Assembly: GCA_034620365.1 (NCBI GenBank)
Contig: JAQGEQ010000071.1
Location: forward strand, 4,154,001-4,218,000
Reading direction: 5' to 3'
Source of the DNA: Pegea sp. RAD2-039
Taxonomy: Eukaryota > Chordata > Thaliacea > Salpida > Salpidae
DNA: 64,000 nt
Shown here: positions 1 through 64,000 of the stretch, in pieces
Layout of the letters: every line of letters begins with the position of its first letter
Position numbering within the stretch: position 1 is the first letter of the stretch
Position numbers and translations under genes: made by a program
The notes under the pieces: generated by a model
Told to the model about the DNA's origin: nothing
The model's input: only the letters and a program-made list of their open reading frames with translations
Database searches by the model: none

Positions 1-784
1 AGAACAAAAAACACTGATTTTACATCAATGATTTGAATAATATTTTAAATGAAGTTCTACACGACCCTGGATGAAAAAGCTGACTTGGTATTAGCGATCT
101 TAGTTTTTACTAAAGTAATAATATAACAACTTTTTCTTGAGATTTATCTGATATCAACTATTACTGTTTCAAATTTGGTAAACAAATTTCAAAAGTTGAT
201 CTGTGAAAGAACTCAGCATGCTCGTATATTGATGGTAAACTGATAATACAGATGAAACATGTGAACATTAAACTTACTTTTCAAATAAGAATAAGTTCAT
301 TTGTAACTAGTTACTAGAATATTGCTTGTAAGGCTATTTGAGTAACTTTTATGCTCTTATTGTTATAATTTCGACAAATGTATTTGAGGTTTATGCGGTA
401 TAGCAGTAAAGTATTCTGCCGCTGATGTAATTTGTGTTATTTATGATTATCGAATAGGTGGTTGTCTTTTGGTATTAAGGTTAGAAACTGTTGTATGAAC
501 AACTGCTATTTGGTCATAGACTCGTTGTAGCTTGCATAGATCGTTAATATATTTATCGTTGTTATCAGTCGCCCTAATAATTTGCATCAAGTTCTATATA
601 AATCGTCATTTTAATTAGAATTTATTCAAATCAATAAAATACTTTTAAGAATAAATATTTTCTTTTTGCTCTCCCTTGTATAGATTTGAATAAGATTTTA
701 TTAAAATAAGTATTTTAGTTTTTTTATTGGAACAAAAGTTTTTTATATATTTAGAAAATAGATTCACTGCTGAAACCAAGCAAG

Positions 785-1060
785 ATGTCTATAGACCCAA
801 GTATCCTGTCGGCATCCAGCAAATAGAGTTACTGGAATAAATCTTTTACCAATTACATGGAGATTGTGGGTCGAATTGGACAGACGAGAAAATTGGCAGC
901 GCTTGTTAACAGCACGACTGAAGATGTGTCCAAGTACTTTGAGATCTGTCAGACTTATGTAGAAGCTGAAGCAGCGTTGAAACGGTTGCATATAAAGAAA
1001 TCGAATGAAGTTATTGCGCGTCATCTACTAAGAGTTAAAAGGTTTAAATGGATTTCTTAA
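785..1060 (+). pseudogene. Degenerate ORF, unidentified
   Basis: An open frame from an ATG at 785 reads through one in-frame TAG (824-826) and continues to a stop near 1060. The second part, from an ATG at 857, is 67 residues and looks protein-like: mixed charge, an amphipathic stretch with KYFEICQTYVEAEAALKRLH, then a basic end. I do not recognise the family. The surroundings are plain AT-rich DNA with no neighbouring exon. The single stop in an otherwise coherent frame suggests a decayed coding fragment, possibly from a mobile element. A chance ORF is not excluded. Confidence 0.25.
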
Positions 1061-1473
1061 CCAAAAAGAGTAATTAATCACAAGTAATATACAAATCGCT
1101 TATTAGAAACAATTTTGTCATAAAATGGTTTTGTACTTTTTTGAAATTGAAATAATACAACTTCAAAAAAAAGATATAGAACTAAATTAAACAACTAATT
1201 TATATTTTAACAATGTTAAAAGAACTTTGAAAACAAATTTTTGCTTAAAACTTATAAATCTCTATAAATGTAGAATCATTTGATGAAAAGTTTTTCTAAT
1301 TGAAGCTGATAATATAATATATTTTAAATGTCAAACACAAGAGTTGAATCAAATAATTTATTTTGTGAAACGAACACAAGTTTGTAAAGTGCAGACTTCA
1401 AGTAAGCCACCTGTAAGTTGAAAAAAGGCTTTTTTTAATCTAAATTAATTCTAATTACAAAGTGTTTCCTTAC
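1061..1473. other. AT-rich intergenic / 3' UTR
   Basis: No coding signal. On the minus strand an AATAAA (plus-strand tttatt at about 1358-1363) lies roughly 110 nt past the stop codon of the secreted-protein gene and is a plausible poly(A) signal for it. The first 760 bases of the window are also AT-rich with nothing I can name. Confidence 0.4.
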
Positions 1474-3877
1474 TTAACAAGATGGTTGCCACAAGTTGGT
1501 TGATGGTGGACAAAAGTTCCATTCGAATTTTGCTCCCAACAATGGAACTGAAAACTTTGGAACACATTTGAATGTAGCTTCATAATGCTCTATAAGTTTT
1601 GGTCTCCATAGATTCCAGAAAGTGTCGTAATCAGTAGTAACTTGGGTAGTTCTTCTGGTAATTTCATCATGATATTCTTGTTTCAAATTAGTGTATACAA
1701 CATCAGTTATGTTTTTACCGAAAGTGCAAGTAAAGAATTGATCGAAAAGACACAAGTGCTTACGAGAAAGCTGAAAAACAATAAAATTATTTTTTTTTAA
1801 TTGAGCAAAATATTTTTCAATAAATATATTTTGCAAAAAAAAATATTTTAATACAAACGATTTTTAATAAAAGATTTGAATGTTATAGATTCAAATATAA
1901 AAAATTTCTAAAAAACTTTATGTGTTGTATAATTATTTATTTATAACTATTATATATGCAAAAACTCAGATTACTTACTGCTTCAACCTTAAGCTTGATT
2001 TTGCTCTTTTCACTACAGATCTTGTTTTCGAGATGAGTCTCGTAGTGAGCAATCTTGGCAGTTCTATCAGCTTGACAATTAATGAAATGTCTGCTAACAC
2101 TATCGGCGTAATCTTTTGATCTGTTTTGCCATTGAGCAATGGCGTGGGTGAAAGTGTAGTTCAAATCTGTAACGTGGTTATCGAATTCTTCTTTCTTGGC
2201 ATCAACCCAGCTTTGAGCTTCAGTTTCAAGTCGTGATCGATAAGTAGTGATTTCATCTTCAGTTGGGCATGTACTGTTAAGTGATGACGTTAACAATATT
2301 TGAATGTATTTAGATGCTCGTAGTCTTACCCCCAGGTTGATTTTGGTTTCATGGTACTGATTCTTTGTTTCAAAGTGTTGAAAGCACCAGTTCCCCAAAT
2401 TACAATGAGATTTCTCCAGTTGGTGACAATTGGACCAAGTTGCTCGGTATAGTTTCCAGCTTTGTAGTCGATACAAGTCTTGTAAGTATCAACAGGGAAC
2501 TCTTCAGTTGCTGTGAGAAGAAAATTATTAGGTTTGATGTGACTTCTAAGTTAAAAATTCTAAATTGATAGCTTACCTGATGCATTAACTTCTTTAAGAT
2601 CATCAAAAGCATATCCACTCCATTTTGGATTAAAAGCATGAACTCGGATAAGCTTGTACAAATACTTTGGAGCATCTGGAATTGGTTTGCTGGAAAAATA
2701 TGTATTGAGAACATAACAATCTAACGTGTTAATTTGACTTTACCAAGTTCGCTTGTATTGATGTTTCTCGAATCCGTAACAACCAGTGTTGAAATGACAT
2801 TTGTAGTTACATCTGTAACAATCCTTTGCTTTTGTAACAGCCTCAGTGATTGTGGTGTTGAACTCTCCGATAAGAGTAGTTCTTTCATTAGTAAGAAGTG
2901 TACTGTAATTAGTCATAGCGTCGGTGAAGTTGCCTGGCATTGACAAAGATCCTACAAAGCAGAGATAATATAAGATGATGGCTATCAGTTTTACATATAT
3001 CGATACCGTAAAGTGTCTCGAAAACAGAATTAGCAAAGTGTTGTCGCTTATTGATGTGATCTGTAAGAGCATCTGCATATTTAGCTTGGATCATTGTGTT
3101 CTTCAAGTCAGCGAGTCGTTCGTATTCCTCGACCTTGATTTCACGAACTTGCATGCAGTTAAGGAACCTTACAATGAGATTGGTTTACAGTTGTAAGATT
3201 AGTAAGCGACAAAAACTCACTTTGTTACAAGTTGTTTATGGAAATGTTCAAGCTTGTCAACCATATCAATGACTGAATTGTTGTATCGAGTAGATGCAGC
3301 GCTCTTCAAGTTAGCAAGTTCAGTTTCATATTCTTGAGTTTTGTTACAATAGAGCTCTGAGTCTTCTTTGTAAACACGCTTAAGATATTCTTTGAATGTC
3401 CTCAAGTAAGATTCATGAATCTCGTCAATTTGAGCTTCAAGTACTCCGAGATTATCATCCATCTCTTCTTTCATTTCATTACGCTTTTCAGTCATCTTAT
3501 CTGTATAGTTGACTTGAACGTAATCAGTGATGTTAGAAGGATCTGTGGAAACAAAGCATTAAATAAAAGTCTTGAAGTAAACATTCTTATAATTCCAGCA
3601 ACTTACCACTTTCACATGATAATCCTAGTCGCTTTGGGAAAGCTTTCAAGATGTGTGAATAAAATTTAGCAGTAAACCAAGCAGAGTTATGGTTAACATT
3701 GTGACCGTAACTGTTAGTTGGTGGGAACACATGGAAATGATGTGTACACCAATATTGATAATTTGGAATTGAGATTGCTTGAGTAGCCTGAGAAATAAAC
3801 CAAGAAATTAGTAATTTATTTTATTAACAATTTATACTTACAGCAACAAACAGCAATAAAATTGCAATCAACTTCAT
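1474..3877 (-). CDS. Secreted coiled-coil glycoprotein, 597 aa, family unknown
   Basis: Nine exons on the minus strand give an unbroken frame: 3877-3842, 3787-3607, 3542-3221, 3167-3007, 2951-2744, 2689-2577, 2510-2330, 2273-1979, 1770-1474. All borders are GT..AG and the total of 1,794 nt equals 597 codons plus stop. The first exon encodes only MKLIAILLLFVA, a clean signal-peptide core. The mature part has many N-X-S/T sequons (e.g. SNIT, VNYT, FNTT, LNYT), long charged helical stretches in exons 3, 4 and 8 that look like coiled coil, and a cysteine cluster in exon 5 (C-x2-C-x3-C-x5-C, about residues 285-296). There is no transmembrane segment or known catalytic motif. It is probably an abundant secreted or matrix protein. 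I do not recognise the family, so function is open. A partial duplicate lies about 3.7 kb away at 5.5-6.0 kb. Confidence 0.8.
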
Positions 3878-3934
3878 CTTCTTTTCTTGTGAAAGCTTGA
3901 TAAAGAATATAATTCCGTAGTCAGATTGAAGACC

Positions 3935-3941
3935 TTTTATA
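3935..3941 (-). promoter_or_regulatory. TATA box of the secreted-protein gene
   Basis: The minus strand reads TATAAAA here, 58 nt before the start codon at 3877. That spacing predicts a transcription start near 3910 and a 5' UTR of about 35 nt. The purine-rich leader just before the ATG fits. It is the only strong TATA motif near this start. Confidence 0.55.
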
Positions 3942-5260
3942 TTGGTTTTATACAAACAATATTTATAAGAAAATACAAAAAAATTATATGTTCAAGTATC
4001 ATTGGATTAATAAGTTTTTATAATTAATTGTTTTGATATTTTTAGTAAGTAGTTTAAGTAAAGATAACAACTAAGTTAATTTGCTGAGTACCGGAAAAAT
4101 AGAAAATATTTTTTTATTAAACTTTAAGGGAATAATAAAAAACATTTTCAGACAATTCGGTCGAATCTTTGTCTATAAGAAAAGACATATTAGTAAAAGT
4201 TTAAAACGATATTATTTAAATTAAATAAATACAACATGATATGTTGTTTATTGATTCCTCTAAAATTTTTATTAAATGTTTTTCAGTAAAGAGTATATTT
4301 TTCTGAAATATTTTATTACATATCTCTAGCATAATCGAATATCACTTTATTTGTACAAAAAAGAATAAAATTCATTTTTCTTTAATCATTGATTATAGTT
4401 GCTTTTAGGTGTTGTTTCTATTCTTATTTATGTTTAGATTTTGAGTAAACGATCGAACTGACATTTAGTAAAAATACAGTTTTAAATAAATAGCAACATT
4501 TTAAATAATGTCTATAGATATTATTTGTATAATTTTCTTTCTTTAAACAAACAACTAATCAGTTAAATTTGTTAAATCATTTAATGTTTTGTTGTAATTT
4601 TAAATAAATATTTATTACCAAAACCATTTTTCTTCAAACTATTCGAGAATACTTAAGTATTATTATTCGGAAGTAATGCTAGTTTTGTGTTAGTTTAATA
4701 ATCTAAGTTTAACTGAAAGATCGCTAATAAGTAGTTAAGTTTTGAATAATGGTTGGTTATAATCTACTTAGAGTAGATAACACTTGAAAGTTACAAGTAA
4801 ACTAAACTCTTCTATCGACTCTATGTAAAATGCAACAACTTGTTTTTCAAACAATAATTGTTAAAAATTGTGAAATATGTTGTAAAAACTATTAAAAATA
4901 TTATTACTTACGAAACTTAGTTTTATATGTCATCCATACAAAAGTTATTACAAACCTCTATTACTTGGATTAATAAGTAAAAGTACTTACTGTCTTAAAT
5001 AATACAAAAGTAAATTTATTAGTTTCAAAATAAAGTTTTTGTTTAATTAACAAAAATAAATAAATTTAATATTAATTACAAGACGTAATAATTATTAATA
5101 GCAAAAAACATAAAATTTTTGTTTTATTTTTTAAAACACACAATTTTTTGTAATTGTGATATGTTTGAATTAAGTAACAAAATAGTATTTTGCCGCTTGG
5201 GTAAGTCTTTACTTTCTTATAAACCTGGTTTATTGCAGACTTGGTGTTGTTTATAGCATG
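3942..5260. other. AT-rich intergenic region
   Basis: About 1.3 kb of very AT-rich sequence without an ORF of interest, a conserved motif or a repeat that I could relate to another place in the window. Confidence 0.5.
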
Positions 5261-5340
5261 GATTGTTGTTACTTGTTGTTGTTACTTACTGTTGTTGTTA
5301 CTTATTATTGCTTATTGTTATTGTTACTTATTGTTGTTAG
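5261..5340 (+). repeat. TTGTTGTTACT-type simple repeat
   Basis: A short imperfect array built from ttgttgttactt and ttattgttactt units, lying beside the truncated gene duplicate. It may mark a recombination-prone edge of that duplication. Confidence 0.6.
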
Positions 5341-5511
5341 TCTCCTTTAGCAAATTGAATAAAGCTTGATACAAATAGTTATTATCATTATATATATCGC
5401 AAGAGTTATTTACCTTTTACGATAAAACAATTTTCTGTTAGAAAGTTAAATTATGTCACTTTGTACAAGAAAAAATGTAGTTTACAGAATAAACTTTACT
5501 ATACTTTACTG

Positions 5512-5955
5512 AAAACTTTGGAACACATTTGAATGTAGCTTCGTAATGCTCTATAAGTTTTGGTCGCCATAGATTCCAGAAAGTGTCGTAATCAGTAGTA
5601 ACTTGGGTAGTTCTTCTGGTAATTTCATCATGATATTCTTGTTTCAAGTTAGTGTATACAACATCAGTTATGTTTTTACCGAAAGTGCAAGTAAAGAATT
5701 GATCGAAAAGACACAAGTGCTTACGAGAAAGCTGAAACACAATAAAATTAAATGATTTATTTTTAATTGAGCAAAATATTATTAAATAAATATATCTTAA
5801 ATAGAATATTTTAATAGAAACGATTTTTAATAAAAGATTTGACTGTTATAGATTCAAATATAATTATTAATGAAATGTCTGCTAACACTATCGGCGTAAT
5901 CTTTTGATCTGTTTTGCCATTGAGCAATGGCGTGGGTGAAAGTGTAGTTCAAATC
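5512..5955 (-). pseudogene. Truncated duplicate of the secreted-protein gene 3' end
   Basis: Bases 5512-5734 (minus) repeat most of the last exon of the gene at 1474-3877 almost letter for letter, but lack its final ~25 codons. Instead the frame runs into unrelated sequence and stops at about 5456. Bases 5757-5862 match the intron that precedes that exon, and 5866-5955 match the middle of the penultimate exon. The intron is retained, so this is a DNA-level segmental copy, not a retrocopy. Its donor side and part of the penultimate exon are deleted (nothing corresponds to about 1901-2076). No signal peptide or upstream exons are present, so it should not make a product. Confidence 0.85.
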
Positions 5956-6350
5956 AGAATATGAAGAAGATGAGGATCTATGAGACTACGGCGATCTTTT
6001 TTTTAACATTCCGCGTGATCTTAGCAAATATGCTGGTCATGGGGATCGTTAGCTTCGGTACCGGAAACGTCATCGGAGGACAGACTATCGACTTTTGAAG
6101 AAAGCCTCTCAACCCTGTTCTCAGATTGATCTCAGACACATTTATGTACCGCTTCATCTTGTTAGGCTGGGTGGACAGAAAAATAGTGGTCGGCACCTTT
6201 TGGGTTTTGGACATCGAGGAGTATTGAACCGAAGTGGGCCGTAAGCCACCTTGTTGTCCACTGTAACATCCGGCCCGACTTGGCTATCATCTAACACTGT
6301 ACCTGAAATACTTTGCATCAGACTGGTAACCACCACGACCCACCTGACAA
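5956..6350. other. GC-richer insert with ORFs on both strands
   Basis: This stretch is clearly less AT-rich than both flanks and starts exactly where the duplicated exon of the pseudogene stops. Minus-strand frames of 78 and 60 residues overlap, and the plus strand reads a hydrophobic frame broken by a few stops (FLTFRVILANMLVMGIVSFG). I cannot assign either. It is probably an inserted fragment of a mobile element or another gene, joined during the rearrangement that truncated the duplicate. Confidence 0.3.
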
Positions 6351-8688
6351 TGAGGGCTTTTTTCTATTAATTAACTTGTTAATTTTACATTTGCTGACTC
6401 ATTTAATAAAAATTTTTGTGAAATTGAAACTTAGTTTTGTAATTAATCTCTTATTTTGAAGCATCTTATTATTTCAGAAAAACAGGTTTTTATATTAATG
6501 AAAATATATAACTGATTTAATTTTAGAAATTTTTTAAATATTATCATCATTAGTCTGTATTTATTTAAATTTATTTTAACTTTTCAATTTTGCAAAGTTC
6601 TATAAAAAGTCAAATACAACTAGATAATTATTTTTGTTTTGATCATTACACAAGTTTGATTCATATCATCATAATTTTTACCTCTGTTTGATTTTGATGA
6701 AACTGATAGAACCACAAAAGATAATTGGACTCTTTTTGAAAGTTTCTAGGAAATCTCAACTTTATTAAAACAATTTTATTTTTAAATCAAAAAGATAATA
6801 CTTAAATAAGATAAAAACAGTTTTTATCAATAAGTGAAAGCTGAGCTATTTCAAAATTTGCGTAAGATCTTTTTAAGGGTTCTTCAACCTGGTATAAGTA
6901 AGTATTTAACGATTTACACCAAACACACTATCAGCTATAAACAAGTACTTTGACTTGAGGTTAGCTGGTTCAAATATACAACAAAATGAAAGTAGATGAA
7001 ATAACTTACAATCAACCTGACTTCAATCAAGTAATTGTCTTTTTGGTCAGTCTTAAGAACTCTGCACACTTGTAAAGATCTATTCTACAAGATAAGGTGA
7101 AACAATAAGGACTCCTAAGCAGAGCCCTATATATTTGAAAATAAAGTACAAATTGAGCCACACGTGATCATATCTTACTTAATCATTCAAATCTATTAAG
7201 TTTTATCGACTTTATTTGCCGAGAAGTTTTGATGTGAAGATATTTGATGAAAATTGTTGAAGCTGCACAACGGACTAGCTTCATACACATATAGCTCAAC
7301 ATCAATTATATGGCTAAGGAGTTGTTGTTCAATTTCACCTGAAATACAAGAGTCTGTTTTGGTAAAGGCAATAAAGTTCACGTTGAAATCGCTTTCCGGC
7401 TCTTTGAGGTGAAATCAAGTTTAATTCGTGTTTAAATTGTTGTGTTGCTAGAAATATATAGTGAGAAGAAAACTGTTGAATCATTCGAGTAGATACATTT
7501 AAAATGTTTAATGGCACAGGAATAAGCAGTTTGAAGTAATTTGAGATGATCAAATATACACATCTATTCCCTCAATTTCCTTCTAGTAACTTTCTTTGCA
7601 TCTTAACATTTTAAAAGCATATTATATGAGTAGTGATACAAGGTGCTGTAGACAGTTTCAATTGTATACTAGATAATTTCGTGATTTGAACGAATTATCT
7701 AAATTATTTTCACATTAATAATTAAATCAGCAACCATTAGTTGAAATACTCATATTTTGCAAGTAGCAAAATCAAACTTGAACTTAAATTATTTTATAAA
7801 AAATCATTGACTACCGCTCTTTAAATTTAAAGTTAGTGGGCGAAAATGGCTTGCTTTGGAAAGTACTTGCACAAATTAGTTTCTAAATTCAAGTATCTAG
7901 AAATAATGCTGGCTTCTTTTCTCCCTTAACTTTTTCCATTTACTCCATTTATTGTGTTAATTATGTATAGATAATTTGTTATTTTGTTTGTTTATTTTTA
8001 TTAAATAGTTTGAATAACTATAATAATTATTGAATATAGATTTGTATAAATCGTTTGGTTTTTTTTATCGATATTTTTTTTTCTTTTTATTTGCATACAA
8101 AAAACTTGTATTAAAATTTTATATAAAAAATTGATTGAAGTTCATTACATAAATTTGCAATTTCATAAAATTTGTAATCAGTCGTTAGAGTATGAAATGT
8201 TAAATTTAAGATCAGTTATGTTTTTTACTTAAGTACGAATGTTTTTTTCAAGTTTATTGATTTATTAATGTTTTTGTTTACAAATGTTGTTTTTTAATGC
8301 ATATTCACTAAATCAATTATTTAATTTAATAAATATAACAAAATAATTATATCTAATTGTCAAAATGTGTTCTTCTTTATTCATTTTGCTATTTTAGATA
8401 TATATTACTTTCCTGATAAAGATTAAAATGATTCCAATCAAAGTTTTTAAAAATTAAATTGTTTATTTGAACTTTGAAATTAGGTAAACAATTCATAATC
8501 TAAACTATATTTTTACAGAGCTGTATACATTATAGATTTTATCTTGACATCTTGATTAAGTAATTATTTATATAAGTATAAACTTTGTGTTTTTTGATTT
8601 AGAGGTTTATATACTTTAAGGAAATGAAACTTTATTTGAATTTTGAAGAAAGAAAGATTTGAAAATCAACAAGAAGAAGAATAAAAGA
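6351..8688. other. AT-rich intergenic region upstream of Notch
   Basis: No supported gene. Short minus-strand ORFs at 7196-7553 have no family signature and look like chance frames. The last few hundred bases should hold the Notch promoter and 5' UTR, but no clear TATA box stands out. Confidence 0.45.
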
Positions 8689-11600
8689 ATGGAAAAAAAA
8701 TTACTTAGACGTTTTAGTATAAATCAAATTAGAAATAAATTCAAACTGATAATAGTTTTATCAGTTATTCTTTTCCTCCCTTTATGCTCCTCAGGTAAGT
8801 TATCATAATTTTAGATATTCTTTGATTTCAAGTAATTAAATTTATCAAAGTTGATATTACTTATCTCAATTTTAATCAAGTTAATGAATTCTTGATTAAT
8901 GTTTAATCACTTTTAATATTTTTGCTAGGCAACACAGCATGCCAAAGTGATGATGACTGTTTCCCTAACAACCATTGTATAGATGGTTCATGCTCGTAAT
9001 TTCTGCATTTTAACTTTTTTTTTATAAGAACAATTCATTTTACTTCAATTAATTTTATTTAAGTTGAAAAATCAACTCCTTCAAACAACTTTTTTGTAAG
9101 AATTTTCTACTTTTGTTTATAGATGTGCAGAAAACTTTTATGGAACTGAATGTAATCTTTGGAGAACTAGTTGCTCACCAAGTCCTTGTATTTATGGACT
9201 TTGTGAAATTGTTAATGCAACATCAGAGTCATCAGCAACTTATAGATGTGATTGTGAAGAAAACTATACTGGTCTGTCCTGGTTTCAAGTCTTAATTTTT
9301 TCCGGCTTCATATTTCACAAATATAAGTTTCACAGCACTTAGCAATAACATCTGCCTACACAATGTTTCATTCTCTCACCTCAACTATTTTTAACATACT
9401 ATTATTCGATTAGTATAATTTTTTACCGAAATTGTTTAATTTTGATTATTTCAAAAAAAGCTTAAATTGGCCGTTTCTTTTTTAGGCCGAAACTGCGACC
9501 GCCTTGACTACTGCTACAGCAAACCTTGTGAAAATGGGGCGACGTGTACTGTAGGATCAAAAGATTTCATTTGTACTTGTCCAGAAGGTTATTCTGGTGA
9601 TACTTGTGCAAATGACGTCAATGAATGCGAACTATTTGGAGATTCAGGACCTTGCTTGGTATAAAGCCTTGAATATTTGTAAAGATTTTTAAACAATCAT
9701 TTTTTAGTTCTTATCTTTTCTATCTTGTATTTTAGGGCATTCTAAATTTGTTTACAAATATTGTTGTCAGCATAATTAGCGGCTTAAATCGCGAAATCGT
9801 AAAAAGCGCGAAGCTTTTGTAAGATAACAAAGAAAAGCTTTATAGAAATCAACTTTTTTTTGTCAACGATTTAATTAATTTTAAAGAAAATTTTTTTATC
9901 GTTTTGAATTCAAAATCATCTAAAATGTTGATCTTCTCAAATTGATTTTAAATAAATATTTAATAATTTTAACAAAAAAAAAGACAGGATGTTGAAATTT
10001 TTATTGAAATTTAATTTAATTCAAATAAATTTGTTGTCATTACATCACTTTAAAAAAAGCTGACGTACAGATCTCGTCCAGAAGCACAGAGAATTTGCAT
10101 AATTGCATGCAAATCATTAGCGGTTGATTTCAACTTCACTTGTTTATTGTACTTTGTTCTTTACTTTCTTTTATTCAAATTAATTCTTTAAAATCGAATT
10201 GGAACGCAAAATGTAATTAATAATGCAAATTGCATTTATGAAATATGGCAAGATAGGTGGACAGTATGTCTGTCTGTCTCGTCCATTTACAAAGTCAGTT
10301 CTGATAGTTGCGTGGGAAAGTTATTTGTAGAGGGAGTAATTTACAGAGCTGGTAGTTCGCTGGCGTCGACAGCAGGAACAGAAAGAGAAGAGACTTTCTT
10401 TTCTGTTATTTCTGTGGTTTGCTAACTACCTCATTTTCTTTCTCTTCTATTTTCTTTCTTTTATTCGTCGACATGTTTAGAAAATTCAAAGTTAAATTTA
10501 ATCGACAAATGGGATTAAAATTGAAAATGAAGCTGAGTTTACTTCATCTTCATCAAAAATAAATTGCTGGAATATCGCATTAATAGAGGATTGTTTGGAG
10601 AAAGTGTGGAAGCCGGAAAAGCCAAGTAGTGGCGAGAAGCAAACGTCAAAAGCTGAAAATAGACTTTGTTGAGTATAGTTTCAGGAGGCTGACGTTGACG
10701 TTTTTATGTAAAACCTTCAGATTGCATTTTGAATGAGTTTCAATTGTATTTCAATGATCACCAATGAAGCATAAGATAAGCTTGGGTTTGATGCAGAAAA
10801 GTTCATATTGCTCATACATACAATCGTGCGCGCAATTTTCAAATCTTTTGCTAGAAGTACTTGCTCGTCATAAATACTTTTATTAGTTGTAATGTTCGTT
10901 GGTGATAATCATCTGATAAAGTTCTTTTTATATGTATGAACGGGAAGTAATGTTGATACTTGATTGTATTGTTGTTTGATTTGAATAGTGCTGTACAAGT
11001 ACAAGTGCAAGCTCACTACTTATTGTTATTAATTCCTTTTACGCTACCAGTAGTCAATAAAATTCAATTTTTAACAGAACGGGGGCATATGTGAAAACCG
11101 AATCGGTAAATACAGTTGTGATTGTCCTGATGGTTTTGGTGGACCAAACTGTGAGCGTCCACAAATAGCTAACCAGGTTGCTAAAGCTTGCTTGTCCAAC
11201 CCTTGTGTTAACGGTGGGACATGTACACCTTACGGTAGCAACAATTTTGTGTGCAAATGTCAACAAGGTAAACTGATCTATTCGTCATCAACATTTTCAA
11301 CTGATTCCTTCTTAGGATTCGGAGGTATTCATTGTGAGAATCAAGAGACTTGTTCAGGTCGAAATCTCTGTTTAAATGGAGGTGTATGTGAAGATAAAAC
11401 TGGGACTGCTAAGTGTGTTTGCCTGGACGGCTGGACAGGTTTGTTTTATTTCATTAAAGTTCCATTTTAGTTACAAAATAAGTCCAATTTCATTCTTTCT
11501 TTCATCCTACAATTTTGTCAAGAAATTACCTACTAGGGGGTCTGACTGACGCTTGACCTTTGACTTTTGTAGGCTCCTTGTGTGATGAGGATGTGAATGA

Positions 11601-14600
11601 ATGTGATTTGTATCCAAGCTACTGTAAGCATGGTGCTACTTGCAACAACAACCAGGGTAAGTTGGTGTCGTGTGAAACTGACAAGTGGTAATTTGAGTAG
11701 TTTTTATTATAAGAATAGTTTTAGTGTTTTATTATAAACAGATTTCTTCTGCTAAGCTCATCTTTCTAGGTTCTTTCTTGTGTTCATGTGTGAACGGTTG
11801 GGAGGGCCACGACTGTAGTGTCAACGTCAATGACTGTATCGACCACAACTGCTTTCATGGGGCCACATGTGTTGACCTAATCGGTAGTTTTAAATGTGAA
11901 TGTACAAAAGGAAAAGCTGGTAGGTAGCAACAGCTGTAACCACTAGAGCTGGTTTCTACTACATTATTTATTACAGGTCGTCTTTGTCAGCTTGACGATG
12001 GTTGCTATGGTAACAAGAACCCGTGTGCCGAGGGCTCCATCTGTCAGACGGATAAGTTAAACGGTGAAGCGATTTGTACCCAGTGCCCGGACGGTTACCA
12101 GGGCAAGACGTGTCATGAGGACGTGGACGAATGTAGCAGTGGTAGGGACAGATTTAGTGGTTTGTAGCCTCTATTGATGAGATATATCTCAGAGGACTCG
12201 CCTTGTGTTCATGGAGGCACCTGTATCAACTCACCCGGGAGTTACTCTTGTAAATGTGCGATGGGTTACAGTGGAGAGATGTGCGAATCTCTCATCAACG
12301 AATGTCAACCAGATCCTTGTTCCAAGAACTTCAGTCATGCTTGTCTTGATCAAGTCAATGCCTTCATTTGTATCTGTAAAGATGGTGAGGAAGATTTAAA
12401 AGATTGATAAATTTCGATTACAAGATCATCGATTGAAAGAAAAAATATTTTTATTTCCTATAAATATTTCAAGTTGAAATCAGTCAAGAAAATTTGGCTG
12501 CAAGTAAAATGCCAACTTTCATTTTTTTTTTAGTTTATTTTGCAAGTCCTTCCTCTCATTGAGACTAATATAAAAGCAATTTGTAGAACTACTACCGACC
12601 ACAAATCAGTCGAATACACATTCATACCGATGTGTTTTTACTCCAACTTATTTTTAGTTTCATTTTTTTTTATTATCGAGTAAACATTACGTCTCAGAGA
12701 AGAACTTATAGCAAATGATGTAAGCTCTGCTTTTCAACCAAATCACCAACTAACTGGTTAAAACCTCAAGTTTTCTCCTCATAGCTTAACTGTGCGCGGT
12801 TGAAAGAACTTTTACCCTTATACAAGCTTAAACAGGCTGACGGTGCACTTGAGAAAGGGCTTGCTGACTTCAAACCTTTCTTAGCTGACAGTTAAAGACA
12901 ACTTTGAAAAGCTGTGATGAAAATAAAAGTTTAAAGACATAAAATTGTTAATTAAATAACTTCATCATTTTCACACACATACTTTCGTGAAAGGTTTAAA
13001 TAGAATGGTGATTAGTGGTTAATTTGCTGGTCTTGATTGTGTTTTGTTGGTGAATTGATCCAGCTAACGTCCAAAACCAGTTTCTCACGAATACCATGAC
13101 GGTGGTTACGGTATAAATCGTTTAAAACTACTGATTTCGAAAAGCTGCTGGTCTGCTTTATTTATCAATTTCAAATTTCAATTGTAAACTTGTGGAATAG
13201 AAAATCTGCTTCAATTGCTGCTTGCACAGTTTCTTTAAATGGATTAATTATTGTTGCTTCAAAACTATTTTATTTATCTTGTTTTCTTTCAAAGGTTACA
13301 CTGGCAAGTTATGTGAAACAGAAATTGATGAGTGTGCTTCTATTCCATGTCTTCATGATGCCAGATGTATTGATCATATCAACGGATATCAATGTGAATG
13401 TCCTGAAGGTCTTTATCTGATTTCCAACATCATATGTTTTCATTTTAATCACCACATCAAGCAGATTATTGTTTCCGCTTCATCTAGTACTTCCAATTCC
13501 TTATAAACCAGCTGCTAGCTTTTAACTTGCTAATATTTTCATATTTAATAATTCAATGATTGAAATTGAAGAGAGGTTTGTAAGCAACAGTTGCTTACAT
13601 GCCTTCAACTTCCTCCTGTGGTATTTTGACCACCTACACATCCTTCTATTATCTTTCTTTAGGTTTCCTTTCCATTGTTCTTTAAATTTTGACTAAATTT
13701 AGCTAAGCCGGCTGCGTTTATCAGCGGTACTTTACTGGTATTAGCTTCACTCTCCGCTAGTGAATAAAAACAAACAAATGTTATGAGCACAAGCCACTAA
13801 AACCCCTACCAATACAACAAAAAGTTTCAATGGAACGCTCCAATAACTATAATAGCTTACGATTCACTCAATTTCTCTTACCATGCTGAAGGTTTGTATA
13901 TGTAAAAAATCCATCAATGTCGTACGCTTTAACTTTCTTCGCTTCACTTCGAGTCTTTCCACAGCCTCTGCAAATGCAAACTTCTGCATTTCTTCACTCC
14001 AAATATTTTCTAACTGATTTTTATTTGACTAATCGAAACTGGTTGGTTGTTTGTAGGGTTTACTGGAAAGGATTGTGAAACTAATATTGATGATTGTGCG
14101 AGTACTCCATGTCAGAATCATGTTCGTTGTATTGATGGAGAAAACGCTTACACTTGTGAATGTATAACTGGTTTGTACCCCAACTTTTCACCTACTACAT
14201 ATTTTTTTAGTTTTTTATCGATTAAATGTTGATGATGATGACATTTTATTAGAAATCTCTTCAAAGTCCTTTAGACAAAAGCGACAATTTGAAGCTGCTC
14301 GCTCTTTTGTGTCTTGTGTTGTTTTATATCAACCACAAATATCTGTTTCAGGTTTCACTGGAAAAAACTGTGAAGAAAATATTGATGATTGTTCAGATTA
14401 TCCATGCCACTACGGGGCATGTATTGATCGAATTGATGGGTAATTATCAGATTAATTTCATGAAAAATATTCAATTAATTTCGCTGAAACTAACTTCTTG
14501 TGATTCCCAATCAAATATTGACTCAAACTTGATTCAATCTTCTATTTATCAAATCTTTAAATATTACTCAACGAGTCATGATGACGTCATAAGCTGGAAG

Positions 14601-17600
14601 CGGTTTTTACTGAAGTTCACTTAATCTTTTTTGTCCTAGTTATACGTGTCAATGTGAGGCTGGCTACTCCGGGACACTATGTGAGACTCCCATCAACGAA
14701 TGCTCCTCAAACCCATGTCAAAACAATGGAGTCTGTAAAGATGATGTAAACGGATTTTCGTGTATCTGCTCTGCAGGGACATCTGGTTCATTGTGAGTCG
14801 CGTTTATTAACTTCTTTTCTTCGTTTAGATGCAAAGATTTCACGAATTCCTTTCTTTTATCTTCGCTTTTCATGGATTTACTTTTAATAGTTTCTTAACT
14901 TCATATTTTTAGCCTTTTTCTGCCACTTTGTTTACAGAAAACTTCAAAATTTATCTCCAGTAACTTGTTGATAAGAATATTTGTATTTGAAATTCGATCT
15001 GCTAACTACTTTTCATATTCTTACTTGTCAGTTGTGAAGTTAACCTCAATGAATGCTCTTCAAGTCCCTGTCGATATGGAAGTTGTATCGATAAACTCAA
15101 TGGTTTTACTTGTTCTTGCTTCAATGGCTACCAAGGTACGCTAACTACATGTTGGTCAATTTTATTCGTTTATTATTTCAATTTTTTCATATATTTTTTG
15201 AAGTGTTTCTCTGTTGTCAACATCTATATCTGAATTGTTCAGTTCTAACACTGGCAAACAAACTTCTGATGGAAGTTTTAATTAATTTTCGAGCTTAAGA
15301 AATTTAATGTAAACTTGAAAATTGACGTGAAAATTGTCGAAACCAAAAAACAAGAGAAAGAATTTCAGTGAAAAAAACAGAAAAATTCGAAAAGTTTTTA
15401 CTGATTTGTAATCAAATCTAACCACTTTAATAAAAACGAAGCTTTATTTCGAAAGTAACTCCCTATTAAATAACTTGCCCGAGGGACACCAATACATATA
15501 TCAACTATCATTAAATATCAATTGAAGCAAATACCTTAATTATATTCAGCTGAAACCACTAAGCTTTTCTCGATTATTTTGCATCCATCATAATTACTTG
15601 TTTCTAAAACAACCTTTTCATCAATTCTTGAAAATTATCAGGAGTATTATGCGAACGTGAAATTAATGAGTGTAGTCCGAATCCTTGTCAAAACGGAGGA
15701 ACATGTGAAGATAAGATCGGATCTTTTATATGTCATTGTCCACCAGGTGATGTTGGTTGTTCATCTAAGAAATCAGTTGATTAATTTAAAGTCTTTGCAA
15801 CCAGGTTATAACGATGAGCTTTGTTATTCGGATATTGACGAATGTCGGAGTAATCCGTGTCAGAATGGTGTTTGTCGGAATCATCTGAACAAGTAAATAG
15901 TTGATGACGTCTTTAGTGATCTTATTAAAGATTATTTTTTAGGTATGTTTGTACTTGCTACGATGGATTTCAAGGAGTCAATTGTGAATATGATATAAAT
16001 GAGTGTACTTCATCACCTTGTAAAAATGGAGCTACTTGTAAGCAAGGATTAAACTCGTACACGTGTACATGCCCAAGTGGATATGAAGGTCTTCATCTTC
16101 TTCATTCTGATCATTTTCACAAATCTTTATTTGAAGGTCGAAATTGTGATGAAGAAATTGACGAGTGTCTGTCATATCCATGTATGAATGGAGCAACTTG
16201 TGAAGATAAAATCGATTCATATTCATGTTTGTGCAAACCTAGTTATACAGGTAAATTCATGTGGTTAATTACCGGTTTCAACTAGTAGCTACCTTTAAGC
16301 GAATTAGAAAATCGCCGCCAATCTAAACAAACTCAACAAACATCTCCAAGTTTGATTTGCATTCGTGGGAATAAAATTATTTCATGATCTATTTCCATGT
16401 TGTTGTTCAATCTCTTATTTACTACTAATAAACCATCTGCATCACGTGATATGATTTTAACCAATTAAATTTAACGAGCTTTACTTATACAGGTGTGAAC
16501 TGCGAAAAACGTCTCACTCCCTGTAATCCAGACCCATGTCAAAATGATGCAGTGTGTTCATACACTGACAACTATCAAAGCTTTATTTGCAAATGTCGGC
16601 CTGGCTTCCAAGGTTTGTATCAAGTTTGATCTATTGCAAAGATTTCATTCTCTTTTCTCCTCTAAGGAGCAAACACATATGCCTTGCCCTATTTACGACT
16701 TCTATCATCAAATATCTTCTCTTTTCTCTCTTCTTTTAATTTGTTTATTTGCAGGTAAAACTTGCGCTGAAGATATTGATGAGTGTTCTTTATATCCTTG
16801 TCATAATGGAAATTGTATCAACACTCAACCTGGTTATAAGTGTGTTTGTAACTCAGGCTATTCTGGGATCGACTGTGATGTTGATATCGATGAATGTCAA
16901 TCAGGTTTGAGTCCTTAGAATCCTCATCAATTGCTCAATCAAGTCTTTGTAGATCCTTGTAGCAATGGAGGAACTTGTGAAGATCTAGTCGATAATTTTA
17001 AGTGTACATGTCGTAAAGGTTACACGGGGTTAAGATGTGAAGAAGATGTTGATGAATGTGTTAGTTCTCCTTGTAAAAATGGAGCGACTTGTACTAACTA
17101 CGTTGATAGTTTCGTGTGTTCATGTTCTGTAAGTTGACAAATGTTAGTAAACTCTTCAATTGTTTCATACATCTACTTGTAGCCTGGTTTTACTGGACTC
17201 ACTTGCTCAGTGAATATTGATGAATGTCAGATCGGATCTTGCATAAATGGAGGAACTTGTAGGGATCACATTAACTCCTACTCATGTGAATGTCCTTCTG
17301 GATTTTCAGGTTCTTCACAGATTAGTTGGATTTCGAATTGATCATTTTACAAATTCATATTTTCAACTAACAAACAACTTGATTTTCAGGAGATCATTGT
17401 GAGAAAGACATCAACGAATGTCTCTCGTCTCCTTGCTACAATGGATCTGAATGTATTGATGAAGTCAACTCCTACAGATGTATATGTCCACCAGGGTATC
17501 AAGGACCAACTTGTTCAGTAAGATCCCATCTAGTCTCAACTCTTACATCCGAACTGATCTTTATTCACCAGGCTCTTGTGGACCGATGTTCATCAAATCC

Positions 17601-20600
17601 TTGCATCAACGGAGGAACTTGCTCCCAACATCAAACTGAATTTGTGTGTTCATGCCTAGATGGTTACACTGGTGTCATTTGTGATATTCCTCAGTCAACT
17701 TGTGCTGCTGCAGCCTCCGCTAAAGGTCTCTTCTTTCAACTACTCGCTCCCAAACTGATCCTAATCTCCTCATAGGTGTGTCTGAAAGAAATTTGTGTCA
17801 ACATGGAGGCACATGTATCGATGAAAACCTCACCCACTACTGTAAATGTAATAGTGCTTACACGGGTGATTATTGTGAAGAAAACCGGGATGACTGCTAC
17901 TCGATGCCATGTAAGAATGGAGGTAGTTGTCATGACTACGTCAACAAGTGAGTCATCTTCATCAGATCTTTTTGATCTTTCTACTTTCTAATCTTCTAGA
18001 TTCACGTGTACATGTGCTGCTGGTTACACGGGTGTGACTTGTGAAACTGAAATCAATGAATGTCAATCAGTGACTTGTAGTAATGGTGGTCAGTGTGTTG
18101 ACCTTATTGGTCGCTTCTACTGTAAATGTCCTCATGGGACCAGTGGTAAGTGGTCACTTTGTGGTCAAGTGGATTTGATTATCAACAACTGATATCGTAC
18201 AGGTGATAGATGCCAAGTTGATATTAATGAGTGTCTCAACGCCCCATGTGAAAATGGGGGTACCTGCGTTGATCATATTGGTGGATTTACTTGTTTATGT
18301 GAAGCAGGTTATGCAGGAGACAGGTTTGTAGACAAAACAAACATTTCATCGACATCAACTGGTTACTTGTAGATGTCAAGGTGATATTGATGAATGTTCA
18401 AGCAGTCCTTGTATGACTGAAGGTTCTGTTGGTTGCATAGAAGGAAAAAATAACTACAAATGTGTTTGTAAGAAGGTAAGTTACTTCTTGTTGAGATTCT
18501 TGCTGATAAAGTTGATTCGTAATCAGGGTTACAAAGGAGTCAATTGTGAAGTAAAGACATCAAGTTGTGCTACAATTAGATGTCATAACGGTGGAACATG
18601 TGTTGATAGTAGCACTGAAATTGATGGTTTCAGATGCGCTTGTGTTGATGTAAGTATACTCCACACTTTTCTTCATCTACATGTTGAAATGTTGTTGTAG
18701 GGTTTTCGTGGTAAGATATGTGAGCAGGTAATGTCAAAGTGTTATGGTGGTTTGTTTTGCTACAATCATGGTGTCTGTCAACAAAATGGAGCCAATCAAA
18801 GGTGTACATGTCCTAAAGATTACTTTGGTGACAAATGTATCTACTATTCACCTGGTTACCAAGGTCGTGAACCAACTGTTGAAGATCTGACGAAGCAGCC
18901 AATCAGTAAGCAGCTTCTCTAAACTCTTTTATTCATTTTCATCTCATTTATATTTGATGCAGTAAAAAGATGTCAAGTAAAAGGGTGTGAACAACTAGCA
19001 GGAAATGGTAATTGTGATGTAAGTGGTTATTTGTCATGTTTACAATCTCTTCTTCTTCTATTTATCTTTCCCTATTTAATGTTTGAAGAAAAGCTGCGAG
19101 TGATATTTTATTGTTTCAAATCTCTGTAAACTTCGCCATAAAATTTTCAGCTTTTTTCTCTTCAAAAAAAAAGAATTTAAGTAGTGAATTGACTCGTTGC
19201 TTCGTCATGCTTCGCTAAACACCATTTATTCCTCTAGCATCAATGTAATTCGTATGAATGTGAATATGATGGTGGTGACTGCTCGCTTGGTATCGTGGAC
19301 CCCTGGCCAAACTGTCCTCAAACTCTAGTGTGTCAGGACTTGTTTCACGATGGTAGTTGTGACGTACAATGTAACAACGAGAAATGTTTGTTCGATGGCT
19401 TCGATTGTGACCAACTTGATGATTCCTGCCCGTGAGTACCAACTGTTGCAACCTTTGTCCACTGACCAGTTGTGTCCAGAGCGGACTTGGACACCTTTTG
19501 TCGCGATCACTATGGAGATGGGGTTTGTGACAAAGAGTGTGATACATTTGGTTGTGGTTGGGACGGTCTTGATTGTGACCCTGCCGAAAAAGCTAACTAT
19601 GCTGTTGATTTATTGGTTAGTATCTGACCACTGTACCACATTGTCCACTGACCGCAAACCATCTCAGATGCTAACTGTCAAGGCCAGCCCTGAAGATTTA
19701 GAAGCAAATTTGAATGATATTTTGAGGACTTTAGGAACAATAGTGATGAGCGTTTGCCAGGCAGAAGTAGATGACTCCGGAAAACTCCAAGTGGATACTG
19801 ACTTCTCGATTGTAAGTAAGAAGATCTTCTCAACATCCAGCTGATCTTTAATTGATCCTAGAAACTCCGGAGCAAGAGATCAGCTTTCTTTGGTTCTGAA
19901 TCAGACATCCATTATAATTATCAGAACGAAAGCTTCTTTCGAAATAAACGAGCATCTACAGAAGCTTCACGAGTAATTAATCAGGTTTAAGGTGCTAGGT
20001 GCTCACTAATCACGTGATGTTTCAGTTTTATGTTCGATTAAATAATCAGCGATGTATCGAAGAAAAGAGAGATTGTTTTACGGATGCTTCTGGAGCAGCA
20101 TCATTATTAGGAGCTCGTCAAGCTAAAGGCTCTTTAAAAACTAGATTCCAATTCCTAGAAGTTGGTTACAAAGTAAATTCAACTGAACAACCTCTACTTC
20201 ATGTTCTCCTCACTATAGGAGGTAATACAGGTTTCCACTGATTACTTTTATCTTTTGAGCAGCTTCTTACTTTTATTAGTAGTTATAGTTTGTGGTGTTC
20301 TTTTGGTTGTGGGAGTCTTAACTCGAAAGTTGAAACGTGAAAGAGGTATTTTGTGGATTCCTGAAGGGTTCCAAATGTTCAAGAAGAAACGTCGAGAACC
20401 AATCGGTTCAGCTGACTTCAGTTTGAAGGTTTTTGCAACTTGCTACTTGTTGTTGATGTGCTTGTTGTTAATGTGTTGTTGTTGATGTACTTGTTGTTGA
20501 TGTGTTTGTTGTTGATGTGTTTGTTGTTGATGTGTTTGTTGTTGATGTGTTTGTTGTTGATGTGATTGTTGTAAATGTACTTGTTGATGATGTACTTGTT

Positions 20601-23600
20601 GATGATGTGTTTGTTGTTGATGTGTTTGTTGTTGATGTTATTGTTGTTGATGTGATTGTTGTTAAAGTAATTTGTTGTTGATGTGCTTGTTGTTGATGTG
20701 CTTGTTCTGATGTGCTTGTTCTGATGTGCTTGTTGTTAATGTGTTGTTGTTGATGTGCTTGTTCTGATGTGATTGTTGTCGACAGGCGATGAGTTCTCAA
20801 CAGGCTGATGCAAGTCAAGGTTACAGTGAATGGAACCCGAGCTCAAATGGAAGCCAATCTTTCACGAGTAAATCAGAATGTTACCAAACAGCAACAGAAC
20901 CTCACGAACGTCAACGTCTCTACCATCATGTAACCAACCAACCTCCTCTTGTCCACCAACTAATCAATCTGGTCTCTATTTCAGCTCACACATCGATGTA
21001 GTCGCGAAGAAACGATGGTGGACAGTCGAAAGTGGACACAACAACACCTAGACGCAGCTGACTTAATCCAGGGCAAAAACACCATCAGTAGCCTGACCCC
21101 GCCACGTGACAACGACTACAGCAACGGGGTAGACCCTCGAGGACCAGGTAAGCTTCTAGATGACGTCACGAGTAGTTGATGTGACGTCACATGACGCAGA
21201 TGGTCTCACACCGTTGATGGTTGCCTCGATGCGACCCACAGAAGTAGGTGACATCGATTCACGTGGAAATGGTGAAGTGGGTTCTATTAGTGAGGCAGCT
21301 TGTGGAAATATCATCAGTGATTTGACTCATCAAGGTGCTAACCTCACCTATCAAACCGACACTTTTGGTAAAGTCGCGCGTTTGTGACGTCACTACCATT
21401 ACATCGCTTTCATGGATGTATTTTGTTGTCAAGGTGAAACACCGTTGCATTTAGCATCACGCAGTTGTCGAACTGAGGCAGCAAAGCGACTTCTAGATGC
21501 CGGAGCCGATCCAAATGCCAAGGATAATACTGGGAGGACTCCACTTCACTCAGCGGTCGCTGCCGACGCGCACCAGGTCTTCCAGGCGTTGCTACGCAAC
21601 CGTGCCACTAACATCGATGCAAAGTCAGTTGATGGTTAAAAGATGGTTGGTTGCTGATTGGTTGATTTTGTAGAATGAATGAAGGAACAACTCCATTGAT
21701 ACTTGCCGCGCGTCATGACAACCATCGAATGGTTGAAGAACTTATCAATGCTCAAGCTGATCTCAACGCTGTTGACAACAAAGGTGAGTTGATGACGTCA
21801 TATGATGATGTCATAACACGTGACGATACTTAGGCAAGTCTGCGCTTCATTGGGCGGCAGCGATCAACAACCTTCATGGACTGACATTGTTGTTGAGGGC
21901 CGGGGCTAATCGCGATATCCAAACAGAAGAAGAGGAAACGCCTCTCTTCCTAGCAGCTAAAGAAGGTGGTGAGCGCGCTTGTCAGTTGTTGCTCGATTAC
22001 GCAGCCAACCGTGACATCACTGACCATATGGACAGGTGAAATAGTGACCTTCATGCCAGTAGTTGGTGACCAGTTTTGTTGTCCAGGTTACCGAGGGACA
22101 TTGCACATTCGAAGCGACATTATGATATTGTCGAAATGCTGGAAAAATACAAATTGAATACACAACAGTTACAGAACAATATGATGGGATCTGTTGGGAC
22201 AGGAGGATACCTACATCGGGACACTTCCAATTACATCACTCATATGAAAGTGAATGGTGGAAATGGGAAGAAATCGCGACGACAAACGCGTCAAGCTGAT
22301 GGCAAAAGCTCGCGACGAAATAAAAAGAATAGTAGTAACAGTAGTAGTAACAACCAGCAACAACAACAACAACCAGTAAACCATGTGGTCCCGACCAGTA
22401 ACCCGATGGTCATGATCCGGGGCAGTTTGCTACAAAACTCCCAACAACAAATGACTGTGGACACTCTATCCCCAACTACAGCTTCGATGTCATCACCAAT
22501 GACGTCATACAATGAAACAACCCATTCGCCACCCGCACCTTACACAACTGTCCCACAGTTTCATCAACAACTCCATATTTCGCCCCATTCCTCCTTTCTT
22601 AATGGACAGTTCAGGTAGTGGACAGGTGGTCGTGGTCAGTTTATTAATTTTTTATTTTTCAAGGAATTTTCCTGAGGACCAACTGGTCACTTTCCAAAAC
22701 ACTCCTCAACTGACCCACAATAACACAATTGGTGGTCCGGACCAGATGTCAGCTACTATGCAGAATACTGGTCATGGTTACATTCCTGGTCAGCAAAAAG
22801 AAATGAAATATGGATTAGGACAGTTGAATCCGGGACAGGTCAGTAATGAAGCCCCATTTACACAGTTTTTAAGACATTTTTACTCAAGCAGTTGACCTAT
22901 CTGTCCAACCACGAAACTCTACCGTCCAATCAACATATGCAAATGACCAGCAACTACCCCGGTATCATCAACACACAAGCTAATGTTGGTGTAAGAAGTT
23001 TACAACAAAGAAACCTCAACCAGCAAATTGAAATGGATCAGAATGAGATGCAACGCAGGTAAGTGTCCACGTCTGTTTGTATGCTTCTGGCCCTTGACGT
23101 GGTTACGTTGTAGTGATGGACTGATTACAAACTCTCATCATCATCTTCAACAACATCATCATCTACATCATCTACAACAACAGCATACTTGTAATCATAA
23201 TCAAACAACAATCAATCTTCATTCACATACCATCCTACCATCAAATCAAGTAGAATCAAGCGCGTCATCGCCATTGATGCTTACTCAGGTGCTCCTCATT
23301 TCACCTCAATACTCCACGCCAACTCATCTTTACAGGTTGGTAATGACACCGGAGGCTTGATGGTCCATCGGCATGTCTTGGACAAGTTCCCGACACCACC
23401 TTCGGCCCACCAACTGACCTCACCATCACCCGGGGCTGATAGCTTCTCGCTGCCCTCTAATATGGTCAGTGGACTTAAAGCTGGGACCGGACAGGTTAGT
23501 TTCGCAATTACATCAGCTACGCACCAAGCGTGTGGTAGCTTAAGACGTCACTGGTCACGAAGTGGTCCATTGCTGATATAGTTGATGACGTCACAAACGC

Positions 23601-23866
23601 GTTAGCTGTCAGCGCTCACGATAGTTCTTATCTCTCAGGTGACCGACGCCCAGTACGAAACATTGAGTCCAGAGACACCGACCTGGTCCAATTCACCAAT
23701 GAGCCCTTCTGATTGGTCAGAAGGTAGTCCAGCAGGACTGGTAGCTGGTGGTCTCTTACAGGGGCATGGTATCCAACAAAATACTCATCAAAGAAACAGT
23801 TACCAGGTCTACCCGCCACAAAACTCTGGACCAAAAGGCCTACCTGCCAAAATGCAAGCAGCATGA
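8689..23866 (+). CDS. Notch: Notch receptor (2,518 aa, 50 exons)
   Basis: Single-pass receptor for DSL ligands, cleaved to release a nuclear co-activator. I joined 50 exons, first 8689-8794, last 23639-23866; they sum to 7,557 nt in phase. Residues 1-35 hold a basic N-terminus and signal peptide. About 34 EGF repeats follow (to ~1360), many with D-x-D/N-E-C calcium-type starts. Then come three LNRs (~1385-1510), NOD/NODP, a furin-like S1 site KLRSKR (~1561-1566) and a transmembrane segment (~1660-1682) ending in GVL as at the S3 site. RAM follows with GILWIPEGF, then [11 protein letters not shown], about 6-7 ankyrin repeats (~1819-2065), a basic NLS-like patch, a Q/H-rich tail and a PEST segment with [17 protein letters not shown]. 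The TM exon (20280-20428) requires the acceptor at 20278-20279; nearer AGs break the frame. Introns range from 48 nt (16089-16136) to 1.4 kb (9659-11077). Exon 3 uses an unusual GTCTGT donor (9272). Confidence 0.96.
20446..20780 (+). repeat. Intronic minisatellite, ~15-bp TTGTTGTTGATGTGT unit
   Basis: The Notch intron 20429-20785, between the RAM exon and the next cytoplasmic exon, is almost entirely a tandem array of ttgttgttgatgtgt-like units with variants (ttgttctgatgtgc, ttgttgatgatgtac). Because the unit is a multiple of three with few stops, the minus strand is open for over 100 codons (T/S/N/H-rich), but that is an artefact of the repeat. Confidence 0.9.
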
Positions 23867-24463
23867 AAAGCCCACTGACGTCATCAACTGGTCATGAACA
23901 AGATGAAATTCGAATGATGAAATTGCCAACTAATGAATGAAGCAAGCAGTTAGTTTGTTCTTATCAATCCAACCACAAGTAACTCACTTACCAATTGTGA
24001 CTTATCTCTCTTCACCAAATCTACTGAATAGTGTCACGTGTTTGACTAGTGCACAAGTTTAGTGCCTTCCACATGCTGACCACCTTCTTACAAGCCTCTA
24101 TTGCTTTTATATTCCTCATCAAGTTACTGATGCTGCTCATTTTGTTCTTCGAATAACGACCAATAGTTTTTTGTAGCTTTTATAACCCATTTTTGTATAT
24201 TTGTCGAAATTAAATCACTTTTTGTGAAAGAACATTTGTCTACAGCTCGCCATCCACTTATTTTTATATCAGTGTACTCCTTGTACAAAATTCTCATCAC
24301 CTTTGACCTACTTTTATTTATTGTAAATATCGATGTTCAACTTCAATTTGAAGTTTCCAAATGTTTTTCTGTCCACAGAAAATTCCTTTTGTTGACCGAA
24401 TTTCATTTTTTTTATTTGTATCAAGTGCTCATTTAAAATCAATTAATTTGATCATAATACGAA

Positions 24464-24469
24464 AATAAA
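24464..24469 (+). terminator. Probable Notch poly(A) signal
   Basis: AATAAA about 600 nt after the Notch stop codon, the first canonical hexamer in the 3' flank. Another AATAAA-containing stretch lies near 24,780. Which one is used cannot be told from sequence. Confidence 0.4.
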
Positions 24470-25159
24470 ACTTAAATTTTATTTACTTTTTACAAACCAT
24501 ATCCTAATTTCACTAACAAATATTAAGCAAAAGGCAATTTGATACGAAAATGGTCGTTGCCATAATTGCTTCACTTTTGTACAAACTGCCTCTAGAGAGA
24601 CAGCTTAAATAGAAGCTACTTCACTTGATAGAAGGTTCCTTTTTTCACACTCATTAATTTTGAAGCGTCGTGTCATACAATTAAAACATTTAATAGATTT
24701 TTTTGATCGAATTGTAACATTGACTGTTGTACAGTGTTTTTAACTGAGTTAAATTTTTTATGTATCTCAGAAAAACTTCGTAAATAAATAATGTACACAC
24801 TCAACTGTTTGTATCTTCATTGTATGATCTAGATTAGCGTTTAGACCAATAAAATTAGTAAGGATCGTTTGTAGAGTACAGTATTAGGCAGTTATTTGGT
24901 ACTTTGACTTTCATAAGCTCCTTGACCTACAAAACCAAAAAATCTTATCAGGCAGATAAAACTTGCTTTTAGTGGTTAAAAGTATAAGGACTCCTCAGCT
25001 TACATCATACACACTTATCGAGGATGTAATTAGTTTACAATTTCAGATTGAAAACCAGATAATTTATTAAATAAGTATTTTATTGAAAACCTCATCAGAA
25101 GACTTGTAGAAGTAGATGATGTTAATGTGTTTATAACCCTTCAAAATTTCAAACTGAAC

Positions 25160-25780
25160 TACACCTTGTAGAAAACTGGTCTATAAATTGGTAGCTAAAG
25201 TCCAGACCACAAAGTCTGAACTTGTAGCTTTCTATCGTCAACTAGCTCAACATTTCTCAAATCAATATTCCATCAATGAATTTATCAATCCACGAATATC
25301 TTCGATCTTAGACCTCAGCATTACTCTATGATCTGACTTTAAATGGCACATTTATGTTTCGGAATTCTTTGCAAAATCAATCGTATCCAGACAACATTTA
25401 CGTGATTAGTATGCAGGAAACTTAATATTAAATATGATAGTTATAAACATCATCTCAGCTTCTTCAGTTTAGATATTTTGAAAATCAGACGGATTAAATG
25501 CGACATAATTCTTATTTTTTAAATTCTTCACAATTTAGCTGACCTTCAATTCGATGCTTTGCTTTCCATTCGTCCTTCCCTCAAGTTATATCAACTCAAA
25601 CGACACACATTGTATCTTAATAAGCCCATATCACATGGTACATTGGTCAGAGCAAAGCTTAAGTTGGACAGTTTCAATAATGACACAGTTGTCATTTCTA
25701 AACTGTGGTTCTTTTTAATATCATTGTTATTCTATGTAATTGACACCACTGTTATATTGTATGGATACTACTAAAGTATC
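25160..25780 (+). mobile_element. CR1-like non-LTR retrotransposon 3' fragment
   Basis: Degenerate reverse-transcriptase C-terminal coding sequence. It aligns by eye with 57,230-57,900 (the 'aactggtct..' to 'aatggcaca' stretch), and with the terminal motif 'tccctcaagttatatcaactca' found also near 53,740, 57,785, 62,110 and 63,290. An ORF at 25559-25774 encodes SLKLYQLKRHTLYLNKPIS, typical of this terminal block. It has multiple stops and deletions and is dead. Confidence 0.7.
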
Positions 25781-25829
25781 ATTTTCCTATGTAGTATGGC
25801 TTGCTTTAGTCTAGAGTGACCATTCATAT

Positions 25830-26490
25830 ATATACCAGGGCAGAAGTTGTTGCCCATGCAGCAGGATTCTCTATTCCAACAAGGTTATGCAGCGGAACAT
25901 ATGGAATGATGCAGCTGTACCCAGCTGGCGTCTCAGAAGTTGTCAGATCAGCACTGAGTACGGTAACAAACTGCCTACGATGTTTTTAATACAGAGTCCT
26001 ACATATCCTAGAAGTATTGTCATTAACCAGACTCACAGGTCTTTCTACCCGTGTTTTATTTATGAAATTTTTATTTATATATATCGATTGTGGAAAGAAT
26101 CTGGCAACTTGTCTAGTATTCAAAGATATTTTATTTAACTTTCCAACTGATCGTTCTTCTATTTGGTTGAGATTATGTTCAAGTTGACAATCCAGAAGAG
26201 ATAGTAACTTGAAATGGAACTAGTTTAATAGACTTTCACTATCAAACCACAAAAATGTTGTTGTATGATTGAGTGTTACTCTCATTTCAAGCTTTTTATA
26301 CCTAAAAAAGAAGGTTTGATGGATGAAAAAAGATAAATTAAAGATGCAAATGAGAAACAAAGAAGATTATCATAGAAGTTATTGATTAGTGCTTCAAAAA
26401 TAAATTTTTGGTTCGTCAATCCTTGCGTAGATTTTTGTGATTTTTCAAAACTATTTGAAAAGCTGTTTTGTTGACTAAAGATCTCAATTA
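25830..26490 (+). repeat. Dispersed repeat, second copy at 53.9-54.75 kb
   Basis: From 'gggcagaagttgttgcccat' through 'aaaagctgttttgttgacta' this ~660-bp block is nearly identical in order and sequence to 53,889-54,750. That copy carries a ~210-bp extra insert with a tRNA-like segment. The block follows CR1-like 3' sequence in both places, so both may derive from one composite mobile element. No coding function is seen. Confidence 0.8.
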
Positions 26491-26499
26491 TTATTACAG

Positions 26500-29400
26500 T
26501 GAAGACTTTTGAAACTAAACATACTGATGAAGTACCTACTGATGAAGTATCAATCTAAAGTTTACTTATTTCGTTATAGTAGCTGTACTAAAATATGTTT
26601 AATGTAACAAAGGCTGATAACAAAAGATGTAACCTTGTGGAGTGAAACGTCTCCAGGATAGAGAATAATTACCTTTCTAAAATTGCACTTCATGGTAAGG
26701 TCTTATCTGCCTAAAGAAGCAGATATTTTTCAAGAAAAGGATATAAAGACTCACAAAATCCTCCTAATAAAGATAAAATAACACTTCATCAACATTGTAT
26801 TGACATCTCTAGTAAGTCGAGTCGACACTGTAGGTAAAAGAAGAAAGATTGAAGATAATGATTTCATGATCACCAAGAAGTCTCACCGAGAATTTCATCG
26901 AGAGATCTCAATCACACTTCTGTAAAGATTTTGCCTTTTCAGTGTGCCTTTTGTGCATTGGATTATTTAATCACGAACACCTAATGGAATCTAGACTGTG
27001 ATTCCATCTTTACATCTTTCATTGGAGCACTATCTTTAGACCTCTAAGCACTACTAATAACCTTTATATTTTTAATACAAGATCACTGTTGTAAGCTTAA
27101 TAGTTTTAAGCCAAGCAATTATTTGGTGATATTTTATAAAGCAATTTTTTAATGAGTTAGTTTTAATATGAAGTTTTTGTTTTGAAGTAATTCAACAACA
27201 GAGTTTTAGTTTATTTGGTCATCTTTTATCAGCTTTTTTAGATTTTCTCTTACCTTTAATAGGAAGTTTTTATGGATCAAATCCTTGCTTTTGTCTTTTT
27301 TAAGATTAGCTTCGTTGCTTAATAAAATTGCTGAATAGTTCACTGCCTAAAACATCTTCATAAGACTTCTTAACTGCTAGGTTAACATTTAATTTGTTCG
27401 AAAAAATTTTCTTATTTTAATAATTGTCCAATATCAGTGGTTTTTTATTCAAACCAGTCATGAAGTTTGTTTTGTAAAATACCAAGAGATTCACTAGAAG
27501 CCGAGTAAAATGTTGATGAGCTTGCAGCTAAATGAGCTACAGAGGAAGATTAACAGAAAAGATGTTTTGAGATTAATTTGTCAGATCTTAATTTGAACGA
27601 ATTTGGTAAGATTACTTTAAAGAATATTTGAGATGTCCTTAGTTATCTTATTTCTGATGCTTGAGGATTTTTTCTTCTTTTGTCGTTCAGCTACAAAACG
27701 TAGATACAAATATTTGTAGTCAAGATTAATATCTCTTAATTCCTGTGTCTTGGATGCTTTTAAGATACAAGATTAGAATGAAGTTGCGTACTGACAAAAG
27801 ATCTTAGCTTAAATCGTTATAACTGTAATCTGATTTCACAAAGATCTTGCTCTAAACTTATTTTCTATTTTGGTTTAGAAAAAAAAACATCATTTATGGC
27901 CAAAAATATTCAACTAATTACTTCAATTTTTATAAAGACTGCAGAGCTTTGGTTTAAAACGTATTAAAAGGTTTTGTATCAACCGAAATAGAGAAGTATT
28001 TTTGGATTCTAAATGTTTTAAACTCTTTTCTAAACCTGACTGCACAAGATCTTGAGTGAATCCAAGAGTAAATTTGTTTTTGTATTTAGTTTGTTTAGTG
28101 AATAAAGCAGTTTATTATAAAACAAATTTCTAATTTATTACAACTTTCAACAAAATTCGATTAATCGAAAATTAGCAATCCAAAAACTCAATCAAGATCT
28201 ATATTTAGTCTTCAAAACGTTTATCATTGTAATTATAGAACACAAAAGGCAATCTTATAATAATAGATAATTCTTATTTCTTTATAGAAAAGATTTTTTT
28301 GAAACGGTAGTTAGTTTTTTTTAATAAACTAATTCTGTTTTTTTAATATATAAGAAATACTCAAAAAATGTAGAACGATATAACTTAAAAATGTTTAATT
28401 ACCAATTTTATCCAAAGACTGCTCATTAATTACTGCTACTTTAAGTTTAAGTACAAATATTTACTTATCTTCACAGTGTAACGACATCTTTAATAAATAA
28501 CATTTTATAAAGCCTAGTATATCAATTTGATATGCTAAGTGAAAAAGCTCTACCAAGTAATTTATATAATCGATTTATATAAATAAAAAGTAAATATATT
28601 AGCTGAAATTTTTCCAGTGACAATTTTTCTTTAAAATGTGAAAGTTTGTTGTAAATTACAACTTTATTCTACGAATTCAACATCAAATTAAACATAAAAT
28701 TCATTTCCATATTTTTGTAGTAATTTTTGAGCTTCAAGGTAAGAAAAATCACCCAAGCCCAAACACTTTCTCGAATTATTCTCTAACACTTGCTTTATCA
28801 AAAGCAGACTACACCAGTTTTTTACTCGAAACTTAAAAATGTTAGTACAATTTTTTGTTTTCTGTTTATATCTTATTATCTTTATTATCAGGAATTTATT
28901 TATACTTATCTTCTTTCATCAAAGCTTTCAAAATAAAATTATAAGTAGAATAAGATATTATTTTATAATCATGTATGATTTCAGTTTACTTAAAATAAAT
29001 AAATTAGAATAAATATAACGACAAAGTTTGGAAGAGCAGTATAAATATTTAAAGAAGGTTGTTTAAAGTTAAGTCTAGAGTTTATCAAGCTAGTTTACTG
29101 CTAGGTTTGATTTCCACAAAGTTGTTTTAAACTATCATCTTGAGGTTTAAATCTACTGTGTATAATATACAGATAGTCTAAAGATGTTTCACCTTCTAAC
29201 TACTTAAACATTGTATTTGGAATAATTTTGATTCGTCGGTTTAAATTCTTGTGATTGACAAATTGAGAGAAATTGACAAGAGAGCAAGTCAGAGTTTTGC
29301 GAATGTTACACCATCAGTAGATTCAAAAATAAAAAAAGCAATTATTTTTTATTCTATTTTTATCACAATTATTTATATTTTTTAAGATGATTTTAAAATA

Positions 29401-30641
29401 CCGAGCTGTTTTAAACATTTGTTTTTGACAGAAAATTTAGTAGTAGAATAAAAAAAAAGGCATTTTATATTTAGACGCCAAAATTAAAGCTACTCACATT
29501 GACAAGGTTTTCAGTAAACGGCTTTTCGTCCGTATTCGTCTTTCCATTTTAATTTTTTTTTTTTTAGTTTTAATTATACTATTTCTTTTATTTTGCCTAA
29601 ATAATTTACTTAGCCTAATCATTTATTTTTAATTAATAAGCTTTAACTACTATTTTCAAATATTTATTGATTTATAATAACTTTATTAATTTATTAAAAA
29701 AAAACAATTTTAATATCATTACTTCCTGTAAGATATTGACAAATAGAATTCTTTGAACTTTGATATTTGAACAAGTTTTGTGAAACTGTTTGTTGATTTA
29801 GTTATTTAAATAATTTTAAATATTTAGTTAGAAAGTTTCTAATTGAAAAAATATTTTGATTACCTGAGTTTTTAACACCTTGAAATTTATCAAAAAATAC
29901 TTTTAAATAAGAAAAATTTAGATATTTTTAATTATATTTCATAAATTTTGTTTATCATATTATTTATTTTTAATTGATTAACATACCTTCTATTATAATT
30001 GATTTATTTGTTTTCAGAAGATCTTTATCTTTAAGTATTTTTATCTTAAGGTCTATTATTGATTTAAAGTTTAATATTATATCATAAAATTTATCTAAAT
30101 CAAATCTTGCTTACATTAAATAATTTATCAAAATGTAATCTTTTTTTAGAAAATTTTTATTACTGATTTCAAAACTTCAATTTATTTTAAAATAATTTGA
30201 ATTACAAAACTTTAAATTATAGAAAGATTAAAAGTAAATTTTTGTAAAATGTCTTTTTCTCCTTCTATTTTGTTGATGTTTATCGTTTAGTCATTTTTAC
30301 TGAAAAAATTTTAAATTTGAAATAGAAACAGTGATTACTAATTATTATTTTCATCAAATTTTAGCTGACAGTTAACATTTTTGACATATTGACTTTTCAC
30401 ACTTTGAGAAAAAGCTTTTTAAGATTTTAGAAAAAAGTTTTTGAAGTTTGTTAGAGAAACTTAATTTTAAACTTTTAGTTAAACAAGTTTAAGTTTTGTA
30501 ATTTGTTTTTTGTTACATCTCTTTTATTCAGCTATTTTGATACTTTTTATCATTAAAATTTGAGGAATTTTTACCAAAGTTAATAAGTTTTAAAAAGTGG
30601 AATTTTTATTTTTTAGAATTTTTATTTATTTTCTTTTAAAA
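26500..30641. other. AT-rich intergenic region, nothing recognised
   Basis: Roughly 4.1 kb between repeat debris and the elongase gene. I see no exon-like ORF, no conserved domain, no array and no RNA gene. The last few hundred bases presumably contain the elongase promoter. Confidence 0.5.
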
Positions 30642-31953
30642 ATGGATTTGATTATTAATCTTAAAAGAAAATATGATGAAGTACTTCAGTTATCAGGTAA
30701 TCAAATTATTTTCAAGCTATCATCACCTTTTCATGACTCTTAACAGATCCTAGAGTGGATGTTTACCCTTTGATGAGATCTGGAGTTTTTAACACCATCA
30801 ATACAATTATTTATCTTATAATTGTAACTTATGCTGGGAAACGTTTTATGAAAAACAGGCCTGCCTACAATATCAGAAAATTCATTTTCTTCTACAATGT
30901 CTTGATGGTGTTGTTTTCAACTTATCTTTTCTATGAGGTATTTTGAATAAGATGTAGTCAATATGTTGTCACCGACAGACTTTCTATCTGATTAGTTTTT
31001 ACTCGCCGGTTGGGGAACAGGTTACTCACTCATTTGTCAGGAATGTGATTATTCAAGTTCTCCTCAAGCTTTGCGGATGTTAAATGTCTGCTTCTACTTC
31101 TGGTTGTCGAAACATATCGAGTTCCTGGACACGGTGGGATCTTCATCTTAAGATCATTTATTTAACAACTTCCTCTTCAGTATTTCTTCATCGCACGTAA
31201 GAAGTATCAACATATTTCCTTCTTACACGTCTTTCATCATACTTTAATGGCTTTCACATGGTGGTGGGGAGTTAAGTTTTCAGCAGGTAAGTCAGTTGAC
31301 TTCAACACGTCCCACTTCATATCAGTGTCTTCCAGGAGGTCTTGGCACCTTCCACGCCCTCATTAATTCATTTGTCCACATGGTCATGTACACATACTAC
31401 GCTATTGCTGCTTTAGGACCCAAGTATCAGAAATTTATCTGGTGGAAGAAACATCTAACCGCCTTTCAGATGGTATTTAACTAATTACTGAGCGTTAGCG
31501 TTTTGTTTGATGATTAAATATTAGCGATGCTGACAACGCTTTGTTCACTTCGCTAAAAAAGATTTGAATTTTCTTGTGAACTGATTTATGAAGGAATTAG
31601 TTGGTTTGTTGTTCGTATGTAGGTGTTAGATGTTTAAAATAGAGTGTGATGTGGGTGGGTGGTTTGTGATTATGTTGGTCTTGTTGTAGACTCAGTTTGT
31701 TGTGGTATTTGGACATATGGTTAACATCATCGTTTTTCATGATTGCGTCTTTCCACAAGTCTTCAAATACATCATTTCGTTGTATGGTAAGTAGATGAAG
31801 CAGTAACAACCAATCACAACTCTTCATTATCTCACTATTTCAGGTTTTATATTCTTCATTTTATTCTCAAACTTTTGGATTCAATCATACACAAAAAAGA
31901 AGAACTCGAAACCTCGACGAGTCGATGACATCGATATAAAGAAAGCTGATTAA
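30642..31953 (+). CDS. ELOVL very-long-chain fatty acid elongase (ELOVL1/4/7 type)
   Basis: Condensing enzyme of the ER elongation cycle: joins malonyl-CoA to a fatty acyl-CoA. Seven exons: 30642-30696, 30747-30937, 30996-31133, 31181-31286, 31336-31472, 31690-31786, 31844-31953; total 834 nt = 277 aa plus stop, in phase, and a normal length for the family. Visible signatures are KHIEFLDT (family KxxExxDT), the histidine box HVFHH at residues 144-148 followed by a TWWWGV stretch, NSFVHMVMYTYY (the metal/active-site motif of the ELOVL1/4/7 and 2/5 groups), and several hydrophobic helices. The last four residues, KKAD, form a KKxx ER-retrieval signal. Subtype within ELOVL is my inference from HVFHH and NSFVHMVMY. 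Its 3' end faces USP24. Confidence 0.93.
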
Positions 31954-32088
31954 TAAAATATTTATTTGTTACCAGGAGATTCTATTTATCAATTTAGCAA
32001 ATATTTAACTTCAATTTAAACTGCAAACTGTTTTCAAACAGCTAGAAGCTTCTACTATGCATCTTTTTCACATTTTTGCTCATCTCAT

Positions 32089-32094
32089 AATAAA
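32089..32094 (+). terminator. Possible ELOVL poly(A) signal
   Basis: AATAAA 136 nt after the elongase stop. An earlier AATAAA (31952-31957) overlaps the stop codon itself and is less likely to serve. The convergent USP24 stop is at 32240, so the two 3' UTRs share under 300 bp. Confidence 0.4.
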
Positions 32095-32239
32095 ACCTGA
32101 CGTCATTTTTATGAAATCTTTTTTTATTCTCGCAAGCAATATGTTAAAAAGAATAAAAACTTCGTAAACATTTTTCTGAAAATTTATTTTTTTGCCTTAA
32201 TCAAAATTTGGCGGCAAATAAACTGCATAAAATGAAAAT

Positions 32240-35200
32240 TTAAGCATCTTCAAATACTTCGCATTCTTCGTTGGCTGATTTGTCCTATAAAAAAACAAAC
32301 GAGACATTAGTTCAGTGACCAGCCGGTCCCCAACCACAACCGACCTTATTAGCTAGCATTGCAGTGGCTTTTTCAAGAGTTTTTTGAGCAGATATAGTTC
32401 TTTGAAACTGTTTATTAGTCGCAAGATTATTAGAATCTTTTTGGACATTCACCCAACCATAATCATTCATCTTGCGCTTCAGCCAGGCAACCGCGCTTGA
32501 CCAACGATTCGAAATATCCATCAGATACTGATTACAACCTTCAGTTCTACAAATAAAATTTCAAAAAGCGAAATCAGCGAGGCGTGACGACGAGTCATGC
32601 ACGAGTGACTTCACCTGGAGGAAAGTTGAACGACGAACTTGATGTATTGATAACATTTGCTTTCATCACTACAGTGACCTTTCTCCAACACCATCAACAG
32701 ATTGTTCTGGATATTCTCGAAGGTATTCTTCAACCTCTCTGTTTGAAGATTATCATCAAGACATAAAAGATCAGATAATAAGCAGAGGATGTTACAGATA
32801 TCTGGTGATGCCGATTCAGATAGTTCATCCTACAAATAATCGTTACAGCGCGCGTGTGTGTGTGTGTGACGTCACTCACCATGAAGAGCTCGATGATAAA
32901 CAGCGAGAAACGCGAATTATTTGTGGCACAATCACAGATGACGTCACGAGCCAGTTGTAGTGATTGGTCGGAATTCTCACGTGACAAACACAACAACTCT
33001 TTAAAGTATCTGCAACAAAGCAGAACGTCGCGACGTGATGACGTCATCAATTAAGAGCACCTGAGTGAGAGCGATCCTTCGATAGTAGCTCGGATCGCGT
33101 CATCAATTTTTACTTTGGTTGAATCAACATCCATCTTGACGTCATCAGTGTCTTCGCTCGTCTTCAAGTTTTGGAGTGATGAAAGATCAGAATGGAAGAT
33201 GAAGGCGGCGAAAGCGCGATGTAATTGATGTAGATGACGCGCTACAGTCACTGATGTCCAACGACGCGATACTAATCCACTTCCATCGCCGGCGCGCGAT
33301 GATGTGACGTCACAGCCGCGAGACGCGTCACCAGCGCCCGTTTCTACAATCGCAGTTATAGCAGACGTGACGTAATCGACACGAACCGACCTGGAAATAG
33401 CGAAGTGGTGGCTTTGTCGCCGAGTAGAAATCGAAGAAGTCGAGCTGGACAGTTATGACGTAACAGAAGTTTGCAGAGTTCGATATCGGAAGTGATGACG
33501 TCACTGATGAGCGCGAAGTATTGTTCGCTATGTCGTACACGCTCGACCACGTGACGGTCGATTAGCGCAACTAATCGCGATATCAACTGATCCAGTTGGC
33601 ATGACAACCGACTTTTGGCCAGAGTGCAGCAGAGATGACTTAACATATTAGCGAAGGATTGACGAATTGGTTGATGAGGGCAATCAAGCAGAAAGCTCGC
33701 GACGATATCGAATCCTGAAGTACTACTAAGATGATCTGATAACCAAATCGCGCTGTGGATTCGAAAAAAGGCGGTGATGATGACGTCATAGTGCGATGAC
33801 GAGGTACAGACGCTGGAAGAGATGATGTGATGAGGGTCCGAATGAAAGATTGCCAAGTAAGTCGATCTAACATCTCACAATGTCTCATCCTGAGGTAGGT
33901 GTTAAAGAGAAAATGAGATGTAAGTTGCATACACGTGGTAGCGGTGTCAGCGCTCGAAGAATGCTACGACATCAAGTGGTCAATGTTAGTTGCTAGTAGC
34001 GACGAGAGATACTCACCAAGTTGACTTCTGTTAATTGGTTAAGAAACCGGAAGTAAGCTGCGTCATATACGCCACAATCACGCATGAAATGAATATTCTC
34101 TTCTTGTACTAACTGCGTCACTGATGACGGCATCTGCGAGCTGAACACGCCGCGCTGTTCACTTTTTCTAAACGATGCGAGGAGTTAGTGAGTGATTAAG
34201 GTGCTTGAGGCTTGAAGTACCTGATCAAGTTGCTTAATTGTGAGATATTGCTGACCGAGTGCCGACCATTTGGACTAGTGGTTGTTGATGATGTGGTCGG
34301 TATCTCTGATGACTTGTTCATGTGGTTGCTACGCAACGGGCTTCTCGTTGCAACGTCACCGTTTGCTGTTGGCTTCAAATCGCGCTTTCGCTGATAGAAC
34401 AGCACATAAGCGCTCCAATAGCGAATTCGATCGTTGTCGAAAGCTGTTTCTATGATGACGTCATCAACAATTCGCTTACAGTACGTCACTTCATACTCAC
34501 CGACAAACGAGCCACCGAAGCACTCATCTTTAAGCGCTTGTGACGTCATATTAAATGGTTCGACAGTGACGTCATTGAATTTGAACCATTGACCAAACGT
34601 CGGGTTGTCATGGACCGAACCACGGTGGTCACGAATGAACGAATAGTAGTGACCAGCTTGAGCTTGTCCACTATGCACGAGGATTCCAACCAATACATAA
34701 ACGTCATCATCACCTAGACAACCATCATCATCAGTATCTGGTTTGTAACAACCAGCAAACCAACCAGTTGATGATGATGACTTGTTAGTAGTTGATAGTT
34801 GATCACTGAGATATGGATTCATATCTAACTCGAGAGGGAACTCGAAATATTGATCAAATTTCAACGGTCTGCCAGCCTCCCAGTCATATACGAATCGTTT
34901 TAATTGAATCACCAAAATTTGAGGCAAAGATTTGATACAAGTTCGTTTCAAAGTTGTTCGCTATAAAAAGAAAATATTTAATTAAAATTGCTATATAGCA
35001 ACCATCAGCATGGCAACCATCACCATAGCAACCATCACCATAGCAATTATCACTAGCAACCATCAGCATGGCAACCACCAGCATAGCAACCATCAGCATG
35101 GCAACCATCAGCATGGCAACCATCAGCATAGCAACCATCAGCATGGCAACCATCAGCATGGCAACCATCAGCATAGCAACCACCAGCATAGCAATTATCA

Positions 35201-38200
35201 CCAGCAACCATCAGCATGGCAACCACCAGCATAGCAACCATCAGCATAGCAACCATCAGCATGGCAACCATCAGCATGGCAACCATCAGCATGGCAACCA
35301 TCAGCATGGCAACCATCAGCATAGCAACCACCAGCATAGCAATTATCACTAGCAACCATCACCATAGCAACCACCAGCATGGCAACCACCAGCATGGCAA
35401 CCATCAGCATGGCAACCATCAGCATGGCAACCACCAGCATAGCAACCATCAGCATAGCAACCATCAGCATGGCAACCATCAGCATGGCAACCATCAGCAT
35501 GGCAACCATCAGCATAGCAACCACCAGCATAGCAATTATCACTAGCAACCATCACCATAGCAACCAACCTTTTTGTTGCATTTTTCACACTTGTATGCGT
35601 TATCTCCTTCTAATTTTTCGCCAGCTACAAAATTTTTGAGTGATTCTTTCAGACTGCCACATTTCACTGAAAGATTGAGGGCACAAAAGGGTTCTTCGCG
35701 TTCATATCGATGTGGGCATCCTTCACAAATCTTCTGGTCGCTAAAAACTCCTCCAAATATAGATTTGAAGATGTTCTCGCGTTTCCTGCTCTGAGTTGAT
35801 CAGTTAGCAACAAGAAACGTCAATGACGTCATAAACCCACCAACAGATACTCGTCGATCTGATCTGTGAGATCAGTGAAGAACTCAAAAGCATCCTGCTG
35901 CTCTCGAAGATTAACTTGATTACTGAGGAGTCGAAATCCGTTCCAAAAAGCTATCGGTTGATGAAACTTCAATCGTGAGTGACGTAGATGCGCGAAAACA
36001 GTTTGTAGTTGATGAAGAATACCGCGATCCATCGCGTCACTGACGTCACTAGCCAACACGCGCTATTGAAGAAGCAGATGACGTAGAAGTTGGGGCGATG
36101 GAAGCTGGGGTACTTTTCGAATGACGTTGATCATGAAAAGTTGCTGGATGACGCTATTCATGTAACAGGTGGCTCCCGCGTTGCACAGTCCTACCAGCCC
36201 ATGGTCAGGACGGGCATCAACTAGTGGACAGTGGTCAAACTCCTGAAGATGATTGACATGAGAAGAAGTGGATGAAATGGGGTATTTGGGGCACCTTTAT
36301 TTTAGAGGGGTCGAAGTAGTGATGCATTCTGATGAGAAGTGAAGTGACTTTAGCAAAGTTGTCATGACAATTGCGGCAGAGTTCGACGAGAAGTCGAAAC
36401 GCGGCGTTCTTGGATTCGTCGGTGCCACATCTGCATGCGACCATTTTGTTAGTTGATCAAGTACAGGATGTACCGGGGAAGTACCTGGGTGTGAAGGCAG
36501 CGGGCGAATGATCGGCAGTTTTAAAGTTTCCAGAAACTTCCATGAGAAAGTGCGCGCCTGGAAAGAGGAAGAACAAAAGAAGACGCTCCACAATTCGTTC
36601 CCCTGTTAACGAAGACACAGATGAAGATGAGGAAGACACAGATGAAGATGAGGAAGACACAGATGAAGATGATGAAGATACAGATGAAAAAGACACAAAT
36701 GAAGATGAGGAAGATACAGATGATGAAGATACAGATGAAGAAGACACAAATGAAGAAGACACAGATGAAGATGATGAAGATGCAGATGAGGAAGACACAG
36801 ATGAAGATGATGAAGATGCAGATGAGGAAGACACAGATGATGAAGACACAGATGAAGAAGACACAATGAAGAAGACACAGATGAAGATGATGAAGAAGAC
36901 ACATATGAAGATGATGAAGACACAGATGAAGAAGACACAGATGATGAAGACACAGATGATGAAGATGCAAATCACCGATTTGTTTTTTGTCGATTCGATG
37001 AGATGTAAGAAGAGTGGAAATAAGTCGGAAGTGACCAGTGAGAAGGACACTATCGAGATGTCGTGACGTCACCGACTCGTAATCACTGGTCATGTCCCAT
37101 TGTTCGAACCACTCTAACTCAGCGTCCATGGTGTCCACCTCATCGGCCCCCTTCTCATCAGCATCAATCATATCACGTAACAAACGACATCGAAGTTCAA
37201 AATACTCGAGGCAGCTGGCCACCAACCGCTGACCACCGGTCCTCAAGTTCGTGTCCGATCGCCAATATGGAAGCGCTGTTTTTGTCAGAATCTGCAACGT
37301 CAAAAGTTCGCGTTGATGACGTCACAAACGCGATGCAATTCACCTGAATAAGCTTCCAGCAGGGGGCGCGTCGAACAAAGGAGTAAGAACGCGCGAGCTC
37401 ATGGAAGCGATCAACTGCATCGCGACGAATCGCGGTATCGTTGCATCGAACCAGAATATCGATCAGAAAATCGTTGGTTTGTGGCGTTTCGAGGAAGGCA
37501 TCTGCAAATGATGACGTCACAAGATGAGTGATGACGTCACGAGATGACGTTTAAATCTCACCGATGTGTAAGGGACGTCCATGAAGACAAGCCGCGATGA
37601 GTTCGAGCGCTTGCCGCGCTACAATCGACTCTCCAGCGTCACGTAGCGGACCATATCGTGAATCGCGATGTTGTAAGCAAAGTGCGCTGTCACTAGATGC
37701 GGTGGTGACGTCAGCAGGTCGAAAATTGCCGTTGGTGATGGACAGTTGTCCCAGGCTGCCTCGAGACGCCGCCCAACAAACATCGCGAAGACATCGCGCT
37801 AACTTCGAGAAATCTTCTTTGCTCATCATCTGCAGCAGTGACGTAATCAGTGACGGGTAACGTCATCATCGACAAATCAGCTGACCTGCACACAAGTGCG
37901 GGACACATGACCAACATCGGGACTCAGGGACACGCTTCGACGGTTCCGCTTGATTGGAGTTACAGCAGCATCAGCCGACGACTGAGAAGTGGTTGTCATG
38001 GAAATGGCATCGCGCGAGAAACGCTTCACTGGTGACGCCTCTAAAGAAGGTGGCATCTCTTCATCACTATCATCCGAACAACAACACAAGACGTATCTAC
38101 GCGAGGCGATGACGTCATCAAGCTGCTGATTGCTCGCTTGTGGTGGTTACTTGGCAACGGCAAGCGCGACCGCGTAGCAACCGCGCTTAGTGTCTTCGCA

Positions 38201-41200
38201 ACCATCTTCAGCCAAAATCTCGTGTTGAAGAACTCGAAGAATGATGAGAAGTCCGTCGTGACGTAAGAAAGCGCGCGCAAAGTCGCGATCCTCATCGACG
38301 TCATCATCATCGCTGTCACGGATGAGTAATCCGCTGAGGACTTCGAGATTGTATCGAAGTCGAAAGAGGTTCATTTCAGGTTCGGTGAGAGCGAAAAGTT
38401 GACGCATCGACGTAGCGCGTCGTCGTCGTGTTTCTGCTGCTACGTCATCATCATAAACAGCTTCGAGACGTCGCAACACACGAGGATCAGGCGGGAGGAG
38501 AAGTAGGATACGTCGCGCGCTTGCTGTGACGTCACTTTGATCGTAATCAGTGAGCGCGAAGAGTTGATCATAGAAGTTGCTACCGATTGAAGCTAGTGCT
38601 GCTGCTGGTAGCTTCTCGGCCTGTGACGTCATCAGTTAGTGACGTAATGAAGGTGGTAACAAGGTTACCTTGGTGGTTGGTTGCTCGGTAACGGAGTTGT
38701 TGGTGATTTTGACGACCAGTTCTTGAGATTCAGCAAAACCAGCAGCTTCTATACTACATCTATCAAACTGAGGTGGTAGCAACTTGTGTGCGAACATCTG
38801 GACGTTGTCGGCATGACAACTGTACATTGCTGCAAGGCGCATACGCAGACGACCCACAGAGTGGTTAGCTGGAAGAGTGGAGATCTCTGGTTCGAGTCCA
38901 TCGAGTCTTGAATGGATCTGGACCGGAGTGCCACGATAAAACTCGCCATGTGTGGGTCGCGTGTTAGGATCAAAGGGTGCATGGGCTTCAACGCGCGATA
39001 CATAGAGATGTAGAAGTGATAAAAGACGGTCGATGACGATGTATCTGTGACGAGAAGTCGGTTGGCATAGCAACACACCTTCTACACTTCTCACCAACTT
39101 GTTGCCAGGTGTGTTAGTAGTCGTTGGTGGTTCAGTGCCGTTGATGTTAGCCATTACCTGAATCACGTGATTTGATTGGTTGAAAATGTTGCGATTTTAT
39201 GCAAATTACCTCAAGACGATGATAACAGTGATTAAGAAAACGTTGATGAAGATGAAGACAATCTTGTTTGAGATTACTACTGACATTTAGATAAGAATAA
39301 TTGACCAAGTTAGTCATCGCACAATCAACCACCAACTGATCTTTACACTCCAAACAAATCTTCCACAAATGATCGATCCCCGTCAACTCCAAGTTCTCAA
39401 CAATCTTCAACAAACGAACTTTGAAGAGATCTGATTGGTTAATGAAATCGCGTCACTTACAGCTTCTTTTGAACTCATTTTAATCTTATCTTCACTGATG
39501 TTGACAAGTTCCATGAAAGCCAGAAAACATTTGAACATCTCCACCGACATCTCAACGAGATTCACTTTCAAAATTCGTTCCCTACAAACGTCATTAAACA
39601 ACCAGTTACGTCACTAATGACGTCATCACTCACTTGAAAAGAGCTTTTCCTGATTCACAATCAAGATCAGAGATATTTTCTACAAACCACTTACAACAAA
39701 CGATGACGTCACGATCCGTCGCGATTCTGATGTAAGAAATGATGAAATGAAAGCGATTAAGGGAAGTGAAAGTAACCTGTTGCCAACCAGACCGTCCCAC
39801 AACTCTTTGGCCCGATTCCATGGCAAGTACAGGTCCCCTTTGTCAAGAAGAAACTTCAAAAAGTCCAAATGTGCCTCCAGATACTAAACAAGATGACGTC
39901 ATGTGGTGCTTATGACGTCATAGGGCCGATCAAACCTCGAGATGAGTGTAGCGTCCATCAAACATGGTGTCAGTGTCAGGACAGTTGTTAGTCTGATGAC
40001 ATTTGGACAGACTGTTGACCACCAACTTGACCAGTTCGTGGTTCCGGTTCAATTCACTCAAATAAATTCGTTCATTTTTATACTGGCGGTATGGTTGACC
40101 TTTGGTACGGTTACGTAGCAACACGTGCATCTGACGCAGTGCTGGTACGACCCATTGTTCCTGATGACGTCATGATGACGTCACTGCTGACGTAGGAGCG
40201 ATAAAAACCTTTTTGATGTCTTCAATACATCGATGAATGAAATCTTTGTGTAGAAAATCCTTAGTAGCAAAAGAATCCATTAGAATCTGTTGATGTTCTT
40301 GAAGAGCCATCTCTACTACGTTGTGGGACAGTTTGGGCAAATGGGCCAAGTCCCAGAGCAAGGTGAGGACCTGAAAGGTGGTTTGAAGTGAGTTGAGGGA
40401 CATGGGACGGTTTGTACCTTTTCAGTTTGCCTGTTGGCTCGAAATTTCTTTCCAACAAGTCCAATAAAAGAGATGAGTTGTAAACGCGCGCGTTCGTCTT
40501 CTTTCAGCCACGATTTATGAACTAATTTGTACAAAACATCGAGTTGACGCTCGTTAAATTCAGGTGCAGCACTTGCTACAATCAGTTGGATATTCTCCGC
40601 AACTGATAAACTGGTGTTGTCCTACAAAGTCAAAGATGCATGACCGAGCACGTGATCACGTGGTTACCTGTAACCTCCACAGTTGCGCCAATTCATCCAT
40701 ACTTAATCGATCGCCAATAAACTCGACTAGTACTCGTATTTTATCCGAGTATTGTGATTGGTCGATATGACTGTCCAATGAAATACTGAGAATTTTATGA
40801 GTGGTCAACCAGTCTGTGAATTTCTCTTCTGGTATATGAAAGTTGTTGGGGTCCACCCCTGTGCGTTTGCACGCGTTCACATTGCTGATTTCTTCAACAG
40901 CTTTTGAGATCTGACAATAAATGAGCTTTCTACCGGCTTTTCAGCTTTCAATTCCCGCCAACTTACCTCCTTGAGCCCGTTCATTTTAGCATTAAAATGG
41001 GGACAAGAAATCATCTTCAAAATAGTCTTCAGACGCAAATCATCGACATTGTCGACTTCTTTGGGCCACAAAACCACGCACACGGACTTCAACACGCTCA
41101 ACAAAGCACTTACCGAGCCCACCGACTATAAAACAAGGGTTAGGGGGAGGAAATAGAGGGCGGAACATCACCTTGTGTTTTAGATCCTCATCTTCAAGGC

Positions 41201-43891
41201 AATGGATGTATTCTACAGAACTTTCAACAACATCAACCAACAAGTCTTGAATTTTAGACGGATTTAGAAAATGAGCACAATTAGCAAATGGTTGGAGGAC
41301 AATTGTGTAATGGTGGGCATCAATAGAGGTCTCGTTTAGTTTCAAAGCATCTTTTAGAGCTTCTATCCCTTCCTGGAAAGAAGAATTTGAATATTTGCAA
41401 GCTCATAACCAACTTGCTTACCAATTCGCAAAATTTGTTGATCAAATTTACCATCCAACCAAATTCTGGTTTATAATCGTTAAACTCTGCATCAGAGTTG
41501 GTTGTCTCTGTATTAGGACGAGCAAACACCTGGTCCTCGCTACCAAACTTGCCGACCCAAATAGTTGAGGCCCACCCACGGTTTCTATTCTTTACATTCC
41601 ACGGAACCGTAGAATCAAATATCTTTGGATAAAATAATTTTGTTTTCTTTTTATTCAAACACAAATGGATGAAGTGAACTTTGCTGTTGTTCAAAACCTC
41701 TAATTCTAATGATAGAAACCTCAACAAGTTATCAAAAAACTTATCAGTAGTAGCTGCAGCTGGAATTTGTAGATAAAATTGAAAACAAATACGAACCATA
41801 GCAAGAATAGACATCAATTTAAACGGCATTGGTTTGTGTTTCAAACGCTCGACTACTAGGTTCAAAAAAATGATTGTCATCTCGTAGATACCCTCATGAA
41901 TGTCATTAAGCCATCTACAAACAAATTAATTAGTTATATTTTCGACAAGTGATTACAAGAACCTTGATACAGAAGGTGTTCCAAAAAGTTTGTTGAAACA
42001 TTCAGGTAGGCAAGTCTCTAAAAACCTCATACAATGTTCATCTGACTCATAAACATCTACAGATGAAAGATTATTGGATTGAGAAGATGAACTTGATCGA
42101 ATTTCTTACCAATTTTCATTAATTTAGTCGCACTAATCATACATTTAGCAAATGACTGATCTCTTTTGAAAGGAATAGACCAATTTTCACAATAGACACG
42201 CTCTTCTAGCTGAATGAGGTGGTTAAAGGGGAAGATAACGTCACCATCATCTATAATTAACAACTTTTAAATTATCAATCGATATATATCAAAAAAATTG
42301 ATTAAAAAAAGTAAATTATGGAAATATTGGAATGTAATTTAAATACCATCACAAGAAGTGGCAGATATCAAATCATCAGTATCATCTTTAGTGGAGTTTT
42401 CATAAGATGGTATATCCAAATTCTTTATTCTAATTAACATATTTTTATTATCAGTTCCTTATTTATAATCTAAAGAAAATATAAAAGAAGAAACTAACCC
42501 TTCTAAAGGTTGTTCCATTGCTATATCATTCATTGAGTCACTACTACCAGCAGTTAATATTGTAACAGCTTCGTTCACATCATTGTTTATTAGCTTCAAA
42601 GCTTTACGTATATCTGTCTCTTCAAAACCCATACCTATGTTTGATATATTAAATTTAAGTAAAGTGTATAATAGAAGATAGTAATAACATAATTAACAAA
42701 TTTGAAATGATAATGACATTGGTGGTCTGATTTCCTGGTTGCAATAAATTATTAATTAAGTTTAGCTAAAAAGAAAAATAAATTTTAGAAAAGGTTAGGC
42801 AAATTACTGATAGGTTTAAATTAAAAACATCAGAAGACAAAGATAATGACTTGTAAAACTACCAACAAGATTTAATCTATATAAATTAATTTTTTAAAAA
42901 TACATCTTTTTAATTTGAATGATAAAAATAAAACATCCAAAAAATATATAAAATTTTCATAAAAGTTATTTCAAGTTCAGACAACAAAATTAAAACAAAC
43001 ACTAAAAATATCTCAAGTAGATATACAATTAAATAAAAAAAACATCAATTGAAGGAAAATATAGGAAAATAAACAAAGTTATATCAACAATGTATTTATT
43101 ATGAAACAACTTTGTAGAGTTTATGATAAACAACTTGAAAACTATAAAAGAAAGTTTATTTTATGATTACTGGAAGCACTAAAATGATTTATAAAATTGA
43201 GTCAAAAACAAAGCCTCATTAGGAATATTTGGATATATATGCTAATATTTGATGATCAACTACAAGTTGCACTTTCAACCACTAAGTGTAAAGTTTTCTA
43301 GAAAACATAACAATAATGAAACAATTGAATTATGAATATTTCTATAATTTTTTGTGCTTCATCAATATCAAACTGAATTTAGTTGTGAAAGGTTAAATAA
43401 TAAACTGATTTAATTTTGACAAATTGCAAAAAACTGATCTAAATGTAAAAATTTTTTAATGCTCAATAAGCAATTTCTACAATTTTGTAATGTTAAGAAT
43501 TTAAACTAGTTATTTTAAATATAAGAACAATCAAAGTATCATTTTAAATTAACAATATAAACACTGAAATAAAATTGCTACAAATTATTAAAAAAATCAA
43601 AGTTTTAAGTGAATTGGTCGACTTTCAAATCAATGAATCAACATAAAAGTTAAATTCTAAATTTAAAATATTCTAATCATTTTGTAATTTAAAGAAAATC
43701 AATGCGAGATATTTGAGCTAGATGCTTTAATAAGATAAATAGATACAGAGAAAGATATTTAAAAATGATTATAATCTAAAATATGATTAATTTTAATATA
43801 ATCATTTTCAAATTAACAAAAATCATCATTAATAAAATATAATTTATTTACCTTTTAAAGTTTGTACATTTTCTTCAAATAAATCATTCAT
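32240..43891 (-). CDS. USP24: Ubiquitin carboxyl-terminal hydrolase USP24
   Basis: Deubiquitinase, cysteine protease family C19. Exon 1 (43891-43852) plus exon 2 (42634-42499) encode a UBA-like helix set (MGFEETDIRKALKL..NDVNEAV) as at the USP24 N-terminus. Next come helical scaffold blocks: WSIPFKRDQSFAKC (exon 42250-42110), IHEGIYEMTI (~41900), GWMVNLINKF (~41440), SPHF-like CPHFNAKMNGLKEV (~41000), LLWDLAHLPKLS (~40350), HRCIEDIKK (~40210). The catalytic core has GLCNAGATCYMNSVIQQL with the Cys codon at 36165-36167, a CxxC zinc ribbon (KICEGCPHRYERE, ~35710; CEKCNKK, ~35580), and QAGHYYSF with the His codon at 34649-34651, followed by FND. C-terminal blocks end with FQRTISAQKTL (~32400) and stop at 32240. 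I traced the C-terminal exons fully and others by landmarks only, so mid-gene exon borders are approximate. Many introns are under 100 nt. Confidence 0.93.
34990..35560 (-). repeat. Intronic 15-bp minisatellite with higher-order structure
   Basis: The USP24 intron between the zinc-ribbon exon and the His-box exon is filled with gcaaccatcagcatg units (variants catagc, cacc). A distinct variant, tagcaattatcac(t/c)agc, recurs at 35041, 35189, 35337 and 35530, giving larger blocks of 148, 148 and 193 bp. The 15-bp unit keeps several frames open on both strands (MATISMATIS.., HQHGNHQHSN.., ADGCHADGC..), and these are not genes. Confidence 0.92.
36608..36972 (-). repeat. Intronic GATGAAGACACA minisatellite in USP24
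   Basis: A tandem array of 12-bp-like units (gatgaagacacag, gatgaggaagacacag) lies between the exon ending ..SHRIDKKQIG (donor near 36972) and the exon beginning GERIVERLLLFF (acceptor AACAG near 36608). Plus-strand translation gives a striking D/E-rich ORF (36542-37066) and minus gives Ser/Val-rich ORFs. The USP24 sequence joins smoothly across the array when it is removed, so it is intronic. Confidence 0.88.
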
Positions 43892-45480
43892 TACTTTAAA
43901 AAATATTAAAACAAATTTAATTAATTTACATTTCTGAAATTTAAAACAATAATTTCAATCATTATATATCTACATTCTATCTTTCGCAAATTCATATAAA
44001 TATTAATATAAGCATAATTTAAACAAATTTTAATAACTTATAACAAATTTATATGACAAATCTTATATTGAATAAAATGTTCAAACTTTATCTAATTTAA
44101 TAAGCTATTTATTTATCAAGAAAATTATGCCTTCAACTCAAAATGAAAAATTTTAACAATTAAAAAACTTTAACTACTTGAAAATTTAAAAGACAAATTA
44201 TCTAAATTAATAAATATATTACAAAAATATATTAATATAAAATAACTCTAAAATGATGAGTAATGATAATCAAGCTATACTCGGTCTATAAAATAGAAAC
44301 AAACTTTTTAATAAACTTCCTTTTGTTTATATATGAAGCTTGAAATAACTGCAATTTAGGAATAATATTACATTAAAATTTCATAAAAAATTTATTGAAG
44401 TACTATAAATCTTAAAAGCTTAATAATTTTACAAAATAATTAATTGTATAATTCATAAACATAATTTATACTTAGATAAAATATAATTAGAAACAAAAGA
44501 TAAATATTTAGTATTAGAATGTTTTATTTATGGCAAAACACTATAGATTATAACAAATATTAGAAGTAACTAATCAAGCATACATTAAAAAATAAAGTTT
44601 TTTAAAATTTCAACTTTTATTTTGATTATTATTCTGCTTTCAATTTGATTAACAGAATGGCGAACAACACCAGATGTTTTCATTCAACTAATCTGACTAT
44701 GATTTTAATTTTTAGCAGATAAGCTAAAGGCGCGAGACAAAGGTGGTTTCAAAGCCAAAATCGGCAAAACTTCTAATGCATCCAGCTTAATTAAAACCCA
44801 TTTTTGAGAAACCTTTTTAGGAATATCCAAAAATGTATAATTATAAGTAAACACAAAAGAAAAGAAAGCAATAATTTAACAAGAAATAAATATTTTATCT
44901 TGAAAACTTTAAAAACTTAAACAGTATTTATTAAGTAAAGATGACTGCGCAATTCATAATAATCAATCACAATCTTTATCATTAATTATGATTCATTTAA
45001 TCTTTATCATACAATTAAAGCAATAAATAAAAATCAGTTTAGAATATAAGAAACGAGCTTTTTTATAAGATAACGTAGATTACAGTTTGTGCTTTTTCAA
45101 GTATTCCTTTATTAAATTTAAAATCTCAATAACAGCTTACAAAAGAATAAAAGACTTTTAAACAAAAACACCAAATATCAAACCCATATCTACGGCCTTT
45201 CAACGGCAAAATATTGTTGAAATGTTTTTGTAAATTTAGAAAAAACGTAAATAATTACATGCAAAGTTAAATATGAAGTGAAACAAAACTGCAAACTCAA
45301 TCACAGCTTCTAGTTATTCTAATTAATATTAAAGAAATATGATTTAGATAATTTTGTTGACAAGTGATATAAAATTTCTTTACTTTATGCACCTATATTG
45401 TGGCTGACTGAATTTCTATCTTTATTATTTCTTGCATAATTGTTATTACAGCAGATCCCCTTCTGCAATAAACAAGCTTT
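43892..45480. other. AT-rich region upstream of USP24
   Basis: No exon-like ORF. A slightly less AT-rich patch at about 44,640-44,800 could belong to the USP24 promoter or 5' UTR. Nothing else is recognisable. Confidence 0.4.
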
Positions 45481-45833
45481 TGATCTAATTACCTTTTTTT
45501 AAAACCTTTTATTCTAGATTTCGAAGACGGTTCAAAATAAGTTTTAGCATAAGTTTTTGACTTATAAATTTTTTCAACAGTTAGTTTGAACTTATCGGTT
45601 AGAACCAGTACTACACAAAAACTTATTTATAATTTGTATTTATACCTAAAAGGTTAGGTAAAAATTTAATCTAATATTCTTACTACTTTTATGCTGAACA
45701 ATTCAAATTTCAAGGCAACGTTTATTTGTCTGTTTGCAATAGAACTATAATACGAGCAAATGATTAAATAGAACTTGAAATTATAAAAAAAAACATTTTG
45801 CGAAACAGACATTAGAAATATACTGAACATGAT

Positions 45834-47686
45834 TCAGTGACGACGATAACGATGGCGAATTTTATGCCAACAGCTTACAGCTATTTCTCCATAAGAACAA
45901 CCAGTACAACAATGCTCTCTAAGATGTTTTGGCGTCCGTTCATAAGTAGTACTGAAAACATAAAATGAGATGTTCTAAAAACTATACTTTTGTTGTCAAT
46001 TAGATAAACAGATAATGAAACATGTAAATAAATTGTTTACTAAAATTAAAGCCAACTCTAGGATTAATTCAAACTTACGCTTCTGGATAGGTGAGTCGTT
46101 TTCTTCGTTTCCTACCATATCTTCTCGGACCACAAGTTACAGCATCAGGCCCATACACATCCATTGCTCCCTTGCAGGTTAATCCCCTTGCTGGAAAAAA
46201 ATTAAACTGTAGTTTAGTAATAACAAAATTAAATTAAATATATATAAAATTATGAGTTTTATTCAATAAGTACTTTGATAACCTTTGAAACTTAAATTGG
46301 TCATAACAAGCTATACTTGAACTTAAAAGTTATTATCAAATAAAATCGTAGTTTATAATTATTCTCAGTCGAAATTACAGAAGCCGCTTGCCAGTTACCA
46401 ACCAGTTAGCTTGGTCTCATATATTTATCTCTTATACATATTATCATTTATTATATTATTATTATACTATTTATGAAATTATTATTGCAATTTTTCTTAA
46501 ATTTGTTTCTATTCAAACCTTCATAATAACTGTTTGCAGCAAAACTTCACTGCTTACACTATATTTGATAATTATTAGATATTATGTTAAAATTATTTAT
46601 AATATTACTATTATTCGTTTTGGTTTCACTTACAGTATCTGCAGCAGTGACGTTGCAGCATCATAGGCATTGGTGGGGGAGGTGGCACTCCACAGATATC
46701 TCTGTATACTTTAATAAACAGATTTCCACATAATCCTGTAGAATCGTAAAAACGGTAGCCCCCTGGTAATATTTTTTCTTTTTTTGTTGTAGTTGTTACA
46801 GTTGTTGTTTTGGTTGTTGTAGTTGGTACAGTTGTTGTTGTAGTTGGTAATGTCGTTGTTGTAGTTGGTAAAGTTGTTGTTGTTGTTGGTAAAGTCGTTG
46901 TTCCTTCTGTTGTTGTTGGTAAAGTCGTTGTTCCTTCTGTTGCAGTTGGTAAAGTCGTTGTTCCTCCTATTGTTGTTGGTAAAGTCGTTGTTCCTTCTGT
47001 TGCTGTTGGTAAAGTCGTTGTTCCTTCTGTTGTTGTTGGTAAAGTCGTTGTTCCTTCTGTTGTTGTTGGTAAAGTCGTTGTTTCTTCTGTTGCTGTTGGT
47101 AAAGTCGTTGTTCCTTCTGTTGTTGTTGGTAAAGTCGTTTTTCCTTCTGTTGTTGTTGGTAAAGTCGTTGTTCCTTCTGTTGTTGTTGGTAAAGTCGTTT
47201 TTCCTTCTGTTGTTGTTGGTAAAGTCGCTGTTCCTTCTGTTGTTGTTGGTAAAGTCGTTGTTCCTTCTGTTGCTGTTGGTAAAGTCGTTGTTCCTTCTGT
47301 TGTTGTTGGTAAAGTCGTTGTCCTTCTGTTGTTGGTAAAGTCGTTGTTCCTTCTGTTGCAGTTGGTAAAGTCGTTGTTTCTTCTGTTGTTGGTAAAGTCG
47401 TTGTTCCTTCTGTTGTTGTTGGTAATGTCGTGGTTTCTGTTATTGTAGTTGCTAAAGTTGTTTTCAATTTACTTATGGTTTCTGAATCGTTAAATGGTTC
47501 TGGTGTTTCATCTGGTCCAGTAAATAATGAAAGAAGCTCGTCTTCTGTCAGATTGACAACAGGTTTTTCAGTAGCGGCAACTGTTAAGTTTTTTAGAAGA
47601 GGCACTTGTTGCCGGGCCACCTTCACAATTAAGAAAGTACCACAAAAAACACCGATTAAAAAAAAGGCCGAAAACCAAAATTTCAT
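45834..47686 (-). CDS. Relaxin/insulin-like peptide precursor, copy 1, frame broken
   Basis: Three exons on minus: 47686-46634, 46190-46079, 45951-45834. It begins MKFWFSAFFLIGVF, a signal peptide shared with copies 2 and 3. A unique Thr-rich mucin-like block (TEGTTTLPTT repeats) comes next. Then follow LLPGG-like ILPGGYRF, the B-chain-like LCGNLFIKVYRDICG, a proline run, CC..C..C in a KGAMDVYGPDAVTC context, a basic cleavage site (RKRRKR) and an A-chain-like HCCTGCSYGEIAVSC. Exon 1 is 1,053 nt. The phase-1 junction shared by copies 2 and 3 needs one more base, and one repeat unit near 47321 lacks a T. As written, the signal peptide frame runs into Q-rich frame-shifted sequence and stops at 46967. 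Either a pseudogene or a sequencing slip. An AATAAA on minus lies near 45,730. Confidence 0.75.
46800..47430 (-). repeat. Coding 30-bp minisatellite (Thr-rich domain)
   Basis: About twenty units of roughly 30 bp (plus strand: gttggtaaagtcgttgttcc with a ttctgttgttg link) inside exon 1 of copy 1. In the gene frame each unit encodes TTTLPTTTEG-type sequence, a likely O-glycosylated spacer. Two 27-bp units near 47,330-47,400 keep the frame, and one unit near 47321 is a base short and breaks it. Plus-strand V/G-rich and L-rich ORFs here are shadows. Confidence 0.92.
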
Positions 47687-48248
47687 GTTTTACTTTTAAA
47701 AACTTGTTTTCCTATTAAATAAAATAAAGCATTTTAGAAATAATTTTCTAAGTTCTTTAAATATATCAAAAGTATTTACTTAAATAGACGAAAAGAGAAT
47801 AATAACAAAGCCAAAAGCAGACAAAACTTCTCTCAAAGACTGAGTTTGGCAGTCAAGGGTGTCTTGGGGCGTCACATCAAGGCACTAACTTGGTTTTGTA
47901 TAAAAAAATTTTCTGATTGCACAAATTTCAAACACTGCCTATTCTTTAACATCTTGTAAATTTATATCCTCAATCAGTAAAACGAAACAGAATCATTTAC
48001 CTAAATGTACTTTTCTGGCAATACCTTTAAGGTCTACAAGTCGTATTGAAAGAGTTTTAGTTCAAAGTACTTGCTTACTTGATTCAAATCTTAAGTAAAA
48101 AATTCTATATTATGGATACTAATCTTATAGATTAATTTTGTGCTTGTTGATTCTTTCAAATTACTTCTAACTCTATAAAGCAATTGATAAGAGGTGATGA
48201 CTCAGAAAAGCTGTTAGAAATTAGAAATCTCTAATAAAAGTTGTGCTT

Positions 48249-48331
48249 TTAGCCAAAGGCTGACGAGTTGGTTGATCCATCTGAAGGTGCTGAGCTTCTG
48301 TGGGGCATCTGTATTTCTACCACCTTTTATA
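48249..48331 (-). promoter_or_regulatory. TATA box plus conserved 19-codon ORF, copy 1
   Basis: TATAAAA (minus) at 48331-48325 is followed 17 nt later by an ATG at 48308 opening a 19-codon ORF (MPHRSSAPSDGSTNSSAFG, stop 48249). The same arrangement occurs before copies 2 and 3. The main start codon is about 620 nt further on, which implies a long 5' UTR or a spliced leader exon. Confidence 0.5.
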
Positions 48332-48359
48332 TTGTAAAATCGAACGGTTTTCTGTAAAT

Positions 48360-49379
48360 AAATTTACAAAATGCTTTAGTTTTCGTCATTTCAAACATTT
48401 CATAAATGAAACATTTTATATTTTAAACTTTCCTTTATGAAATGTATGAAATATTTAGAAACTGATCCCTATTTTTAAAGTCCGATTAAATTCAATTGAT
48501 CTTTATTTGAAGGCCTCACTATAAAACTTCACTAAGGGTCATGCGCCGAAAAATTGTCCAAGTGTGTCAAGTTGCCCGATTTAGTATTTGGTTAAGTACG
48601 TTTGACGAAAGACGAAGTCTTATCGGTTTAGTTCCAGATCTTTAAATAATAATAATTATCATAAAGATTCGTAATTAATTAATCAGAAATATACTAATGA
48701 AACTTTAAAGTCACCGACTGCTCACCAACTATATTTAAATACAGCCGGACGAAACCAAAAAGTATTAAGAGCTTCACAAAATAATAAGGTACAACAACTA
48801 TTTGGGGAAATGAAATGCTGCTCTAGTCAGTAAGAGTCGCGATAAATCGAATCCTAAAATTTGTGACAACAGTTCATCCCGTAAATTATATTTATTTGTT
48901 AAATCTAATTAAAAATTTTGCTCATCCATAAGACTTCTTAATTGATGAAAATAAATATTTTTATATATTTATACAGACTTTTATTTGTAAAAATAAATTT
49001 TATAATTACTTGTAAATGTTTTTATTATCATATTATTTCATATTAATTTTTAGATACTGTATTATATCTCAGTGATGTTGACAAAATGAACCTAAGCTTT
49101 CAAAACGTCCTCACTAAAGACGACAATTATAGAAATATTATTTTAAAGTAATCAAATCTAATGGAAAATATCACTAATTTTGACATTTTCATTTCCACAA
49201 CATCAAGGACAAATTAAGTCACACTAAAAATTACTTTATGGAAGAGTTCCTACTTTATTCTAGTTTTTATTTTGTTAAGAGACCTATTCTAATTTACATC
49301 CTGTATTACACGCCTTTAATTGCTCTTTATCCTCCAGTTTCACAATAGAAGAGCTTCATCATTATTCTATTTTATATAA
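48360..49379. other. Spacer between divergent peptide genes
   Basis: AT-rich sequence without a supported gene. Parts near 48,380-48,450 contain aaatgaaac/tttatgaaat inverted runs like those beside the CR1-like 3' ends at 58.2, 62.5 and 63.7 kb, which hints at retroelement debris. Confidence 0.4.
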
Positions 49380-49660
49380 AAGGAAACAGAAAAACCCACT
49401 AAATTATCGACCAATTTCTTTTACAAGTAGCTTCAGTCGAATCTTCAAATTTATTTTTCGCAAAAATTTCTCTCATCTTCTCCACCAACATTTACTTTCT
49501 AAATATCAATTTAGGATCCTTCGTAAGACTCGTCATTAAATTAAATTGATTAAATGTTGTTTTGTATTTACCACTGGCTATACTACTCAATGACAAGACA
49601 GTCCAAATAAAATAGCCCTTAATATTATTACTAATATAAATAATATAATGATACTATGAG
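49380..49660 (+). mobile_element. CR1-like reverse transcriptase fragment
   Basis: A frame of about 54 codons (49380-49541) contains NYRPISFTSSFSRIFK and HLLSKYQFRILR, the conserved start of the non-LTR RT fingers (family NYRPISLTS..R..E, LLS..QFGF). Flanking frames are broken. It is an isolated, dead fragment. This RT segment is missing from the copy at 56.4-58.2 kb. Confidence 0.75.
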
Positions 49661-50033
49661 AAGCGTTATATGAGTCTGTTCTATGACAGCATTTCTAGGA
49701 GACGCAAAACCCCAAATTTAAAGGAGTTGAAGCCCTATTAGCAGTTCGTCGCTGTACTAATTTTGGCGTGGATAGAGCAATCTTGCTACATAGGTGTAAT
49801 AAAAAATAGCCGTTTATACAGAGCTTTATTCAAATAAATAAGACGACTAACACAACGATAATCTATTTATTTTGCACATCGTAGATAGCTGAGCTCATTC
49901 CACTTTAAATAGATTTTGAATCTTGCAAATTTTCAATTTCCGAGCATCATTTCCACTTACAAAGTTCTTCGAAGTTCTAGTATCTATAAGAGTTATAAAT
50001 ATCTTCAAGTAAAGACATTCACCATCGCATGCT

Positions 50034-50444
50034 TCAACTTCTGGGAACATCGAGTAAGCGCGAGGACTTCATGCTATTGTATCTCTCTCCATTCTTTGTC
50101 TTCTTGACTGATTCTTGGGAGATCTCTTCTGAAGATGACAGGCTGACTATAGTGTCCCTTCTTTCTAGAACCGTCAAGGGTTTAGATTCTAGGAATATTA
50201 AAGTTTCACGCTCCAACAACTTTTGCCTTATATCTGCTGAGGATAATTCATCTCTAAATAAATCTCTGATCATACCATTTTTGTGTTCTGTTGCCATGAC
50301 ACTCTTAAAATCACAGTTCTTGGCCAGGTGTATCAAAGAGCATTGAAAGCCTTTTATAGATTGACTTGGCATCTGCTTCTTCGTTCTTGGTAGATGACGC
50401 AAAAAAACATTTGGTTTCTTTACATAAAACCGTTCCAGTGACAC
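50034..50444 (-). mobile_element. Ty3/Gypsy gag-like fragment
   Basis: A 136-codon minus ORF includes LIHLAKNCDFKS followed by MIRDLFRDELSSADIRQKLL and a segment like ETLIFLESK. This matches the usual gag pattern (L..LA..C.F, MIRD..V.G, IR..LL). Order within the ORF is that of a gag C-terminal half. No LTR or zinc knuckle is evident. The Gypsy pol remnant at 55-56.4 kb lies on the same strand but on the wrong side to be its own pol, so this is probably a separate insertion. Confidence 0.6.
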
Positions 50445-51480
50445 CTGATCTTCTACATAAGTCTGATAGATCTCGAATTATTCATACACGTCTGAAGTTG
50501 AACAATTAACAGATGTAGTTGATTTGTCAAAATCATCATCTGACAAAACCTTGTAGAGGAAATTGGTAAAAGTTTTCTTCAAGTGACGTCATTCCTTGGC
50601 TACCGACCAACTATTCCGGTTTATAGAAGAACCATAGGTTTATACAGCATATCCATTTTTTTTTCTTTTTGTTACACTATAAAGAAACTAAAAAAAATCT
50701 TCGTTACATTATAAAAAACTAAATATACTAATTCGAATAGATTATTATTTAAATCTATCCTAGGTATACCACAAAGAAGCTATCTTAACCGTTGCTAAGC
50801 TTTACTTACACTAAGCCCTAATAACGCTAAAACAACTGGCAACAATTCGCCTCAGAAATAAAATTTACTTAAGTTGAATAAGTTGCAACAAAATGACCCT
50901 TAATATGGAGCTTTATTCAAATAATTAAGGAAACTAACCTAACGAGAAGTATGTCAACAATACGCGATACCTTCAACAAGTCTATGACCGAATGGCAGTC
51001 GTTCATAGTGTTTTGCTTTGTTTATTTTTAACATCATCACTCAGAGCACATCTCGCCTGACCGTTATCGGCCGATGCAGGCATTTATTGTCATTATTATA
51101 TATCCTGCATTAGATAAACTTTGAACTGAAATGTAGAAATGGTTGCTAATACCAACATGAATTAGTACTTGAAGATCTAAAACTGCGTGAAGCTTCACCA
51201 CACTTCATTCCCGCAATAAAGATGTAGAATCTCCAAAATGAAGTCTTTGAAATTAAAATTAAGATGTAGAATGACCACGTGAGTATAATATTTTCATCAG
51301 AAATAGGTTGGGCCAGTTGGACTCATTGATTTGTACAATTCTTTGGTGCATGACCCTTAGTGACCTTATATTGTAAGACCTTTTCATAAAGATTCATTAA
51401 AAGGAAATTAAATAAAAAACAATGTATTACTGTTTTCTAAATATTTCCAAATTTTTTTTACGAAATGTTTGAAATGAGAG
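50445..51480. other. Intergenic sequence, no gene seen
   Basis: Mixed AT-rich sequence with one TGACGTCA near 50584 and no supported coding region. The right end grades into the conserved 5' flank of relaxin-like copy 2. Confidence 0.4.
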
Positions 51481-51522
51481 AAATCAATTCATTTTGTAAA
51501 TTTATTTACATAATGTATACAA

Positions 51523-51605
51523 TATAAAAGGTGGTAGAAATACAGATGCCCCACAGAAGCTCAGCACCTTCAGATGGATCAACCAACTCGTCAGCCTTTG
51601 GCTAA
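51523..51605 (+). promoter_or_regulatory. TATA box plus conserved 19-codon ORF, copy 2
   Basis: TATAAAA at 51523-51529, then an ATG 17 nt on (51546) opening MPHRSSAPSDGSTNSSAFG, stop 51603-51605. It is identical in layout to copies 1 and 3. About 560 nt of strongly conserved flank follows before the main ATG at 52167. With a TATA-directed start near 51553, the small ORF's ATG could fall just outside the transcript, so translation is uncertain. Confidence 0.5.
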
Positions 51606-52166
51606 AAGCACAACTTTTATTAGAGATTTCTAATTTCTAACAGCTTCTCTGAGTCATCACCTCTTATCAATTGATATATAGAGTTAGAAGTAATTTGAAA
51701 GAATCAACAAGCACAAAATTAATCTATAAGATTAGTATCCATAATATAGAATTTTTAACTTAAGATTTGAATCAAGTAAGCTGGTACTTTGAACTAAAAC
51801 TCTTTCAATACGACTTGTAAGCCTTAAAGATATTGCCAGAAAAGTACATTTAGGTAAATGATTCTGTTTCGTTTTACTGATTGAAGATATAAATTTAAAA
51901 GATGTTAAAGAATAGGCAGTGTTTGAAATTTGTGCAATCAGAAAATTTTTTTATACAAAACCAAATTAGTGCCTTGATGTGACGCCCCAAGACACCCTTG
52001 ACTGCCAAACTCAGTCTTTGAGAGAAGTTTTGTTTGCTCTTGGCTTTGTTATTATTCACTTTTCGTCTATTTAAGTAAAAACTTTTGATATATTTAAAGA
52101 ACTTAGAAAATTATTTCAAAAATGCTTTGTTTTATAAAATAGGAAAAGAAGTTTTAAAAGTAAAAC

Positions 52167-53033
52167 ATGAAATTTTGGTTTTCGGCGCTATTTTTATTGG
52201 GGGTTGCTTCTTTAGCACCTAATGCAACTGCGAAGATCATTGGAGAAAAGCCGGATTTATATGATGATTATATAGTAGCCCCAGAATTTACTACCGCACC
52301 CACAAAAGAAGAAAAACTATTACCAGGAGGTCTCCGGTTTGACGATTATAGAGTACTATGTGGAAATCTGTTTATTAAAGCATACAGCATTATCTGTGGA
52401 GCCCCACCGCCGCCGCCAATGCCAATGATAATTCAACGTAACTGCTGTAAATACCGTAAGTGAAACTAAAATGAATAATACTAAAAATAATATTAATATA
52501 ATATCTAATAATTATTCAGCCTTATTTAAATATAGTAAGGCAGTGAATGTTCTACTTAAGTTTTGAAGGTTTTCAAAGTACTTATTGAATAAAACTCACA
52601 ACTTTATATATATTTAATTTAATTTTGTAGTTACTAAACTACAGTTTAATTTTGTTTTCAGCAAATGGAGTAACCTGCAAACAAGCAATGAATGTATTTG
52701 GGCCTGATGCTGTCACTTGTGATATGGACAACGTGATGCAACGTAATCCTTACAGAAAGAAACGACAAAGCGTACTAAGCGTACAATCGTAAGTTTGAAT
52801 TAATCCTAGAGTTGGCTTTAATTTTAGTAAACAATGTATTTACATGTTTTATTATCTGTTTATCTAATTGAAAACAAAAATAAAGTTTTTAGAACATCTC
52901 TTTTTATGTTTTCAGTAATCATTATGAACGGACGCCAAAACATCTTAGAGAGCATTGTTGTAATGGTTGTACATATGGAGAAATATCTGTAAGCTGTTGG
53001 CAAAAAATTCGCAATGAATACCGCCAAAACTAA
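52167..53033 (+). CDS. Relaxin/insulin-like peptide precursor, copy 2
   Basis: Three exons: 52167-52455, 52662-52788, 52916-53033; 534 nt = 177 aa plus stop, intron phases 1 and 2. A signal peptide (MKFWFSALFLLGVAS) is followed by an acidic spacer. B-chain-like LCGNLFIKAYSIICG has Cys65-X11-Cys77, resembling relaxin LCG..hV....hCG. A PPPPPMPM run, Cys93-Cys94, Cys102 and Cys116 follow. RKKR at 128-131 is a furin/dibasic site, and the C-terminal peptide has CC at 153-154, Cys157 and Cys166 (CC-X2-C-X8-C; insulin and relaxin use CC-X3-C-X8-C) with GCTYGEI like relaxin GC[ST]xxxI. The ten cysteines exceed the usual six to eight. Function inferred: secreted hormone or growth-factor-like peptide. 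Poly(A) signal AATAAA near 53,130. Confidence 0.75.
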
Positions 53034-53419
53034 ATCATGTTCAGTATATTTCTAATGTCTGTTTTCCAAGATGGTTTTTCTTAATTTCAAGTTCTTATTA
53101 AGCTCGTATTATAGTTCTATTGCAAACAGACAAATAAACTTTTACCTTGAAATTTGAATTGTTCAGCATAAAAGTAGTAAGAATATTCGATTAAATTTTT
53201 ACCTAATCTGTTAGATATAAGTAGAAATTATAAATAAGTTTTTGTGTTGTACTGGTTCTAACCGATAAGTTCAAACTAAATATTAAAAAAATTTATAAGT
53301 CGAAAAACTTATGCTAAAGCTTATTTTGAACCGTCTTCGAAATCTAGAATAAAAAGTTTAAAAAAAAAGTAATTAGATCAAAAGTCCGCTTGTTGGACAT
53401 GAAGAGTAGAGAGACTTTT

Positions 53420-53870
53420 AATTCTTATAATCCTTAGTTCTTCATCAACCTTTTCAAAGTGTACTTACGACCCCCATTTCTTGAGTAAATTGTCAGTGCA
53501 AGGACGCCATGTGAAGTTGTAGATATCATAAAAATCAAGTCTGTTCAGGCAACATTTACGAGATTTATCTGCAGGAAACTTACTATTAGATGCGATAGTT
53601 ATAAACATCATCTTAGCTTCTTAAATTTAGATAATTGGGAAATTTGACAAATTAAGTACGATTTAATTCTTATTTTTGAAATTATCCACAATTTAGTTGA
53701 CCTTAAATTCGATGAATTCTTCTCAATTAACTCTACTCTCAAGTTTTATCAACTCAGACGACACACATTACATCTTAATAAGCCCATATCACCTCGTACG
53801 TTAATCAGATTGAATTTTTTCTCATACTGTACAATTAGTACTTGATACAATGTAGATTTACAATTAGTCT
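53420..53870 (+). mobile_element. CR1-like 3' fragment
   Basis: Matches the RT C-terminal and 3' region seen at 57.5-57.9, 62.0-62.2 and 63.0-63.4 kb, including the 'aggaaactta' and 'tatcaactcagacgacacac' stretches. It is broken by many stops. Confidence 0.7.
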
Positions 53871-53888
53871 AGATTAGTGTATATATAT

Positions 53889-54750
53889 GTCGGGGCAGAA
53901 GTTGTTGTCCATGCAGCAGCATTCTCTATGCCAACAAGGTGATACAGCGGAACATATGGAATGATGCAGCTGTACCCCGCTGGCGTCCTAGGAGTTGCCA
54001 GAACAACACTGAGTACGGTGACAAACTGCCTACGAAACTCCAACTCCGGCTTCTAATTCGGAGTTTTGTATCTCCTTGAAGTATTGTCATTAACCAGACT
54101 CACAGGTCCTTCTAACCGTGTTTTATATATGAAATTTTTATTGTCACAAATAGGTGTCCACCCAGGCTTAAGCCTAGAACCTTTGGCATGTCGGGCGGGC
54201 GTGATAACCGCCACACTACAGAGATTTATATATAGATAAAATATTCTAACTAGTACTTTAGCTGCGTCAAATCGATCAATTTATATTTAAACAGCTTTTG
54301 AGTTTGTGATGGATTGTTACTGTCTCGATAAAATATCTCAAATATAATCTAAAATATCGATTGTGGAAAGAATCTGGCAACTTGCATAGAATTCAAAGAT
54401 ATTTTATTTAACTTTCCAACTGATCGTTCTTCTATTTGGTTGAGATTATGTTCAAGTTGACAATCCAGAAGAGAAAGTAACTTGAAATGGAACTAGTTTA
54501 ATAGACTTTCACTATCAAACCACAAAAATTTTGTTGTATGAGTGATTGTTACTCTCATTTCAAGCTTTTTATACCTAAAAAAGAAGGTTTGATGGATGAC
54601 AAAAGATAAATTAAAGATGCAAATGAGAAACAAAGAAGATTATCATAGAAGTTATTGATTAGTGTTTCAAAAATAAGCTTTTGCTGCGTCAATCCTTACG
54701 TAGATTTTTGTGATTTTTCAAAACTATTTGAAAAGCTGTTTTGTTGACTA
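53889..54750 (+). repeat. Dispersed repeat (copy of 25.8-26.5 kb) with insert
   Basis: Collinear with 25,830-26,490. Relative to that copy it carries roughly 210 extra bases (about 54,142-54,355), which include a tRNA-like segment. The rest differs by scattered substitutions only. Confidence 0.82.
54155..54223 (-). other. tRNA-Val-like pseudogene / SINE segment
   Basis: The minus strand reads a sequence close to eukaryotic tRNA-Val: GTAGTGTGGCGGTTATCACG (D-arm and box A region, normally GTAGTGTAGTGGTTATCACG), then an anticodon-loop region that would align GAC with the anticodon, CAAAGG, and a T-arm GGTTCTAGGCTTAAGCCT in place of GGTTCGAAACC. Position 33 is C instead of T and the T-loop is altered, so it is not a working tRNA. 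It sits inside the ~210-bp insert that distinguishes the two dispersed-repeat copies, as expected for a tRNA-derived SINE or a captured tRNA pseudogene. Confidence 0.6.
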
Positions 54751-54962
54751 ATAATTTTGCGAGATCAAAGAATTGATGTAGTGTGTACGAGTTAACAACT
54801 GCTAGATTCCTTAAAGAAACGTTGGAAACCCTAGTATCCGGATAGTGGACTCGCGCTTACATCGGGTTAGCTACCAGCAGTTCAACTTCCTTTATCATCC
54901 TCTGCAAACATAGCTCCGCAAGAGTACTGGTCCTGATCTGTCAATCCGGTAAGTTGCGTTCC

Positions 54963-56365
54963 TTAAAGCTGAAGAACCTTGAGTGAGGATTTTCGTTTGT
55001 TGATGGACATAACAAAGACCAAACAGCACTCAACACTTGTGGTAACACGTCTTCCTAATCTTTGAGAGGTCGATCTCTGGATTTCAAGGCACTCCTCACT
55101 GCCCTCCAGACTATTCCACCTCTTCACCTGGCCATTACCTTGTGGATGCTTGGGATTTGTCCTACTGCTTGAAGTGTCTTTTCGTATTAGACAATCCTTC
55201 CTTTGTCGAGACATGAAAGTCGAATCTCATTCGGAATGGATAGGACTGCAAGCTCCAAACAATTTCTCCAAGCTGCTAATTACCGTGTTAGAATCTACTT
55301 TACAACAGGGAAAATAAAAAGGAAATGTAGAAAATTCGTCAGAAATTTACAAGTACTACTTGCAATAGTGCCCTTAAAATCCACGTTAAGTTTTTCCATC
55401 TTCTATGAAGCATTGATGAGAGTGTCATCGCTCGCCTGGTAAAGCTTTCGGCAAACTTCCGAGCAGATTTCGCACTCATCACGGTCAGTATGGGAGCTTT
55501 CATGACCTCACATAATGCTGCACTCTACTGGACACCCAGGCAACACAAAGTTTTGTGAAGCATCTTAGTAGCAGCTTTTGTCGTCGATATAGCTTCATGG
55601 TAGGTACTCGATAACGCATCACGCCTTACATTTTCATCTCCTGGTCTAGATCTTATAGTATACGAAAAAGGTACCAATTACATCTTCCAACTTTGAATTT
55701 GGCATTCTTGATTTTCGACTTCTTCTTAGAGTCTAACATAAACACCACCGACCTTTGATCCATTATCAGAAAGAAGTGTTCCCTCATGAGCAAGTGACTC
55801 CATTTTTGAGTTAATTCGATATCGGCAGTTACCACCTTCTTCACTGCAGGGCGAATCGACTCCGACCCTTATAAGGATCTCGACATAAAGGGCACTGGAC
55901 GTTCATTTTGATTGAGAGTGGCTACATCACTTGCATCACATTCAGCTGTGAAGGGTAAGACTTCATCCATGTTGACTTGGCAATATCCTTTGTTGAGCTC
56001 TTTAAGATCCAGAATCTCTCTTTCACTGAAAGGAAGTTGATGAAACTTTTTCAGACGTTTAATTTCATCTGAAAAATTACAGATCCATCTGGAGTAATAA
56101 TTTGTTGGATGCTGTAGATCTATCAGAGGTTTCAAGCGCCAAGGATCAGGCTTAACTTGATTTCTCCCAAAACAATGACCTAGGAAACATATTCTACTTC
56201 ATATACTGTCTTCGATTCATTTAAAGTCATTTTTCCGTCCAACCGACTTAATAAACATCTTTTAATGCTTTTGTATTCCTCTAACGAGTTGTCTTCACTA
56301 ATCACATTATCAAAATAAACTAATATATCTTCAAGCCCTTTGCTTTTTACTACTTCCTTCATTCT
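54963..56365 (-). mobile_element. Ty3/Gypsy pol remnant
   Basis: Minus-strand fragments occur in pol order. At 56362-56180 there is an RT block with ILVYFDNVI (degenerate YxDD). At 56135-55869 a connection/RNase H block has YYSRWICNFS, AECDASDVA, RPVPFMSRSL. At 55844-55653 an RNase H block has FFLIMDQRSVVFMLD and KIKNAK. At 55442-54963 there are broken frames where integrase should lie. Frames are interrupted by stops and shifts; no gag and no LTR pair were found beside it. It is dead. Confidence 0.8.
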
Positions 56366-58150
56366 ATTTGAATAAGTGCTTATAAGTTGTGATATAGTTA
56401 TTTATAGGAAGTGATTTGTATAGTATATATATATTGTGATTGGTGACAGTAAAAATCTTTTATGAAAACTATGGATTCACATAAAAGTGGCAAGACCTTA
56501 CGGTCTACTGTAAAGAAAAATCCTGAAAAACCGACTTCATCAAAACAACCAACTGATTTCAAATACAAAGTTCGAGGTTCACCATGGGCCTTCAGAATTG
56601 TCAAGGTTTTTTTAAAAAAACGGAAGTGGCAAATAACCACTGAACCCACATCTTCTTTTTTCAAACTCTTTCCGGACACAATTGTTAATACCCAAGATAT
56701 CAATTTACAGAAGTCCATCATCAAATCTCACAAGCATCAAAAAGACAATTCTTTTATTACATTAGGTATGTTCTTCAACGTACGGTCGATTATTAAGAAA
56801 ATTTTTCAATTGAAAGCTCTTTTGCATTCCCATGATTTCACATTTGTTTTAATTACTGAAACATGGTTGAAACCGTTTTATCCTGATTCTTTTCTGGTTG
56901 ACGGTAATCATTTTTGGGTTTTGCGTTGAGTTAGACTGTATGATAGAGGCGGCGGTGTTTGCGTAATTTACATAATATCGCTTGTACCCAAGATCTCTAG
57001 AGTACAGATCGATCCCATTAGTTATCCAGGGTTTGAGATTATCGCATTTGATTTTCATTACTCAAAATCCAAATTTTCTCGTTTTTTATGTACCTATCTA
57101 CCACCCTCTAAAACTAATGATGGGGTTACTGTTAACGCCTTATTGAAGGTTTTGAAGAGTGTATACATCAAAAGGCTAGTAGCTTATTATCTTGTAATCC
57201 TTCACAACTTTAAACAGCTCTACACAGACAACTGGTCTATGAACTGGCAGCTCAGAATCCAACCCAGAAAGTCTAAGCTTATAACTTTTTCTCGTAAACC
57301 AGCTGCAAACTCCTTGAACCAATTTTCTATCAATGGATTTCTTAATAAACGAATATCTTCGGTCCTACACCTTGGCATTAACTTTTCATCTAACTTTAAA
57401 TGGCACAATTATGTTGCACAAAATCTTTAGAAAATCAATTAACCTTGTCTTCCTTATTATGAAGACCTTTAATTCTAAAGACCCATGCTTTTATATCAAT
57501 CTTTTCAAAATGTACGTACGTCCAATTCTTGAACAAAATATCAGTGCATGGATACCATATCAATTTGGTGATATCAAAAAATCGAATCTGTTCAGACAAT
57601 ATTTACATGATTGATATGCAGGAAACTTAATATTAAATACAATAGTTATAAACATCGACTCAGCTTCTTCAGTTTAGATACTTTGGAAATTCGACGGATT
57701 AAATACGACTTAATTCTAATTTTTTAAAGTATCCACATTTAGTTGCCCTTAAATTTGATGATCTCTTTTCCATGAGTCCTTTCCTCAAGTTATATCAACT
57801 CAGACGACACATATTACTTCTTAATAAGCCCATATCACCTGGTACGTTAATCAGAACAATTTTTTTCTCACTCCGCACAATTAGTACTTAGAACCAGTTG
57901 CCATCAGACATTGTCATGTCAGAATCACTCATGCTGTTCAAGAAGAAGTTGAACCGCTATAATATTTGCCAACACTGCCATTTCTATACTGTTAACTTTT
58001 CCTTTTTTTAATATTATTATAACTCTATGTAATTCTTCATTGTTATATGCTTTGAAGGATTAATAGATGTTATTTATTAGAATGTGTGTTAGCGGGAAGT
58101 GCTCTCTATAGGCACCCTCCTTTACATTTATTGTAATAAATATATTAATA
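56366..58150 (+). mobile_element. CR1-like non-LTR element, internally deleted
   Basis: The 5' part (56366-56530) matches 61,020-61,200 and includes the ORF1 start. An endonuclease segment follows with FFNVRSIIKK, FVLITETWLKPF and, after a stop, YDRGGGVCVIY (apurinic-endonuclease-type domain of CR1/Jockey elements). It then jumps to the RT C-terminal region (RKSKLITFSRK, YVRPILEQNISAWIP) and the shared 3' end near 58,150. The RT finger/palm blocks are missing, so this copy cannot move by itself. Confidence 0.8.
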
Positions 58151-58291
58151 ATAAAAAATTCTGTTTTCTAAATGTTTCCTAAATTCATTTATGAAATTTC
58201 ATTTATGAAATTAGGAAATATAAATCAAAATATTTTGTAAATTTATTTACATTTACTAAATTTTGTAAATTTATTTACATAATGTATACAA

Positions 58292-58374
58292 TATAAAAGG
58301 TGGTAGAAATACAGATGCCCCACAGAAGCTCAGCACCTTCAGATGGATCAACCAACTCGTCAGACTTTGGCTAA
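58292..58374 (+). promoter_or_regulatory. TATA box plus conserved 19-codon ORF, copy 3
   Basis: TATAAAA at 58292-58298, ATG 17 nt later at 58315, and a 19-codon ORF ending at 58374 with one substitution (SSDFG for SSAFG). The main ATG is at 59075. A ~160-bp stretch at about 58,802-58,965 is absent from the flank of copy 2 and is an insertion in copy 3. Confidence 0.5.
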
Positions 58375-59074
58375 AAGCACAACTTTTATTAGAGATTTCT
58401 AATTTCTAACAGCTTTTCGGAGTCTTCACCTCTTATCAATTGCTATATAGAGTTAGAAGTAATTTGAAAGAATCAACAAGCACAAAATTAATCTATAAGA
58501 TGAGTATCCATAATATAGAATTTTTTACTTAAGATTTGAATCAAGTAAGCTGGTACTTTGAACTAAAACTCTTTCAATACGACCTGTAAGCCTTAAAGAT
58601 ATTGCCAGAAAAGTACTTTTAGGTAAATGATTCTGTTTCGTTTTACTGATTGAAGATATAAATTTAAAAGATGTTAAAGAATAGGCAGTTTTTGAATTTA
58701 GTGCAATCAGAAAATATTTTATACAAAACCAAGTTAATTCCCTGATGTGACGCCCCAAGACACCTTTGACTGCCAAAATCAGAATTTGAAAGAAGTTTTT
58801 TTTTGACTTTGTCAGCAGAGTAGTTTTTCTTGTTCGAATTGCTAAATTGATATAATGTTGGGATGTGAATGTTACTGGTGAGTTGAAATGTAATTTTAAT
58901 TTGTCTATTTGGTGAGCAAATTGAAGTGTGGGCACAGTAGAGTAAACAAAATATAAAAATTAATCTTTTTTCGTCTATCTAAGTAAATACTTTTGATATA
59001 TTTAAAGAACTTAGAAACTTATTTCTAAAATGCTTTATTTCATTAAGTAGGAAAAGAAGTTTTAAAAGTAAAAC

Positions 59075-60139
59075 ATGAAATTTTGGTTTTCGGCGCTTTT
59101 TTTATTGGGGGTTGCTTCTTCGGCTTATGCAAGTCGGTGGTTGTTTGTGGAAAGGGAGCCTTATTATTTAGATTATATAGAAGCTCCAATATTAGGTCCT
59201 AATGAAAGTGATGCGACTCCTACACTACCTACAGCAGAAGAAGAACAACTATTACCAGGAGGCTACCGTCTTAACGATTCTAGACCGTTATGTGGAAATG
59301 ATTTTATTAAAGTTTACACCGATATCTGTGGAATACCACCACCTCCAAGAATGCCAATGATAATGCAACGTAGCTGCTGCAAATACCGTAAGTGAAAATA
59401 AAATGAATAATAGTAATGTATTAGAAATAAGTTTTAAAAAAATTGCGATAATAATGCGATATATTAAATAATAATATATATAAAAGATAAATATATGAGA
59501 CCAAGTTAACTGGTTGGTAACTGGCAAGCGGCTTCTGTAATTTCGACTGAGAATAGTTATAAATTACAATTTTATTTGATAATAACATTAAAACTCAATT
59601 AAAGCTTGTCATGATCAATTTAAGTTTCGAAGGTTATCAATATTATCAAGGTTTGATAATAACTGTTCAGTTCAAGTATAGCTTGTTATATCAATTTCGG
59701 TTTTGAAGGTTTACTTATTGAATAAAACTGGCGATCTTATAAATTTTGGTTTAATTTTGTAATTACTAAACTAAAGTTTAATTTTGTTTTCAGCAAGAGG
59801 AAAAGCTTGCAAGGCAGCAATGAATGTATATGGACGTGATGCTGTAACTTGTGATATGTATAAAGATCGAAAAAAACGACACAGTAACCCAGAATAGTAA
59901 GTTTGAATTAATCCTAGTGTTGACTTTAATTTTAGTAACAATTTGTTTACACGTTTTATTATCTGTTTATCTAATTGACAACCAACTTATACTTTTATAA
60001 TATCTCTTTCTATGTTTACAGTACTCCTACGAGATGGACGCCAAGAAGTCTTAGAGATCATTGTTGTGCTAGATGTACTTATGGAGAAATATCTGTAAGC
60101 TGTTGGCATAAAATTTTCCATCACTATCTCCGAAACTAA
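59075..60139 (+). CDS. Relaxin/insulin-like peptide precursor, copy 3
   Basis: Exons 59075-59387, 59794-59896, 60022-60139; 534 nt = 177 aa plus stop, with the same intron phases (1 and 2) as copy 2. It has a signal peptide MKFWFSALFLLGVASSAYA, an LLPGGYRL block, B-chain-like LCGNDFIKVYTDICG (C-X11-C), CC plus two further cysteines around KAAMNVYGRDAVTC, a basic site (RKKR) and a C-terminal HCCARCTYGEISVSCW (CC-X2-C-X8-C). The third exon is the best conserved part among the three copies. Intron 1 shares a block (gttggtaactggcaagcggc) with intron 1 of copy 1 but not copy 2, so copies 1 and 3 retain sequence lost from 2. The poly(A) signal AATAAA lies near 60,244. Confidence 0.75.
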
Positions 60140-60685
60140 ATGATGTTCAGTATATTTCAATGTCTGTTTTCTAAGATAGTGTTTCTTCATTTCAAGTTCT
60201 AATTACGCATTCACTCGTAATACAATTTCTTTGCAAACAGATAAATAAAATTTTATCTTGAAGTTTGAATGAGTATTGTTTAGTGTGAAAATGTTAAGAA
60301 TATTGCAATTTGAAATGCAAGTTGAGATTAGAGTTTAGACTTGCTATACACCAGGTTAGCCTCCAACAGTTCTACCTTCTTTATAATCCTTTTGCTCATT
60401 AAAACATTGGAAAGTTATAAATTCAGACTGTATGGGGTGGATTCTGAGCTACCAGTTCATAGACAAGTTTCCTACAACGTGTAGAGTTGTTGGAAGTTGT
60501 GAAGGATTACAAGATGATAGCTTAAAGTCATTTGCATTACAAACACACTAACACCATTTACTGCTACAAAAAGCAGACTAAATAAGCAAACATCTAGACA
60601 GGTATTTCTTCTTATTCAATTTTCAATATAGCATAGAGAAGAGAAAATAAATAATTTTGTTTTAGCTTCATAAATAGTTTATAAT

Positions 60686-60967
60686 TTGTTTTGTTTTTAT
60701 TATTGTTATTACCAAACGTTCCATTTAATTGGGTTTCTCAATTATTCTACTATTGACACAAATAAGGCTCTAACTTTATTATATAATCTTTTCAATATTT
60801 CCTCTGATCAACTTATCAAAGACCCAACAATTTGCTGCAAAAACTGTTCAAATGAATTCCATGTAAATAAAAATAATTCACAATTTTGTCATTATGATGT
60901 TGCTCAGATTAATTACAATCTAACAAACTTGCCAATATCTAAAAAACTTAGAAGCAAACTAAAATAG
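60686..60967 (+). other. ORF in a repeated segment, possible mobile-element protein
   Basis: A 93-codon frame with a CxxC..H..C-like cluster (CCKNCSNEFHVNKNNSQFCHY) and INYNLTNLPISKKL. Its 3' half (from 'cattatgatgttgctcagat') recurs at about 62,630 and 63,810, where it continues as NQTNILTWTINEEISKSQLE. Repetition next to CR1-like ends suggests a transposon-derived frame; I cannot name the family. Confidence 0.4.
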
Positions 60968-61019
60968 AATCAAACAAATTTACTCACTTGGACTATAAAT
61001 ACCATTCTATTTCAATAAG

Positions 61020-62510
61020 TTCTATTTGAATTAGTGATTATAAGTTGTGATAAAGTTATTTCTAGAAAGTGATTTGTTTATTATTTATATACAAAATATT
61101 GTGGTTGGAGACAGTAAAACTCTTTTCAAAAAACTATGGTCAATACACATAAAACTACCCAGACCTTACGGTCAATTGTAGAGAAAAATTCTGACAAACC
61201 AACTTCATCTAAACAAGCTTGCAACGGCAATTGCCAATCATGCAATAAAATTTGCTCTGGTGAAGATCAGTAAATAAAATGCCTTAAATGTACATTCTGG
61301 TTTCATCTCACCTGTAGTGATGTGGGCAAAAAAATTTACGATATATTTGATAACAACCAGATGAAGCAACTGGGATTTAAATGGTTCTTCATTAAATGTA
61401 GAACCATGGACACAACAGCTCCCTCATCCAATTCTAATCAAAACCAATTATCCGACATCAGCAAATCTATATCCGCTGAATTGGCAAAATTTAAATCTGA
61501 AACTTCCAAAGATGTTGCTAAGATCAACAAAACAATTTCTAGTTTGTCTAAATCAATGGACAAACTGTATGCCTCTACAAAGAAATAGGTCACATGGGCC
61601 TCGGTGGTCGGTGATCCCGGTTCCGACAAAAATTTTAACATGGTGCAGCTTCTTGCCAAGAAGGTCACCGACACGCACAAAAAACTCACTTTAGACAGTG
61701 AGGACAGAAAAACAATGTCATCGTCTTTAATGTCTCTGAAACTGATAAAGATAATGACAGCAAGTTTTTTAATCAAATGTGCTCTCAAAGCCTTGATTTT
61801 GTGGAAGTTCCAAAGGTATCAATGACCAGACTTGGAGCAAAAAGGTCAGATCATTAAAAACCGTTGAAAGTATCTTTTCAGGAAAATTGGAACAAACGCA
61901 AGTTTCTTGCCAAGTTGTATAAGCTAAAGCTTGAGAAAAAATTCTTTGATATATAGGAAACTTAAAATTTAATACAATAGTAATAAACATCGCTTTAGCT
62001 TTTTGAATTTAGATACTTTGGAAATTTGACAGATTAAAAATGACTTAAAATTTTAAATTTTCTACAATTTAATTGACCTTAAATTTGATGATTTCTTTTC
62101 CATGAGTCCTTCCCTCAAGTTATATCAACTCAGACGACACATATTACTTCTTAATAAGCCCATATCACCTGGTACGTTAATCATAACAATTTTTTTCTCA
62201 TTCCGCACAATTAATACTTAGAACCAGTTGCCATCAGAAATTGTCATGTCAGAATCACTCCTGCAGTCCAAGAAGAAGTTGAACCGTTATAATATTACCA
62301 ACACTGCCATTTCTAAGCTGTAAACATTTCCTTTTTTTAATAAAATTATAATTCTATGTAAATCTTCACTGTTATATGCTTTGAAGACTACCGAAATGTC
62401 ATGTGTTACCTCTTTTTTTTTCTATATTTCTAACTTAATAGATGTTATTTGTAAGAGTTTTTATTAGCGGGAAGTACTCTCTGTAGGCACTCTTCTGTAA
62501 ATTTATAAAA
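61020..62510 (+). mobile_element. CR1-like element: ORF1 joined to 3' end
   Basis: The 5' region matches 56,366-56,530. ORF1 starts near 61,136 and encodes a PHD/zinc-ribbon-like cluster (CNGNCQSCNKICSG.. then CLKCTFWFHLTCSDV) with an in-frame stop near 61,270. A coiled-coil segment follows (61322-61588), then a frame-shifted RNA-binding-like region (SVVGDPGSDKNFNMV, to ~61,900). After 61,940 the sequence jumps to the shared RT end and 3' UTR. ORF2 is almost wholly missing. Confidence 0.7.
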
Positions 62511-64000
62511 AGAAATTAATTAATTAAAAAAAGTTTTTATGTTTTCTAAATATTTCCTAATTTCATTTGTGAAATTTTATTTATGAAATTGGGAAATTTA
62601 ATGTATAATATAAATCAAAGCATTTTGTCATTATGATATTGCTCAGATTAATTACAATCTAACAAACTTGCCAATATCTAAAAAACTTTGAAGCAAACTA
62701 AAACAGAATCAAACAAATATACTCACTTGGACTATAAATGAAGAAATTAGTAAATCTCAATTGGAAGGTTTAGATTTAGATAACCTAATATGCTCCGACT
62801 CAAGAATGAATATAGATAAAAAGCTACAAACTTTACGCAAAAATACAATAAAAATTAATTCCTTCAACAAAAAAAACTTTTAAAACTATTCCAATTAAAT
62901 AAAATTACAAAAAACAAAGAAAAATTGAATATGAGAAAAAAAAAGAAATAAAAGAGAAAATAAAAAATAACTTTCATCTAAATGATCTCTGTCATGAGCA
63001 AGAGTAAATGATCAACAACAGAATCTACGTCATCAACACCAAAGTACAATATCAGTGCATAGATGACGTATCAAGTTGGTGATATCAAAAAATTGAATCT
63101 GTTCAGGCAATATTTACGAGATTGATATGTAGGAAACTTAATATTAAATATGATAGTTATAAACATTGCTTCAGCTTTTTCAATTTAGATACTTTGGAAA
63201 TTCGAAGGATTAAAAACGACTTAAATTTTTAAATTATCTACAATTTAATTGACCTTAAATTTGATGATTTCTTTTCCATGAGTCCTTCCCTCAAGTTATA
63301 TCAACTCAGACAACACATATTACTTCTTAATAAGCCCATATCACCTGGTAAGTTAGTCAGAACAATCTTTTTCTTATCTGCACAATTAGTACTTGGAACC
63401 AGTTGCCATCAGAAATTGTCATGTCAGAATCACTCATGTTGTTCAAGAAGAAGTTGAACCGCTATAATATTGCCAACACTGCCATTTCTAAGCTGTAAAC
63501 ATTTCCTTTTTTGATATTATTATAATTCTATGTAATTCTTCACTGTTATATGCTTTGAAGACTACCGAAATGTCATGTGTTACATCTTTTTCTTTTTATA
63601 TTTCTAACTTAATAGATGTTAGTTGTAAGAATGTGTGATAGTAAGAAGTCCTCTCTTTAGGCACTCTTCTGTGAATTTATAATATTAAATTAATTAATTA
63701 AATAAAGTTTTTATGTTTTCTAAATAATTCCTAATTTCATTTATGAAATTTTATTTATGAAATTGGGAAATGTAATGTATGATATAAATCAAAGCATTTT
63801 GTAGCATTATGATGTTGATCAGATTAATTACAATCTAACAAACTTGCCAATATCTAAAAAACTTAGAAGCAAACTAAAACAGAATCAAACAAATATACTC
63901 ACTTGGACTATAAATGAAGAAATTAGTAAATCTCAATTAGAAGGTTTAGATTTAGATAACATAATATGCTTCTACTCAAGAATGAATGTAAATAAAAAGC
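61940..64000 (+). repeat. Tandem duplication, unit ~1.18 kb, open at right edge
   Basis: Bases from about 61,940 are repeated with an offset near 1,177: CR1 3' end at 62,080 and 63,260, poly-T block at 62,400 and 63,580, tail 'ttcatttgtgaaattttatt' at 62,565 and its variant near 63,740, and the NQTNILTWTIN segment at 62,700 and 63,880. The second unit is cut by the window end, so more copies may follow. Confidence 0.8.

Follow-up and report, generated by a model that had tools for sequence, protein, structure and literature searches.

Three genes encoding cysteine-rich proteins are present between positions 45,834 and 60,139 of the analyzed window, a 64,000-nucleotide stretch of a contig from the salp Pegea sp. 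RAD2-039. Models rebuilt from the sequence confirm copies 1–3 where they were first proposed, each with three exons, GT-AG introns and ten conserved cysteines. Copy 2 occupies 52167-52455, 52662-52788 and 52916-53033 of the + strand, and copy 3 occupies 59075-59387, 59794-59896 and 60022-60139 of the same strand, with products of 177 aa in both cases; copy 1 is read from the - strand (47686-46634, 46190-46079 and 45951-45834). In copies 2 and 3, exon 1 encodes a putative signal peptide, called by eye, followed by a PGG motif, a B-like C-X11-C segment (C65/C77 in copy 2, C73/C85 in copy 3), a Pro-rich linker and the CC of a middle module. Exon 2 then carries the middle C-X13-C and the furin-type site RKKR, and exon 3 contains the A-like CC-X2-C-X8-C (CC at 52956 and 60062, respectively) and the stop codon. 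The signal peptide, the three exons, the phase 1 and 2 introns and the ten cysteines with their B-like X11, A-like and middle CC...C...C spacings all stand as originally predicted for copies 1–3, the phases of copy 1 resting on exon junctions that join in the same frame as those of the other copies. The GC[ST]YGEI motif that was also predicted is found in copies 1 and 2, but copy 3 reads RCTYGEI.

Copy 1 shares this layout and adds a repeat to it. Its first exon (46634-47686, - strand, ATG at 47686 as read from the sequence) encodes the signal peptide, a Thr-rich repeat stalk, the B-like C-X11-C (LCGNLFIKVYRDICG, 46692-46730, as counted back from the end of the exon) and the initial two cysteines of the middle module; its second provides the middle C-X13-C and the basic site RKRRKR, and its third the A-like CC-X2-C-X8-C (CC at 45911) and a C-terminal tail. 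The stalk is mucin-like and is encoded by a tandem repeat with a period of 30 bases at 46784-47462 on the - strand, coding for TTTLPTTTEG-like units; the best-scoring row holds 19.7 copies at 46878-47462 with 90% matches. As assembled, the gene contains a one-base frame shift near 47330, inside the Thr-rich repeat, and its signal-peptide part and B part are therefore out of frame.

The family was originally described as having three copies, which is correct for the window but an undercount, as a search of the 105.7 Mb genome places at least six paralogs on this one contig, paralog numbers from that search being lower bounds. The fourth copy is located at C1:4224242-4225371, 6 kb past the window edge, and the count of three is an artefact of that edge. 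A divergent pair, P5 and P6, lies 1.07 Mb from the window at C1:3130805-3131535 (+) and C1:3134955-3134162 (-), and intron phases 1 and 2 are found in copy 4, P5 and P6 as in copies 2 and 3. Searching the window and 60 kb around both clusters with a loose A-like pattern gave no further copies; two A-like patterns from that search (L027 and L028) look like chance occurrences rather than family genes, and a weak family match on contig C116 (L047) was rejected as it has no A-like motif. No relatives were found in the bacterial/archaeal genome collection or in IMG/VR.

In comparing the six paralogs, all are seen to hold the B-like C-X11-C, a middle CC-X7-C-X13/14-C and an A-like CC...C-X8-C. Across an alignment of 142 columns (exon 1 starting immediately ahead of the PGG motif, plus exons 2 and 3), 25 are invariant and all ten cysteines are among them, a conservation that is more than chance. 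The spacing of the A-like segment divides the family: it is CC-X2-C-X8-C in copies 1–4 and the canonical CC-X3-C-X8-C in P5 and P6. An A motif one residue short, noted in the original prediction, is thus a property of copies 1–4 and not of the family as a whole; as the divergent pair has the canonical insulin spacing, the short motif of the window copies would most simply represent a later loss, for the dating of which P5 and P6 provide an outgroup. Processing sites are also unevenly placed. The sequence RX[KR]R precedes the A part in five of the six paralogs, P6 having no basic pair there at all, and in none of the six does a basic pair separate the middle module from the B part, so that the module would stay covalently attached to the B chain.

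A conventional insulin gene that this contig also carries (L006) matches PF00049 with 29.6 bits (cut-off 23) and serves as a positive control. An insulin-profile search, the check suggested along with the original assignment, went against it, with no Pfam insulin match for the family where the control does match: PF00049 finds none of the five full-length copies scanned and none of the three exon pieces of copy 1. The joined B and A pieces of copy 4 have no Pfam match either. Joining those of P5 with the middle removed gives 12.9 bits to PF00049, below the cut-off of 23, where none of ten cysteine-fixed shuffles is matched. The P6 A exon scores 14.5-14.9 bits against PF03488 (Ins_beta; cut-off 21), a range that one of ten P5 shuffles also reached (14.8 bits). 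NCBIfam returned nothing for P5 and P6, and PDB sequence searches with copy 2, with the alignment of four copies and with the P5 piece gave no insulin or relaxin match, L006 likewise giving none. An insulin signature pattern is matched by P6 only among seven proteins, with L006 unmatched too. Two further Ins_beta matches on contig C264 (17.0 and 16.9 bits, below the cut-off) were taken as chance; they are CC-X3-C-X8-C in short open frames of a repeated sequence in which no insulin B part is seen, one having a same-strand upstream C-X11-C whose 41-residue frame lacks the LCG context. As CC-X3-C-X8-C evidently arises in this way, A spacing is by itself weak evidence.

When the segments were compared with those of 11 known hormones against cysteine-fixed shuffles, the B segment gave p values of 0.0002-0.007 in all six paralogs and the A segment 0.004-0.027 in five, with P5 at 0.054; copies 3 and 4 have identical B windows, and the paralogs are not mutually independent in this test. 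All 11 reference hormones, when left out in turn, scored below 0.03 in both chains. L006 has a single intron, in phase 2 and before the A exon, the same phase as the family's intron before A, and does not have the phase 1 intron; the tripeptide CTY is common to L006 and copies 2–4. The first intron of the family is in phase 1 and follows the middle CC (copies 2, 3, 4, P5 and P6, with same-frame joining in copy 1), and a phase 1 intron in the C domain is given as characteristic of insulin genes in one study (PMC8286064). Together with the canonical A spacing of P5 and P6, these similarities support descent from the insulin/relaxin superfamily. The original assignment is partly supported, at the level of the superfamily, and these comparisons show no affinity to relaxin over insulin. 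The relaxin B chain carries the receptor motif RXXXRXXI/V, which by eye is absent from NLFIKVYRDI, NLFIKAYSII, NDFIKVYTDI, DHYREVYKTI and KPFYALYREI.

The family resembles the insulin/IGF/relaxin superfamily (PF00049) in its signal peptide, B-C-A order, B-chain C-X11-C, phase 1 C-domain intron and convertase site before A (five of six), and, in P5 and P6 only, in the A-chain CC-X3-C-X8-C. It differs in a C domain with four additional conserved cysteines, in convertase sites that do not flank a removable C-peptide and, for copies 1–4, in the shortened A motif; because of this spacing, the window copies are classed as an offshoot and not as standard members. Added cysteines have precedents. PMC3493385 describes the type delta ILPs Ss-ILP-2 and Ss-ILP-5 of Strongyloides stercoralis as having ten cysteines, a likeness to the present family in cysteine count alone, and type beta insulins of nematodes as having eight; the similarity of the P6 A exon to the latter (PF03488) is weak, as seen above. 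Ambulacrarian octinsulins and eight-cysteine multinsulins are, according to PMC8286064, insulin-related precursors with two added cysteines in contrast to the four here, and octinsulin genes have one phase 1 intron in the coding sequence as opposed to phases 1 and 2. With ten-cysteine insulin-like peptides already published from nematodes, the salp family counts as an unusual variant and not as something fundamentally new.

The products are quite probably secreted preproproteins belonging to a divergent and rapidly evolving branch of the insulin/relaxin superfamily, with a single furin cut ahead of the A part. Following removal of the signal peptide, the B-like and A-like segments would fold together through the three classical disulfides, one within A and two joining A to B, and the four middle cysteines would form two more, with a furin-type protease predicted to cut at RX[KR]R. 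The mature product would then be a two-chain, five-disulfide ligand acting through a receptor, although P6 may stay single-chain. Going further, the paralogs may constitute a ligand clade in which the connecting segment is a conserved disulfide module that remains part of the B chain throughout, so that the product is a B-module/A heterodimer with five disulfides; one paralog would sit on a mucin-like stalk and another might be single-chain. This is put forward tentatively. The module might have originated by duplication of the A segment, but the alignment of the two is not significant (mean score 19.7 against 15.8 +/- 2.8 for shuffles, p = 0.09, with five of six middle rows, P6 being left out for unequal length). 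Alignment against shuffles gave p = 0.84 for middle and B, and p = 0.82 for A and B with four of six A rows.

A further possibility, which appears rather unlikely, is that an insulin-superfamily protein is used outside endocrine signaling, in mucus, secretion or as a cue between individuals, its coding sequence having diversified once the genes had been duplicated in tandem. This reading partly coincides with the preferred explanation and differs from it in function only. It would fit the mucin-like stalk of copy 1, intron 2 being 88-98% identical between copies where exons 2 and 3 are 62-95% identical, and a dN/dS above 1 for the A segment in four of the five pairs with a finite value; the remaining one of these stands at 0.66, and a sixth pair lacks synonymous changes. 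However, all six pairs have a dN/dS below 1 (0.59-0.92) when the whole alignable coding region is taken, these values being Nei-Gojobori counts on short segments. The identity of intron 1 is no more than 65-88%, with large gaps, which shows that better conservation than in the exons does not extend to all non-coding DNA. Gene conversion could yield the same pattern too, as dS is higher than the divergence of intron 2. Given the short segments, the conservation of intron 1 and possible gene conversion, no claim of positive selection is made.

The copies could instead be secreted cysteine-rich proteins with no kinship to insulin, such as those of mucus, cuticle, egg coat or defence, with a ten-cysteine scaffold that came to resemble the insulin layout by convergence. 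The failed full-length Pfam searches, the stalk, the fast divergence of the exons and the ease with which A spacing arises by chance are all compatible with this, as are the ten-cysteine secreted structural proteins of arthropods such as Clf/FCP3, likened here by description only (PMC6391395). Convergence is nevertheless distinctly unlikely, as P5 and P6 combine the canonical A spacing with the B-chain C-X11-C, residue similarity to hormone chains extends beyond the cysteines, and L006 shares the intron phase before A. Decay of functionless duplicates, to which the frame break in the copy 1 repeat and the fast divergence might point, is very improbable, since the reading frame runs uninterrupted across every exon, with GT-AG splice sites, in five of the six genes and copy 3 shares all ten cysteines with P5 and P6 despite identities of 35-46% in the B and A segments and 13-25% in exon 2.

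Hormones related to insulin occur throughout the animals, and there is active interest in the ways in which their connecting peptide and cysteine frame can change. If the insulin-related interpretation is correct, this family would carry a second disulfide module instead of a disposable C-peptide and would have diversified quickly by tandem duplication, so that nature itself would show how far added bonds, a shortened loop and attachment of a mucin-like stalk can be accommodated by the insulin fold.

The sequence flanking the genes is also partly conserved. Upstream of copy 2 (51491-52166, +), there are blocks strongly conserved in common with copies 1 and 3, with 98% identity between 51491-51790 and 58260-58559 and 94% between 47659-48336 and 51518-52195; alignable identity over 900 upstream bases is 78-89%. 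The window as a whole has a G+C content of 33.8%; Xenoturbella, for which 43% is reported (PMC11521371), was set aside as a source on this ground. Genome searches for the cuticle-collagen domain (Col_cuticle_N) and for Chitin_bind_4, run with no positive control, gave no match, which speaks against a nematode or an arthropod though it does not demonstrate absence, and a search for COX1 found none. TATAAAA occurs at -644 of copy 2, and AATAAA at 53133-53138 (+), 99 bases after its stop, is a possible polyadenylation signal, similar sites being present downstream of copies 1 and 3.

The three window genes for ten-cysteine insulin/relaxin-like secreted peptides lie where they were originally placed, and their exons, rebuilt from the sequence, are separated by GT-AG introns: copy 1 on the reverse strand (window 47686-46634, 46190-46079 and 45951-45834), and copies 2 (52167-52455, 52662-52788 and 52916-53033) and 3 (59075-59387, 59794-59896 and 60022-60139) on the forward strand, each of the latter two coding for 177 aa. 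The introns mark the source as eukaryotic. The "three-copy" family of the original prediction proved too small, as at least six paralogs were found when the genome (105.7 Mb assembly, 387 contigs; copy counts are lower bounds) was searched exon by exon. Copy 4 lies ~6 kb beyond the window edge (C1:4224242-4225371), and two divergent members, P5 (C1:3130805-3131535) and P6 (C1:3134955-3134162), lie ~1.07 Mb away on the same contig. Used as queries, P5 and P6 returned only genes among the same six and one match at E 1.16, which was rejected as it has no A-like motif. All six paralogs keep ten aligned cysteines, every one in an invariant column (the three segment alignments together have 142 columns, 25 of them invariant), and they share a phase 1 and a phase 2 intron (in copy 1, judged from junctions that join in the same frame). 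P5 and P6 show 35-46% identity to copy 3 across the B and A segments, and 13-25% across exon 2.

The precursors run from an N-terminus that by eye resembles a signal peptide through a conserved PGG lead-in, the B-like segment, a Pro-rich linker and a four-cysteine middle module to the A-like segment; from PGG onward, the cysteine spacing of copies 1, 2 and 3 is 11, 15, 0, 7, 13, linker, 0, 2, 8. An RX[KR]R site stands directly ahead of the A-like segment in five of the six, and none has a basic pair between B and the middle module; P5 has one RR within this module, and KK (copy 1) and KR (copy 4) occur ahead of B. A single furin cut would thus yield a two-chain product with the extra module left on B, in which three classical disulfides would join B and A and two more would form inside the module; P6 may stay single-chain, as it has no basic pair before A. 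In copy 1, a 30-base tandem repeat (window 46784-47462) codes for a Thr-rich TTTLPTTTEG stalk, where the other copies have a short Thr/Pro-rich stretch; the stalk hints at an O-glycosylated, mucus-like secretion. A one-base frame shift within the repeat places the signal peptide and B part in different frames as assembled, and is either an assembly error or a genuine break.

Extra cysteines in insulin-related peptides are already known. Octinsulins and some multinsulins have eight cysteines (PMC8286064), and two Strongyloides ILPs classed as type delta have ten (PMC3493385), the number also found in the present family. In listings and excerpts of the open-licence literature on insulin-like peptides with ten cysteines, or with extra cysteines or disulfides, no C domain carrying a conserved CC-X7-C-X13-C module was recognised.

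The A-like motif was originally described as one residue short, which holds for copies 1-4 (CC-X2-C), whereas P5 and P6 have the standard insulin layout CC-X3-C-X8-C. GC[ST]YGEI fails in copy 3, which has RCTYGEI. In the direction we infer, CC-X2-C is most simply the loss of one residue in the tandem cluster. An insulin signature pattern is fitted by P6 alone among seven proteins, and not by L006, an ordinary insulin gene (C1:2085990-2086370; 29.6 bits to PF00049, the Pfam insulin/IGF/relaxin profile, cut-off 23) with no other match of its kind in the profile search. The A segment of L006 is CC-X3-C-X9-C, one residue more than usual after the third cysteine, and includes a tripeptide, CTY, that is also present in copies 2-4. 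Its single intron, before the A exon, is phase 2 like intron 2 of the ten-cysteine family; the phase 1 intron is absent. As contig C1 makes up 6.1 of 105.7 Mb, the presence of L006 and all six paralogs on it is suggestive of local descent. Similarity to the chains of 11 known hormones was also compared with that of each segment's own shuffles, cysteines fixed. B segments scored above their shuffles in all six paralogs (p 0.0002 to 0.007; the B window is identical in copies 3 and 4) and A segments in five (p 0.004 to 0.027; P5, 0.054), although paralogs are not independent tests; genuine hormones, each left out in turn, gave p 0.001-0.016 for B and 0.001-0.025 for A.

Other results count against the insulin assignment. 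The full-length products of copies 2 and 3, for which a match to insulin/relaxin HMMs had been proposed as a check, have none in Pfam, nor do those of copy 4, P5 and P6 (the copy 2 protein scanned had one extra Ser) or the three exon pieces of copy 1. With B and A joined, P5 reached 12.9 bits to PF00049, below cut-off, P6 reached 14.9 bits to Ins_beta (PF03488, nematode type beta insulins), and copy 4 matched nothing in Pfam. Shuffled P5 pieces matched PF00049 in 0 of 10 cases and Ins_beta in one of 10, at 14.8 bits, and the shuffled P6 A exon matched neither (0/10); therefore, the hint from PF00049 counts for something, that from Ins_beta for little. Sequence searches of PDB retrieved no insulin with family queries, nor with L006. 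CC-X3-C-X8-C alone is weak evidence, since a repeated sequence on contig C264 also carries it within short open frames, probably by chance (L051, G000:C264:5304-5366, reverse strand, and L052, G000:C264:30601-30663, forward strand, both reading CCITLCTASYIIASC). Another short open stretch with canonical A spacing, L007 (G000:C15:451606-451674, CCLIRCKLRQLRVFC), scored 19.1 bits to PF00049, below cut-off, and no convincing B part was found within its 3 kb locus.

Among copies 1-4, identity is 88-98% for intron 2, against 62-84% for exon 2 and 78-95% for exon 3. Not every other non-coding part resembles intron 2 in this: intron 1 is 65-88% identical with large gaps, and the flanks are 78-89% identical over 900 bases upstream and 70-98% over 250 downstream. 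Upstream blocks of 300-678 bases, one inverted, are 94-98% identical between copies, above most coding exons; those preceding the window start codons lie at 47659-48336, 51518-52195 and 58260-58720. TATAAAA occurs ~640-780 bases ahead of the ATG in copies 1-3. Six pairs have a dN/dS of 0.59-0.92 over the alignable coding region (those with copy 1 counted from the B part onward). For the A segment, five pairs give 0.66, 1.14, 1.24, 1.81 and 1.81, and the ratio is undefined in the sixth, which has zero synonymous changes. Because dS is also larger than intron 2 divergence, gene conversion that homogenises the copies may explain the pattern in place of diversifying selection.

Elsewhere in the window, ~9000-23000 (forward strand) codes for EGF-like repeats, then ankyrin repeats and a Gln-rich tail, the order of a Notch receptor gene; Pfam confirms EGF and ankyrin, in one ORF each. 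On the reverse strand, 34196-42692 holds a ubiquitin carboxyl-terminal hydrolase domain (PF00443, 94 bits). A UBA-like segment slightly below the Pfam cut-off lies upstream of it on that strand, perhaps in one gene with it; long simple-repeat stretches occur at ~34900-35600 and ~36500-37070. Retroelement-like fragments, recognised by eye, lie between copies 2 and 3 (53500-57900) and after copy 3 (61000-61800); they include two copies ~4 kb apart that are 83-84% identical, and three tested ORFs had no Pfam match.
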